Below, one piece after another: positions 1 through 49,550 of a DNA stretch of 49,550 nt (within the stretch, counting starts at the first letter, position 1; the number at the start of each line of letters is the position of its first letter). The position numbers and the translations under genes were made by a program. The notes beneath the pieces were generated by a model. That model was not told where the DNA came from. It made no database searches and saw only the letters and a list, made by a program, of their open reading frames with translations. The DNA lies in assembly GCF_003852405.1 (NCBI RefSeq), contig NZ_QAJM01000030.1:1-49550 (forward strand), in the 5' to 3' direction. The stretch comes from Pseudomonas sp. KBW05. Lineage in GTDB: Bacteria; Pseudomonadota; Gammaproteobacteria; Pseudomonadales; Pseudomonadaceae.

Positions 1-129
1 ACCGAGTGTTGGGGCAAGAGCGTTTTGCTTACTTTTGCGCTTTTCAAAAGTGAGCCGCCGTAAGGGCGAAACCAATAGCCGCCGTTACCCAAAAAACGGA
101 TATGTACCCATAAAAACAGGGCCACGCCA
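1..129. other. Upstream region of hxcR, no gene seen
   Basis: No open frame of note lies here. The stretch at about 24-70 contains a short inverted pair (CTTTTG near 33 and CAAAAG near 45) and resembles an intergenic sequence that recurs in Pseudomonas genomes. Only a weak purine-rich ribosome site precedes the hxcR ATG at 130. Since hxcR normally sits inside the hxc operon, this 129-bp gap may separate transcription units or just be a recombined intergenic segment. The upstream gene is outside the window. Confidence 0.4.
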
Positions 130-1548
130 ATGAGCCTACTCCCTTACGCCTGGGCCAAATCCCAACGCATCCTCCTGCGCAACAACGCCGAAGGCATGCT
201 GCTAACGGTGTGCCCCTCAACCCCCGGCTGGTCCATCAGCGAAGTCCACCGTCAATACGGCCAGTCAACCATCGAACAAGTCCGCGACGACGAACTCGAC
301 GGCCTCCTCACCAGCGCCTACGCCGACACCGGCAGCGCCGCCGCCGTCGTGGGAGCCGCCGAAAACGAAGTCGACCTCGACCGCCTCATGCAAGACATGC
401 CCGAAGTCACCGACCTGCTCGACACCCAGGACGGCGCCCCCGTGATCCGCATGATCAACGCCTTGCTCACCCAAGCCGCCCGCGACGAAGCCAGCGACAT
501 CCACATCGAACCCTACGAAACCCACTCCGTGGTGCGCTACCGCGTCGACGGCACCCTGCGCGACGTCGTGTCCCCCCGCAAGGCGCTGCACGGCGCGCTG
601 GTCTCGCGGATCAAGATCATGGCCCAACTCGACATTGCCGAAAAACGCCTGCCCCAGGACGGCCGCATCGCCTTGCGTGTGGCCGGGCGGCCCATCGACA
701 TTCGCGTGTCCACGGTGCCCACCGGCCATGGCGAACGCGTGGTCATGCGCCTGCTGGACAAACAAGCCGGGCGCTTGCAACTGGAAACCCTGGGCATGGA
801 GCCGCAACTGTTGGCCCGCCTCGACACCCTGATCCGCCAGCCCCACGGCATCGTGCTGGTCACCGGGCCCACCGGCAGCGGCAAGACCACCAGCCTCTAC
901 GCCGCCCTGGCGCGGCTGGACGCGAGCACCAGCAATATCCTCACCGTCGAAGACCCGGTGGAATACGACCTGCCGGGCATCAGCCAGATCCAGGTCAACG
1001 CCAAGATCGACATGACCTTCGGCCTCGCCCTGCGCGCGATCCTGCGCCAGGACCCGGACATCATCATGATCGGCGAGATCCGCGACCTGGAGACCGCGCA
1101 AATCGCCGTGCAGGCCTCGCTCACCGGGCACCTGGTGCTGGCGACCCTGCACACCAACGATGCGGTGTCGGCGGTCAACCGCTTGATCGACATGGGCGTC
1201 GAACCCTTCCTGCTCGCCTCGTCGTTGCTGGGCGTGTTGGCCCAGCGCCTGGTGCGCCGCCTGTGCCCGCACTGCAAGCAGGAAGACCCGGCCGCGCCCG
1301 GCACCTGGCGCCCGGTCGGCTGTGCGCACTGCAACCAGATCGGCTACAGCGGCCGTACGGGTATCCATGAATTGTTCAGTGTCGATGACGACGTGCGCAG
1401 CCTGATCCACCAGGGCGCCGGCGAGCAGGACCTGCGCCTGGCCGCCCGCCGCGCTGGCATGTTCAGCATGCGTGAAGACGGCGAACGCTGGGTGCGCAGC
1501 GGCGCCACCGCCCCCGAAGAAATCCTGCGTGTGACACGGGACGCCTGA
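130..1548 (+). CDS. hxcR: Type II secretion ATPase HxcR (GspE family)
   Basis: Cytoplasmic hexameric ATPase that powers pseudopilus assembly in a type II secretion system. The 472-residue product has the GspE/PulE core: Walker A GPTGSGKT at 246-253, an Asp/Walker B segment DPDIIMIGEIRD at 308-319, the His box LATLHTND near 338-345, and a tetracysteine zinc site (CPHC 379-382, CAHC 398-401) typical of secretion ATPases. The N-terminal domain is short compared with XcpR/GspE, as in Hxc-type ATPases. The TGA overlaps the ATG of hxcS by one base, so the two are translationally coupled. The Hxc assignment rests on the hxcS - two DING genes - TPS exoprotein order, the same as in P. aeruginosa as I recall it; a generic GspE label would also fit. 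Confidence 0.88.
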   Translation: MSLLPYAWAKSQRILLRNNAEGMLLTVCPSTPGWSISEVHRQYGQSTIEQVRDDELDGLLTSAYADTGSAAAVVGAAENEVDLDRLMQDMPEVTDLLDTQDGAPVIRMINALLTQAARDEASDIHIEPYETHSVVRYRVDGTLRDVVSPRKALHGALVSRIKIMAQLDIAEKRLPQDGRIALRVAGRPIDIRVSTVPTGHGERVVMRLLDKQAGRLQLETLGMEPQLLARLDTLIRQPHGIVLVTGPTGSGKTTSLYAALARLDASTSNILTVEDPVEYDLPGISQIQVNAKIDMTFGLALRAILRQDPDIIMIGEIRDLETAQIAVQASLTGHLVLATLHTNDAVSAVNRLIDMGVEPFLLASSLLGVLAQRLVRRLCPHCKQEDPAAPGTWRPVGCAHCNQIGYSGRTGIHELFSVDDDVRSLIHQGAGEQDLRLAARRAGMFSMREDGERWVRSGATAPEEILRVTRDA

Positions 1549-2759
1549 TGAATCGCTATCGTTTTGAAGCCGCCGATGCCAGCGGCAAGGTCGAGTCCGG
1601 CCATGTGGAGGCCGACAGCCAGAGCGCGGCGTTTGCCAGCCTGCGTGGGCGCGGTTTGACCGCGTTGCTGGTGCAGCTCGAAGGCAACCAGCAAGCGGCG
1701 GGCAGCAGCAGTGTGTTCACCCCCAAGCTCTCGGACAACGACCTGGCCTGGGCCACGCGCCAATTGGCCAGCCTGCTGGGCGCCAGCCTGCCGTTGGAAG
1801 CGGCGTTGAGCGCGACGGTGGAGCAAGCCGAGAAAAAACACATCGCCCAGACCCTGGCCGCCGTACGCGCCGATGTGCGTGGCGGCATGCGCCTGGCGGA
1901 GGCGTTGGCCGCACGGCCACGGGACTTTCCGTCGATCTACCGTGCGCTGATCGCGGCGGGGGAGGAGTCCGGCGACCTGGCCCAGGTGATGGAACGCCTC
2001 GCCGACTACATCGAGGAACGCAACAACCTGCGCGGCAAGATCCTCACCGCGTTTATCTACCCCGGCGTGGTGGGGCTGGTGTCCATCGGCATTGTGATTT
2101 TCCTGTTGAGCTACGTGGTGCCGCAGGTGGTCAGCGCGTTCTCCCAGGCGCGCCAGGATTTGCCGGGGCTGACCCTGGCGATGCTCAACGCCAGCGACTT
2201 CATCCGCGCCTGGGGCTGGCTGTGTTTTGCCGGGATCGTCGGCGGGTTCTGGAGTTGGCGCCTGTATTTGCGCAACCCCGTGGCGCGTCTGAATTGGCAC
2301 AGCCGCGTATTGCGCTTGCCCCTGATCGGGCGCTTTGTGCTGGGCCTCAACACCGCACGCTTCGCCTCGACCCTGGCGATCCTTGGCGGCGCCGGTGTGC
2401 CGCTGTTGCGCGCGCTGGAGGCGGCGCGGCAAACCCTGTCCAACGACCGCCTCGACCAGTGCGTCTCTGATGCCACCGCCAAAGTGCGCGAAGGCGTCAA
2501 CCTCGCCCCGGCGCTGGCGGTGGAGAAGGTGTTCCCGCCGGTGCTGATCCACCTGATCGCCAGCGGCGAAAAAACCGGCGCGCTGCCGCCGATGCTGGCG
2601 CGCGCGGCGCAGACGTTGTCGCGGGATATTGAGCGGCGGGCGATGGGCATGACCGCGTTGCTGGAGCCGCTGATGATCGTGGTGATGGGCGCGGTCGTGC
2701 TCGTTATCGTCATGGCCGTATTGCTGCCCATCATCGAAATAAACCAACTCGTCACCTGA
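1548..2759 (+). CDS. hxcS: Type II secretion inner-membrane platform HxcS (GspF family)
   Basis: Polytopic inner-membrane platform protein that binds the HxcR ATPase and assembles the pseudopilus. At 403 residues it has the usual GspF size, with two repeated T2SSF helical domains. Each contains the diagnostic LASLLGASLPLEAAL-type and ILGGAGVPLLRALEA-type segments and an SGEKTGALPPML/AGEESGDLAQVM motif. Predicted membrane spans lie near 170-193, 220-236 and 372-396. It starts at an ATG overlapping the hxcR stop. No further gsp gene follows; a REP doublet comes directly after the stop, so hxcS is probably the last gene of the secretion operon on this side. Confidence 0.88.
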   Translation: MNRYRFEAADASGKVESGHVEADSQSAAFASLRGRGLTALLVQLEGNQQAAGSSSVFTPKLSDNDLAWATRQLASLLGASLPLEAALSATVEQAEKKHIAQTLAAVRADVRGGMRLAEALAARPRDFPSIYRALIAAGEESGDLAQVMERLADYIEERNNLRGKILTAFIYPGVVGLVSIGIVIFLLSYVVPQVVSAFSQARQDLPGLTLAMLNASDFIRAWGWLCFAGIVGGFWSWRLYLRNPVARLNWHSRVLRLPLIGRFVLGLNTARFASTLAILGGAGVPLLRALEAARQTLSNDRLDQCVSDATAKVREGVNLAPALAVEKVFPPVLIHLIASGEKTGALPPMLARAAQTLSRDIERRAMGMTALLEPLMIVVMGAVVLVIVMAVLLPIIEINQLVT

Positions 2760-2783
2760 TCCTGCTGTGTGAACACAAATCAA

Positions 2784-2875
2784 CTGTGGGAGCTGGCTTG
2801 CCTGCGATAGCGGTCTTCCAGCTGGCACATTTTTAGCTGACCCACCGCTATCGCAGGCAAGCCAGCTCCCACATG
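2784..2875. repeat. REP doublet (inverted pair) after hxcS
   Basis: Two inverted copies of the Pseudomonas REP signature (TGTGGGAGCTGGCTTGCCTG and its complement) separated by about 30 bp, so the transcript can fold into a long hairpin. It lies 25 bp after the hxcS stop, where it could stabilise the 3' end of the hxc mRNA or help stop transcription before the DING genes. The version here is the GAGCTGGCTTGCCTGCGAT variant, not the GAGCGGGCTTGCTCGCGAA form seen elsewhere in the window. Confidence 0.85.
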
Positions 2876-3219
2876 GATTTGTGTTTTTTCAGCTGGGATT
2901 GAGGTACTCCCGTCCAACCTCGGGTTCCTCATTCCGTCACATCCCAAGCTCTATACGGCCTCCAGCCCGACCCACTGAAACCTCGCTGTCACCTACCCCC
3001 AAACCGCTCAAAACCATGACCAAAACACCCGAGAATCTTTTTAAAAATCAAGCGTTTCCTCCCGAGGTTTTTTCCCATAACCGTCATCGGAAACTGCGAC
3101 TTTCTCTCCCATGGTTTTCACCCCTGGCCACCCCCGCAAGACGGCTTGGGACCGAAGCCATGGCGTCATGCAAGAGCCATCTACCCCAAACGTACAAACA
3201 CGACGAAAGGAGCTTCTTC
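2876..3219. other. Long leader region upstream of lapA
   Basis: A 344-bp stretch with no supported gene. It happens to stay open in the lapA frame, but its translation is unlike a signal sequence, and the real lapA start has a strong ribosome site at 3206-3212. It holds a perfect 9-bp inverted repeat, AACCTCGGG at 2916-2924 and CCCGAGGTT at 3061-3069, the latter followed by a run of T. It also holds a Pho-box-like sequence GCGTCATGCAAGAGCCAT at 3164-3181, sharing GTCATGCAA with the pdtA element. A phosphate-starvation promoter is expected here by family knowledge, but the exact sites are uncertain. Confidence 0.35.
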
Positions 3220-4422
3220 ATGTTTAAGCGCAACGTTCTCGCGGTATCCATGACCCTCGCTGCCCTGTGCTCGGCACAGGCTGCATTCGCAGACGTAAAC
3301 GGCGGCGGCGCCACTCTGCCACAGCCGCTGTACCAGACTGCCGGCGTACTGACTGCCGGCTTCGCCCCTTACATCGGCGTCGGCAGCGGCAACGGCAAGG
3401 CTGCTTTCCTGAACAACGACTACACCAAGTTTGTCGCCGGTGTGACCAACAAGAACGTGCACTGGGCGGGTAGCGATTCCAAGCTGTCGGCTGCCGAGCT
3501 GCTGGCTTACAAAACCAACAAACAACCGACCTGGGGCAAATTGATCCAAGTCCCATCGGTGGCCACTTCGGTTGCCATTCCGTTCAACAAGACCGGCACC
3601 AACGCGGTTGACCTGACTGTTCCACAACTGTGCGGCGTGTTCTCCGGTCGCCTGACCACCTGGAACCAAATCACCGGCTCCGGCCGTACTGGCCCGATCG
3701 TCGTGGTTTACCGTGACGAGTCGAGCGGCACCACCGAGCTGTTCACCCGCTTCCTCAACGCCAAGTGCACCGAAGCCAAGAAGTTCGCCATCACCACGAC
3801 CTTCAAAGACAGCTACGGCTTCGTCGCTGGCGTCAGCGCCGGTACCTTGCCAGCCGGCGCAGTGCCTGCTACCACCAGCCAGGGCGTGATGACTGCACTG
3901 AACGCTGCCCAAGGCCGTATCACCTACATGAGCCCGGACTACGCGGCCACTACTTTGGCCGGTCTGGATGACGCTACCAAAGTTGCCAAGATTGGCGGTG
4001 TTTCGCCTGCTCCAGGCAACGTATCGGCTGCTATCGGTCAGATCCCTGCTCCAACCGAAGCCCGTGCTGATGGCTCGTTCATCGATGCCACCAACCAGGA
4101 CAACTGGGTTCCAGTGTTTGCTGCTGCTGCGAGTGGTCCAGCCACCTTCGCTTACCCATCCACCGGCTACCCAATCCTGGGCTTCACTAACCTGATCTTC
4201 AGCCAGTGCTACGCCGACGCTAACCAGACTGGTCAAGTGCAGGGCTTCTTCGCTCGTCACTTCGGTGCTTTCGGTAACAACGACACTGCCATCAACGACA
4301 ACCGCTTCGTACCGCTGCCAGCTAACTGGAAACAAGCGGTAACCGACACCTTCGCGACCGTTTCCAACGCCCAAGGCATCGGCAACACCAGCGTCTGCAA
4401 CCAAATCGGTCGTCCGCTGTAA
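3220..4422 (+). CDS. lapA: DING-family secreted phosphate-binding/alkaline phosphatase protein, copy 1
   Basis: Extracellular or periplasmic phosphate-scavenging protein of the DING/PstS superfamily; in P. aeruginosa the LapA homologue is reported as a low-molecular-weight alkaline phosphatase exported by the Hxc system. The 400-residue precursor has a signal peptide ending ...AAFA, and the mature protein begins DVNGGGATLPQ, the family-defining N-terminus (DING with I to V). Phosphate-pocket segments are visible: GSDSKL, ESSGTTELF and the LCGVFSGR loop. Two C-terminal cysteines (QCYA, SVCNQ) may form a disulfide. The ATG at 3220 was chosen because AAAGGAG lies 7 bases upstream and the signal peptide starts there; the open frame extends upstream but looks non-coding. 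It is followed by a strong intrinsic terminator and a second, very similar copy. Confidence 0.85.
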   Translation: MFKRNVLAVSMTLAALCSAQAAFADVNGGGATLPQPLYQTAGVLTAGFAPYIGVGSGNGKAAFLNNDYTKFVAGVTNKNVHWAGSDSKLSAAELLAYKTNKQPTWGKLIQVPSVATSVAIPFNKTGTNAVDLTVPQLCGVFSGRLTTWNQITGSGRTGPIVVVYRDESSGTTELFTRFLNAKCTEAKKFAITTTFKDSYGFVAGVSAGTLPAGAVPATTSQGVMTALNAAQGRITYMSPDYAATTLAGLDDATKVAKIGGVSPAPGNVSAAIGQIPAPTEARADGSFIDATNQDNWVPVFAAAASGPATFAYPSTGYPILGFTNLIFSQCYADANQTGQVQGFFARHFGAFGNNDTAINDNRFVPLPANWKQAVTDTFATVSNAQGIGNTSVCNQIGRPL

Positions 4423-4450
4423 CCCCTGCTTTCAACGACCCGCAACACCG

Positions 4451-4483
4451 ATCAGCAACGGCCTGTGCCGTTGCTGATTTTTT
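4451..4483 (+). terminator. Intrinsic terminator of lapA
   Basis: A perfect 12-bp stem (ATCAGCAACGGC at 4451-4462, its complement at 4467-4478) with a CTGT loop, followed by a T run. It lies 29 bp after the lapA stop. An almost identical copy follows lapB, so the terminator was duplicated with the gene. Confidence 0.93.
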
Positions 4484-4535
4484 ATTTGCACGTCGATATC
4501 ACCTCACGGATGAAACTACGCAAAGGAGATTTGTA

Positions 4536-5738
4536 ATGTTCAACACCAAGATTTTCGCGGTATCCATGGCCCTTGCGGCATTGGGCTCAGCACCGGCTGC
4601 CATGGCCGACCTTAACGGCGGCGGTGCTACGCTTCCAGAAACTGTCTATCAGACGGCTGGCGTATTGACTGCCGGTTTCGCTCCCTACCTTGGTGTCGGT
4701 AGTGGTCGGGGCAAGGTTGCCTTCTTGACGAATGACTACAGCAAGTTAAGGCCAGGTATTACCAATAAGAACGTGCATTGGGTTGCTAGTGATTCGAAGC
4801 TGACGGCTGCCGAACTGTTGGCTTACAAAACCAACAAACAACCGACCTGGGGCAAGTTGATCCAGGTACCTTCGTTCGCCACTTCAGTTGCTATTCCATT
4901 CAACAAGGCAGGTACTAATGCGGTTGACCTGAGTGTTAACCAGTTGTGTGGCGTGTTCTCTGGCCGACTGACAAATTGGAAGCAGATCAACGGTTCTGGT
5001 CGTACTGACGCGATCATTGTGGTTTATCAGTCGGAGTCCAGCGGCACCACTGAATTGTTTACACGCTTCCTTAATGCCAAGTGCAACGAAGCCAAGAAGT
5101 TCGCCATCACCACTACCTTCAAAGACAGCTACGGTTTCATCTCTGGCGTCAGCGCCGGTACGTTGCCAGCCGGTGCGGTGCCTGCTGACAGCAGCAAGGC
5201 GGCAATGAATGCGTTGAACGCTCGCGAAGGTCGTATCACCTATATGAGTCCGGCGTATGCGGCGTCCACGTTAGCTGGCCTGGAAGACGCCACAAAAGTC
5301 GCCAAGGTCGCCGGTGTTTCGCCTTCTCCTGCCAATATTTCGGCTGCTATCGGTCAGATCCTTGCTCCAACCCAAGTCCGCCCTAACGGTTCGTTCATCG
5401 ACGCCACCGACCAGGACAACTGGGTTCCAGTATTCGCCGCCACTGCAAGCGGTTCGTCCACCTTCGCTTACCCATCCACCGGCTACCCGATCCTGGGCTT
5501 CACTAACCTGATCTTCAGCCAGTGCTACGCCAACGCTGCCCAGACTGCCCAAGTGCAAGGCTTCTTCGCTCGCCACTACGGTGCGTTCGATAACAACGAC
5601 ACCGCGATCAACGACAACCGTTTCGTTCCACTGCCAGACAACTGGAAAACCGCTGTAACTGACACCTTCGGTACTGCTTCCAACGCCCAAGGCATCGGCA
5701 ACACCAGCGTCTGCAACCAAATCGGTCGTCCGCTGTAA
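4536..5738 (+). CDS. lapB: DING-family secreted phosphate-binding/alkaline phosphatase protein, copy 2
   Basis: Tandem paralogue of the preceding gene with exactly the same length (400 residues). Its signal peptide ends ...AAMA and the mature start is DLNGGGATLPE. Pocket segments (SDSKL, ESSGTTELF, LCGVFSGR) are kept, so it should bind phosphate; differences such as EWVASDSKL-type changes and KLRPGITNK suggest altered specificity or expression. An AAAGGAG-type ribosome site sits just before the ATG. Base use differs from copy 1: the 5' two-thirds is richer in T-ending codons, while the last 66 or so coding and trailing bases are identical. This fits duplication followed by partial gene conversion. 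It has its own terminator. By analogy with P. aeruginosa this is LapB, an Hxc cargo; that role is inferred. Confidence 0.83.
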   Translation: MFNTKIFAVSMALAALGSAPAAMADLNGGGATLPETVYQTAGVLTAGFAPYLGVGSGRGKVAFLTNDYSKLRPGITNKNVHWVASDSKLTAAELLAYKTNKQPTWGKLIQVPSFATSVAIPFNKAGTNAVDLSVNQLCGVFSGRLTNWKQINGSGRTDAIIVVYQSESSGTTELFTRFLNAKCNEAKKFAITTTFKDSYGFISGVSAGTLPAGAVPADSSKAAMNALNAREGRITYMSPAYAASTLAGLEDATKVAKVAGVSPSPANISAAIGQILAPTQVRPNGSFIDATDQDNWVPVFAATASGSSTFAYPSTGYPILGFTNLIFSQCYANAAQTAQVQGFFARHYGAFDNNDTAINDNRFVPLPDNWKTAVTDTFGTASNAQGIGNTSVCNQIGRPL

Positions 5739-5766
5739 CCCCTGTTTTCAACGACCCGCAACACCG

Positions 5767-5802
5767 ATCAGCAACGGCCTGTGCCGTTGCTGATTTTTTT
5801 TT
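5767..5802 (+). terminator. Intrinsic terminator of lapB
   Basis: Same 12-bp stem and CTGT loop as after lapA (5767-5778 with 5783-5794), followed by a longer T run. It insulates lapB from the pdtA promoter that begins 16 bp later. Confidence 0.93.
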
Positions 5803-5818
5803 GCGTTAGCAGCCGTAT

Positions 5819-5866
5819 ATGAACTTTGCATGACAGAAGTTCAGTCGCGCCCCTCGCCAACCGCCT
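5819..5866 (+). promoter_or_regulatory. Putative PhoB box plus ECF-sigma promoter of pdtA
   Basis: Positions 5819-5836 read ATGAACTTTGCATGACAG. On the opposite strand this is CTGTCAT, four bases, AGTTCAT: a Pho box whose first half is a perfect match to the consensus. AGTTC follows at 5838-5842 and, 18 bases later, CCGCCT at 5861-5866. The same three blocks at exactly the same spacing occur upstream of phdA (18687-18734). AGTTC/CCGYCT resembles -35/-10 elements of an ECF sigma factor; in P. aeruginosa this locus is known to be under PhoB and the FecI-like sigma VreI. The pairing is seen in the sequence; factor identity is inferred. Confidence 0.6.
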
Positions 5867-5924
5867 AACCCTCATACGTGCGCCTGTCTTGCCCCGGGGC
5901 GCTAACAAAGAAGGAAGATTCCCG

Positions 5925-8900
5925 ATGGTCCGCTGCAAACCCACGCTCAAGCTGAATGCCCAGGGCCCGCGTGCCCAGACCGTGTTGCGCCTCAAGCCGC
6001 TGGCCCAGGCCATTGCCTTGTTGATGGTGGCGGGCAATGCCCATGCCGCCCAGGCGTTCAGTGCTGCGTGGTTTGCCGAAAAAGGCGCGACGCGCGCCAC
6101 CACCGCTGCGCGTTTGAGCGCGGGGCAGGTGCCGGGCATGCCGACGCTGAGCCAGCAGGCGCAGGTCAACCAGCGCCTGGCGCGGTCCATCAGCACGCTG
6201 AACACCAGCGTCGCGGCGATTGCGGCCCAGCAGGCGGCGCAGGCGGCGGGGCGGCAGGCGGCGTTGGGGCAGGTGTCGAACATTCCCGATGGCCTGGGCA
6301 AGGGCGGTTTGCAGGTGGACAACAGCCTGACCCAGGGCTGGATCAACGCCAAGGCGCCGACCCAGTCCCAGGCGGGTGGCAAGACCACGGTGAGCATCGA
6401 GCAGACCGCCGACAAGGCGATCCTCAACTGGGAGACCTTCAACGTCGGGCGCAACACCACCGTGGACTTCCAGCAGCAGTCCAACTGGGCCGCGCTGAAC
6501 CGCGTCAACGATCCGAATGCGCGGCCGAGCGAGATCCAGGGCCAGATCAAGGGCGCGGGCACGGTGATGATCATCAACGCCAACGGCGTGGTCTTCGGCG
6601 GCACCAGTCAGGTCAATGTGCGCAACCTGGTGGCGGCGGCGGCGAACATCACCGATGAGCAGTTCACCCAGCGCGGCCTCTACGTCGATACCACCGGCAC
6701 CCAGCCGACCTTCACCGATGCGGCCGGCAAGGTCGAGGTGCAACGCGGTGCGCTGATCCAGACCCACAACGCCGCCACCTCCACCGATGCCGGCGGCTAT
6801 GCCTTGCTGCTCGGCACCGAGGTGGAAAACGCCGGCACCATCATCACCGCCAAGGGCCAGACCACCCTGGCGGCCGGTGACAGCTTCTATATCCGCAAAG
6901 GCGTCGGCACGGCGGGCAACGAGCGCTCCACCACCCGTGGCAATGAAGTCGCCACCGCCCTCAACTTCGAGAGCGCGGCGGGCAAGGTCAGCAACAGCGG
7001 CCTGATCATGGCCTCCACCGGCGACATCACCCTGACCGGTCACCAGGTCCAGCAAAACGGCGTGGCGCTGGCCAGCACCTCGGTGGACACACGCGGCACG
7101 ATTCACTTGCTCAACTCGGCCAGCGACACCACCGGCAGCGTCACCCTCGGCGCCGGCAGCACCACCGCGATCCTCTTGGATGCAAGCGGCAGCACGGCCC
7201 TGAATACCCAGAAAAACAACGGTCTGACCCTGCTCGACGGCAAACCCGCCAACCTGATTGACGGCCAGTTCGACCACCTTAGCGCGGTGGCCGACCGCAC
7301 CGACCAGTCGCGCATCGAGATCGTCAGCGGCGGCACCGTGGACTTCCAGAAAGGCTCGATCACCCTGGCCACCGGGGGGCAGGTCGCAGTCAGCGCCGGC
7401 CAGCGCAGCCTGGTGCGCGATGGCGCGGTCATCGACGTGTCGGGGGCGGTCGGCGTCAAGGTGGCGATGGAAGCCAACAACATCAAGATCAACGTGCAGG
7501 GCAACGAACAGCGCGATGTCGCGGTCAACCGCGACAATGGGCAACTGATCAACAACGACGTGTGGGTGGACTTGCGCGAGCTGGTGTTTGTCGCGGCGGG
7601 CACCAACGGTTATGCCACGGACCGCTGGTACACCGCGGGTGGCTTGCTGGAAGTCGGCGGTTACCTCGGCACCCAGGGCCACTCGGTGGGCGAGTGGATG
7701 GCCCAGGGCGGCACCGTGACGTTTACCGGCAAGGATGTGGTGACCCAGCAGGGCGCGCAGATCAACCTGTCGGGCGGCACCGTGGATGTGCAGGACGGCT
7801 ACATCCGACAGACCTGGCTCAAGGGCCCGGATCGCCGCCTGTATGAGCTGTCGCGGGCGCCGGGGGACATTCTCTATTCCGGGATCTACAAGGGTTATGA
7901 AGACACCAGCGTGCGCTGGGGCCAGACCGAGTACTACTACAACCCGCTGATCGCGCCGCAGGGGCGCAACGAGGCCGGTTATACCGTGGGTCGTGATGCC
8001 GGCAAGCTGGTGGTCGGCACCACCAGTGCGGTGCTCGAAGGGCAGGTGGTCAGCGATGTGTTCCAGGGCGAGCGGCAGATGCAGGCGCCGGCGATCAACC
8101 TTGACGGCTACCAGCAATCGCAGAACGCGATGGCCCAGCGCGCGCAGTTGATCATTGGCCAGTACGTGCCGATCTATAACAAGACCACGGGCACCTTGCG
8201 GTATGCGTTGGGCGCGACGGCCGAGCAGGTGTTGATCGACAGCAATACGCAAAAAATCGCCGACGGCCTCGACCTCACCACGGAACTGCCGACCGAGCGT
8301 CAGGGCCAGATTGTGCTCGACAGTGAGCAGCTCAACGGCTACCAGTTGGGCGCGGTCAAGGTTGCGGCCAATCAGCAGGTCAGCGTCAACGGCGCACTCA
8401 ACGTCGCCGACGGCGGCACCATCACCCTGTTCGCGCCGGGGGTGGCGGTCAACGCCAACCTCACGGCCCACGGCGGCAGCATTCATGCCGGGAACATTCT
8501 CAGCCAGGTCGATCCGCTCAAGGACGGCGCGGTGGCCGACACGATCCTGCCGGGCGATGGCAGCCTGACGGTGGCGGAAGGGGTCAAGCTGGACGTCAGC
8601 GGGCGCTGGAACAACCTGCTGCTGGACGCTGCCAACAACACCGGCGTGGCCTATGTGAACGGCGGCAAGGTCTCGTTGCGCGGCACCGGCAACATCAGCC
8701 TGGCGGCCGGTAGCGTGGTGGATGCGTCTTCCGGCGCCACGCTCGGTGTGGACGGCAAGCTGGCAGGCGGCAAGGGCGGCAACGTGACCTTGAGCGCACT
8801 CGGCGCCCTGGGCCTGGACGGTGAGCTGCGCGGCTACGGCGTCAACGGCGGCGGCACCCTGGCGTTGCAGACGCGCAAGGTGCAGATCGGCGACAGCGCC

Positions 8901-11900
8901 GTGGCTGCGGATGCCGACACCCTGAAACTGGCGGGTGACTTCTTCAACAAGGGCTTCTCCGCCTACGACATCACGGGCAACGAAGGCTTGCTGGTCACCG
9001 ACGGCACGCAGGTCGATGTCAGCGCCCCGGTGCTGCGCGCGGGTGAGCAGGCGCTGTCTGCCGTCACCGGCAGCGATCCGGCCATCGGCCTGGAGCGCTG
9101 GACTCCCGAGCTCTACCAGGAAGACGCGATCAAGGGCGTACTGACCCAGCGTCGCGGTGCAACCCTGAGCTTGAACGCCGGCGAGATCAATTCCACCGCC
9201 GAGCAAATGGCAAGCACCGTGCTGACGGTGGGCCAAGGCGCGGTGATCAATGTCGACCCGGGTCAGGCCATCAACCTGCGCAGCGTCGGCCAATTGAACA
9301 TGGACGGCACGCTGAATGCCTGGGGCGGCAGCATCACCCTGGGAGGGCTGCGCGCAGCCGCGTCTGATGCGGTGAACTCCCTCGGCCATGGCCGATCGAT
9401 CTGGGTCGGCGAACACGCGCTGATCGATGCCGCAGCGCGGGCGGCGACCGCGCTGGACAACCGTGGCCGCGCCTATGGTGTGGTCCGCGACGGCGGCACG
9501 ATCAATATCGGCGGCACCCTCGACCTGGCGACGGGCATTGCCACCGCCAGTGATTTGTTTGTGGTGGTGCGCGAAGGTGCGCGCCTCGACGCTTCCGGCA
9601 CCCAGGCGCCATTGAATATTGCCGGGCAGGGCCTGGTGCAGCAGGCCAGCAATGGCGGCAGCATCAGCCTGGCGTCGAATAACGGCCTGTACCTGGACGG
9701 CAGTTTTGTCGCCCGGGCGGGCGGCGCTGGCGCGGCGGGCGGTAGCCTGGCCGTGGCGCTGGAAAGCCCGAACTACGAGCGGTTTACCGCCGTTGATCAG
9801 GTGCTCAAGGGCCGTGAATTGCTGATCAGCCAGACCCATCAGCGTCACGACCTGGCGGGCACCCCAGAGGACGCAGCCGCAGGCCTGGAATACGGCCATG
9901 GGCGCCTGGGTGTGGACCAAGTCAGTGCGGGCGGCTTTGATAACCTGGCGCTGATGAGCAACGGCATCATGGGCTTTGACGGCGACGTTGCACTGGCGAT
10001 GGGGCAGAGCCTGCGCCTGTTCGGTTCGGCGTTTGCCCTGAGTGAAAATGCTGCGGATGATTCGCGGGTCAGCCTGTCGGCGCCGTATCTATTGCTGAGC
10101 GGTATCAACACGCCCGGCAAGGACCAGTACATTCGCCCGATTATCGAGCTGCCCAAGCCGTCGTTTCTGGAGACGGTCGCGCAGTTCAATGCCAGTGGCA
10201 ACCTGATCGATGTGCGCGGCAGTGTGTTGTTTGGCCTCAAGGGCAGCCTGAATCAGGCGGACTGGAGCTTATTGGATATTGAACGTCGCGGTTTTGATCA
10301 GGTAAACCTGACCAGCCAGGGCGACCTGCGCTTCCTCGCCGGGCCGAATGAGAACGAAATTGCGCCGGGTATCAGCACCCAATTGCTGACCCAGGGTGAT
10401 ATGACCCTGCGCGCGGCCCAGTTGTATCCGGGCACCCAGGCCAGTGCGCGGGTGATTGCGGGCTATCTGGGGGCAGAGGGTAACAACTCGATCCAATTCG
10501 ACCCGCTGCGTACGCTGACCATCGGCCGTACCGGCACTGCCGATGCCGCCATGCCGTATTCGGCCTTCGGCCGCCTGCAACTGGGCGCGGCGACGGTTCG
10601 CCAGGGCGGTGTGGTGCGTGCGCCATTGGGCCTGATCGATATCGGCAGCATGGGCAGCAGCCTGGTGCAATTGTTGCCGGGCAGTCTCACCTCGGTGAGC
10701 GGCAAGGGCCTGGTGCTGCCGTATGGCGGCACGCTGGACGGCCAGGAGTACCGCTATAACGGGCAAAAGGTCACGTTTATCGGCCAGGGTGGCGTGGCCA
10801 CGGCGATGAGCGATCTGAGCGTCGGGGTGATTCTCGGCGGTACTACGGTGGCCGTGCAGCCGCAGGCCACGCTGGATCTGTCCGGCGGCGGCGAATTGCT
10901 CGGGGCTGGTTTTATTTCTGGGCGTGGCGGCTCTACCGATGCGCGCTTCAACCCGCTGGTGCAGTTCGGCGCCAACGGTGGGTTTGTGCTGCCGGGCCTG
11001 GCCACCAACCCGGTTTATGCGATTGTGCCGGGGATTCAGACGGGTGCAGCGCCCGTGGCGCCGGAGGGCGGCGCTTCAGCGCCAATGGTCGGCCAGCAGG
11101 TCACGATCGGCGCCGGCGTGCCGGGGTTGCCGGCGGGCACCTACACCCTGATGCCCTCCACCTACGCGTTGCTGCCGGGGGCCTTTCGCGTGGAGGTCAA
11201 TGGCCTCGCCGGGCTTGGCAGCGACGCGGCGACCACCTTGATGCGCAACGGCTCGTGGGCCACTTCCGGGCACCTGTCGATTGCCAATACCGGGATCAGC
11301 AACAGCATCGCCAGCCAGTTGATCCTGACCTCGGCCGATACCCTGCGCCGTTACTCCCAATACAACGAAACAAGCTATGCCCAGTTCGCCAAGGCCGATG
11401 CCGCGCGGCTAGGTGTGCCGCGACCGATGCTGGAAGCCGATGCCAAGACCTTGAAGCTGGCGCTGCGTCCCGGTGCGGGTGCCGATGGCTTTTCGTTCGA
11501 GGGCGTAGGGCGGTTTGAGGCTGCTTCAGGCGGGTACGGCGGTACGGTGGCCGTGACGGACCCAACTTGGCAGGGCATTGAAGTGATCGGCGCCGGCAAG
11601 GCCGCCACGGCAGACTACGCCGGCATCACCCTCAAGGCCGACACCCTCAATGCCTTGGGCGCCTCACGCCTGGTGGTGGGCGGGATGACCGTGGTGGAGT
11701 ACGGCCAGTCCGGCAACTTCATCGGGCTGGCAGGGGGCCTCAATGGCGCCAACAGCACGGTGACGTTGCGCGAAGGCGCAACCCTTGCCGCGCCGGAAGT
11801 GTTCCTGGTCAGTGACACGGGCGGCATCGTGGTCGAGCAGGGCGCCTCGATCAACACCCTCGGGCGTGGCAAGGCCAGCTACGACGCGCGTGACGGGTTT

Positions 11901-14900
11901 ATCTACCAGGTGCTGAACATGCTGGCCGTGTCCAACGGGCTGCTCAATGTGGTCAGTGCGCGCCCGCAAAGCATTGTCAGTCAGGGCATTAACGTGGGTG
12001 CTTGCGACAGTGGCGCGTGCAGTGGTGGGACTGGCTTGTATTCCGATGGCAGCATCGTCGCGTTGACCGACGGCACCTTCCAACTGGGCGACTCGGTGCG
12101 CTACGGCACCCGTCACCTCAACCTGGGTGTCAGCGCGATCAACCTGGGCAGCGTCGAAGCCCTGGCCGCAGCGGGGAACCGCGTGCCCGCCGGGCTGACC
12201 CTGACCCAAGCGCTGCTCGACCGCCTGCTGCGCGGCGACACGCAATTCGGCGCACCCGCCCTGGAAACCCTGCAACTGTCCGCCCGTGACAGCTTCAACT
12301 TCTACGGCAGCACCCGCCTCGACACCTACGACCCGGTCACCGGCAAGTCGCTGCTGAGCAACCTGATGCTGTCCACCCCGGCGATGTATGGCGCCGGAGG
12401 CGCCAACGATGTGGCGACGATCCACACCGCCAACCTGATCTGGCTGGGCGCCACCAACGCTCCTGGCACCGTGGTGACAGGCGGCGCGGGCACCGGCAGC
12501 GGGCGCCTGGACATCAACGCCGAGCGCATCGAGTTCGGCTATGGCGACTTTGGCCAGCCGAGCAATGTAAAAAGCTTCGACCGCCTGGCCCTCGGGTTTG
12601 CCAACGTCAATCTCAACGCCAGCGAGCGCGTCACCGCCAACCACAAGGGCAGCCTGAAGGTGTACCAGAGCCAGGGCGCCTATGACCCGGTCACCGGCTT
12701 CCAGTACAGCGGCGGCAACCTGACCATTCGCACTCCGCTGATGACCGGTGTCGCCGGCTCGGTCAACCGCATTACCGCCGGTGGCGCGATTGATATCGGC
12801 GCCTCCGCAGGTTCCCGTGGCACGGCCAGCGGCCAGGGTGCCGAGCTGGCCTTGCAAGGCGACAGCATTCGCGTGGCCGGGGCGGTGGTGTTGCCCAGCG
12901 GCAAGGTCAGCCTCAGTGCCCGTGGCGATGTGGTGTTGACCGATGACGCATTGATCGACGTGGCCGGGCGCCCCATCGCCTTCAACGATGTGACCCAATA
13001 CGGCTGGGGCGGCGACGTGTTGCTCGACAGCCGCAACGGCAATATCCGCCAGGCATCCGGTTCGACCATCGACCTGTCGGCCCAGCACAACCAGGCCGGT
13101 AAATTGCGCGCGGTGGCAACCGACGCGGCGGCCGGGATCGTCGATCTGCAAGGCAAGATCCTGGGTAGCAGCAGCGGCTATTACGCAGCCGGTGGCACGT
13201 CGATGCCCTACGAGGCCGCGACCGTGGAACTCCAGGCCCAGCACCTGGGCGGCAGCGGTTCCCTCGACCAGCAATTTGCCGACCTCAACGGGCGCCTCAA
13301 TCAGGGCGCGGTCTATGGTGGCCGCAGCTTCCAGCTCAAGCAGGGCGACTTGACCATCGGCAACGGCCTCAAGGCCGGCAATATCAGCGTGTCCCTCGAC
13401 AACGGCCGCCTGCGGGTCAACGGCCTGGTGGATGCCAGCGGTGAGCGCGTCGGCAGCATTACCCTGGCCGGCAAGCACGGCCTGACCCTTGACGGCACCG
13501 CGGTGCTCGACGCCCACGGCAGCAAGCTGCGGGTGGACAGCTACGGCAAGATCATCGACTCGCCCAACCGCGCCATGGTGGTGCTGGGCTCTGGCGACGG
13601 CCAACTGACCCTTGCCAGCGGCGCCCGCATCGACCTGCGCCACGGCACCGACGGCGCGGCCGGCAACGACGGGCGCAATCGCGGCACCCTGGAACTCAAC
13701 GCACCACGCCTTGGCAGCAACGACATCGCCATCGACGCCAGCGGCCGCGTGACGATCCAGGGCGCGCGTTCCATCAGCCTCAATGGCATGGCCACCTACG
13801 ACGATGCCCCGGAAAAAACTGACGCCACCGCCAGCGGCAAGCCCTATCAGGAGATCACCCAGGGCTACCTGGATGGCAAGCACGCGCTGAGCAACGACTT
13901 CATCAACGCCGCGTTGCAGAACACCGACTTGCTGCAAAACAAACTCGCTGGGCTGAACAACGCCACCTACGCCGATGCTTTCCATGTGCGCCCCGGCGTG
14001 GAAATCGTCAGCAAGACGGCGGACGGTGACCTGGTGGTGCAGGGCGACCTGGACCTGTCCCGTTATCGCTACGCCAGCCTCAACCCCCATAGCCAGCAGG
14101 ACAACGCGGTCTACGGTTCCGGTGAATCCGGCAGCCTGATCCTGCGTGCCGGTGGCGACCTGAATATCTACGGTAGCATCAACGACGGCTTCGCGCCGCC
14201 GCCAGTGTCGGCGGACGACAAGGGTTGGGTATTGCTGCCGGGTATCGACTACCGGGGCGGTACGGTGGTGGTGCCGGGCAACGGCGTGACCCTGGCCGAC
14301 GGCACGGCGTTCCCGGCGGGCACCACGCTGAACTATGACCTGCCGATCAAGGGCCTGACGGTCGCGGCCAACACCCGGTTGCCGGTAACGGCGACATTGG
14401 GCCAGGAGCTGGTATTGCCGGCCGGCAGCGTCGTCGCGGCCGACGTGCGCGATGCGGGCGGCAATCTGTTGTTCGCCGCTGGCACCTTGCTCAGCGAGGC
14501 GCAGACATTGGCCGAGGGCACGCAACTGGGCGCCGGTACGCTGTTGACCGAGGGCACCGTGTTGCAGGGCATGCTCTGGCCGAAAGGCGTGCCGTTGCCA
14601 GGCGTGCATCAGGCCAATCCGAGCAACAACCTTGTGTTGCTCGATGGCATTAAGGACTTGCCTAAAGGCGCGCTGATTCCTGCTGGCACCAATGTGAAAT
14701 TGCCCGATGGCGTGAAGTCGGTGCAACTGCGTGCTGGCGGGTCCGGGCAGCTCTGGGCTATCGCGCCGATGCTGGCCGAGGGCACGCAGTCGTGGTCGTT
14801 GCGCCTGGTGGCAGGCGCCGATACCGAGGCCGCCGACAACCGTATCCTGCAAGCGCATCCGCGCAGCGGCGACCTGCACCTGGCGGATACGCATTACGGC

Positions 14901-17900
14901 ATGTTCTCCAAGCAATTGCCGCCTCGCGGCGTACAAACCTGGACGGCAGCTGCAGTGACGTATCTGGCGGGTGTCGGGGTGAGCGCCAAGGTGGGTGACC
15001 CGGTCGATCAGGCCGTACTTGATGGCCTGAACAAGGGGTCAGTCGAGGACTTCTGTGGTGCGTCCCCGCAGTTCTGTTTGTCTAAGGTTCCGTACACTGC
15101 CACTCAGTCGGCGGTCAACGTATTCGCGCAACGCGGCATCACCGTAGCGCTTGGCGCCGATTTGACCGACGAGATGTTCAGTCGTATCGGCTACCCTGCC
15201 GTATCCGTCGTGTGTGTCGGTGCGCCCGCGCTTTGCCAACTTAAATTCCCGCCGGAATACGCCGCCGCACCCGCGAGCACCCGCTTGAGTGTCATCCGCA
15301 CCGGCACCGGCGACCTGGACTTGTTGAGTGCAGGCAACCTGAGCATGGACTCGTTGTATGGGGTGTACACCGCCGGCACGTCCTCGTCGGGCACGTTCGA
15401 GGGCGACCCGTATAACCAGCCCAGGGCGAAGCAAGGAGTGGCGAAAACTGTGTTGAGCGCGGGCAGCCTGTTCGAGCAGTTCGTCAACGGCTCGCCCACC
15501 AGCCTGTACCGGGCGTGGTATCCAGAGGCTGGGGGTAATCTGACGATCACGGCCGGGGGCGATTTGACCGGTGATATCACCAGCACCACTCTGAACACTG
15601 TCGGGCGTCCCGATCCCAAAGATATCGGGACCGACTCGGCCAGCGTCGGCAACTGGCTATGGCGCCAGGGCAGCAATGCGGTGGCGACCGGAGGGCAGGC
15701 GCAACCGAGCGCCTGGTGGATCAACTTCGGTAGTTACGCTGCGACGCCTTCGGGGGCCGATACCATGCTTGGCTTCACCGGATTTGGCACCCTCGGTGGC
15801 GGTGACCTGACTGTCAATGTCGACGGCAACGCCGGGGTCTTGAATACGCTAGGTTATGGCCTCAGCAACACGGCGATGAACCCCCATAGCCAAGGCCTGG
15901 TGCTGGCAGTCGGCAGTACGGGCAGGGTCGCCGGCGATGGCAGCTTGCAGTTGACCGGCGGCGGCGATCTTCGGGTGCGTATCGGCGGCAGCTTGAACCC
16001 TGCCAGTCTTGCAAGCTCCGATGACCACCGTGATGGCGTGCTGGTCAACCTTCGCGGGGATGTGCAGTTGCGCAGCGCCACCCTGGGCAGCGTCGATCTG
16101 CTGTACGGCAATACGTCCACCGAACAGAGCCCCGGCGAGACGCGTGCATTCGACCCGCTGGTCTCGACCCGTGGCGTGGCGCGTGGTGGGCTGACCCTGG
16201 TGCCGGGTGACGCGACGTTCAATGTGCAGACCCTGGGCGATCTGGTGGTGCAGAACGTTGAAGACCCGGGCCGAGTGCCAATCAACTATGCCTCGCCGTT
16301 TGCACAAGGCACCACCCTGGGCACCGGCGCCAGTTGGTTCACGTTGTGGACCAAGGACACGGCCATCGACCTGTTTTCCCTGGGCGGTAGCCTGACTCCC
16401 CTCAGTCGATCCAGTACGCCGACTGACCTGGCCGTGGTCTACCCGTCAATTTTACGAGCAACGGCGGCGGGTGGCAGTTTGTATTACGGCAAAGCGGCCG
16501 AGCAGCAGAGCAACTCGGACAACAGTTTCACTTATCCGCTGCTGCTGGCCCCTGGGCAGAATGGCCAGTTGCAATTCCTCGCCCAGGACTCGATCTACGC
16601 TGGCGGCATGGCGGTCAGCCAGTCCGGGACGGCGCAGAGTGCGATGGCGACCCCTTGGAACCCTGCGTATCAAGGCAGTATTGGTAACGCAGTGGTTACC
16701 AGTAACCTGTCAGTCAATGGCAACTTGGTTACCCGGGCGTTGTTCGCATTCGGGTCTGGCACGACGGCGGCTTCATCCGCTGGCAGTACTGAGCCGGCAC
16801 GCTTTTATGCGATGGACGGTGATCTGGTCGGGGTGAGCAGTGGCAGGGGTATCACGTTTGGCACGAACCCAAGTGATCCGCACCAAGGTGAGACCTGGTA
16901 TGAAGGGAATGGCGCGGTTCGGATGATGGCTGGGCGGGATATCGTCAGTAGTGGTCGTATTTTTGGCCTCCAGGGGCTGTTTGGCTCGATTCCGACCGAC
17001 AACCTCTTCATCCACAAAAACCCCAACGACATCTCCATCGTCTCCGCCGGCCGCGACATCCTCTTCAGCAACTTCCAAGTCGCTGGCCCCGGCCTACTGG
17101 AAGTATCGGCCGGGCGCAACATCCTGCTGACCGGCGCCGGCGGCGAGCACAGTGTGACCAGCCTCGGCGCGATCCTGCCGGGCGATACCCGCCCCGGTGC
17201 GAGCATCGTCATGCAGGCCGGTGTCGGCGCCAACGGGCCGGATTACCAGCGCTTCGTCGCGACCTACCTGAACCCGCTCAACCAGGCGCAACCCGGTGAG
17301 TCGCTGCAGGGCATCAAGGTTGCCAAGACCTACGAAAACGAACTGGTCACCTGGCTGGCCGAGCGCTTCGGCTTTGTCGGCGACAGCGAGCAGGCGCGGG
17401 CCTACTACGCGGCGTTGCCTGCCGAGCAGCAACGGGTGTTTGCCCGCGACGTGTACTTCGCCGAACTCAAGGCCGCTGGCCGCGAGTACAACGAGGACGG
17501 CGGCGTGCGCCAGGGCAGCTACCTGCGTGGTCGTACGGCGATTGCAGCGCTGTTCCCGGACAAGGATGTGGCCGGCAACCCGATCACCTATCAGGGCGAT
17601 ATCACCCTGTTCAACGGCTCGGGCGTGCACACCAATGCCGGTGGCTCGATCCAGATGTTCACCCCGGGCGGCGGCCAGACCTTCGGCATCGAAGGCGCGG
17701 CACCACCGTCCACGGCCGGGGTGATCACCCAGGGCGCCGGGGATATCCAGCTGTACTCCATGGGCAGCATCCTGCTCGGGCAAAGCCGCATCATGACCAC
17801 CTTTGGCGGCTCGATCATGGGCTGGACCGCCGCGGGCGACATCAACGCCGGGCGCGGTTCCAAGACCACCGTGGTGTACACGCCGCCCAAGCGGGTCTAC

Positions 17901-18431
17901 GACAACTGGGGCAACGTGAGCCTGTCGCCGTCGGTGCCGAGTACCGGCGCGGGCATCGCCACGCTCAACCCGATCCCGGAAGTGCCGGCGGGGGACATCG
18001 ACTTGATCGCACCGCTGGGCACCATCGATGCGGGCGAGGCGGGCATTCGCGTGTCGGGCAACATCAACATCGCGGCCCTGCGGGTGGTGAACGCGGCGAA
18101 CATCCAGACCCAGGGCAAGTCGTCCGGGGTGCCGGTCTCGGCCACGGTCAACACCGGCGCCATGAGCTCGGCCAGCGCGGCGGGGGCGGCGGCGTCCCAG
18201 GCCGCAGAAGACGCCGCGCGCAACCAGCAGGCGGCGGCGAAGCAGGGGCGGCCGTCGATTGTCACCGTGGAAGTGCTGAGCTTTGGCACGGAGCCGGTAC
18301 CGCGTGAGCCGGAGCAGAAGAGCTCCAGCTACAACCCCAACAGCCCGGTGCAGGTGCTGGGCGCCGGGCCGCTGAGCGAACAGGCGCGGGCGCGGTTGAC
18401 GGATGAGGAGCGCCAACAGATCAGTTTGTAG
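5925..18431 (+). CDS. pdtA: Giant two-partner-secretion exoprotein PdtA (filamentous haemagglutinin family, TpsA)
   Basis: A 4,168-residue secreted beta-helical adhesin, the TpsA partner of PdtB. The start at 5925 has AAGGAA about 8 bases upstream and gives a long TpsA-type signal peptide (charged N-region, core LAQAIALLMVAGNAHA near 27-42). The upstream open frame runs through the promoter and is rejected. The TPS/haemagglutination domain spans about 120-400, with the NANG turn (218-221) replacing the usual NPNG. A long body of beta-helix repeats (G-x-I/L-D/N-x-S/A patterns, DASG and DVSG turns) follows, then a conserved DUF3739-like C-terminal third ending in an Ala/Gln-rich tail. The only cysteines found in the mature chain are three close pairs (about 2026-2031, 3043-3051, 3097-3104). 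Residues about 2790-2925 form an unusual run of xGTxL steps. No autotransporter barrel is present, as expected for TPS. P. aeruginosa PdtA is induced by phosphate depletion and linked to virulence; the role here is inferred. Confidence 0.88.
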   Translation: MVRCKPTLKLNAQGPRAQTVLRLKPLAQAIALLMVAGNAHAAQAFSAAWFAEKGATRATTAARLSAGQVPGMPTLSQQAQVNQRLARSISTLNTSVAAIAAQQAAQAAGRQAALGQVSNIPDGLGKGGLQVDNSLTQGWINAKAPTQSQAGGKTTVSIEQTADKAILNWETFNVGRNTTVDFQQQSNWAALNRVNDPNARPSEIQGQIKGAGTVMIINANGVVFGGTSQVNVRNLVAAAANITDEQFTQRGLYVDTTGTQPTFTDAAGKVEVQRGALIQTHNAATSTDAGGYALLLGTEVENAGTIITAKGQTTLAAGDSFYIRKGVGTAGNERSTTRGNEVATALNFESAAGKVSNSGLIMASTGDITLTGHQVQQNGVALASTSVDTRGTIHLLNSASDTTGSVTLGAGSTTAILLDASGSTALNTQKNNGLTLLDGKPANLIDGQFDHLSAVADRTDQSRIEIVSGGTVDFQKGSITLATGGQVAVSAGQRSLVRDGAVIDVSGAVGVKVAMEANNIKINVQGNEQRDVAVNRDNGQLINNDVWVDLRELVFVAAGTNGYATDRWYTAGGLLEVGGYLGTQGHSVGEWMAQGGTVTFTGKDVVTQQGAQINLSGGTVDVQDGYIRQTWLKGPDRRLYELSRAPGDILYSGIYKGYEDTSVRWGQTEYYYNPLIAPQGRNEAGYTVGRDAGKLVVGTTSAVLEGQVVSDVFQGERQMQAPAINLDGYQQSQNAMAQRAQLIIGQYVPIYNKTTGTLRYALGATAEQVLIDSNTQKIADGLDLTTELPTERQGQIVLDSEQLNGYQLGAVKVAANQQVSVNGALNVADGGTITLFAPGVAVNANLTAHGGSIHAGNILSQVDPLKDGAVADTILPGDGSLTVAEGVKLDVSGRWNNLLLDAANNTGVAYVNGGKVSLRGTGNISLAAGSVVDASSGATLGVDGKLAGGKGGNVTLSALGALGLDGELRGYGVNGGGTLALQTRKVQIGDSAVAADADTLKLAGDFFNKGFSAYDITGNEGLLVTDGTQVDVSAPVLRAGEQALSAVTGSDPAIGLERWTPELYQEDAIKGVLTQRRGATLSLNAGEINSTAEQMASTVLTVGQGAVINVDPGQAINLRSVGQLNMDGTLNAWGGSITLGGLRAAASDAVNSLGHGRSIWVGEHALIDAAARAATALDNRGRAYGVVRDGGTINIGGTLDLATGIATASDLFVVVREGARLDASGTQAPLNIAGQGLVQQASNGGSISLASNNGLYLDGSFVARAGGAGAAGGSLAVALESPNYERFTAVDQVLKGRELLISQTHQRHDLAGTPEDAAAGLEYGHGRLGVDQVSAGGFDNLALMSNGIMGFDGDVALAMGQSLRLFGSAFALSENAADDSRVSLSAPYLLLSGINTPGKDQYIRPIIELPKPSFLETVAQFNASGNLIDVRGSVLFGLKGSLNQADWSLLDIERRGFDQVNLTSQGDLRFLAGPNENEIAPGISTQLLTQGDMTLRAAQLYPGTQASARVIAGYLGAEGNNSIQFDPLRTLTIGRTGTADAAMPYSAFGRLQLGAATVRQGGVVRAPLGLIDIGSMGSSLVQLLPGSLTSVSGKGLVLPYGGTLDGQEYRYNGQKVTFIGQGGVATAMSDLSVGVILGGTTVAVQPQATLDLSGGGELLGAGFISGRGGSTDARFNPLVQFGANGGFVLPGLATNPVYAIVPGIQTGAAPVAPEGGASAPMVGQQVTIGAGVPGLPAGTYTLMPSTYALLPGAFRVEVNGLAGLGSDAATTLMRNGSWATSGHLSIANTGISNSIASQLILTSADTLRRYSQYNETSYAQFAKADAARLGVPRPMLEADAKTLKLALRPGAGADGFSFEGVGRFEAASGGYGGTVAVTDPTWQGIEVIGAGKAATADYAGITLKADTLNALGASRLVVGGMTVVEYGQSGNFIGLAGGLNGANSTVTLREGATLAAPEVFLVSDTGGIVVEQGASINTLGRGKASYDARDGFIYQVLNMLAVSNGLLNVVSARPQSIVSQGINVGACDSGACSGGTGLYSDGSIVALTDGTFQLGDSVRYGTRHLNLGVSAINLGSVEALAAAGNRVPAGLTLTQALLDRLLRGDTQFGAPALETLQLSARDSFNFYGSTRLDTYDPVTGKSLLSNLMLSTPAMYGAGGANDVATIHTANLIWLGATNAPGTVVTGGAGTGSGRLDINAERIEFGYGDFGQPSNVKSFDRLALGFANVNLNASERVTANHKGSLKVYQSQGAYDPVTGFQYSGGNLTIRTPLMTGVAGSVNRITAGGAIDIGASAGSRGTASGQGAELALQGDSIRVAGAVVLPSGKVSLSARGDVVLTDDALIDVAGRPIAFNDVTQYGWGGDVLLDSRNGNIRQASGSTIDLSAQHNQAGKLRAVATDAAAGIVDLQGKILGSSSGYYAAGGTSMPYEAATVELQAQHLGGSGSLDQQFADLNGRLNQGAVYGGRSFQLKQGDLTIGNGLKAGNISVSLDNGRLRVNGLVDASGERVGSITLAGKHGLTLDGTAVLDAHGSKLRVDSYGKIIDSPNRAMVVLGSGDGQLTLASGARIDLRHGTDGAAGNDGRNRGTLELNAPRLGSNDIAIDASGRVTIQGARSISLNGMATYDDAPEKTDATASGKPYQEITQGYLDGKHALSNDFINAALQNTDLLQNKLAGLNNATYADAFHVRPGVEIVSKTADGDLVVQGDLDLSRYRYASLNPHSQQDNAVYGSGESGSLILRAGGDLNIYGSINDGFAPPPVSADDKGWVLLPGIDYRGGTVVVPGNGVTLADGTAFPAGTTLNYDLPIKGLTVAANTRLPVTATLGQELVLPAGSVVAADVRDAGGNLLFAAGTLLSEAQTLAEGTQLGAGTLLTEGTVLQGMLWPKGVPLPGVHQANPSNNLVLLDGIKDLPKGALIPAGTNVKLPDGVKSVQLRAGGSGQLWAIAPMLAEGTQSWSLRLVAGADTEAADNRILQAHPRSGDLHLADTHYGMFSKQLPPRGVQTWTAAAVTYLAGVGVSAKVGDPVDQAVLDGLNKGSVEDFCGASPQFCLSKVPYTATQSAVNVFAQRGITVALGADLTDEMFSRIGYPAVSVVCVGAPALCQLKFPPEYAAAPASTRLSVIRTGTGDLDLLSAGNLSMDSLYGVYTAGTSSSGTFEGDPYNQPRAKQGVAKTVLSAGSLFEQFVNGSPTSLYRAWYPEAGGNLTITAGGDLTGDITSTTLNTVGRPDPKDIGTDSASVGNWLWRQGSNAVATGGQAQPSAWWINFGSYAATPSGADTMLGFTGFGTLGGGDLTVNVDGNAGVLNTLGYGLSNTAMNPHSQGLVLAVGSTGRVAGDGSLQLTGGGDLRVRIGGSLNPASLASSDDHRDGVLVNLRGDVQLRSATLGSVDLLYGNTSTEQSPGETRAFDPLVSTRGVARGGLTLVPGDATFNVQTLGDLVVQNVEDPGRVPINYASPFAQGTTLGTGASWFTLWTKDTAIDLFSLGGSLTPLSRSSTPTDLAVVYPSILRATAAGGSLYYGKAAEQQSNSDNSFTYPLLLAPGQNGQLQFLAQDSIYAGGMAVSQSGTAQSAMATPWNPAYQGSIGNAVVTSNLSVNGNLVTRALFAFGSGTTAASSAGSTEPARFYAMDGDLVGVSSGRGITFGTNPSDPHQGETWYEGNGAVRMMAGRDIVSSGRIFGLQGLFGSIPTDNLFIHKNPNDISIVSAGRDILFSNFQVAGPGLLEVSAGRNILLTGAGGEHSVTSLGAILPGDTRPGASIVMQAGVGANGPDYQRFVATYLNPLNQAQPGESLQGIKVAKTYENELVTWLAERFGFVGDSEQARAYYAALPAEQQRVFARDVYFAELKAAGREYNEDGGVRQGSYLRGRTAIAALFPDKDVAGNPITYQGDITLFNGSGVHTNAGGSIQMFTPGGGQTFGIEGAAPPSTAGVITQGAGDIQLYSMGSILLGQSRIMTTFGGSIMGWTAAGDINAGRGSKTTVVYTPPKRVYDNWGNVSLSPSVPSTGAGIATLNPIPEVPAGDIDLIAPLGTIDAGEAGIRVSGNINIAALRVVNAANIQTQGKSSGVPVSATVNTGAMSSASAAGAAASQAAEDAARNQQAAAKQGRPSIVTVEVLSFGTEPVPREPEQKSSSYNPNSPVQVLGAGPLSEQARARLTDEERQQISL

Positions 18432-18462
18432 CGTTTTTTGAAGGACCTCTCGATGTAGCTTT

Positions 18463-18489
18463 GGGCGATCACCGATCGCCCTTTTTTTT
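18463..18489 (+). terminator. Intrinsic terminator of pdtA
   Basis: GGGCGATC at 18463-18470, a three-base loop, GATCGCCC at 18474-18481, then eight T. It lies 31 bp after the pdtA stop and separates pdtA from the phdA operon, consistent with phdA having its own promoter. Confidence 0.92.
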
Positions 18490-18518
18490 GATGCTTGAGA
18501 ATGTACGCAGATCCAAAT

Positions 18519-18625
18519 GTGGGAGCGGGCTTGTGTGGGAGCGGGCTTGCTCGCGAAGACGGTGGGTCAGCCAGTACATGTATCAACTGACACACCGCAT
18601 TCGCGAGCAAGCCCGCTCCCACACA
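18519..18625. repeat. REP doublet with a partly duplicated left arm
   Basis: Inverted REP pair of the GTGGGAGCGGGCTTGCTCGCGAA type between pdtA and phdA. The left arm is preceded by an extra 15-16 base copy of its own start (TGTGGGAGCGGGCTTG at 18519 and again at 18534), so one arm appears one and a half times. It sits between the pdtA terminator and the phdA promoter. Confidence 0.85.
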
Positions 18626-18686
18626 AAAGCCCGCACACATTTTCTACCGTGTCGGGGCCTGGGAATTGCCCCCCAGCCAATCCTAA

Positions 18687-18734
18687 ATGAAGCTTTCATG
18701 ACAAAAGTTCGGTAGCTCCCGCCCACCCCCGTCT
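18687..18734 (+). promoter_or_regulatory. Putative PhoB box plus ECF-sigma promoter of the phdA-pdtB operon
   Basis: ATGAAGCTTTCATGACAA at 18687-18704 reads on the other strand as TTGTCAT, four bases, GCTTCAT, a Pho-box-like repeat with 11-bp period. AGTTC follows at 18706-18710 and CCGTCT at 18729-18734. All three blocks lie at the same offsets (0, 19, 42) as in front of pdtA, although the sequence between them is not conserved. Leader length to the phdA ATG is about 65 bases. Confidence 0.6.
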
Positions 18735-18807
18735 CTCCTATGTAACGCGCTGGATACGATCAAAAGTCGTCGCCAAAGCCGTCAGCAGGACGCCAGGAGT
18801 GGGGCAA

Positions 18808-19410
18808 ATGGGAACTATGGAACGTTACTCGAAAGTCGGTATGCAGGAGCTCGATCAGCGCCTGTCGAAGATCGTCGAAGCCGCGCGCAAGAAGCCGGTT
18901 TCGGTGTACCGCTACGGCGCGCCGTGGGTGTGGATCGTCTCCCAGGACGATTGGCAGGGCGCGTTGAAGGAAGTCTCCAGCTTTATCCCGGCGGGGCATT
19001 CGCTGGTGTTGCTGCGCCCGCAGATCGACGAGGTGCTCGACAGCCATCGCGACTGGCTCCAGCCCGAGCCGGGCATGCTGATTGCGCCGCACACCGTGGT
19101 GCACATCCTCCTGTTGCAACTGCTGTATTCGGTGCCCAGCGAGCAACAACTGCATGAGCAACTCAATTACAACCTGCTGTTCCGCTGGTTCGTCGGCCTC
19201 GACCTGAACCAGAAAGTGTGGGGCATCCATGTCCTGCAACGGGACATCGCCAGCGTGCTGGGCAACCCGCGTGCGGTGCAGTTGATCCAGACCATCATCG
19301 GTGAAGTGTTTTGTGGCGCCTTGCTGCACATGCCGGAGTTCTCGCTGAACTTCGCCTTGCTGCACACCTGGCTGGCCCGGCACAGCCACCTTTCGACAAC
19401 CAGCAATTGA
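18808..19410 (+). CDS. phdA: PhdA-like protein: Phd/YefM-type N-terminus with a DUF772 transposase-like segment
   Basis: A 200-residue cytoplasmic protein, first gene of the pdtB operon. The ATG at 18808 is preceded by CAGGAG with 8-base spacing. Residues 1-52 (YSKVGMQELDQRLSKIVEAA, then VSVYRYGAPWVWIVSQDDW) follow the Phd/YefM antitoxin fold pattern. Residues about 85-150 contain YNLLFRWFVGLDLNQKVW (121-138), the hallmark of the N-terminal domain of IS5-type transposases (DUF772), but no DDE catalytic domain follows. In P. aeruginosa the gene in this position, PA0691, is called PhdA (prevent-host-death) and linked to biofilm lysis control. No toxin gene is next to it. Likely a domesticated DNA-binding regulator of the locus; the regulatory role is inference. 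Confidence 0.68.
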   Translation: MGTMERYSKVGMQELDQRLSKIVEAARKKPVSVYRYGAPWVWIVSQDDWQGALKEVSSFIPAGHSLVLLRPQIDEVLDSHRDWLQPEPGMLIAPHTVVHILLLQLLYSVPSEQQLHEQLNYNLLFRWFVGLDLNQKVWGIHVLQRDIASVLGNPRAVQLIQTIIGEVFCGALLHMPEFSLNFALLHTWLARHSHLSTTSN

Positions 19411-19420
19411 GCAGGCCAAA

Positions 19421-19436
19421 CGCCGTGCAAACGGCG
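19421..19436 (+). other. GNRA-capped hairpin between phdA and pdtB
   Basis: CGCCGT-GCAA-ACGGCG gives a perfect 6-bp stem with a GCAA tetraloop, 11 bases after the phdA stop and 33 bases before the pdtB GTG. No T run follows, so it is not a terminator. It could mark an RNA processing or stability site in the intergenic leader. Confidence 0.4.
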
Positions 19437-19469
19437 ACGGCGCAGAATCTTGGAAAGTTAGGGGGCGGT

Positions 19470-21053
19470 GTGGAGCATCTGTTCAAGTCAACGCTGGCGC
19501 TGTGCTGCCTGACGCTGGGGGCCTTGGCCTTGCCCGCGCAGGCCGAGGAGGAGGGCGCGGCACGCCGGGTGGACGTCAACGAGTACTTCGTGCGCGGCAA
19601 TACCGTGCTCGATGCGGCGGCGATCGAAGAGGCGGTGTACCCGTTTCTCGGCCCGCAAAAGACCTTGGGCGATATCGAAGGCGCCCGCGATGCGCTGCAA
19701 AAGATCTACCAGGCGCGCGGCTACCAGTCGGTGTTTGTCGAGCTGCCGGAGCAGAAGGTCGATGACGGTATCGTCTACCTGCAAGTCAGCGAAACCAAGA
19801 TCGGCCGTGTGCGAGTGGTCGGCGCCAAGCATTACTCGCCGGTGGAAATCCGCGACGAAGTGCCGGCCCTCAAGGAAGGCGAAGTGCCGGACTTTGCCAC
19901 CGTGCAAACCCAGCTCGCCGGCCTCAACCGCGGCGTCGGGCGCCAGGTCACGCCGCTGGTGCACGAAGGCCAGCGCCCCGGCACCATGGACGTGGACTTG
20001 CAGGTGGAAGACCAGAACCCCTGGCACGCCAGCCTCGGCCTGAACAACGACTACAGCGCCGACACTGAAAAGCTGCGCTCGGTGGCTACCCTGGGCTACG
20101 ACAACCTCTGGCAACTGGGCCACAGCGTGTCGCTGACCTATTTCACCGCGCCCCAGGACAGCAGCAACGCCAAGGTCTGGTCCGGTTCCTACAGCGCGCC
20201 GCTGGATGAGCGCTGGACCTTGCAGTTCACCGGCTACCAGTCCGACAGCAACATCGCCACCATCGGCGGCAGCAACGTGCTTGGCAAGGGCCATTCCTAC
20301 GGCGTGTCGGCGATCTACAACCTGCCGGCGACCAATGTCTGGGCCAACTCCTTCTCGTTCGGCATCGACTTCAAAGACTTCGACGAAGAGATGCAATTCG
20401 GCGCCAGCCGCGACCAGGTGCCGCTCAAGTACGCGCCGTTCACCCTTGGCTACAACGGCTATCGCTACACCGAGCAATCCCAGCTGGGCCTGGGCCTGAA
20501 CCTGGTGGTGGGCACCCGTGCGTTCTTTGGCTACGGCAGCGATGCCGAAGAGTTCGACTACAAGCGCTACAAGGCCAGCGCCAGTTTTGCGGTGCTCAAG
20601 GGCGACCTGAATTACACCTACACCTTCGCCAACAACTGGCAGTCGGCGTCGAAGGCGGCGTTCCAGCTGGCCTCGGGGCCGCTGGTGTCCAACGAGCAGT
20701 ATTCCGCCGGCGGCGCCACCTCGGTGCGCGGTTACCTGGCGGCAGAGCGCACTGGGGACGAAGGTTACTTGCTGTCCCAGGAGCTGCGCACGCCGTCGGT
20801 GGCCAAGTACCTCGGCAGTTATGTGCAGGAGTGGCGCTTCTATGCGTTCGCCGAAGGCGCACGCCTGCGCCTGCACGACCCGCTGCCCGAGCAAGAAGAC
20901 GAATACAGCCTGGCCAGTGTCGGCCTGGGCACCCGCGCCAGTTTGAGCAAATGGTTATCCGGCAGCCTGGATTGGGGCTACCCGCTGCTCAATGGACCGA
21001 ACACCCAGAAACAGGACTCGCGACTGCACTTCAGTGTGCAGGCGACTTTCTGA
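19470..21053 (+). CDS. pdtB: Two-partner-secretion outer-membrane transporter PdtB (TpsB/ShlB family)
   Basis: Outer-membrane Omp85-family pore that recognises the TPS domain of PdtA and moves it across the outer membrane. The GTG start at 19470 was chosen because it opens a clean signal peptide (core LALCCLTLGALALPAQA); the in-frame extension upstream lies inside phdA. Of 527 residues, about 33-108 and 109-185 are two POTRA domains (FVRGNTVLDAAAIEEAV; RVRVVGAKHYSPVEI), and about 190-527 form the 16-strand barrel. The lid-loop motif VRGY sits at 419-422 (GGATSVRGYLAAE). The last residue is Phe, as usual for outer-membrane barrels. Unusually, the partner exoprotein gene is upstream in its own unit, with phdA between them. 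Confidence 0.88.
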   Translation: MEHLFKSTLALCCLTLGALALPAQAEEEGAARRVDVNEYFVRGNTVLDAAAIEEAVYPFLGPQKTLGDIEGARDALQKIYQARGYQSVFVELPEQKVDDGIVYLQVSETKIGRVRVVGAKHYSPVEIRDEVPALKEGEVPDFATVQTQLAGLNRGVGRQVTPLVHEGQRPGTMDVDLQVEDQNPWHASLGLNNDYSADTEKLRSVATLGYDNLWQLGHSVSLTYFTAPQDSSNAKVWSGSYSAPLDERWTLQFTGYQSDSNIATIGGSNVLGKGHSYGVSAIYNLPATNVWANSFSFGIDFKDFDEEMQFGASRDQVPLKYAPFTLGYNGYRYTEQSQLGLGLNLVVGTRAFFGYGSDAEEFDYKRYKASASFAVLKGDLNYTYTFANNWQSASKAAFQLASGPLVSNEQYSAGGATSVRGYLAAERTGDEGYLLSQELRTPSVAKYLGSYVQEWRFYAFAEGARLRLHDPLPEQEDEYSLASVGLGTRASLSKWLSGSLDWGYPLLNGPNTQKQDSRLHFSVQATF

Positions 21054-21077
21054 CTTTTTCTTTCGGAGACTTCACCC

Positions 21078-22877
21078 ATGCAACGCCTAATCCTGAGCCT
21101 GTTGATCTGCCTGGGCTTCACGCTCCCGGCCACCGCCCATGCCTGGTGGCAAGACGACTGGCACTACCGCAAACAGATCACCGTGGACACCACCGCCCAA
21201 GGCGCCGCGATCAACCAGGCCCTGGGCCGCACCTCGCTGCTGGTGCGCCTGCACACCGGCAACTTCACCTTTGATGGGGTGAAGGACGACGGCGCCGACC
21301 TACGCTTTGTCAGCGCCGATGACAAGACCGTGTTCAACCACCAGATCGAAAGCTTCGACCCGCTGATGGGCATGGCGCTGATCTGGGTCGATGTGCCCAA
21401 GGTCGAAGGCGGCCAGCGCCAGGACCTGTGGATGTACTACGGCAACCAGAAAGCCCCGGCCACCAGCAACGGCCAATTGGCGTTCGACCCGAACTACACC
21501 GCGCTGTACCACTTTGACGGTGCCAACGGCACCCCGGCCCGCGACACCACGGCTTACGCCAACACGTCTCTCAACGCCACTGGCGCGAGCATCGACGGCG
21601 TGATCGGCCGCGCCTTGCAGTTCGGCGGCCAGCCGCTGCTGTTGCCGGCCAGCCCATCGCTGCAACACGCCGCGGGCGGCGCGTTCACCTTCAGCGCCTG
21701 GTTGCGCCTGGATCAGGCCAGTGGCGAGCAGATCGTCCTGGCGCGCCGCGACGGTCCCCATAGCCTGCTGCTGGGGCTGAACCAGGGCACGCCGTTTGTG
21801 GAAGTCGATGGCCAACGCGTGGTCTCCACCCAACCGCTGAACCCTGGCCAATGGCAGCACCTGGCGTTCACCGCCGAGGGTGAAAAAATCGCCCTGTTTG
21901 TTAATGGCCGCGAGACGGCCAGCCTGGCGGTTGCGCTGCCAGCGTTCAATTCTCAACTGGCCATCGGCGGCGATCTGCCGGACGCCGGAACCGCGCATCT
22001 GCCGTTCGCCGGCGCCATCGATGAGCTGCGCCTGTCCAAGGTTGCGCGCCCGGCCACCTTGCTGTTGGCCGATGCCAGCGCCCAAGGCGCGGAGTCGAAA
22101 CTGGTGGCTTACGGCGTGGATGAAGAACAGTCGGGCTTCGGTTTCGGCAGCCTGGGCTTCTTGCTCAACGCCGTGCCGGTGGACGCCTGGGTGATCATCC
22201 TGGTGCTGGTGGCGATGATGTTCCAGTCGTGGGTCATCATGCTGCGCAAGAACCGCCAGGTCAGTCGCGTCAGCGGTGCCAACGAGATTTTCCGCGAGCA
22301 CTTTGCGCAGATCGGCACGCGCCTGGAGATGTATGCCGATGACGCCCAGCTTGGCGCGCGCTTGCAGCATTCGTCGCTGTGGCGCCTGTACCTGGTGGCG
22401 GTCAAGGAAATCCGCACCCGCCGCGCCCAGGGTGCCGACACCTCGTCCGTCTCGGCGGCGACCATCGAAGCCATCCGCTGCTCCATGGACGGCGTGCGCA
22501 CCCGCGAAAACCAGGCCCTCAGTTCCAAGCTCTCGACCCTGTCCAACGCCATCGCCGGCGGCCCGTACATCGGCCTGCTCGGCACTGTGCTGGGGATCAT
22601 GGTGGTGTTCCTCGGCACGGCCATGGCCGGTGACGTGAACATCAACGCCATCGCCCCGGGTATGGCTGCGGCCTTGCTGGCCACGGCCATGGGCCTGTTC
22701 GTCGCGATCCCGGCGCTGTTTGGCTACAACCGCCTGATCACGCGCAACAAGGAAGTCAGCGCGGACATGCGTGTGTTCGTCGATGAGTTCATCACCCGCC
22801 TGGCGGAGATGCACGGCGAGAGCCAGTCCAGTGAAGCCGCGCACCGCCGCGAGCATCACGCTGCCGTACCGGCCTGA
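21078..22877 (+). CDS. exbB2: ExbB/TolQ-type proton channel with extracytoplasmic DUF2341 and LamG-like domains
   Basis: Inner-membrane proton-channel subunit that would energise the TonB encoded two genes downstream. At 599 residues it is over twice the size of ordinary ExbB. After a signal peptide (cut near AHA-WWQ, residue 22) come a DUF2341 domain (DDWHYRKQITVDTT through DLWMYYGN, about 23-130) and a LamG/concanavalin-like sandwich (LYHFDGANG ... FTFSAWLRL ... WQHLAFTAEGEKIALFVNG ... GAIDELRLSKVARP, about 140-335). The MotA/TolQ/ExbB part follows, with spans near 368-388, 494-518 and 532-553 and the GGPYIGLLGTVLGIM signature. The large periplasmic module may sense a glycan or the adhesin. 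exbD follows after 11 bp. The gene at this place in P. aeruginosa is named exbB2. Confidence 0.85.
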   Translation: MQRLILSLLICLGFTLPATAHAWWQDDWHYRKQITVDTTAQGAAINQALGRTSLLVRLHTGNFTFDGVKDDGADLRFVSADDKTVFNHQIESFDPLMGMALIWVDVPKVEGGQRQDLWMYYGNQKAPATSNGQLAFDPNYTALYHFDGANGTPARDTTAYANTSLNATGASIDGVIGRALQFGGQPLLLPASPSLQHAAGGAFTFSAWLRLDQASGEQIVLARRDGPHSLLLGLNQGTPFVEVDGQRVVSTQPLNPGQWQHLAFTAEGEKIALFVNGRETASLAVALPAFNSQLAIGGDLPDAGTAHLPFAGAIDELRLSKVARPATLLLADASAQGAESKLVAYGVDEEQSGFGFGSLGFLLNAVPVDAWVIILVLVAMMFQSWVIMLRKNRQVSRVSGANEIFREHFAQIGTRLEMYADDAQLGARLQHSSLWRLYLVAVKEIRTRRAQGADTSSVSAATIEAIRCSMDGVRTRENQALSSKLSTLSNAIAGGPYIGLLGTVLGIMVVFLGTAMAGDVNINAIAPGMAAALLATAMGLFVAIPALFGYNRLITRNKEVSADMRVFVDEFITRLAEMHGESQSSEAAHRREHHAAVPA

Positions 22878-22888
22878 GGAGAATCAGC

Positions 22889-23314
22889 ATGGCTTCCGTA
22901 AACGCCTCCCACGACGATGACGATGATGCCGCCGTCGATAGCATCAACATCACGCCCCTGGTGGACGTGCTGATGGTGGTGCTGGTGATGTTTATCCTCA
23001 CCGCCACCGCCCAGGTCTCGGGCATTCAGATTCATTTGCCCAAGGCCAGCGCCTCGGTGTCGCTGTCGGAGGCCAAGACCAAGGCGATCTCCGTCAACGA
23101 CGGCGGCCAGGTGTTCCTCGACGCCTACCCGGTGACTCTCGGCGAGCTGGAAGAGCGCCTGCGCATCGAGAAAGCGCAGAACCCGGACTTCCCGGTGATC
23201 GTGCGCGGCGACGCGTTGGTGCAGTACCAGAAGGTGATCGAGGTACTCGACTTGCTGCGACGGCTGGAGCTGTCCCAGGTCGGGCTGGTCACCGGCAAAC
23301 CGAGCCAGGGCTGA
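22889..23314 (+). CDS. exbD2: ExbD/TolR-type channel subunit
   Basis: Single-span inner-membrane partner of ExbB; its membrane aspartate carries the proton path. The 141-residue product has a cytoplasmic Asp-rich start (five Asp in a row at 9-13), one transmembrane helix at about 21-43 with the essential Asp26 in PLVDVLMVVL, and a periplasmic ExbD/TolR domain (HLPKASASVSLSEAKTKAISV ... ALVQYQKVIEVLDLLRRLELSQVGLVT). AGGAGAA precedes the ATG. It lies 11 bp after exbB and 3 bp before the TonB gene, so the three are surely co-expressed. Confidence 0.9.
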   Translation: MASVNASHDDDDDAAVDSINITPLVDVLMVVLVMFILTATAQVSGIQIHLPKASASVSLSEAKTKAISVNDGGQVFLDAYPVTLGELEERLRIEKAQNPDFPVIVRGDALVQYQKVIEVLDLLRRLELSQVGLVTGKPSQG

Positions 23315-23317
23315 GCC

Positions 23318-24022
23318 ATGACCGCACAGATCCCGATGCCGCCACTGCCGGTCAAGAACAAGCCGCCGCTGCGCCCGTTGAAGTGGGGCGCAGGCCTTTT
23401 GCTGGGCGCTGTGGCGGCCTGGTTCTTGTGGCAGTGGGCCAATGACATGAGTGGCGTGCGCCGCGAAGCGCCAAAGATCCCGACGATTATCCCGTTGCCG
23501 CCACCGCCACCGCCGCCACCGGAAAAGCCCAAGGAGCCTGAGCCCCAGGTCGAAGAAAAAATCCCCGAGCCGGTGCCCACGCCCGAGCCGGAAGAGGTCA
23601 AGCCCGCGGACGAAGCACCGCCTTCACCGGCGGACGATTTGGCCAACCCGATGCAGATCGACGGCGATGCCCAGTCGGGCAATGACGGTTTCAACATCGG
23701 CGCCGGCAAAGGCGGCGGTATGGCCGGTTCCGGTGGTGGCGGTTTGGGTACCGGCACTTACAAGCAGTACCTGGCAGGGGTGTTTCAGCGCCTGCTGCGC
23801 GAAGACCCGGAGTTGCGCAAGAAGGCGTACGCGGTGCAGGCCGATTTGTGGCTGAACGCCGATGGCCAGGTCACCCGTGCCGAGTTGGCCAAGTCCAGCG
23901 GTGATGCCGAGACCGATGCCCAGGTGTTGGCCGCCTTGCGGGCGCCCCATGCCACGCAACGGGTGCCAGCCGCCGTAACGATGCCGGTACGCCTGTCCCT
24001 CAAGGGCCGGCGCCCGGAATGA
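23318..24022 (+). CDS. TonB-like energy transducer
   Basis: Periplasm-spanning protein that passes the ExbB/ExbD proton-driven force to an outer-membrane partner. Of 234 residues: a cytoplasmic Pro-rich start, one membrane anchor at about 24-40 (GAGLLLGAVAAWFLWQW), a rigid Pro/Glu-rich rod at 52-105 with eight consecutive Pro at 61-68, a Gly-rich hinge at 128-146, and a TonB-C-type domain at about 147-232 (YKQYLAGVFQRLL ... ADLWLNADGQVTRAELAKSSGD). It lacks the usual YP motif of classical TonB. No TonB-dependent receptor is encoded nearby; the downstream porin or PdtB are candidate partners (inference). The stop overlaps an ATG of the next frame, but the porin start is placed 41 bp further on. 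Confidence 0.82.
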   Translation: MTAQIPMPPLPVKNKPPLRPLKWGAGLLLGAVAAWFLWQWANDMSGVRREAPKIPTIIPLPPPPPPPPEKPKEPEPQVEEKIPEPVPTPEPEEVKPADEAPPSPADDLANPMQIDGDAQSGNDGFNIGAGKGGGMAGSGGGGLGTGTYKQYLAGVFQRLLREDPELRKKAYAVQADLWLNADGQVTRAELAKSSGDAETDAQVLAALRAPHATQRVPAAVTMPVRLSLKGRRPE

Positions 24023-24063
24023 TCGAACCCTTTTCTACGGTTTTTTACAGGAGTTGCGTACAC

Positions 24064-25764
24064 ATGATTTCCCCCGTGAATCGACTGACCCTGGCGGTCG
24101 GCATGGTCATCGCGACCCTGGTTGGCCAAGCGACGGCCGCCCCGGTTGCACCTTCGGAAAACGTCACCATCAACCTGATCCGCCTGTTGGTGCAGCAGGG
24201 CGTGTTGACCCAGGACACCGCCAACGGGCTGATTGCCCAGGCGGAAAAAGAAGCCCTGCAAGCGCGCCAGGCGAATGCCGCGCCGGTGGTCGCCGCAGGG
24301 CCTGCGGCAGCGCCGGGGGATGTGCGCGTGCAGTACGTGCCGCAAGCGGTGCGTGACCAGATCCGCGACCAGGTGAAAGCTGAAGTCATGGCCACCGCCA
24401 AGCAGGAAAACTGGGCCCAGCCCAATACCTTTCCGGATTGGGTATCCCGCGTGACCTTTGATGGCGATATCCGCCTGCGTGACGAGTCGCGCTACTTTTC
24501 GGGCAAGAACGACGACACCATCACCGACTACGCCAAGCTCAACAACAACGGGCCGTATGACGTCAATCCGAACTCCAGCACGCAACTGCCGCCGTTGCTC
24601 AACACCCGCGAAGACCGCGAAAACCTGTTCCGCATCCGCGCCCGCCTGGGCATGAAGGCGGTGATCTCGCCGGAATGGACCGCCGGCATCCGCCTCGGCA
24701 CCGGCTCCGACAACAACCCGGTGTCCACCACCCAGACCCTCGGCGGTGGTTTTGGCAAAAAGGACATCTGGCTCGACCAGGGTTACCTGAGCTGGAAAGC
24801 CTCGGACATGATCACTTTGACCGGCGGGCGGATTGCCAACCCGTTCTATTCCACCGACATGATGTATTCCAACGACCTCAACTTCGACGGCGTGGCGGCG
24901 ATCTTCAACCACCGCCTCGCCAGCGACTGGAACCTGTTCGGCACCCTCGGCGCGTTCCCGGTGGAATACACCTCGGACACCGCCAGCAGCAACGGCTTCG
25001 ACAAGGAAGAAAGCGACACCAAATGGCTGTTTGGCGGGCAGATCGGCGCCGATTGGAAGATCAACCGCAGCAACAACCTCAAGCTTGCGGGCGCCTACTA
25101 CCAGTTCCAGAACATCGAAGGCGAGCGCTCCAGCCTGTGCAAACCGTGGGAAGGCAAGCCGGGTTGCGACACCGACGGCTCGCGCGTGGCCTTTATGCAA
25201 AAGGGCAACAGCGTGTTCAACCTGCGCGACATCGCGCCCAACCCGGCCACCCCAGGCAAGACGCCGGAGCCGCAGTTCGTGGGCCTTGCGTCCAAGTTCA
25301 ACATCCTCGACCTCAACGCGGTGTGGGACAGCGAGTTGCCGAGCGATTTCAAGCTGCGCAGCCAAGCCAACTTCATCCACAACCTGGGCTACGACAAGGG
25401 CGAGATGCTCAAGCGCAGCGAAGGGCACATCGTCAACAACCTCAACAGCAACGGCGAGTTTGAAAGTGGCGGCAATGCGTTGATGGTCTCGTTCACCCTC
25501 GGCAGTGCCCTGGAGATGCGCAAGCGCGGCGACTGGAACGTGTTGGCTGGCTACAAATACATCCAGCCCGACGCCTTGCCTGATGGCTTCAACGACTCGT
25601 CGTTCCACCTCGGTGGTACCAACGCCAAGGGCTACTTCATTGGTGCCAACTACGGCATCGAAAAGAACATCTACGCCAGTGCGCGTTGGTTGAGCGCCTC
25701 GGAAGTCTACGGCCAGCCGTTTGAAGTGGATGTGATGCAACTGGAACTCAACACGCGCTTCTGA
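24064..25764 (+). CDS. Putative outer-membrane porin (Porin_5-like)
   Basis: A 566-residue outer-membrane protein. The ATG at 24064 has CAGGAG 11 bases upstream and begins a signal peptide (VNRLTLAVGMVIATLVGQATA-A); an earlier ATG overlapping the tonB stop has no ribosome site. Residues about 25-115 form a periplasmic helical segment (NLIRLLVQQGVLTQDTANGLIAQAEKEALQAR), typical of the putative porin family with an N-terminal coiled coil. From about 135 onward amphipathic strands alternate with loops (VTFDGDIRLRDESRYF ... RIRARLGMKAVISPEWTAGIRLG), ending in Phe. Substrate is unknown; position after tonB suggests it could be energised or be an envelope partner of the secretion locus. Confidence 0.78.
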   Translation: MISPVNRLTLAVGMVIATLVGQATAAPVAPSENVTINLIRLLVQQGVLTQDTANGLIAQAEKEALQARQANAAPVVAAGPAAAPGDVRVQYVPQAVRDQIRDQVKAEVMATAKQENWAQPNTFPDWVSRVTFDGDIRLRDESRYFSGKNDDTITDYAKLNNNGPYDVNPNSSTQLPPLLNTREDRENLFRIRARLGMKAVISPEWTAGIRLGTGSDNNPVSTTQTLGGGFGKKDIWLDQGYLSWKASDMITLTGGRIANPFYSTDMMYSNDLNFDGVAAIFNHRLASDWNLFGTLGAFPVEYTSDTASSNGFDKEESDTKWLFGGQIGADWKINRSNNLKLAGAYYQFQNIEGERSSLCKPWEGKPGCDTDGSRVAFMQKGNSVFNLRDIAPNPATPGKTPEPQFVGLASKFNILDLNAVWDSELPSDFKLRSQANFIHNLGYDKGEMLKRSEGHIVNNLNSNGEFESGGNALMVSFTLGSALEMRKRGDWNVLAGYKYIQPDALPDGFNDSSFHLGGTNAKGYFIGANYGIEKNIYASARWLSASEVYGQPFEVDVMQLELNTRF

Positions 25765-25783
25765 TGCGCACAGGAGATGCCAC

Positions 25784-26410
25784 ATGAACACGCGAATCTG
25801 CGGGCTGCTGTTGTTGTTCGTCGCCACCGGCGCCAGCGCCGAAGGCATGGAAGAGCGCCTGCGTACCCAACTGCGCAGCACCACCCAGCAGTTGCAGGCG
25901 TTGCAAAGCGAACAGGCCCAGGCCAGTGCCGCGCGCATCGCCGCTGAAACCCAGGCCAAACAGGCCCAGGCGCAGATCAAGCAATTGACTGCCGAGCTGG
26001 AAAAGACCCGTGGCGTCGCCGAGCAAATGGCCGGCCAGCAACAAAGCCTGCACAGCCAGGCGCAAGCCCAGGTGGCGGCGAGCAACGAGCAGATCGGCAA
26101 GTTCAAGAAGGCCTACGAGGAACTGCTGGTGCTGGCCAAGGGCAAGGAAGCCGAGCGCGCCGGCCTGCAAGCCAAGCTGAGCGAACGTGACACACAAGTG
26201 CAGCAATGCGCAGTCAAGAATCAACAGATGTACGGCGTGGCCCAGCAACTGCTGGCGGCCTACGAAAAAATCGATGTGGCTGAGGTGATGAGTATCCGCC
26301 AGCCCTTCGCCAGCGGTGCGCGGGTCAAGTTCGAGGAACTGGCCCAGGGCTTTGGCGACGATTTGTACAAGAGCCGTTTTGATGCGCCCCAGGCAACTGC
26401 CAATCACTGA
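25784..26410 (+). CDS. Periplasmic coiled-coil protein of unknown function
   Basis: A 208-residue protein I do not recognise beyond its place in this operon. A signal peptide (CGLLLLFVATGASA, cut near residue 19) leads into a long heptad-rich, Gln/Ala-rich helix at about 22-150 (LRSTTQQLQALQSEQAQASAAR and similar), then a short C-terminal region with one Cys and VAQQLLAAYEKIDVAEVM. It could be a periplasmic spacer or scaffold linking the Ton complex to the outer membrane, in the manner of YbgF/CpoB with Tol-Pal; that comparison is inference. AGGAG precedes the ATG, 19 bp after the porin stop. Confidence 0.6.
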   Translation: MNTRICGLLLLFVATGASAEGMEERLRTQLRSTTQQLQALQSEQAQASAARIAAETQAKQAQAQIKQLTAELEKTRGVAEQMAGQQQSLHSQAQAQVAASNEQIGKFKKAYEELLVLAKGKEAERAGLQAKLSERDTQVQQCAVKNQQMYGVAQQLLAAYEKIDVAEVMSIRQPFASGARVKFEELAQGFGDDLYKSRFDAPQATANH

Positions 26411-26430
26411 TCGACAAGGAAGACTTCACC

Positions 26431-26898
26431 ATGAGCGAATTGATCACCAGCGTCACCGTCCAGAGCCTCACCGAGCTGCTGCAAGAAGCCGGCTACCGGG
26501 TCAACCCGAGCGAGCAGAACGGCATCGTGCAATTGCTCAGCGCCAGCCAGGGCATCGGCTTTGCCGTGCGCTTCGGCAACCCGGCGGGCGAGCAGGGCGG
26601 CTATGTGGATTTCACCTACAGCTGTGCACTGCGCATCCAGGGCGAACTGCCGGAAGGCCTGGCCCAGGTGTGGAACGCTTCGCGCCGCTTTGCGCGGTTG
26701 TCGGTGCAGGGTGAATTCCTGCTGATGGAAATGGACGTGGTGGTGGCGGGCGTCAGCGTCACCTACCTGCGCAGCCAGCTGGAACTGTGGGACCGCCTGT
26801 TGCAGGAATTCATTGTCTACCTGCGTGAATACAGCCAGCAGGCCGCGCAGTTGCAGGCCGCCGCGCAATCGGTGGGCGAAGAGGCGGCGGTATTGTGA
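26431..26898 (+). CDS. YbjN-domain protein
   Basis: A 155-residue soluble protein with no signal peptide. It matches the YbjN fold pattern, related to type III secretion chaperones: SLTELLQEAGYRVNPSE, then VRFGNPAG, VDFTYSCALRIQG, a WNASRRFARLSVQGEFLLMEMDVVV segment and a C-terminal helix that is Gln/Ala-rich. A cytoplasmic chaperone or adaptor for one of the large locus proteins is plausible, but no function is shown. AAGGAAG precedes the ATG. Its TGA overlaps the GTG start of the isomerase gene by four bases, so the two are translationally coupled. Confidence 0.7.
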   Translation: MSELITSVTVQSLTELLQEAGYRVNPSEQNGIVQLLSASQGIGFAVRFGNPAGEQGGYVDFTYSCALRIQGELPEGLAQVWNASRRFARLSVQGEFLLMEMDVVVAGVSVTYLRSQLELWDRLLQEFIVYLREYSQQAAQLQAAAQSVGEEAAVL

Positions 26899-27731
26899 AA
26901 AAGCCAACCTTGATGGTCGGCGCGGGTGCGCTGGCCTTGCTGGTGGTGGCCGTGGGCTTGAGCCTGCGGCCGGGCAGCGACCCGGTGGCGGCGCAGCAGC
27001 CGGCGCCGGTGCTCGCGACGCCGGCGGGGGGGCCGGCGGTGGCGCGCCTGGGCAACCAGCAGATCGACCTGACGGAAATGCAAAGCGTGCTGGCGAGCCT
27101 GCCGGCCGAGACCCGCGAGCAGTTGCGCGGCAACCGTGGCGCACTGGAAACCTGGCTGCGTTCACGCCTGGCGCAAAAGGCCGTGCTGGAACAGGCCGAC
27201 GCCCAGGGCTGGCGTCAGCGCCCGGAGGTGGAGCAACAGACCCGCGCCGCCACTGAGCAGATCGTGTTTCGCGACTACATGCTCTCGGTCAGCCAAGTGC
27301 CGGCGGGCTATCCCAGCGCGGCTGAGCTGCAACAGGCCTACGACGCCGGCAAGGCGCAGTGGGTGACGCCGCCGATGGTTCGGGTGAGCCAGATTTTCCT
27401 CGCCGTGAACGACCCGCAATCTGCCGAAGCGGTACGCCGCCAGGCCCAGGAACTGAGCCGCAAGGCCCAGGCCACGCCGGGGGATTTCGCCACCCTGGCC
27501 ACGCAATATTCCCAAGACCCGAACACCGCTCCGCGTGGCGGCGATTCGGGGATGCAGCCGTTGCAGCAACTGGTGCCGCAGGTTCGCGAGACGGTGGCGC
27601 GGCTCAAGGTCGGTGGTGTGTCCGACGTGGTGCAGAGTGCGGCGGGCTTCCATGTGCTCAAGCTCACTGCCCAGCAACCGGCGCGCACGGCGACGTTGGA
27701 TGAACTGCGCGTACGCCTGACCGAGGCCTAG
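26895..27731 (+). CDS. Membrane-anchored parvulin-type peptidyl-prolyl isomerase, C-terminus cut by an in-frame stop
   Basis: Periplasmic prolyl isomerase/chaperone of the PpiC/SurA class, probably helping fold PdtA, PdtB or the porin. The start is GTG at 26895, overlapping the previous stop. A signal anchor at about 6-24 is followed by a SurA-N-like helical region (VARLGNQQIDLTEMQSVLASL) and the parvulin domain at about 155-262 (VRVSQIFLAV ... PGDFATLATQYSQDPN ... GGDSGMQPLQQLVPQVRE ... GVSDVVQSAAGFHVLKL). The TAG at 27729-27731 is followed in the same frame by 34 more sense codons (RSQRQEQIAKAYLEGML...) ending at TAG 27834-27836, exactly the helix that normally ends this family. So the printed product of 278 residues lacks its native tail; a CAG-to-TAG change, or a sequencing error, is likely. 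Confidence 0.8.
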   Translation: MKKPTLMVGAGALALLVVAVGLSLRPGSDPVAAQQPAPVLATPAGGPAVARLGNQQIDLTEMQSVLASLPAETREQLRGNRGALETWLRSRLAQKAVLEQADAQGWRQRPEVEQQTRAATEQIVFRDYMLSVSQVPAGYPSAAELQQAYDAGKAQWVTPPMVRVSQIFLAVNDPQSAEAVRRQAQELSRKAQATPGDFATLATQYSQDPNTAPRGGDSGMQPLQQLVPQVRETVARLKVGGVSDVVQSAAGFHVLKLTAQQPARTATLDELRVRLTEA

Positions 27732-27836
27732 CGCAGTCAACGCCAGGAGCAGATCGCCAAGGCCTACCTGGAGGGCATGCTCAACACCGCCACCTTGAGT
27801 ATCGACGGTGCCGAGCTGAACAAGGTGCTGGAGTAG
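27732..27836 (+). other. Orphaned in-frame C-terminal extension of the isomerase gene
   Basis: Continues the isomerase frame after its TAG for 34 codons to a second TAG. The translation has an amphipathic helix (QEQIAKAYLEGMLNTATLSI) followed by DGAELNKVLE, the usual end of SurA/PpiC-like foldases. It has no start codon or ribosome site of its own, so it is the remnant of the longer original gene and not a separate gene. Confidence 0.75.
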
Positions 27837-27887
27837 TACGCGACAACCCGCATTGGATGCACAGACCAACAAGACAGGGAGTCTCCC

Positions 27888-28865
27888 ATGGCATATCTAG
27901 AACCGTCCGGCCCCCAGGCGCCCACCGCTTATCGTGGGGCGAGCGAGCCGCGCCGCAGTTGGCCGGCTTTGGCCTGCGAGATCGAACCGGAGGTGGCGCG
28001 CTACTTTCTGGTGAGTGCGCGCTGTGGCTGTTTCATGCAGGCGGCGCGCAGCCTGAATATCAAATCGACGCTGTTGCGCAAGCGCCTGGCGCAGCTGGAA
28101 GAGCAGGTGCGCCATGCGCTGTTCACTTATCAGGGCAACGGCCTGGTGCTCAGTCGCGACGGCCTGCAATTGCAGGCGCAACTGATTGCGCTGGCCCATG
28201 AACGGCGCCTGCCGGTGGTGGAACAGCCGCTGATCCGCCTGGCGGTGGCCGAACCGATCCTGCACGACATCCTTGGTCGCGACCTGATCGCCTTGCTGCG
28301 CCGCAACGCCAGCGTGCGCCTGGAGATCATCTCTATCGACAGCCACTTGTCCCTGCAAGCGGTGGACGTGGACGTGGTGCTGTGGCTGTCCGACACCGAC
28401 GGCTCAGCGCCCGGCCCTAGCTTTCCCATCCAACCGCCACGCCCGCTGGCGCGCCTGCATTACCTGCCGCATATCGCCAAGCGCTACTCACGGCTGACCA
28501 CCCGCCCGGACAGCGTCGATGACCTCGACGACTACATGCTCGTGCAATGGCAGCCCGACGTGCAGGTCGACGCCTTGCAACCGTGGAACCACGTGGTAGA
28601 CCAACGCCGCGCCGCCGTGGTGCAAGTGCAGGCCTACTCGCTGATGCTGGAAATGATCCGCTGCGGCGCCTGCATCGGCTTGCTGCCGCACTACATGAGC
28701 AGCTTCGACCGCGGCCTGGTGGCGCTGCCGGGGTTGTTGGCCGACAGCATGCAGCGCCAGGTGTGGCTGGCGGTAAATGCCCAGGTGCAGGATGCCCAGG
28801 CGGTGCAGGTGATTGTCGAGTTGATCGTTGGGACGTTTGAGGGGCGCAAGGAGTGGTTTGAGTGA
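27888..28865 (+). CDS. LysR-type transcriptional regulator at the end of the pdt locus
   Basis: A 325-residue DNA-binding regulator. An N-terminal extension of about 30 residues precedes the winged helix-turn-helix (VARYFLVSARCGCFMQAARSLNIKSTLLRKRLAQLEEQV, about 38-75), in which the usual STVSRRI core reads STLLRKRL; an LF...G..L.LS..G wing and a LysR substrate domain (residues about 115-320) follow. GGGAG precedes the ATG. It stands 51 bp after the isomerase frame end and on the same strand, so it may be part of the operon. A LysR gene is at the same place in P. aeruginosa (PA0701, as I recall). Its ligand and targets are unknown; controlling this locus is a reasonable guess only. Confidence 0.78.
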   Translation: MAYLEPSGPQAPTAYRGASEPRRSWPALACEIEPEVARYFLVSARCGCFMQAARSLNIKSTLLRKRLAQLEEQVRHALFTYQGNGLVLSRDGLQLQAQLIALAHERRLPVVEQPLIRLAVAEPILHDILGRDLIALLRRNASVRLEIISIDSHLSLQAVDVDVVLWLSDTDGSAPGPSFPIQPPRPLARLHYLPHIAKRYSRLTTRPDSVDDLDDYMLVQWQPDVQVDALQPWNHVVDQRRAAVVQVQAYSLMLEMIRCGACIGLLPHYMSSFDRGLVALPGLLADSMQRQVWLAVNAQVQDAQAVQVIVELIVGTFEGRKEWFE

Positions 28866-28869
28866 GGTG

Positions 28870-29431
28870 ATGGTGGCGGCTGACCGGGCGCTATCGCAGG
28901 CAAGCCAGCTCCCACAGTTTTGCCCGGTGTGAACCTGATCTGGCCTGCAAACCCAATCCCCTGTGGGAGCGGGCTTGCCCGCGAAGGCGGCCTGTCAGCC
29001 AACACAGATGCAACTGACCCACCGCCATCGCAGGCAAGCCAGCTCCCACATTTTTGATCGGTGTAAACCTGATCTGGCCTGCAAACCCAATCCCCTGTGG
29101 GAGCGGGCTTGCCCGCGATGGCGGCCTGTCAGTTAACACAGATGCAACTGACCCATCGCTATCGCAGGCAAGCCAGCTCCCACAGTTTGGCCGGTGTGTA
29201 CCTGGTCCAGAGTGGTAACCCAATCCCCTGTGGGAGCGGGCTTGCCCGCGATGGCGGCCTGCCAGTTAACACAGATGCAGCTGACCCACCGCTATCGCAG
29301 GCAAGCCCGCTCCCACAGTTTGGCCAGTGTGCACCTGTTCCAAAGTGGTAACCCAATCCCCTGTGGGAGCGGGCTTGCCCGCGAAGGCGGCCTGTCAGCC
29401 AACATAGATGCAGCTGACCCACCGCCATCGC
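28870..29431. repeat. Tandem array of REP doublets, about 133-bp unit, four copies
   Basis: The arm CTGTGGGAGCGGGCTTGCCC starts at 28961, 29095, 29228 and 29361, giving a period of 133-134 bp. Each unit also holds the inverse arm (TCGCAGGCAAGCC[A/C]GCTCCCAC) and conserved linkers (TGTCAGCCAACACAGATGCA; CTGACCCACCGC). The two arms are of different REP subtypes (GCGGGCTTGCCCGCGA against GCTGGCTTGCCTGCGAT). The first copy is partial (inverse arm only) and the last ends abruptly in a C-run at about 29430, where the inverse arm should be. It fills the 648-bp gap between the LysR gene and the histidine phosphatase gene; no gene is seen in it. Confidence 0.9.
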
Positions 29432-29513
29432 CCCCCACAACCCAGCACAAGACGTTGCACGCCGCGAATAACTGCGCCAGTCTTAATGGCCTTCATTCGG
29501 CGGAGCGAATTTC

Positions 29514-30068
29514 ATGCAGGCCACCCGCTTGACCCTTATCTGCCATGCCGTCACGCCCCTGCAAAAACGCGGTTTTTTTCCCGATGACGAGTCGGTGGCG
29601 ATGGATTGGCAACGCGCGGCGCTGTCCCTGGCCGGGCGCTACAAGAAACCCCGTCGCCTGTTGTGTGGGCCGCAGGCGCGCACCCGGCAGACCGCGGGCT
29701 TGTTTGGCCGCGACGCGGTGGTTGAGGACGCATTGCGCGATGCAGACTTCGGGCGGTGGAAAGGCCAGGACGTCGGCCGCTTGCCTAGTGATCAGTTGCA
29801 GGAGTGGCTGACCACCAGCGCCAGCGCCCCCCACGCTGGCGAATCGGTGGATCAGGTCTGCGCGCGCGTAGCGCAGTGGATGCAGTCCCTCGAAACCCAG
29901 CCCGGCCATATCGTCGCCATCACCCACCCCTTTGTGATCCGCGCCGCAATGCTGTACGTCATGCAGTTTCCGCTGTCGATGTTCTACCTGATCGACGTCG
30001 AGCCGCTGTCCGCCACCGAGTTGCGTTTTAATGGCGTTTGGCGCCTGCGCCTGGAAACTCACGCCTGA
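29514..30068 (+). CDS. Histidine phosphatase family protein, CobC-like, with degenerate active site
   Basis: A 184-residue protein of the phosphoglycerate-mutase-like fold, located 45 bp before cobF, so a role near cobalamin synthesis (as alpha-ribazole phosphatase CobC) is suggested. The family signature LxRHGxT reads LICHAVT at 8-14: the catalytic His11 is kept, but the phosphate-binding Arg is Cys10 and Gly is Ala12. Further recognisable parts are CGPQARTRQTA (about 51-61), DADFGRWKGQDV (about 77-88) and the second His in AITHPFVIRAA, where the usual HG is HP. Activity may be lost or altered. GGAG lies 8-11 bases before the ATG. Confidence 0.72.
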   Translation: MQATRLTLICHAVTPLQKRGFFPDDESVAMDWQRAALSLAGRYKKPRRLLCGPQARTRQTAGLFGRDAVVEDALRDADFGRWKGQDVGRLPSDQLQEWLTTSASAPHAGESVDQVCARVAQWMQSLETQPGHIVAITHPFVIRAAMLYVMQFPLSMFYLIDVEPLSATELRFNGVWRLRLETHA

Positions 30069-30113
30069 GCCCCTGAACATGGCAAAATCCACGCCCCGCA
30101 ATGAGAGCAACCC

Positions 30114-30869
30114 ATGAAACGCATCCTGATCATCGGCATTGGCGCCGGCAACCCTGACTACATCACGATGCAGGCCGTGAAGGCGCTCAATCGCACCGAC
30201 GTGTTTTTCCTGATGGACAAGGGCCAGAGCAAAGACAAGTTGATCGACCTGCGCCGCGAGATCTGCGAGACCTACATCACCGAGCCCGGCTACCGCTTCG
30301 TCGAGGCCGACTGCCCCGAGCGCGTGCGCGGTGAAATTGACTACACCACGGCCGTGCAGGACCTCAACCGCGACAAGCAGCAGACCTTCGAGCGTATGAT
30401 CAATGAGGAAATGGCCGACGGCGAAGTCGGCGCATTCCTGGCCTGGGGTGACCCGGCGCTGTACGACAGCACCATCCGCATTCTGCAGGCGATCCTGGCC
30501 AGTGGCCGCTGTGCGTTTGAATTTGAAGTGATTCCCGGCATCACCAGCGTGCAGGCCCTGGCCGCCCAGCACAAAGTGCCACTGAACCGCATTGGCCGTT
30601 CCATCGAGATCACCACCGGGCGCCGGTTGGCGGCGGGGCAGGCGAGTGATGCGGATACGCTGGTGGTGATGCTCGACGCGGAAGATTCCTACCGTACGGT
30701 GGCTGATCAAGACCTGGATATTTACTGGGGTGCCTACCTGGGTACGCCGGACGAAATCCTCATCAGCGGCAAAGTCGCTGAAGTGGCCGACGACATCGAG
30801 CGCGTGCGCAAGGCCGCGCGTCTGGCCAATGGCTGGATCATGGACACCTATCTGTTGCGCAAACCCTGA
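30114..30869 (+). CDS. cobF: Precorrin-6A synthase (deacetylating) CobF
   Basis: S-adenosylmethionine-dependent methyltransferase of the aerobic cobalamin pathway: methylates precorrin-5 at C-1 and removes acetate to give precorrin-6A. The 251-residue length is typical. Tetrapyrrole-methylase motifs are clear: IGIGAGNPDYITMQAVKAL at the N-terminus, FLAWGDPALYDSTIRIL in the middle and VIPGITSVQALAAQHKVPLN, with the CobF-specific long insertion rich in charged residues (RREICETYITEPGYRF). GAGAG-type ribosome site before ATG. It is preceded by the CobC-like phosphatase gene and followed after 11 bp by a hydrolase gene; other cob genes are outside the window. Confidence 0.9.
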   Translation: MKRILIIGIGAGNPDYITMQAVKALNRTDVFFLMDKGQSKDKLIDLRREICETYITEPGYRFVEADCPERVRGEIDYTTAVQDLNRDKQQTFERMINEEMADGEVGAFLAWGDPALYDSTIRILQAILASGRCAFEFEVIPGITSVQALAAQHKVPLNRIGRSIEITTGRRLAAGQASDADTLVVMLDAEDSYRTVADQDLDIYWGAYLGTPDEILISGKVAEVADDIERVRKAARLANGWIMDTYLLRKP

Positions 30870-30880
30870 GGGAACGCCCC

Positions 30881-31600
30881 ATGCTCAAGCTGTTTGCCCT
30901 GACACTGGCCCTGTTGGTCGGTGCCGCCCATGCCGACGACACCCTGCACAGCGACTTGCCGCTGGCGTACCTGGAACAGACCCAGGGTGATGCGCGCAAC
31001 GAGCCGCTGGTGATTTTCCTGCACGGGTTTGGCAGTAACGAGGAAGATTTGTTTGGGCTCAAGGACGCCTTGCCGTCCACCTGGACCTACCTCTCCGCAC
31101 GGGCGCCGATGCCGGTGGACGCCAGCGGTTATCGCTGGTTTGCGAAGACACCCGGCGACGGCGACTACGACGGCGAGACCGCCGACTTGCAGCGCAGCGC
31201 CCAACTGATCGAAGACTTTGTGCAGCAGGCCACTGCCAAGTACCACACCCAACCGGACCGGGTGTTTCTGGTGGGGTTCAGCCAGGGCGCGATCATGTCC
31301 TACGAGGTGGGGTTGCGTAAGCCTGCGCTGGTGCGTGGGATTGCGGCGTTGAGTGGCAGTGTGTTGCCGGTGCTGAAGGCTGAGCTGAAAGCGGATGCGG
31401 CACTGGACAAGCTGGCGATCTTTATCGGCCATGGGACGTTGGACCAGGCGCTGCCGTATGCCTCGGCGACCCGGGCGAATGAGGTGTTGCTGGGGGTGGG
31501 GTTGAAGCCGGAGTTTCATGGGTATGTGGGGATGCCGCATACCATCAGTGAGGCTGAGGTGCAGGACCTAAGGGCCTGGCTAGAGCAAAGCCTCAAGTAA
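30881..31600 (+). CDS. Secreted alpha/beta hydrolase, carboxylesterase/phospholipase family
   Basis: A 239-residue serine hydrolase with a signal peptide (LKLFALTLALLVGAAHA, cut near residue 18). The oxyanion strand-loop VIFLHGFGSNEEDLFGL, the nucleophile elbow GFSQG (Ser134), Asp188 in GHGTLDQALP and His220 in VGMPHTIS make a complete catalytic triad of the small carboxylesterase (YpfH/EstB) class. It starts 11 bp after cobF and is probably co-transcribed, though no role in cobalamin synthesis is known to me. A REP doublet follows its stop. Substrate cannot be read from the sequence. Confidence 0.82.
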   Translation: MLKLFALTLALLVGAAHADDTLHSDLPLAYLEQTQGDARNEPLVIFLHGFGSNEEDLFGLKDALPSTWTYLSARAPMPVDASGYRWFAKTPGDGDYDGETADLQRSAQLIEDFVQQATAKYHTQPDRVFLVGFSQGAIMSYEVGLRKPALVRGIAALSGSVLPVLKAELKADAALDKLAIFIGHGTLDQALPYASATRANEVLLGVGLKPEFHGYVGMPHTISEAEVQDLRAWLEQSLK

Positions 31601-31614
31601 ACGCGGTCAAAAAA

Positions 31615-31704
31615 TGTGGGAGCGGGCTTGCTCGCGAATGCGGTGGATCAGTCCATTAATCTGTTGACTGACACTCCGCATTCGCGAGCAAGCCCGCTCC
31701 CACA
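31615..31704. repeat. REP doublet between convergent genes
   Basis: Inverted GTGGGAGCGGGCTTGCTCGCGAATGCGG arms (first 20 bases conserved with other doublets) about 35 bp apart, between the hydrolase (forward) and the DcrB-like gene (reverse). It can form a hairpin on both transcripts and probably serves as a shared 3' border. The bases before it (ACGCGGTCAAAAAATGTGG) recur before the solitary REP at 41,85x. Confidence 0.85.
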
Positions 31705-31733
31705 ATTGGTTTTGTGTTGCTTGGCGGATTGGC

Positions 31734-32288
31734 TTATTTGCCGCCCGTAATCTGCTTCACCAGCTCGGCATGCCCCTTGGCATCATCCCCACGGGAAATC
31801 GCCTGGATCACCAGCATGTGATTACCCGCACCACCCAGGAAGGTGCTGTTCAACGTCTTGCCCCCGCCTTGTGTCGCAGTGCTGTCCACCTGACGCAAAC
31901 CCAACCCCTTGAAGGTCAGCTTCTTCTCATTCTGCTTCTTGAAATCCGGCAGCGCGGCGCTCTGGTCCTTGACGAAACCGGCCACGGCACCGTCGAGGAA
32001 TGGCGCGTCGTTATCCCCGATGTTTACCCCATCGGTACGCACGGTTTCGGCGACGATCACTACACTTTTTGTGGTCTGGTTGGCGTATAGGGTGCCCTGG
32101 GTGGCTGTGCTGTTATCTTCGGCCTGACTGACAGGCAGGGTGTCAGCGACGTAGGCCTTGGGCAGGCTGAAGGTGAATTTGCCGCCCAAGGTGGAGATGC
32201 TCTGTGTGGCCGGCGGGGTGGCGGCGAACGCGCTGCCAGCGGCAAGCACGAGGGCCAGCAGGGCGGCGGTCTGGGTGAAAGTGGCCAT
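31734..32288 (-). CDS. DcrB-like periplasmic protein
   Basis: A 184-residue exported protein: signal peptide (TQTAALLALVLAAGSAFA, cut near residue 23), then a small alpha/beta domain (FTFSLPKAYVADTL ... TTKSVVIVAETVRT ... FKGLGLRQVDS ... GNHMLVIQAISRGDD) resembling the DcrB/PsbP-like fold. No catalytic residues stand out and I do not know its function. GGAG lies about 8 bases before its ATG. It is 72 bp downstream of the antiporter gene on the same strand and may be expressed with it. Confidence 0.6.
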   Translation of the reverse strand: MATFTQTAALLALVLAAGSAFAATPPATQSISTLGGKFTFSLPKAYVADTLPVSQAEDNSTATQGTLYANQTTKSVVIVAETVRTDGVNIGDNDAPFLDGAVAGFVKDQSAALPDFKKQNEKKLTFKGLGLRQVDSTATQGGGKTLNSTFLGGAGNHMLVIQAISRGDDAKGHAELVKQITGGK

Positions 32289-32360
32289 GAAGCGCTCCAG
32301 GGATGAACGAAATTGCGGCGTATTCTGTCAGAAATTTCGCAATGTCGTTCACCCTGGGTC

Positions 32361-34169
32361 TTACACCTTGTCGGACTCTTCTTCGAGGCGGTCCATCTCA
32401 AACAGCCGCGCCAGTTCCGTCCGGGCTTCCTGGGCGGTCTGCATCACCTTGGCCGCGTCGTCATACACCGCGTGTTGCGCGGCCAGCACTTGCAGGTCGT
32501 GGTTCTTGAAGCGGGTGATGCGCGCGTCGGCCTGGGCCTGGGTCAAACCGAGGCCGACCAGGGTGCGGCGGCTCATTTCCAGGCTGGAGTAGAAGGTTTC
32601 GCGCACCGGCGACGCATCCAGGTCCACCAGGCGGTGAACATGCTGGCGGTTACGGGCGCGGGCGATGATCTTCATGTGCGGGTAGAGGTTGCGCACCAGT
32701 TCGGCGGTCTTGATGTTGATTTCCGGGTCGTCCATGGCGATCACGAAGAACTCCGCCTGGTCGACCTTGGCCGCGTGCAGGATCTCCGGCCGTTGCGGGT
32801 CGCCGTAGAACACCGGCATGCCGCCGAAGCTGCGGGTCAGCTCGATGGTTTCCACCGAGGTGTCGAGGGCAATAAACGAGATGTTTTGCGCACGCAGGAT
32901 CCGCGCGACGATCTGGCCCATCCGCCCCATGCCGGCAATGACCACGCGGGGCGCATCGCTTTCGATGGTGCGGTATTCCTCGGGCACTTCCACCGGCTTG
33001 ACCTTGGGCTTGAACAGCTTCGGGCAGATCAACAGCAGCAGCGGGGTCACGGCCATGGACAGGGTGATGGTCAGCACCAGCACGTCATAGAGGTGGGGCT
33101 CGAACAGGCCTTGGTCGCGGCCGATCTTGAACACCACAAAGGCAAACTCACCGCCCGCCGCCAACACCACGCCCAGGCGCAGGGCGCTTTCGCGGTTGAG
33201 GTCGCCCACCAGGCGCCCGACGGCGTACAGCAGCGGCAACTTCAGGCCGATCAACAACAGGGTCAGGCCGAGCACCAGCAGCGGCGAGCTGAGCAGCAGG
33301 CTGAGGTTGGCGCCCATGCCCACGCTGATAAAGAACAGGCCCAGCAGCAGGCCCTTGAAGGGTTCGATCTGGGATTCGAGTTCATGGCGGTATTCCGAGT
33401 CCGCCAACAGCAGGCCGGCGAGGAAGGCACCCAGGGCCATGGACACGCCCACCAGTTCCATCAGCCACGCGGTGCCGATCACCACCAGCAGCGCCGTGGC
33501 GGTGGACACCTCGCGCAGGCCGGTCTTGGCGACGATGCGAAACACTGGCCGCAACAGGTAGCGCCCGCCGATGATCACCACGGCGATGCTGCCGAGGATC
33601 TGCAGCACATGTTGCAGGCCCTGGGCTTCGGTGGTCGGGTGATCGCTGCCGGCCAGCAACGGCACCATGGCGATCAACGGGATCGCCGCGATGTCCTGGA
33701 ACAGCAAGATGGCAAAGGCCAGGCGGCCGTGGGGCTGGTTCAACTCCTTGCGCTCGGCCAGGCTTTGCAGGCCAAACGCGGTGGACGACAACGCCAGGCC
33801 CAGGCCCAGCACAATCGCGCTGTTCCACGACTGACCAAACAGCCACAACGCCACCACGCCCATCACCAAGCCGGTGAGCAACACCTGGGCCAGCCCGACG
33901 CCGAACACCGCCTTGCGCATCACCCACAGGCGCTTGGGCGACAATTCCAGGCCGATGATAAACAGCAGCAACACCACGCCCAACTCGGAAAATTGCGCCA
34001 CGCTTTGCGGATTGCCCACCAAACCCAGGACTGACGGGCCGATGATCACCCCGGCGAACAGATAACCGAGCACCGCGCCCAATTGCAGGCGCTTGGCCAG
34101 CGGCACGGTCAACACGGCGGCGAGCAGGAACACCACGGCTGCTTGTAACAGGTTGCCTTCATGGGGCAT
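32361..34169 (-). CDS. KefB/KefC-type cation:proton antiporter with RCK domain (CPA2 family)
   Basis: Inner-membrane antiporter/channel exporting K+ (or Na+) in exchange for protons, typically tied to electrophile or pH stress. The 602-residue length fits KefB/KefC. About twelve membrane spans occupy 1-385; LGYLFAGVIIGPSVLGL, LLLFIIGLELSP and HELESQIEPFKGLLLGLFF are CPA2/Kef signatures. The cytoplasmic RCK/TrkA-N domain begins near 405 with VVIAGMGRMGQIVARIL (nucleotide-binding GxGxxG) and includes GDPQRPEILHAAKVDQA. No KefF/KefG quinone-reductase partner is adjacent. It is divergent from the toxin-antitoxin pair across 232 bp. Confidence 0.87.
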   Translation of the reverse strand: MPHEGNLLQAAVVFLLAAVLTVPLAKRLQLGAVLGYLFAGVIIGPSVLGLVGNPQSVAQFSELGVVLLLFIIGLELSPKRLWVMRKAVFGVGLAQVLLTGLVMGVVALWLFGQSWNSAIVLGLGLALSSTAFGLQSLAERKELNQPHGRLAFAILLFQDIAAIPLIAMVPLLAGSDHPTTEAQGLQHVLQILGSIAVVIIGGRYLLRPVFRIVAKTGLREVSTATALLVVIGTAWLMELVGVSMALGAFLAGLLLADSEYRHELESQIEPFKGLLLGLFFISVGMGANLSLLLSSPLLVLGLTLLLIGLKLPLLYAVGRLVGDLNRESALRLGVVLAAGGEFAFVVFKIGRDQGLFEPHLYDVLVLTITLSMAVTPLLLLICPKLFKPKVKPVEVPEEYRTIESDAPRVVIAGMGRMGQIVARILRAQNISFIALDTSVETIELTRSFGGMPVFYGDPQRPEILHAAKVDQAEFFVIAMDDPEINIKTAELVRNLYPHMKIIARARNRQHVHRLVDLDASPVRETFYSSLEMSRRTLVGLGLTQAQADARITRFKNHDLQVLAAQHAVYDDAAKVMQTAQEARTELARLFEMDRLEEESDKV

Positions 34170-34401
34170 TGGGGACTCCAGGATCTAAAAAACGAATCAA
34201 CAGGAGCGTATTAGAGCGCTTTTTACGTGTCGAAAATTGTGTTTTTGCGGTGAGTGTTGCGCCTGTCGCGCTCTTTTTACCGTCCTCCTGGTGTTTCTGA
34301 AGGATGTACAAACAATTGTCCTGGCGCAGCGGGTGGAGGCGGGCCGATTCATCACCTAGTTTTATGCCCTTGAGTTTATATTCCTTGGATGGCATATTCG
34401 C

Positions 34402-34767
34402 ATGGGCTGGGACATTGAATACACGGATGAATTCGCAGGCTGGTGGGATGGCCTGGGGGAAAAGGAACAGGTTTCGGTATCCGCCAGCGTGGATCTGCTG
34501 GGGTTTTTGGGGCCGGGTCTAGGCTATCCCCACAGCAGCGACATCAAGGGCTCCCGACACGGGAACCTGCGTGAACTGCGGATACAGCACACGGGGAGGC
34601 CCTATCGGGTGTTGTACGCGTTTGATCCACGACGATGCGCATTATTGCTGGTCGGTGGGGATAAGACCGGTAAGAACCGATGGTATGAAAAACACGTCCC
34701 GCTAGCAGAAAGGCTATACGACGTACATTTGGATGCATTGGCTAAAGAGGGCCAAAACAATGGCTAA
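34402..34767 (+). CDS. HigB/RelE-superfamily toxin (Gp49-like)
   Basis: A 121-residue likely mRNA interferase. The start WDIEYTDEFAGWWDGL and the core KGSRHGNLRELRIQHTGRPYRVLYAFDPRRCALLLVGGDKTG (about 50-94; Arg-rich, with Y and the DKTG turn) fit the phage-derived Gp49/HigB branch of RelE-like toxins. The order toxin then antitoxin, with the antitoxin start inside the toxin end, is the HigBA arrangement. A TATATT-like -10 lies about 20 bp before the ATG, so the leader is very short. Lower GC than the neighbours suggests acquisition as a module. Confidence 0.83.
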   Translation: MGWDIEYTDEFAGWWDGLGEKEQVSVSASVDLLGFLGPGLGYPHSSDIKGSRHGNLRELRIQHTGRPYRVLYAFDPRRCALLLVGGDKTGKNRWYEKHVPLAERLYDVHLDALAKEGQNNG

Positions 34768-35065
34768 AAAATTCGCTGAACTGCAAGCACGCATGACGCC
34801 GCAATCTCAGGCCGAAGCCAAGCAGTTGTTCCAGCAACATCTAAAGGAAATGCCTCTGCACGAGCTGCGCAAGGCTCAACAGTTGAGCCAGGAAAACCTG
34901 GCCAAGGCATTGAATATCAACCAGGCTGCGGTCTCCAAGATGGAGCGGCGCACGGATATGTACATCAGCACATTGCGCGACTACATCCGCGCAATGGGCG
35001 GCGAACTGGAGATCATTGCGACGTTTCCAGATGGTCAGGTCAAGATCGACAACTTCGCCTATTGA
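34760..35065 (+). CDS. HigA-type XRE-family antitoxin
   Basis: A 101-residue antitoxin and probable autorepressor. The ATG at 34760 overlaps the last 8 bases of the toxin gene; the longer frame from 34733 is rejected because it lies wholly in the toxin. Residues about 34-80 are an XRE helix-turn-helix (LHELRKAQQLSQENLAKALNINQAAVSKMERRTDMYISTLRDYIRAMGG), followed by ELEIIATFPDGQVKI, typical of HigA partners of Gp49 toxins. Its TGA overlaps the stop codon of the convergent EamA gene by 7 bases. Confidence 0.85.
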   Translation: MAKKFAELQARMTPQSQAEAKQLFQQHLKEMPLHELRKAQQLSQENLAKALNINQAAVSKMERRTDMYISTLRDYIRAMGGELEIIATFPDGQVKIDNFAY

Positions 35066-35958
35066 GCGCTGCCCGGCTGTGTTTCTTTCTGTGTGGTCAG
35101 TGTTACCGGCCGGCGATACAACCCCACCGCCAACCCCACCAGAATGATCGCTATCGAGATCAGTTCCAGCGTGGAGATACGTTCACCAATGATCAGCATC
35201 GAACTGGCGATCCCAAACACGGGGATGAGCAATGACAGGGGCGCCACCGTCGAGACGGGGTACGCTTTTAGCAGTGAGTTCCAGCCCCAGTAGGCAAAGT
35301 GCGTGGCCAGGTAGACCTGGAACAGGATCGAGCCGATGGCCATCACGTCGAGGCTGGCGGGCAGGCTTTCGAACGCGGCGCTGCCGCGCATCCACCAGGC
35401 CATCAGGAACAGCGGGATCGGCGGAAACAGGCTGGCCCACACCATGAACGCGAAGATTTCCTTCACGCCTGACTGCTTGATGATGACGTTGCCCACGCTC
35501 CAGGCAAACGCGCTGAGGACGATCAGCATGACGCCCAGCACCGCGTGGCTGCCGTCCTGGGTGACGACGATCCCCGCGAGGCCGAGCAAGGTCAGGCCGG
35601 CGCCGACCAGTTGTGCGTCACGCAGGTTTTCGTTGAACAGCACCACGCCCCAGCCGAGGGTGAAAAACACGCTGAGCTGGATGATCAGCGAGGCGATCCC
35701 AGGGCTCACGCCGACCTGGATGCCGTAGTTGATCACGCCCCACATGCCCAAGCCGAAAATCACGCCATACGCCGCGACGTAGCCGAAGTGCACGGCCGGG
35801 CGGCGGATGAAAAACACCAGTGGCAAGGCGGCGAGGGCGAAACGGATGCCGGTGAGCACAAAGGGATCGATGCCGCGCAGGCCAAGCTTGGTGATCGGAA
35901 AGTTCAGGCCCCAGACGAGGGTGACGAGTAGGGCGAGGGCCAGGTGTTTTTTCTGCAT
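35059..35958 (-). CDS. EamA/DMT-family exporter
   Basis: A 299-residue inner-membrane transporter with ten predicted helices in two EamA repeats (LALLVTLVWGLNFPITKLGL at the start; the second repeat from about 145, VLGVMLIVLSAFAWSVGNVI). Members export amino acids or other small metabolites; the LGLRGIDPFVLTGIRFALA motif is like the YdcZ-unrelated YedA/RhaT-like EamA group. It diverges from an AraC regulator gene across 103 bp, a common regulator-exporter pairing (NimR/NimT-type logic), so the regulator probably controls it. Convergent overlap with higA at its 3' end. Confidence 0.85.
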   Translation of the reverse strand: MQKKHLALALLVTLVWGLNFPITKLGLRGIDPFVLTGIRFALAALPLVFFIRRPAVHFGYVAAYGVIFGLGMWGVINYGIQVGVSPGIASLIIQLSVFFTLGWGVVLFNENLRDAQLVGAGLTLLGLAGIVVTQDGSHAVLGVMLIVLSAFAWSVGNVIIKQSGVKEIFAFMVWASLFPPIPLFLMAWWMRGSAAFESLPASLDVMAIGSILFQVYLATHFAYWGWNSLLKAYPVSTVAPLSLLIPVFGIASSMLIIGERISTLELISIAIILVGLAVGLYRRPVTLTTQKETQPGSAQ

Positions 35959-36061
35959 GGGCTTTTCCTTAAGCGGGCAGGCATGTTCAAAGGCGTTGAT
36001 GTTAAGTCGCAGCTGAATGGCCCGCTTGCTATCTCAGGTCATCCTTTGACAATATCGGGCC

Positions 36062-36844
36062 ATGATTCCGACCTTTGCTGACAACGACCCCGAAGCGCTG
36101 GTGACGCTGCACGAATACGCGTCCGGTACCGTGTTTGCGCGGCATACCCATGCCCGTGGGCAGTTCGCCTATGCGTCCACCGGCGCCTTGAAGATGTTCA
36201 CCGACCTCGGTAACTGGGTGGTGCCGCCGCAGCGCGCGATCTGGGTGCCTGGCGGAGTGCCCCACGAAATGCATATGCGCGGGGATGTGCTCATGCTCAA
36301 CACCTACCTCGACGACGAAGCCGCTGGGCGTGCGGGCTTGCAGGGCCATTGCCAGGTGTTCGAAGTCTCGCCGCTGCTGCGGCATCTGCTCGAAGCGGCA
36401 CTGACGATCGAGCCGACGGCGCGGCTCAGTGTTCGGCAACGCTGTGTGCTGACGCTGCTGGTGGATGAAATTGGCGCCATGCCCGAGTTGCCCCTCAGTG
36501 CGCCGTTGCCCGCAGAGCCGCGCCTGGCCCGCGCCTGCCAGCGTTTTCTGGACGCACCCACGCAGACCATTGCCCTCGACACCATGGCCGCGTGGTCGAG
36601 CATGAGCCGGCGCACCTTTACCCGACAGTTCCTGGAGCACACGGGCATGACCTTTGTGGCCTGGCGCCAGCAGGTGTGCCTGCTGGAAGCCACGGCGCGG
36701 CTCAGCCACGGTGTGTCCATCACCGATGTGGCGCTGGGGCTGGGCTTTAGCAGCTCCAGCGCGTTCACCTCGGTGTTCCGGCGCAACCTGGGGGATTCTC
36801 CGGCGCGTTACCTGGCCAAATCCAAGGCCGCGTCGTTGTTCTGA
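36062..36844 (+). CDS. AraC-family regulator, NimR-like
   Basis: A 260-residue transcription factor: N-terminal cupin sensor (HTHARGQFAYASTGALKMF ... WVVPPQRAIWVPGGVPHEMHM, residues about 22-80) and two C-terminal AraC helix-turn-helix motifs (LDTMAAWSSMSRRTFTRQFLEHTGMTFVAWRQQ; SITDVALGLGFSSSSAFTSVFRRNLGDSPARYL). The VVPPQRAIWVPPGVEH-type segment marks the NimR/YeaM subgroup, which normally control an adjacent exporter. A TTGACA occurs 10 bp before the start on this strand. An inverted repeat AAGCGGGC (35971-35978) / GCCCGCTT (36020-36027) lies in the gap to the divergent EamA gene. Confidence 0.85.
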   Translation: MIPTFADNDPEALVTLHEYASGTVFARHTHARGQFAYASTGALKMFTDLGNWVVPPQRAIWVPGGVPHEMHMRGDVLMLNTYLDDEAAGRAGLQGHCQVFEVSPLLRHLLEAALTIEPTARLSVRQRCVLTLLVDEIGAMPELPLSAPLPAEPRLARACQRFLDAPTQTIALDTMAAWSSMSRRTFTRQFLEHTGMTFVAWRQQVCLLEATARLSHGVSITDVALGLGFSSSSAFTSVFRRNLGDSPARYLAKSKAASLF

Positions 36845-36926
36845 GGCCACGCCGGTCAGGATTCACCTTCGCCCAAGCCACGCTTTGTTACTATCGCCGT
36901 CCTTCGTCACCAGGAGTCACCGCCCC

Positions 36927-38480
36927 ATGCAGCACCAGTGGGATGAAATGCACCGCACCCGTAAGCCCACTTTTGTGATGTGCGGCGAGCCCCAGGGCGA
37001 TGTGCTCAATCTCTACGTTCACGGTTACTCGGCCTTCTTCAACCGCCAGCAACTGGGCAATTTCACCGCGCAACTGGCGAGCATCGAAGGCTCGACCAAT
37101 GTGATGCTGTTCTGGCCGGCCGGGCATTTCCTGGAAAACCTCTTCGCTCCGTTCAAGGAGGTGATCGGGGCATTGCTCGGCGGTGGTGGCCTGGGCGCGG
37201 CGACCGTGGGCGTGGGCAAGGCGATTGCCTACTTTCTTGACCATTACAAAAGTGTCGAGGCGCGTGTCGATGAGGTCGCCCAGACCTTGCTGCCCGAGCT
37301 GGCCAACTACCTGCATGCCGAAGCCCTGCCGGTACGGCGCATCAACCTGGTCGGCCATTCCCTGGGCGCACGCATCCTGGTCAAGAGCCTGTTGGCCAGC
37401 CCAGAGGCGGCCCGTGAACTGCCGTTGAACAACGTGTTGCTGATGGGCGGGGCGATTTGTACGTCGAGCCCTTGGGATGAAGTGTCGGCGTCGCTCCAGG
37501 GGCGGGTGATCAACTGTCATTCCAGTAAGGACTGGGCGCTGGCGATCAAGCCGGATAACGAGCGTTGCATCGGTCGTTACGCCATCCCGCTGACGCCCGC
37601 CCTCAAGGCCAAGGTGAGCAATGTGCACCTGGCCACCTTCGATCATGCCGCGTATTGGCCGCAATTAAAGACCGTGGTGCAGTACACCGACCTGTTGCAG
37701 GAACGGCGCGGCATGATCCGCGCTGACCAGCGCAGCAGCGAAGTACGGTTTGCCGAAGAGGATGGGGAACTGTTCCCGGCGCTGGTGCAGGCACGGCCGG
37801 ATGAGTTGAAGTTCCTCGCCGAACTGATGGCGCAAAAGCGCAGTGCATCGATTGATGCCAGCGTGCGCGAACCGTTGAAACTGGCCATCGAGTTGCAGCG
37901 CATGGGCGGCGACAGCTTTATGAACCTCGCCCGTGGCCATGGCGTGAGTTACCGCCAGATCGCCGAAGATGTCGCGCAGCGGCTGGGGATCAAGTTCGAT
38001 CAGCCCGTTGACACCGTCGAGCTGGCGGATATCGAAGCCCAGGTCGCGGAACACCTGATCGAGCAATACAAGGACAAACTCAACAGCGCCGACCGGCAGG
38101 CCTTCGACGTCGAGTTGCAGGCGGCGGCGCAAAAGGAACAGGGGGTGTTTGCGCGCTTCAGCGTAGGCCGCTCGGCCACCACCGCGTTGAGTGGCACGGC
38201 GTTGGCGGGGCTCACCGGGTTTATCCTGCGGCGCGGGGCGGCCACGGCGATTCCGGTGGTGGGCCAGGCGTTGGCGGCGGCGATGCTATTGGTCAGCGGG
38301 GTGCGCGCGTTTTCCGGCCCGGCTTACTCGATCACCACCTTGGCGGTGTTGGTGGTGGGCGTGATCCGCCAGCGCATGGAACGCGAGGCGCTGAACCAGG
38401 AAATGGATCTGGTGGTACAAGTGGTGGAAGCGTTTGACCTGCCCCGGGACACGGTGATGCGCACGGTTGCATCCGACTGA
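36927..38480 (+). CDS. Alpha/beta hydrolase fused to a YaaW-like (UPF0174) domain
   Basis: A 517-residue two-part protein. The ATG at 36927 follows CAGGAG. Residues about 20-250 form a DUF726-like alpha/beta hydrolase (LNLYVHGYSAFFNRQQLG; nucleophile elbow GHSLG with Ser145; LMGGAI; HLATFDHAAYW as the likely His). From about 290 the sequence follows E. coli YaaW: LKFLAELMAQKR ... LAIELQRMGGDSFMNLARGHGVSYRQIAEDVAQRLGIKF, then an amphipathic/hydrophobic stretch (GFILRRGAATAIPVVGQALAAAM, about 430-455) and GVRAFSGPAYSITTLAVLVVGVIRQRM. YaaW is of unknown function. The hydrophobic part suggests membrane contact, so a lipid-acting hydrolase is possible. The YaaW match is from memory of that protein and needs confirmation. 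Confidence 0.7.
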   Translation: MQHQWDEMHRTRKPTFVMCGEPQGDVLNLYVHGYSAFFNRQQLGNFTAQLASIEGSTNVMLFWPAGHFLENLFAPFKEVIGALLGGGGLGAATVGVGKAIAYFLDHYKSVEARVDEVAQTLLPELANYLHAEALPVRRINLVGHSLGARILVKSLLASPEAARELPLNNVLLMGGAICTSSPWDEVSASLQGRVINCHSSKDWALAIKPDNERCIGRYAIPLTPALKAKVSNVHLATFDHAAYWPQLKTVVQYTDLLQERRGMIRADQRSSEVRFAEEDGELFPALVQARPDELKFLAELMAQKRSASIDASVREPLKLAIELQRMGGDSFMNLARGHGVSYRQIAEDVAQRLGIKFDQPVDTVELADIEAQVAEHLIEQYKDKLNSADRQAFDVELQAAAQKEQGVFARFSVGRSATTALSGTALAGLTGFILRRGAATAIPVVGQALAAAMLLVSGVRAFSGPAYSITTLAVLVVGVIRQRMEREALNQEMDLVVQVVEAFDLPRDTVMRTVASD

Positions 38481-38517
38481 TAAGCTTCCCGATATATGCA
38501 TTTGCCTGGAATACCGC

Positions 38518-39837
38518 GTGAAATTCAGCCTGCCGAAAATCGCCACCGCCCCGTTCTGCCCGCCGGAGGTGGCCGGCTCCGTTGCCGTTGACCCCAAGGC
38601 GTCGTTCTTCAAGCGGATGTTGATGTTTGCCGGTCCCGGCCTGTTGATTTCCATCGGCTACATGGACCCCGGCAACTGGGCCACGGCCATCGAAGCGGGC
38701 TCGCGCTACGGCTACAGCCTGCTGTTTGTGGTGCTGCTGGCCAGCCTGGCGGGGATGGCGGTGCAGTGCCTGTGTTCGCGGCTGGGCATCGCCACCGGCA
38801 AGGACCTCGCGCAGCTGTGCCGCGAGCGTTATAGCCAGCGTTCTGCACGTACCCAATGGCTGTTGGCGGAAATCTCCATCATCGCCACCGACCTGGCCGA
38901 AGTGCTCGGTTGCGCCCTGGCGTTTCACCTGCTGCTGGGCGTTTCGCTGACCACCGGCATTGTCATCACCGCATTCGATACGTTGCTGATCCTGGCCCTG
39001 CAAAACCGTGGTTTCCGCCGCCTGGAAGCGATCATGCTGGCGCTGGTGGCGACTATCGGCGTGTGTTTCTTCATCGAGCTGCTGCTGATCAAGCCGTACT
39101 GGCCGGATGTGTTGAGCGGCTTCACGCCGTCACTCTCGGCCATCAGCGATGCTGCACCGCTGTACCTGGCCATCGGCATCCTGGGTGCCACAGTCATGCC
39201 ACATAACCTCTACCTGCACACCTCGATTGTGCAGACTCGCCTGATCGGCAAGGACCTCGCCAGCAAACAGGACGCGGTCAAGCTGGCGCGCATCGACACC
39301 ATCGGCTCCCTGGCCCTGGCCTTGCTGGTCAACGCCGCCATCCTGGTGCTGGCCGCTGCGGCGTTCTACAAGACCGGCCATACCGATGTGGTCGAAATCC
39401 AGGACGCCTACCACTTGCTCGACCCGCTGGTGGGCGGCGCGTTTGCCAGCATCCTGTTTGGTGTTGCACTGCTGGCGTCTGGGCAAAGCTCGACGTTCAC
39501 CGGCACCATCGCCGGGCAAGTGATCATGGAGGGTTATCTCAACCTGCGTATTCCATGCTGGCAACGCCGCCTGATTACCCGAGGGCTGGCGCTGATCCCG
39601 GCGTTTCTCGGGGTATGGCTGCTGGGCGATGGTGCGATTGGAAAGTTGCTGATTCTCAGCCAGGTGGTGCTCAGCCTGCAGTTGCCGTTTGCGTTGTATC
39701 CGTTGATCCGCATGACCGGGGATAAACAGCTGATGGGGCCGTTTGTTAATAAGCTACCGACCCGGGTGTTGGCGTGGTTGCTGTTTGCGGTGATCAGTGG
39801 GGCGAATGGGTGGTTGATTGGGCAGTGGGTGTTTTAA
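38518..39837 (+). CDS. mntH: Nramp-family divalent metal (Mn2+) transporter MntH
   Basis: Proton-coupled inner-membrane importer of Mn2+ (also Fe2+). GTG at 38518 chosen as start because the protein from there (MKFSLPKIATAPFCPPEVAGS) fits known Pseudomonas MntH starts; 439 residues and eleven helices, normal for the family. Metal-binding helices show the two Nramp motifs: GYMDPGNWATAIEAGS (DPGN) and GATVMPHNLYLHTSIVQTR (MPHN). It lies 37 bp after the hydrolase gene. No MntR/Fur box was recognised in that short gap. Its stop is one base from the stop of the convergent LysR gene. Confidence 0.93.
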   Translation: MKFSLPKIATAPFCPPEVAGSVAVDPKASFFKRMLMFAGPGLLISIGYMDPGNWATAIEAGSRYGYSLLFVVLLASLAGMAVQCLCSRLGIATGKDLAQLCRERYSQRSARTQWLLAEISIIATDLAEVLGCALAFHLLLGVSLTTGIVITAFDTLLILALQNRGFRRLEAIMLALVATIGVCFFIELLLIKPYWPDVLSGFTPSLSAISDAAPLYLAIGILGATVMPHNLYLHTSIVQTRLIGKDLASKQDAVKLARIDTIGSLALALLVNAAILVLAAAAFYKTGHTDVVEIQDAYHLLDPLVGGAFASILFGVALLASGQSSTFTGTIAGQVIMEGYLNLRIPCWQRRLITRGLALIPAFLGVWLLGDGAIGKLLILSQVVLSLQLPFALYPLIRMTGDKQLMGPFVNKLPTRVLAWLLFAVISGANGWLIGQWVF

Positions 39838-39838
39838 A

Positions 39839-40771
39839 TCACCGATCCCAATACGGCACCGCCCCAAAACACTCCACAAAATAATCAATCACGGTGCGCA
39901 CTTTCAGCGACAACCGCCGGCTGCCCGGCCATAGCGCGGCGATCTGTTGCGGCTCCAGCGTGGTCGCCACTTCGTAGTCCGTGAGCACCGCTTGCAAGGT
40001 GCCCGCGCGCAAGCCTTCGCCAATCAGCCAGGACGGAAACACCACCAGTCCCAGGCCTTGTTCGGCGGCGTGGGTCAGGGTGTCGGCGTGGTTGCCGGTG
40101 ATCGGGCCCTTGACGCTGTAGGGCGTCCAGTCGCCGCCGTCGCGGCGGAAGAACCAGCGTTGCTGGCCGGTGATGCCTTTGTAGGCTAGGCAGTGGTGGT
40201 TGGCCAGTTCGTCGGGGTGCTTGGGCGTGCCGTGGCGGGCCAGGTAGGCGGGGCTGGCGGCGATGCGAAAGCGCTGCGGCGCGAAGATGCGCGCCTGCAT
40301 GCCCGAGTCGTTGAGCACGCCGATACGAAACAGCAGGTCGGTGCCGTCTTGCAGGGGATCGACGTAGGTGTCGGTCTGCTGGATGTCCAGCTGCAACTTG
40401 GGATAGCGCCGGCACAGCTCGCCCAGCCACGGTGACAGGTGGCGCTGGCCGAACACCATCGGCGCGTTGATGCGCACCAGCCCGCTCGGTTCGCGCTCTT
40501 GTTCCTGCAAGGCCTGACCGGCAGTTTCCAGTTGCTCCAGCAGCAAACGTGCGTGATGCCCGAGCAGGCGCCCGGCCTCGGTGGGGCTGACCGCACGGGT
40601 GTGGCGGTAGAGCAATTGCTGGCCGAGGGCCTGTTCCATCAGCTGGATCTGCCGGGAAATGGAGGAGGGCGCCAGGCTTTCGCGGCGGGCCACTGCGGAA
40701 AAGCTGCCATGGTCGAGCACGGCCACGAACAGGCGCAGCGCCTTGAAACTCAATTCATTCAAACCCTGCAT
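39839..40771 (-). CDS. LysR-type regulator divergent from a YdcZ-type transporter pair
   Basis: A 310-residue regulator. The start at 40771 (MQGLNELSFKALRLFVAVLDHGSFSAVARRESLAPSSISRQI) is set by the usual LysR helix-turn-helix distance; the longer frame upstream is not typical. The substrate domain (residues about 93-300) includes VRINAPMVFGQRHLSPWLGELCRRYPKLQLDIQQTD, the common PecT/CrgA-like branch. Because it diverges from the two small transporter genes over 116 bp it likely controls them. Ligand unknown. Confidence 0.87.
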   Translation of the reverse strand: MQGLNELSFKALRLFVAVLDHGSFSAVARRESLAPSSISRQIQLMEQALGQQLLYRHTRAVSPTEAGRLLGHHARLLLEQLETAGQALQEQEREPSGLVRINAPMVFGQRHLSPWLGELCRRYPKLQLDIQQTDTYVDPLQDGTDLLFRIGVLNDSGMQARIFAPQRFRIAASPAYLARHGTPKHPDELANHHCLAYKGITGQQRWFFRRDGGDWTPYSVKGPITGNHADTLTHAAEQGLGLVVFPSWLIGEGLRAGTLQAVLTDYEVATTLEPQQIAALWPGSRRLSLKVRTVIDYFVECFGAVPYWDR

Positions 40772-40887
40772 CGTGGCTCCGTGCTGTGCGTGTTGCGCAA
40801 AGGTGTTGTCCGCATGCTGCCATTTATCGCACAGAACCACCACCGGATAATGCGCGCCATGTCTCTTTCTTGAAGCGCAGGTGATGT

Positions 40888-41376
40888 ATGCAGGCAAGTT
40901 CTATCGAGGGTGCGGCGTTGGCCGTGCCGAAGAAAAACCTTTTGCGGCTGTTGTTGCTGCCGCTGGTGATCCTGGCGGGCATGGGCCTGTCAGTGGAGGC
41001 CGGGTTGCTGGGGCCATTGGGTGTGCAGGTCGGGCATTTATGGGCGACGTTGAGCATCTTCGGCGTCGGTTCGGCGATTTTGTATGTGCTGTTGTTGTTC
41101 AGCGGCCCGCAAAAGGGCCCGGCGTTGACCGACCTGCCGCGCTGGCAATTGATCGGCGGCTTCCTGGGGCCGATGTACGTGGTGGTGCTGACCCTGGCCA
41201 CGCCGCATATCGGCATCGCCATGACCATGATCGCGATTCTGTCCGGGCAGGTGGGCAAGAGTGTGTTGATCGACCATTTCGGCTGGTTCGGCACTGCGCG
41301 CAAGCGGGTCAATGGTGAACGCTGGATTGCGTTGGCGTTGATTGTGGCGGCACTGATATTGATTGCACGAGGGTAA
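40888..41376 (+). CDS. YdcZ/DUF606-family small transporter subunit 1
   Basis: A 162-residue membrane protein with five predicted helices (LLRLLLLPLVILAGMGLSVEAG; HLWATLSIFGVGSAILYVLLL; WQLIGGFLGPMYVVVLTLATPHIGIAMTMIAILSGQVGKSVLIDHFGWFG). The PRWQLIGGFLGPMYV and GQ..KS.LIDHFGWFG motifs mark the DUF606/YdcZ branch of the drug/metabolite superfamily. It is paired with a homologue starting 4 bp after its stop, so the two probably form a heterodimer of opposite topology (inference from the family's usual pairing). Confidence 0.82.
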   Translation: MQASSIEGAALAVPKKNLLRLLLLPLVILAGMGLSVEAGLLGPLGVQVGHLWATLSIFGVGSAILYVLLLFSGPQKGPALTDLPRWQLIGGFLGPMYVVVLTLATPHIGIAMTMIAILSGQVGKSVLIDHFGWFGTARKRVNGERWIALALIVAALILIARG

Positions 41377-41380
41377 GGCG

Positions 41381-41836
41381 ATGAATCTGATTCTATTGTT
41401 GGTGCTGGTGATTGCCGCCGGCGCAGTGTTGAGTGTGCAGGCCGCGATCAACGGGCGCCTGGGCCAGACGGTGGGCGTGTTGCGCAGCAGTTTGCTGACC
41501 TTTAGCGTGGGTGCGCTGACCACGGCGCTGTTGATTTTCTTCTTTGAACCCGCCCAGGCCGTGAGCTTGCTGGACGTGCCGAAATGGCAACTGACCGGTG
41601 CCTTGTTTGGCGTGGTGTACATGATGGTGATGGTCGGCGCGGTGCCGATTGTGGGCACGGCGGTAGCCACGGTGGCGGTGATCGTCGGGCAGTTGGGCAT
41701 GGGGATGTTGATCGACAACTTTGGCTGGTTGGGCAACCCGGCGATCGAGCTGTCAGGGAGCCGGATTGTGGCGATGCTGTGCCTGGCGTTGGCGCTGGTG
41801 TTCATGTATCGCAGTAACACCCGCCAGGCGGACTGA
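41381..41836 (+). CDS. YdcZ/DUF606-family small transporter subunit 2
   Basis: A 151-residue membrane protein, homologue of the gene just upstream: five helices starting MNLILLLVLVIAAGAVLSVQAAINGRLGQTVG, with VPKWQLTGALFGVVYMMVMVGAVPIVG and GQLGMGMLIDNFGWLG matching the partner's motifs. The ATG at 41381 is preferred to the longer frame, which begins inside the upstream gene. AAGGCG precedes it, and coupling to subunit 1 is likely. Substrate unknown. Confidence 0.83.
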   Translation: MNLILLLVLVIAAGAVLSVQAAINGRLGQTVGVLRSSLLTFSVGALTTALLIFFFEPAQAVSLLDVPKWQLTGALFGVVYMMVMVGAVPIVGTAVATVAVIVGQLGMGMLIDNFGWLGNPAIELSGSRIVAMLCLALALVFMYRSNTRQAD

Positions 41837-41844
41837 CGCGGTCA

Positions 41845-41880
41845 AAAAATGTGGCAGTGATCCATGTGGGAGCGGGTTTC
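41845..41880. repeat. Solitary REP fragment
   Basis: A single arm (TGTGGGAGCGGG from 41865) with no inverse partner, preceded by ACGCGGTCAAAAAATGTGG, the same flank that precedes the doublet at 31615. It looks like the remnant of a REP doublet that lost its right half. It lies between the transporter pair and the AraC gene. Confidence 0.6.
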
Positions 41881-41924
41881 CAGTTTAGGAAAATAGCTCG
41901 GCTTGGCGGGCGTCACTGATTACC

Positions 41925-42722
41925 ATGAACGCCCACATCCCGACTGACGTACTCCCCATGGCCCTGGCCGCGCCTCCCGACCTCAGTGATCACGCCGTCC
42001 CCGTGCAACCCCTGGCACGCACCTACCCGCGTGGGTTGTACGTGGAGCCCCATCGCCACGACTGGGGCCAATTGCTCTACGCCATGAGCGGCGTGATGTG
42101 GGTCGAAACCCCGCGCGAAGCCCTGGTGGTCCCGCCTCAGCGTGCCGTGTGGTTGCCGCCGGGGGTGGAGCATGGGATTCGGGTGGTGTCGGATTTGCAG
42201 ATGCGCAATATCTACCTGCGCCCGGCGTTGGCGGCGACGCTGGACAGCCAGGTGCAGGTGATCGAGGTCGGCGGCTTGCTGCGCGAGCTGATCGTCACGC
42301 TGGTGGAAGAGGGCGACAGCGCTGAAACGGGCTATTACGACGCAGTGGTGCGCCTGGCGCTGCTGGAATTGCAACGGGCGCGCCGCTCGCCGATCCGCAT
42401 TGCCATGCCGGTGGAGGCCGACCGGCGCTTGATCAACGCTTGCCAGGCTGTGATGGCCGCGCCCTCGTTGGAAGTCCCCTTTGAACAACACGCCGAGACG
42501 GCCGGTGCCAGCGTGCGGACCTTGTCGCGGCTGTTCCAGCACCACCTGGGCATGGGTTTCGCCGAATGGCGGCGCCAGGTGCAACTGGCCACGGCGGTGG
42601 CGGAGTTGATCCAGGGCCAGCCGGTCAGCCGTATCGCGCGGTCTTTGGGCTATTCGCCGAGCAGTTTCAGCGACATGTTCCGCCGCGAACTCGGCGTGGC
42701 GCCGTCGAACTACGTCGGTTGA
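41925..42722 (+). CDS. AraC-family regulator, NimR-like, second copy of the type
   Basis: A 265-residue regulator of the same subgroup as the one at 36062: cupin sensor with HRHDWGQLLYAMSGVMWVETP and VVPPQRAVWLPPGVEHGIRV (about 45-85), then two helix-turn-helix motifs (ASVRTLSRLFQHHLGMGFAEWRRQ; VSRIARSLGYSPSSFSDMFRRELGVAPSNYV). An alternative ATG 33 bases in (41958) is possible; neither has a strong ribosome site. Two perfect palindromes lie just downstream before xapX, which would fit control of the xapX-oxidoreductase pair. Confidence 0.84.
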   Translation: MNAHIPTDVLPMALAAPPDLSDHAVPVQPLARTYPRGLYVEPHRHDWGQLLYAMSGVMWVETPREALVVPPQRAVWLPPGVEHGIRVVSDLQMRNIYLRPALAATLDSQVQVIEVGGLLRELIVTLVEEGDSAETGYYDAVVRLALLELQRARRSPIRIAMPVEADRRLINACQAVMAAPSLEVPFEQHAETAGASVRTLSRLFQHHLGMGFAEWRRQVQLATAVAELIQGQPVSRIARSLGYSPSSFSDMFRRELGVAPSNYVG

Positions 42723-42736
42723 GGGTTTGGCCGAAA

Positions 42737-42789
42737 TCCTGAAGCACTTGGCCGATGCTTCAGGAATGGGCTCTCTACACTGAGCCCAT
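42737..42789. promoter_or_regulatory. Two adjacent palindromes upstream of xapX
   Basis: TCCTGAAGCA (42737-42746) pairs perfectly with TGCTTCAGGA (42756-42765), 9 bp apart. Directly after, ATGGGCTC (42766-42773) pairs with GAGCCCAT (42782-42789), 8 bp apart. Neither is followed by a T run, so terminators are unlikely; operator sites for the neighbouring AraC protein or a shared regulator are more plausible. The xapX ATG is 22 bp downstream. Confidence 0.5.
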
Positions 42790-42810
42790 CCACCCACCAG
42801 GCGCCATCCC

Positions 42811-42984
42811 ATGAGTTACCTGATTTCCCTCGCCATTGGCCTGTTTGTCGGCGTGCTCTACGGCGCCTTGGACTTCCGCTCGCCCGCGCCACCGGCCATC
42901 GCCCTGGTTGGCCTGATGGGCATGCTGCTGGGCGAAAAGCTCTGGCCCATGGGGCGGCAACTGGTCAGCGGTTGGTTGTCCTGA
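42811..42984 (+). CDS. XapX-domain small membrane protein
   Basis: A 57-residue protein with two hydrophobic helices (YLISLAIGLFVGVLYGALDF and PAIALVGLMGMLLGEKLWP). The GxxVGxLYGxLxxRSPAPPxIALxGLxGMLxGE pattern is the XapX domain. Function unknown; such genes are often next to oxidoreductases or xanthosine genes. It is followed 30 bp later by the quinone oxidoreductase gene, with which it probably forms an operon. Confidence 0.82.
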   Translation: MSYLISLAIGLFVGVLYGALDFRSPAPPAIALVGLMGMLLGEKLWPMGRQLVSGWLS

Positions 42985-43014
42985 TCCCCTTTTTCCCTTC
43001 GATGGATATTGGCC

Positions 43015-43974
43015 ATGAAAGCCCTGCAATTTTCCGCTACTGGCGATCTCGCCTCCCTGCGTTTCGTCGACGTCCCCACTCCGGTGCCCGCCGCCGGTGA
43101 AGTTTTGGTGCAGATCAAGGCGGCGGGACTGAACCCCAGCGACGTGAAAAACGTGCTCGGTCGTTTCCCCTACACCACCTTGCCACGCATTCCCGGGCGT
43201 GACTTTGCCGGCGTTGTCGTCGAAGGCCCGCAGGCTTTGCTTGGCCAGGAGGTCTGGGGCACGGGTCGCGATCTCGGCTTTTTTGCCGACGGTTCCCACG
43301 CCGAATTTGTGAAGGTTTCAGCCAGCGGTGTGGCGCACAAGCCCAGCCACCTGAGTTTCACCCAGGCCGCCAGCCTTGGCGTGCCATACACCACCGCCTG
43401 GGACGCCCTGGAGCGCAGTGGTGTCGGCAAAGGCACGCGGTTGCTGGTGATCGGTGCCAATGGTGCGGTAGGCAGTGCGGCCTTGGCCCTGGCGAAAATT
43501 CGTGGCGCCCAGGTGCTGGCGGCGGTGCGGCGGGCGGAGCATGTGGAGGTGTTGCAAGGGCAGGGGGTTGAGGCGATTGCCTTGGGTGCGCCGGAAGACT
43601 TGGGCATGCAGGTCAACCGCGTGTTCAAGGGCGGCGCCGATGTGATCTTCGACACCACCGGTTTCTGGTTGCCCGCAGCCGTCGCCGGGTTGGCGCCGTT
43701 TGGGCGCATCGCGATCATCGCCGCGCCGGTGGACGGCCAGGTGCAACTGCCGGCCCTGGCGTTGTACCGCAAGGGTGGGTCGGTGGTGGGAATCAACTCG
43801 TTGCTCTACAACTGCGAGCAGTGTGCGGTGATGCTGGAGCAGTTCGGCCGGTTTTTTGATGAGGGCTCGCTGCCGCTGCCCACTGGCCTGCGCGAAGTGG
43901 CGTTGGCAGAGGGGTTGCAGAGTTATGGGGAAGTGAATAGCGGCAGCGCAGACAAGATCATCTTTCTGCCCTGA
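43015..43974 (+). CDS. Zinc-independent quinone oxidoreductase (MDR family, NADPH-dependent)
   Basis: A 319-residue medium-chain dehydrogenase/reductase. The ATG at 43015 begins MKALQFSATGDLASLRF. The GroES-like N-half (AAGLNPSDVKNVLGRFPYTTLPRIPGRDFAGVV) is typical of quinone oxidoreductases, the Rossmann half has VIGANGAVGSAALALAKIRGAQVLA. The structural and catalytic zinc cysteines of alcohol dehydrogenases are absent, so a QOR-type NAD(P)H:quinone or enone reductase is likely. It is followed by a REP doublet. Confidence 0.85.
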   Translation: MKALQFSATGDLASLRFVDVPTPVPAAGEVLVQIKAAGLNPSDVKNVLGRFPYTTLPRIPGRDFAGVVVEGPQALLGQEVWGTGRDLGFFADGSHAEFVKVSASGVAHKPSHLSFTQAASLGVPYTTAWDALERSGVGKGTRLLVIGANGAVGSAALALAKIRGAQVLAAVRRAEHVEVLQGQGVEAIALGAPEDLGMQVNRVFKGGADVIFDTTGFWLPAAVAGLAPFGRIAIIAAPVDGQVQLPALALYRKGGSVVGINSLLYNCEQCAVMLEQFGRFFDEGSLPLPTGLREVALAEGLQSYGEVNSGSADKIIFLP

Positions 43975-44001
43975 CCCGCTCTTAACACTGTAGGAAAACC
44001 A

Positions 44002-44094
44002 GTGTGGGAGCGGGCTTGCTCGCGAATGCGGTGGATCAGTCAACATCTCCAGCGACTGACACACTGCATTCGCGAGCAAGCCCGCTCCCACACA
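44002..44094. repeat. REP doublet between convergent genes
   Basis: Inverted GTGGGAGCGGGCTTGCTCGC arms about 35 bp apart, between the oxidoreductase (forward) and the NUP gene (reverse), at the shared 3' ends. The linker GGTGGATCAGTC recurs in the doublet at 31615, so the two are close relatives. Confidence 0.85.
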
Positions 44095-44120
44095 ACCGCG
44101 TTTCCACAGGTTGATGTTTA

Positions 44121-45143
44121 CTAGGCCTCGGGCACACCGTTTTCCCACGCCGACCAGTTCTTGAGGATCGCCTGCACCAGCGGGTTACCCGTGCGGTACA
44201 GGTTCTCCAGCGCCGGCACAAACCCACCCTGATCTGCGTACTTCAGCAGGTTGTCCACTTCGCTGTAGCCCGGGTATGGCCGGTCAAAGTCCGAGCCCGC
44301 ACGCACCACGGCCAAGCGCTGGATATCCACCAACCCCTCGCGGCTGGCCCGCAGCAGCGCTTCATAGGTGGAGTTGTCCTCTTGCTGGGTGGTGCAGTAC
44401 TCGCCCTTGTTGTCCGTCAGCAGTTTGGTCCAGACCTCGGCGCGTTCGCTCAAGCGCGTGCCGGAAAACCAGGTGTTGCCCGCCAGGGTATCGCAGCGGG
44501 TGACCTGAGGCGGCTGGTTGGCCGGGGCGGCGGGGTAGTGTTTGCGCCAGGCGGCAGATTCCTTGCTCTCCGTCAGCTCAACCTGGTGCGACAGGGCAAA
44601 CGCCTTGGCCTGCAACTTGGGGTTGAGCTCAAATACTTCGGTCTTGTAGTCCAGCGGCGGTTTCTCGTTGGGGCCTTTGGTGTTGATGCCGATGTAACCG
44701 GTCGGCCAATCCTTGGGCGCATCCCGCGAGTCCAGTTCCCATTGGGTGCCGAACTCCACCAGGTAATGGGCCCAGGCCGCGGTGCCGATGGTGCCGTGCT
44801 TGGGACTGATGCCGGCGATCCCGGCGATCAGGAAGTAGCTCTGGCGCAGGTCGAACTTGGGCGACAAGGCCAGGGCCAGGGTGGATGCGGCGGCGTTGGT
44901 CTGGCCCATGCCGGTGACCAGCAGGCAGACGTCCTGGGTGTTGCAGCGGATCACTGGGTATTCGGCAGAGAGGCCCGGCACGCGCACCTCTTGCTTGAGT
45001 TCCAGGCGGTCGATCCAGGTCTGTGCCTCGGGGGCGAACATGGTGATCAGCATCACCTTGGGTTTGATCGGCGCATCCGCCAATACCACATGGGGCAACA
45101 GGGCCAGGCCGACAGCCAGTGACAGGCGGGAAAGTACGTTCAT
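44121..45143 (-). CDS. Exported purine nucleoside-binding/processing protein (NUP family)
   Basis: A 340-residue periplasmic protein with a signal peptide (NVLSRLSLAVGLALLPHVVLA-D, cut near residue 22). The body matches the NUP family (named for Candida purine nucleoside permease but resembling nucleoside phosphorylases): VMLITMFAPEAQTWIDRL, VCLLVTGMGQTNAAASTLAL, YFLIAGIAGISPKHGTIGTAAWAHYLVEF and AVVRAGSDFDRPYPG. It is 15 bp downstream of a Tsx-like channel gene, so it likely binds or cleaves nucleosides entering the periplasm. Confidence 0.83.
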   Translation of the reverse strand: MNVLSRLSLAVGLALLPHVVLADAPIKPKVMLITMFAPEAQTWIDRLELKQEVRVPGLSAEYPVIRCNTQDVCLLVTGMGQTNAAASTLALALSPKFDLRQSYFLIAGIAGISPKHGTIGTAAWAHYLVEFGTQWELDSRDAPKDWPTGYIGINTKGPNEKPPLDYKTEVFELNPKLQAKAFALSHQVELTESKESAAWRKHYPAAPANQPPQVTRCDTLAGNTWFSGTRLSERAEVWTKLLTDNKGEYCTTQQEDNSTYEALLRASREGLVDIQRLAVVRAGSDFDRPYPGYSEVDNLLKYADQGGFVPALENLYRTGNPLVQAILKNWSAWENGVPEA

Positions 45144-45158
45144 CCAAAAGCTCCTCTA

Positions 45159-46106
45159 TCAGAATTGGTAACCGACGCCGGCGTAGTAGCCCCAGCCGTC
45201 CGAACGGGCGCGGAAGTTGCCCTCGCCGAAGTTCAACTCACTGCCATCCTCCCAGTTGCCGCCGTTATGAAAGTAACGACCGACCAGGGTGAACCGCAGG
45301 TGGGTAAACGAATACAGCAGCACATTGGTCGCCACCAACGAGTTGGCCGTGCGTGCCGGGTTGTCCTTGTGCAGGTCGGAGCCAAAGTCGTAGTTGGTGA
45401 AGCCGATGTAAGTCAGCGAGGCCCCGTTGTCGAACTTGCCGATGGGCACGATGTACTTCATTTGTGCGCGGTAGCCATCCCACGAATATTCATTGCTGGC
45501 GCCGTAGTTTTCCCACTGGTAACGCCCGTAGAAGTTGGCCGACAGATTGACCCGCGAGTGGGTGTCGATGTCGGTGCCCAGGCCGCTGTACAGGGTGTTG
45601 GCACGGTTGGCCTTGTTGCTGCCGTGGTCGTAGATCCAGTCGAACGCCACATACCATTCCTTGAACGGCCCGATGGCCAGGCTGCGGCCCGCCAGGTAGT
45701 CGATGGAAATACGCGGCTCGTGCTCCATGAACACCGGCGAGCCATGGTCCCACACGCCTTTGTCATTACTGTTACCGATGCCGAGGATCTTCGGCACGTC
45801 GATATAACCGTAGAGTTCGAACGGGCCCTTACGGCCGAAGTACTCGTACTCCAGGTAAATATCGTCTGACGGCTTGGGGCCGAAGCTGATGTCTTTGCTG
45901 CCGATCAAGGTCAGGTCCTGGTTGAACCAGTCCGACAGGTACACGCCTTTTTTTGTCGGGTTGGCTTCCGGGCTGAGGGTTTCGCCCTGTGCTGAGTCAT
46001 CGACGGGTTTTTCCTGCGCCAAAATGGGCGCGCTGAGTAGTCCCGTAACGGCGGCCAGTAGCAGGGAAACACCAAGGGCGGCAGGGTGTCTTGCAGTGGA
46101 GTGCAT
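45159..46106 (-). CDS. Tsx-like nucleoside-specific outer-membrane channel
   Basis: A 315-residue outer-membrane barrel of the Tsx/OmpK family that admits nucleosides. A signal peptide ends near APILA-Q (residue 30). Family segments: YLSDWFNQDLTLIGSKDISFGP, DIYLEYEYFGRKGPFELYGYIDVPKI, MEHEPRISIDYLAGRSL and the C-terminal aromatic YYAGVGYQF. It is the first gene of an operon with the NUP gene. A PurR/LacI-type palindrome at 46181-46192 lies about 75 bp upstream, consistent with purine-responsive control. Confidence 0.87.
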   Translation of the reverse strand: MHSTARHPAALGVSLLLAAVTGLLSAPILAQEKPVDDSAQGETLSPEANPTKKGVYLSDWFNQDLTLIGSKDISFGPKPSDDIYLEYEYFGRKGPFELYGYIDVPKILGIGNSNDKGVWDHGSPVFMEHEPRISIDYLAGRSLAIGPFKEWYVAFDWIYDHGSNKANRANTLYSGLGTDIDTHSRVNLSANFYGRYQWENYGASNEYSWDGYRAQMKYIVPIGKFDNGASLTYIGFTNYDFGSDLHKDNPARTANSLVATNVLLYSFTHLRFTLVGRYFHNGGNWEDGSELNFGEGNFRARSDGWGYYAGVGYQF

Positions 46107-46180
46107 TGAAAATCCCTATTCGTACGCGGTTTGGACCCGATTCTTCGGGTTGTGGTGAACTTGGCTGGCAAGTTCGTTCC

Positions 46181-46192
46181 GCAAACGTTTGC
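46181..46192. promoter_or_regulatory. LacI/PurR-type operator upstream of the tsx-NUP operon
   Basis: GCAAACGTTTGC is a perfect 12-bp palindrome in the form CCGCAAACGTTTGCATA, very near the enterobacterial PurR consensus ACGCAAACGTTTTCNT. It sits in the 172-bp gap between the Tsx-like gene and the 3' end of mtlR. A LacI-family repressor (gene not in this window) is the natural candidate. Confidence 0.65.
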
Positions 46193-46278
46193 ATAGGCTG
46201 TACCAACTTTGACTATTGGCTTGAATAGACTGGAAAAAAGCGCGATTAGTCGACCTTTTGGTCAGAATTGACTGGGTG

Positions 46279-47199
46279 TCATTTTGTCGAGGGGTTGAAC
46301 CGGTGCAGCGCGGTTTCCCGGCGGTAATCGCTCGGCGTCTGATTCATCTCGATGCGAAAGTGCCGGTTGAAATTGGACAGGTTGGCGTAGCCCACTTCAA
46401 AGCAGATCGCCGCCACGGACATCTCGCTTTGCAACAACAACCGGCAGGCGCGTTGCACGCGGAACTTGCGCATCAGGTCGATAAAACCGTGGCCGGTGTT
46501 GCGCTTGAAAAAGCGCGAAAAGCCCGGTTCGCTCATCTCCAATTGCTGCGCGATGACCGACAGCCGCACGTCCCCCGTAAGCTCGCGCATCAGGTAGTCG
46601 AAGGCCTTGTTGATGCGCTCGGCGCTGCGCGCATCCAGGGTGGGCGCGTAGCACGGGCTGGCCAGCGCCTGGACGTGTGGTGGCGGGGCGCTCTTGAGGG
46701 TGTCGAGCAGTTGCAGGAACAAGACAAGCCGCTGCAGGCCCTGGGCGTTGCCGATGTCTTCCATCAACACGGCGGCACGCAACGCCGTATCGCCGTGAAA
46801 TTGCAGGCCGCGCCGGGCGTGCTCGAACAACGGTTGCAAGTCGCCCAGTTCTGGCAGCGTCTTGCGCAAAGCGAGCAGGGCGGCGCCGTCGAATTGCAGC
46901 ACCACGTCGCGGCCCTTGAGGTACTCGCCGGGGGCCAGTTCGCCGATCCAGTCGTGGGGCAGGTCGGGGCCGATCAGGGCGACGTGGCCGGCACTGAAGG
47001 CGCCGATATAGTCGCCCGCGACCAGCTTGCCGTTGCCTTGGCGGATCAGGTGGATCTCAAACTCGGGGTGGTGGTTCCAGCGCGCCAGGTCGTAGGGATA
47101 GTCGTGTTCGAACCAGCGAAAGCAGTGGTCCGGTTCGGGCAGGATCACTTCCAGTTCGGCGGGGCGGTGCTCGAACAGTTGGGCGCGGCTGACAGGCAT
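46279..47199 (-). CDS. mtlR: AraC-family mannitol/polyol regulator MtlR
   Basis: Activator of the polyol uptake genes in fluorescent pseudomonads. The 306-residue product has an N-terminal cupin (FRWFEHDYPYDLARWNHHPEFEIHLIRQGNGKL ... IGPDLPHDW, about 26-90) and C-terminal helix-turn-helix pair (LSVIAQQLEMSEPGFSRFFKRNTGHGFIDLMRKFR; MSVAAICFEVGYANLSNFNRHFRIEMNQTPSDYR). It is divergent from mtlE, as in P. fluorescens, where MtlR responds to mannitol, sorbitol and arabitol. Alternative start codons nearby cannot be excluded. Confidence 0.85.
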   Translation of the reverse strand: MPVSRAQLFEHRPAELEVILPEPDHCFRWFEHDYPYDLARWNHHPEFEIHLIRQGNGKLVAGDYIGAFSAGHVALIGPDLPHDWIGELAPGEYLKGRDVVLQFDGAALLALRKTLPELGDLQPLFEHARRGLQFHGDTALRAAVLMEDIGNAQGLQRLVLFLQLLDTLKSAPPPHVQALASPCYAPTLDARSAERINKAFDYLMRELTGDVRLSVIAQQLEMSEPGFSRFFKRNTGHGFIDLMRKFRVQRACRLLLQSEMSVAAICFEVGYANLSNFNRHFRIEMNQTPSDYRRETALHRFNPSTK

Positions 47200-47280
47200 G
47201 GCGGGGCTTCTTGTTGTTCTTGGTAGCGCTTCAAAATACGCGCCTGCGCGGTGTCGGCGCTACCCCTCGTTTTGCCGGGC

Positions 47281-47326
47281 ACTGATACTTTTTTAACCCG
47301 GGGCGCAAGGTTAAAAAAGTACCAGT
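47281..47326. promoter_or_regulatory. 18-bp inverted repeat, candidate MtlR operator
   Basis: ACTGATACTTTTTTAACC (47281-47298) and GGTTAAAAAAGTACCAGT (47309-47326) match at 17 of 18 positions with a 10-bp spacer, an unusually long palindrome. The right arm ends 18 bp before the putative -35 of mtlE, a normal place for an AraC-type activator. A second, smaller inverted repeat (GGTAGCGC 47222-47229 / GCGCTACC 47257-47264) lies nearer mtlR. AraC proteins usually bind direct repeats, so another regulator or an RNA hairpin is also possible. Confidence 0.5.
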
Positions 47327-47344
47327 CGCGCATCCGTCACGGGT

Positions 47345-47373
47345 TTGTGAGGGCTGGACCAACCTGCTGTAAT
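47345..47373 (+). promoter_or_regulatory. Putative sigma-70 promoter of mtlE
   Basis: TTGTGA (47345-47350), 17 bases, TGTAAT (47368-47373). Transcription would start near 47380, giving a leader of about 30 bases to the mtlE ATG. Confidence 0.5.
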
Positions 47374-47410
47374 CGGCCCTCAACAACAAAAACAACAGGT
47401 GGATACCGCC

Positions 47411-48721
47411 ATGCTCAAGCTCCCGCAAGCGTTGTTCCTGCTGTCCGGCCTGGCCTTGGCCATGCCCAGCTACGCCGCCGACACCGTGACCATCGCCACG
47501 GTCAACAACAGCGATATGATCCGTATGCAGCGCCTGTCCAAGGTGTTCGAGGCGCAGCACCCGGACATCAGGCTCAACTGGGTGGTGCTCGAAGAAAACG
47601 TGCTGCGCCAACGCCTCACCACGGATATCGCCACCCAGGGCGGGCAATTCGACGTGCTGACCATCGGCACCTACGAAACCCCGCTGTGGGGCGCCAAGCA
47701 CTGGCTGGAGCCGCTGACCCAACTGCCAGCCGACTACGACGTCGACGATATCTTCCCCTCGGTCCGCCAGGGCCTGTCGGTCAACAACACCCTCTACGCG
47801 TTGCCGTTCTACGGCGAAAGCACCGTCACCTACTACCGCACCGACCTGTTCCAGCAAGCCGGCCTGAGCATGCCCGCGCATCCGACCTGGACCCAACTCG
47901 GCGCATTCGCCGCCAAGCTCACCGCCAAGGATAAAGACCAATACGGCCTGTGCCTGCGCGGCAAGGCCGGCTGGGGCGAGAACATCGCCTTGCTGAGCAC
48001 CATGGCCAACGCCTTTGGCGCGCGCTGGTTCGACGAGCAGTGGAAGCCTGAGCTGACCAGCGCGGAATGGACCGCCGCCGCCAATTTCTACGTCAACAGC
48101 CTCAAGCAATACGGCCCCCCGGGGGTGTCCAGCAACGGCTTCAACGAAACCCTGGCGCTGTTCAACAGCGGTAAATGCGCGATCTGGGTAGACGCCAGCG
48201 TTGCCGGCTCCTTCACCACCGACAAGAGCCAAAGCAAGGTTGCCGACAGCGTAGGCTTTGCCGCCGCGCCCACCGAAGTCACCGACAAAGGCTCCTCATG
48301 GCTGTACGCCTGGTCCCTGGCGATCCCGGCCACGTCCAAGCACAAAGACGCGGCCAAGGCCTTTATCACTTGGGCCACGTCCAAGGACTACATCCAACTG
48401 GTCGCCGATAAAGAAGGCATCAGCAACGTACCGCCCGGCACTCGCCAGTCCACCTACAACGACGCCTACTTGAAAGCCGCGCCGTTTGCCCAAGTGACCC
48501 TGGAGATGATGAAACACGCTGACCCGGCGCACCCGTCGGCCAAGCCGGTGCCGTACGTGGGCATCCAGTACGTGACCATCCCTGAGTTCCAGGCCATCGG
48601 CACCTCGGTGGGCAAGATGTTCTCGGCGGCGCTGACCGGAGGTATGTCGGTTGACCAGGCGTTGCTCCAGGCCCAGTCCACCACCGAGCGCGAAATGAAA
48701 CGCGCGGGTTATCCAAAATAA
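47411..48721 (+). CDS. mtlE: Polyol (mannitol/sorbitol) ABC transporter substrate-binding protein MtlE
   Basis: Periplasmic solute receptor of a polyol ABC importer. The ATG at 47411 has AGGTGG 8 bases upstream; 436 residues with a signal peptide (LPQALFLLSGLALAMPSYA-A, cut near residue 23). The extracellular-binding-protein family 1 fold shows VTIATVNNSDMIRMQRLSKVFEAQHPDIRLNWVVLEENVLRQRLTTD (here quoted in part), LTIGTYETPLWGAKHWLEPL and LPFYGESTVTYYRTDLFQQAGL, close to SmoE/MtlE proteins. Permease genes (mtlF, mtlG) and ATPase gene (mtlK) are not seen before the window ends; a dehydrogenase gene follows instead after 19 bp. Confidence 0.88.
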   Translation: MLKLPQALFLLSGLALAMPSYAADTVTIATVNNSDMIRMQRLSKVFEAQHPDIRLNWVVLEENVLRQRLTTDIATQGGQFDVLTIGTYETPLWGAKHWLEPLTQLPADYDVDDIFPSVRQGLSVNNTLYALPFYGESTVTYYRTDLFQQAGLSMPAHPTWTQLGAFAAKLTAKDKDQYGLCLRGKAGWGENIALLSTMANAFGARWFDEQWKPELTSAEWTAAANFYVNSLKQYGPPGVSSNGFNETLALFNSGKCAIWVDASVAGSFTTDKSQSKVADSVGFAAAPTEVTDKGSSWLYAWSLAIPATSKHKDAAKAFITWATSKDYIQLVADKEGISNVPPGTRQSTYNDAYLKAAPFAQVTLEMMKHADPAHPSAKPVPYVGIQYVTIPEFQAIGTSVGKMFSAALTGGMSVDQALLQAQSTTEREMKRAGYPK

Positions 48722-48740
48722 TTCTTCAGAGACATGCCCC

Positions 48741-49514
48741 ATGAAACGACTTGAAGGTAAAAGCGCGCTGATCACCGGATCCGCGCGCGGGATCGGCCGT
48801 GCGTTTGCCCAGGCCTACATTGCGGAGGGCGCCAGCGTCGCTATCGCCGATATCAACCTGCAACGGGCCCAGGCAACCGCCGCCGAACTGGGGCCACAGG
48901 CGTATGCCGTGGAAATGGACGTCACCGACCAGGGGTCCATCGACGCTGCGATTGCCGCCGTGGTGGCCGAGGTCGGCAAGCTGGATATCTTGATCAACAA
49001 TGCGGCGCTGTTTGATCTGGCGCCCATTGTCGATATCACCCGGGATAGTTATGAGCGGCTGTTTTCGATCAACGTTGCGGGGACGTTGTTCACCTTGCAA
49101 GCGGCGGCGCGGCAGATGATCCGCCAGGGGCATGGCGGCAAGATCATCAACATGGCCAGCCAGGCTGGGCGCCGGGGTGAGCCGTTGGTGGCGGTGTATT
49201 GCGCGACCAAGGCGGCGGTGATCAGCCTGACGCAGTCGGCGGGGTTGAATCTGATCAAGCAGGGGATCAACGTCAATGCCATCGCGCCCGGTGTGGTGGA
49301 TGGGGAGCATTGGGATGGGGTGGATGCGTTGTTTGCCCGGCATGAAGGGTTGGCGCCGGGGGAGAAGAAGCGGCGGGTAGGGGAGGAGGTGCCGTTTGGG
49401 CGGATGGGGACGGCTGAGGATTTGACGGGGATGGCGGTGTTTTTGGCTTCGGCGGAGGCGGATTATGTGGTGGCGCAGACGTATAACGTTGATGGGGGGA
49501 ATTGGATGAGCTAG
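48741..49514 (+). CDS. Polyol (sorbitol/galactitol) dehydrogenase, SDR family, PolS/SmoS-like
   Basis: Cytoplasmic NAD+-dependent short-chain dehydrogenase oxidising a hexitol (sorbitol to fructose; galactitol also in homologues). The 257-residue product has the cofactor motif TGSARGIG (12-19), NNAALF (86-91), catalytic Ser140, Tyr153 and Lys157 (YCATKAA) and the C-terminus YNVDGGNWMS. The GEHWDGVDALFARHE and MASQAGRRGE segments closely match Rhodobacter SmoS/PolS as I recall it. It follows mtlE after 19 bp, so it is co-transcribed. The usual P. fluorescens mannitol dehydrogenase (MtlD) is a different, long-chain family, so this SDR may widen the polyol range. Last gene in the window. Confidence 0.88.
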   Translation: MKRLEGKSALITGSARGIGRAFAQAYIAEGASVAIADINLQRAQATAAELGPQAYAVEMDVTDQGSIDAAIAAVVAEVGKLDILINNAALFDLAPIVDITRDSYERLFSINVAGTLFTLQAAARQMIRQGHGGKIINMASQAGRRGEPLVAVYCATKAAVISLTQSAGLNLIKQGINVNAIAPGVVDGEHWDGVDALFARHEGLAPGEKKRRVGEEVPFGRMGTAEDLTGMAVFLASAEADYVVAQTYNVDGGNWMS

Positions 49515-49550
49515 TGGGTGTTGGTGTGTATATCCGTTATTTAGGTAACG

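Follow-up and report, generated by a model that had tools for sequence, protein, structure and literature searches.

Textbooks present two-partner secretion (TPS) as the classic energy-free route across the outer membrane, and the force that drives it is debated. The haem receptor HxuC of Haemophilus is TonB-dependent. In the sources cited here and below, each available in part, the canonical TPS systems FhaB/FhaC and CdiA/CdiB are described without an external energy source (PMC5422565, PMC9355242), an N-terminal plug helix H1 with its linker is named as a TpsB-specific feature (PMC9355242), and HxuC is reported to work with HxuB/HxuA, a TPS protein (PMC4873976). The counterpart of the operon described here is the VreI-regulon operon PA0690-PA0701 of P. 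aeruginosa, which comprises pdtA, phdA, pdtB, exbB2, exbD2, tonB4 and PA0696-PA0701; its exbB2-exbD2-tonB4 genes are transcribed from PphdA together with pdtB and are termed a putative TonB system, still uncharacterised (PMC2729926, PMC7035377, PMC4971064). Part of the association between TPS and a motor is already in print: PUMA3 clusters in six other genomes were found associated with TPS, ExbBD and PA0696 homologues (Llamas 2009, PMC2729926). In the same work, with vreI overexpressed, P. aeruginosa strains carrying an insertion in the tonB homologue, in PA0696, in tpsA or in tpsB were as virulent in zebrafish as the wild type (PMC2729926), an assay that leaves export itself outside its reach.

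The window analysed here is a 49,550-nucleotide stretch of DNA from Pseudomonas sp. KBW05, and its relevant features are as follows.

5826..18431, + strand: pdtA, giant TpsA exoprotein (Pfam; start codon provisional)
near 6354-7145 and at 17805-18137, + strand: TPS domain and DUF3739 of PdtA, respectively (Pfam)
18252..18287, + strand: PdtA C-terminal tail motif PSIVTVEVLSFG, candidate docking strand (alignment columns; predicted disordered)
18799..19410, + strand: phdA, weak Phd-like N-terminus fused to a transposase-type DUF772
19470..21053, + strand: pdtB, TpsB transporter (POTRA and ShlB barrel) with no plug-helix/linker region at its N-terminus (start taken as GTG)
21078..22877, + strand: exbB, signal peptide followed by DUF2341 and a lectin-like LamG domain, then a TolQ/ExbB-type proton channel (Pfam)
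22889..23314, + strand: exbD, TolR/ExbD-type subunit with transmembrane Asp26 (Pfam)
23318..24022, + strand: tonB, inner-membrane anchor, Pro-/Gly-rich rod and TonB_2 C-terminal domain near 23762-23968 (Pfam)
24064..25764, + strand: Porin_5 porin whose periplasmic leader is N-terminal (start taken as the ATG at 24064)
24322..24342, + strand: porin leader motif VRVQYVP, candidate TonB-box analogue (alignment; coil between helices)
25784..26410, + strand: coiled-coil protein with a signal-peptide-like start
26431..26898, + strand: YbjN-family protein (YbjN 32.5 bits)
26895..27731, + strand: parvulin-type prolyl isomerase (Rotamase 69.6 bits)
27888..28865, + strand: LysR-type regulator, PA0701 counterpart, accessory (domain scan)

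Open reading frames and Pfam matches bear out the operon proposed in an earlier note on this DNA, with every named gene found on the + strand in the order phdA-pdtB-exbB-exbD-tonB-porin-coiled-coil-YbjN-parvulin (18799-27731). Intergenic gaps, calculated with the inferred starts of pdtB (GTG at 19470) and the porin (ATG at 24064), range from -4 to 41 bp from pdtB through the parvulin gene, with 59 bp between phdA and pdtB and 367 bp between pdtA and phdA; the domain scores and this operon spacing led us to reject chance or annotation error as the source of the arrangement. Most gene names held up by Pfam, with three qualifications: the "phdA" product is a composite (Phd_YefM 18.4 bits, below the cut-off of 29.8; DUF772 45.1 bits, above the cut-off of 23.1), the TonB call is weaker, and a Pfam search with the coiled-coil protein returned no family above cut-off. 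The gene order likewise matches the one printed for P. aeruginosa, PA0690 through PA0699, together with PA0701; for PA0700 the window yielded no counterpart. The scan of 35 window ORFs, which includes 28 of the 46 ORFs of at least 250 aa (the other 18 overlap scanned ORFs in another frame or strand), revealed no TonB-dependent receptor, as the earlier note had stated, and no Tol-Pal partner.

PdtA carries the N-terminal TPS domain of a type Vb TpsA (PF05860, 94.7 bits, residues 177-440) and a C-terminal DUF3739 (129.1 bits), and PdtB has the POTRA (POTRA_2, 62.9 bits) and barrel (ShlB, 88.1 bits) of a type Vb TpsB, so that both partners resemble those of FhaB/FhaC and CdiA/CdiB. Unlike the canonical systems, the module includes a proton motor and a porin, and most of its TpsBs lack the plug-helix region. 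In PdtB 12 residues separate the signal-peptide core from POTRA, and helix H1 with its linker is absent. By a hydrophobicity-based estimate, this gap has a median of 19.5 across 46 module TpsBs, against 49 across the 22 controls measured (23 of 36 control TpsBs passed the POTRA filter and 13 failed it). It is 40 or less in 43 of 46 module TpsBs and above 40 in the remaining 3, and short in 2 of the 22 controls. We file the PdtB system as one that functions like TPS, and as a variant given its short N-terminus.

The motor shares with Ton (ExbB-ExbD-TonB) and Tol (TolQ-TolR-TolA) its subunit types, invariant channel residues and TonB_2 C-terminal domain. ExbB (MotA_ExbB 91.9, Laminin_G_3 74 and DUF2341 72 bits) and ExbD (ExbD Pfam 101.1 bits) carry the proton-channel residues of Ton systems: in alignments that include the window sequences, Asp26 of ExbD is invariant in 79/79 and Thr503 and Thr536 of the ExbB channel in 81/81, residues that we take to be the equivalents of those in the E. 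coli channel. TonB has a recognizable TonB C-terminal domain by TonB_2 (27.0, cut-off 22) and TIGR01352 (30, cut-off 27.1), with TonB_C at 17.6 falling under its cut-off of 24.6. Unlike Ton and Tol proteins, the two channel subunits miss all equivalog cut-offs, for ExbB (score/cut-off) with exbB 76.4/206.2, exbB2 66.5/135.4 and tolQ 150/221 bits, and for ExbD with the ExbD models at 65.3/216, 61.6/123.5 and 49.9/153.0 bits and with tolR at 88 against 127.3; by score both lie closer to TolQ/TolR than to ExbB/ExbD, short of the Tol-Pal cut-offs for either, and ExbB additionally bears DUF2341 and LamG. A literature match to DUF2341 with ExbB, from the part available, concerns flagellar stators.

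TonB-dependent transporters are 22-stranded barrels with a plug. The porin (PF16930, 687.4 bits across residues 1-535) is predicted to form 16 long strands with no plug domain (mean pLDDT 89.3), and its best match among solved structures is a weak one, over 94 profile positions, to an SLH-domain protein. It adjoins ExbB in 47/47 Pseudomonas genomes that have both on one contig, and its leader carries the consensus V-R-V-x-Y-V-P (Tyr and Pro each in 56/59), which was not found in four other Porin_5 relatives (one of them, L044, possibly in the wrong frame). The block containing the motif has a mean pLDDT of 64, an intermediate confidence at which the label "disordered" is uncertain, and the block before it has a mean of 49. 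A second motif lies at the end of the adhesin, where an alignment of module TpsAs reveals a conserved, strand-like consensus, [ILV][ST]-V-E-V-L-G-F-G, in a region that AF2 predicts to be disordered in PdtA (block means 46 and 40). A strict expression for this tail matched 28/37 module TpsAs, failing on 9/37, versus 0/40 control ORFs and 0/762 background ORFs.

Comparative surveys reveal that the motor and porin follow one TpsA subfamily, defined by a C-terminal DUF3739, and not TPS at large. Among 299 Pseudomonadota genomes, 9 have DUF3739 and the identical 9 have a full-length Porin_5 (at least 390 bits), with DUF2341 in 8 of them and exbB cut by a contig end in the ninth; 96 of the 105 genomes with a TPS domain have neither DUF3739, this ExbB nor full-length Porin_5. 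Across 150 Pseudomonas genomes, DUF3739, DUF2341-ExbB and Porin_5 coincide in the same 48, and 52 others have only a partial Porin_5 relative that matches no leader, with DUF3739 absent (all raw genome counts, uncorrected for phylogeny). The cassette recurs in 80 loci, assigned by record names to alpha-, beta- and gammaproteobacteria and Verrucomicrobiota; picked by ExbB alone, 77 of these have a DUF3739-type TpsA in the locus or genome, and the other three (G466, G471, G478) are MAG contigs under 7 kb, two of them with a linked TpsB. The remaining companions are less constant: the coiled-coil gene was detected by HMM in 61/80 module loci, the YbjN-family gene in 20/80 and the parvulin gene in 24/80 (one by a weak 39-bit match), and phdA was present near the locus in one of 8 other genomes searched, another Pseudomonas (G130). 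The refuting condition set in the earlier note, that such motor sets be common without TpsA/TpsB genes, is not borne out by these figures. The tie to two-partner secretion holds as a dedication to DUF3739-type adhesins and fails as a general TPS feature, given the 96 TPS genomes above and control TPS loci with motor or porin in 0/40 (by our own exbB HMM, which may not detect ordinary ExbB, and in windows some of which were without a complete TpsA or both flanks). Nor would size alone call for a motor, since in genomes without one the open frames of ordinary TPS proteins reach 5,866 aa.

That a DUF3739 TpsA almost always comes with its own motor and channel suggests an energy-driven step somewhere in its export or display. 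On balance, we consider it somewhat probable that this is a proton-energised variant of TPS, with its own motor, in which TonB docks on the porin leader and/or the TpsA tail and pulls at a late step. PdtB would export the giant PdtA; ExbB and ExbD would form a TolQR/ExbBD-like channel through which proton flow moves the TonB rod; and TonB would dock by strand addition on the porin leader, the TpsA tail or both. The pull would most likely serve a late step, in which the TpsA tail is engaged or cleared and the adhesin opened, held or released at a TpsB/porin assembly, and not bulk export. The earlier note had left PdtB, PdtA and the porin as possible targets of proton force; the sequence evidence favours the leader of the porin and the tail of PdtA over PdtB, and TonB pulling on a free TpsB N-terminus is unlikely because that region is absent in most module TpsBs. 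Computed gene content, co-occurrence, motor residues, plug-helix loss in most TpsBs and motifs outside confident folds form the base of this reading, from which we infer TonB binding of both motifs, the union of TpsB, porin and TpsA in one assembly, and the identity of the powered step.

Three other accounts were weighed. The TpsA could be a surface trap exported by TpsB, with the porin as a TonB-gated importer powered by the motor, as HxuA and HxuC serve haem. This has a precedent in the TPS protein that works with HxuC, where a TPS-secreted protein likewise stands alongside an outer-membrane protein (PMC4873976); the porin is dedicated, with its fixed place beside ExbB and its conserved leader, and the P. 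aeruginosa regulon, in the sources as available, responds to phosphate starvation and has a signalling type usually serving uptake. Unlike HxuC, however, the outer-membrane protein here is a plug-less Porin_5 barrel of 16 long strands and not a haem receptor, and the motor genes lie inside the module; several TpsAs can share a single module, as in G200 with its three DUF3739 matches, one DUF2341 and one Porin_5, and the conserved TpsA tail and absent TpsB plug region would go unexplained, so that we hold import to be rather unlikely. Envelope support, in which motor and porin would stabilise an envelope loaded with a giant adhesin, in the manner of Tol-Pal or of a tether to the outer membrane, and would leave TpsA, TpsB and their export alone, would suit the TolQ/TolR-like subunits and the SLH-domain match. 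We regard it as quite improbable, for it predicts neither the linear motifs conserved on porin and TpsA tail nor the absence of the set from 96 TPS genomes, among them some whose TPS frames are just as long.

The motor genes might, finally, be mere operon or mobile-block companions of TpsB, which adjoins ExbB in the Pseudomonas loci read, as the porin does. Yet G268, G300 and G301 (the latter two MAGs) keep the motor although a distance of 20 kb or more separates it from TpsA and from TpsB alike, and in 18 of the 35 Pseudomonas genomes where a single contig carries both genes, TpsA and ExbB are some 36 kb or more apart; retention in genomes with unlinked genes makes simple linkage unlikely, and with recurrence across 80 loci in the groups named above leaves hitch-hiking a very slim prospect. 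A further candidate for a separated motor, G299 (L121), was withdrawn, as two contigs end near the genes, which may be neighbours; the weighing of the accounts stays the same without it.

The proton-energised reading also has a bolder form, which we find doubtful: a distinct TPS class whose proton motor, of a third type beside Ton and Tol, would grip the periplasmic C-terminal tail of the adhesin and work it at the outer membrane, and in which VreA-type regulators with a copy of the TonB-like domain would read the same motif and so couple adhesin expression to how the export machine is faring. The TonB-like C-domain of VreA resembles the operon TonB far more than the genome's other TonBs (both strands compared; at E < 0.001 the tonB HMM recovered three of the four other own-genome TonBs in the right frame, missing L006). 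The idea of a signalling role centred on VreA when phosphate is scarce is weakened by the vreA deletion, in which the regulon promoters keep wild-type activity (PMC4971064).

Compared with the P. aeruginosa accounts, as available, the tie to DUF3739, the strict co-occurrence even where the loci are separate, the TpsB without plug region, the two linear motifs and the match of the VreA C-domain to the operon TonB are new. The titles and abstract openings of the matches listed in the open-licence literature include no description of energised TPS, and a multi-Ton system of Sphingobium (PMC8599685), from the part available, is unrelated. In the same literature we found no mention of DUF3739 and no described function for DUF2341-ExbB, this Porin_5 porin or the VreA C-domain. 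A widespread subfamily that almost never occurs without a proton motor and porin offers a direct test of energy-free TPS and, if the proposed variant is real, all four would gain functions.

By its nearest named loci, the genome that contains the window (G000, contig C24) belongs to Pseudomonas. In the window, phdA lies 367 bp downstream of pdtA, and the spacing between successive genes from phdA through the parvulin gene ranges from -4 to 59 bp. The relevant features are:

130-2759: E-type and F-type genes of type II secretion
2881-4422 and 4536-5738: a tandem pair of PBP_like_2 proteins, between the type II secretion genes and pdtA
5826-18431: pdtA
18799-27731: phdA, pdtB, exbB, exbD, tonB, Porin_5 porin, coiled-coil protein, YbjN protein and parvulin

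The window ExbB carries DUF2341 and LamG domains N-terminal to its channel part. The phdA gene of P. aeruginosa is named as a prevent-host-death homologue; the window phdA product (18799-19410) matches Phd below the cut-off and a C-terminal transposase-type domain, DUF772, above it, and looks like a domesticated Phd-transposase fusion within a secretion operon. Inverted GTGGGAGCGGGCTTG-type repeats, which we take to resemble Pseudomonas REP elements, occupy the pdtA/phdA gap at ~18520-18625. The PBP_like_2 pair, perhaps phosphate-binding and PstS-like, are possible type II substrates.

In the available portions of the published work, the P. aeruginosa counterpart is the sigma-VreI regulon operon, transcribed from PphdA from phdA to PA0701 (PMC4971064), its exbB2-exbD2-tonB4 genes are termed a putative TonB system, still uncharacterised (PMC7035377), and the PUMA3 clusters of six other genomes accompany TPS, ExbBD and PA0696 homologues (PMC2729926). 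The gene association is already published in part; our literature searches found no published account of its scope and strictness.

It is well supported, and very probable, that the motor genes (exbB-exbD-tonB), the porin and the DUF3739-type TpsAs form a dedicated partnership. Among 299 Pseudomonadota genomes, counted as independent with kinship ignored and independence hence overstated, DUF3739, the PdtA C-terminal domain, was present in nine, and DUF2341 in eight, every one among these nine; in the ninth (G284) exbB is cut by a contig end. Porin_5 was detected in 12 genomes, namely the nine with DUF3739, at 390 bits or more, and three (G237, G286 and G154) with partial matches only, of at most 108 bits. 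The TPS domain was present in 105 genomes, including all nine with DUF3739, leaving 96 with a TPS domain and no motor of the module type. Across 150 Pseudomonas genomes, counted in the same manner, DUF3739, DUF2341 and full-length Porin_5 (at least 579 bits) defined an identical set of 48. In another 52, which had no DUF3739, Porin_5 was represented by no more than a partial relative, whose best piece scored ~100-132 bits and began at or beyond profile position 153. Wherever ExbB and porin were on the same contig (47 Pseudomonas genomes), their matches started 2.8-4.3 kb apart. TpsA and ExbB shared a contig in 35 (17 at no more than 15 kb, 18 at no less than ~36 kb) and lay on different contigs in the remaining 13 of the 48.

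Loci fetched by ExbB alone comprised the best 80 of 339 matches in named genomes; more distant ExbBs fall outside this sample, at least two genomes contribute two loci each, and genes were called by purpose-built HMMs. These 80 loci contained exbD in 79 cases, tonB in 75, the porin in 73 and TpsA or TpsB in 74, with the coiled-coil gene in 61, parvulin in 24 and YbjN in 20. Twelve lacked one of exbD, tonB, porin and Tps: six meet a contig end soon after exbB or exbD, two are on contigs under 4.6 kb, and the last four are L121, L127, L147 and L162. The TpsA C-terminal region fell inside 36 of the 80 loci, and whole-genome searches for the other 44 recovered DUF3739 in 41 (10/10 and 31/34), giving DUF3739 in locus or genome for 77 of these best 80. 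The three without DUF3739 in the genome are all MAGs with ExbB on contigs under 7 kb, and two of them have TpsB linked to ExbB. As controls, 40 TPS-domain regions of at most 20 kb were hand-picked across 39 of the genomes with a TPS domain, with no DUF3739 loci included; exbB, exbD, tonB and porin were found in none of them (E 0.001) and TpsB in 36.

The module breaks in several ways with its pieces retained in the same genome, which argues for function rather than linkage. In three Pseudomonas genomes (G430, G403 and G319) the 20 kb fetched around TpsA held no other module gene, and TpsB-ExbB-ExbD-TonB-porin-coiled coil-YbjN-parvulin lay 0.7-0.8 Mb from TpsA. In G300 and G301 (the genomes of L127 and L147), MAGs in which mis-binning could mimic separation, a TpsB-TpsA pair and the set of ExbB-ExbD-TonB, porin and coiled coil occupy different contigs, the porin of L127 being on the opposite strand. 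In G268, contig C17 carries ExbB-ExbD-TonB, and the porin and coiled-coil genes accompany TpsA and TpsB on C29. Judging by the distances to contig ends, no less than 20 kb separates the motor from either TpsA or TpsB in G268, G300 and G301. G299 (L121) shows a similar split, but with contig ends compatible with linkage, and G302 (L162) has an additional ExbB-ExbD-TonB set as well as one linked to TpsA and TpsB.

All nine ExbB alignment members match both tolQ and exbB of NCBIfam, with best E-values of 6.9e-45 and 2e-21, respectively; the window ExbD and five further proteins score best against tolR, and among proteins of solved structure TolQ entries come closest to the window ExbB. Judged by sequence, the motor is closer to TolQ/TolR than to ExbB/ExbD, and the window ExbB and ExbD reach no NCBIfam equivalog cut-off. 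ExbD Asp26 is kept in 79/79 aligned proteins, and ExbB Thr503 and Thr536 in 81/81. Two consecutive exbD genes lie between exbB and tonB in L121, L138, L142, L144, L149-L153, L155 and L156, loci labelled betaproteobacterial.

In module TpsBs (n=46) a median gap of 19.5 residues separates the signal-peptide core from POTRA, versus 49 among control TpsBs (n=22); one sequence of each group yielded no estimate, and the POTRA filter removed 13 of the 36 control TpsBs. Since the H1 plug and linker are the described N-terminal region of TpsB (available text of PMC9355242), this short gap indicates that most module TpsBs lack both. A control TpsB (L203, G294:C1), from a window without Ton genes, scores 346 bits, unusually near the module TpsBs, and likewise has no plug region; it may be a motor-less relative. 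The porin is modelled as a barrel of 16 long strands, with a leader motif, V-R-V-x-Y-V-P, in a predicted low-confidence coil flanked by helices; its Tyr is conserved in 56/59, as is its Pro, and the motif was not found in four other Porin_5 relatives (one perhaps in the wrong frame). The TpsA model predicts a confident beta-helix, disorder, a helix and a disordered stretch with the conserved motif ([ILV][ST]-V-E-V-L-G-F-G). A strict pattern for this tail motif occurs in 28/37 module tails, 0/40 control ORFs and 0/762 background ORFs, a contrast that is not independent, the pattern being derived from module tails and some control ORFs not being TpsA. The own-genome VreA (G000:C36:9307-10050, L084), whose two-domain build (STN and a TonB-like C-domain) has, in the available source, been in print since 2009, scores 21 bits against the operon TonB and 4.5 against the best of seven other TonB_C proteins. 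With a VreA profile the two scores rise to 56 and 13 bits, the four members of the profile having been preselected by likeness to the operon TonB, which favours this result; the single-sequence comparison is free of that bias. These scores suggest that the operon TonB and the VreA C-domain may have a common outer-membrane target.

That the motor powers bulk export is less likely, because TPS frames without a motor are equally large. The main rival is capture and uptake by analogy with HxuCBA, which we consider rather unlikely; one-to-many stoichiometry, as in G200 with three DUF3739 matches, one DUF2341 and one Porin_5, counts for a shared machine rather than for a private receptor. The giant TpsA family is expanded in G472 (Pandoraea, L095) and G470 (L163), with six and five DUF3739 matches, respectively. 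We lean, by a modest degree, towards a powered step at the outer membrane via strand docking. Counted against the interpretation, in the available text, are the unchanged zebrafish virulence of insertion mutants in tonB, PA0696, tpsA or tpsB (PMC2729926) and regulon promoters unaffected by vreA deletion under low phosphate (PMC4971064). For a powered step speak the missing TpsB plug region and the presence of a motor, a rod and two flexible strand motifs, which are the needs of a TonB-type pull; motor and TonB rod would act on one or both of these motifs in such a pull at the outer membrane.
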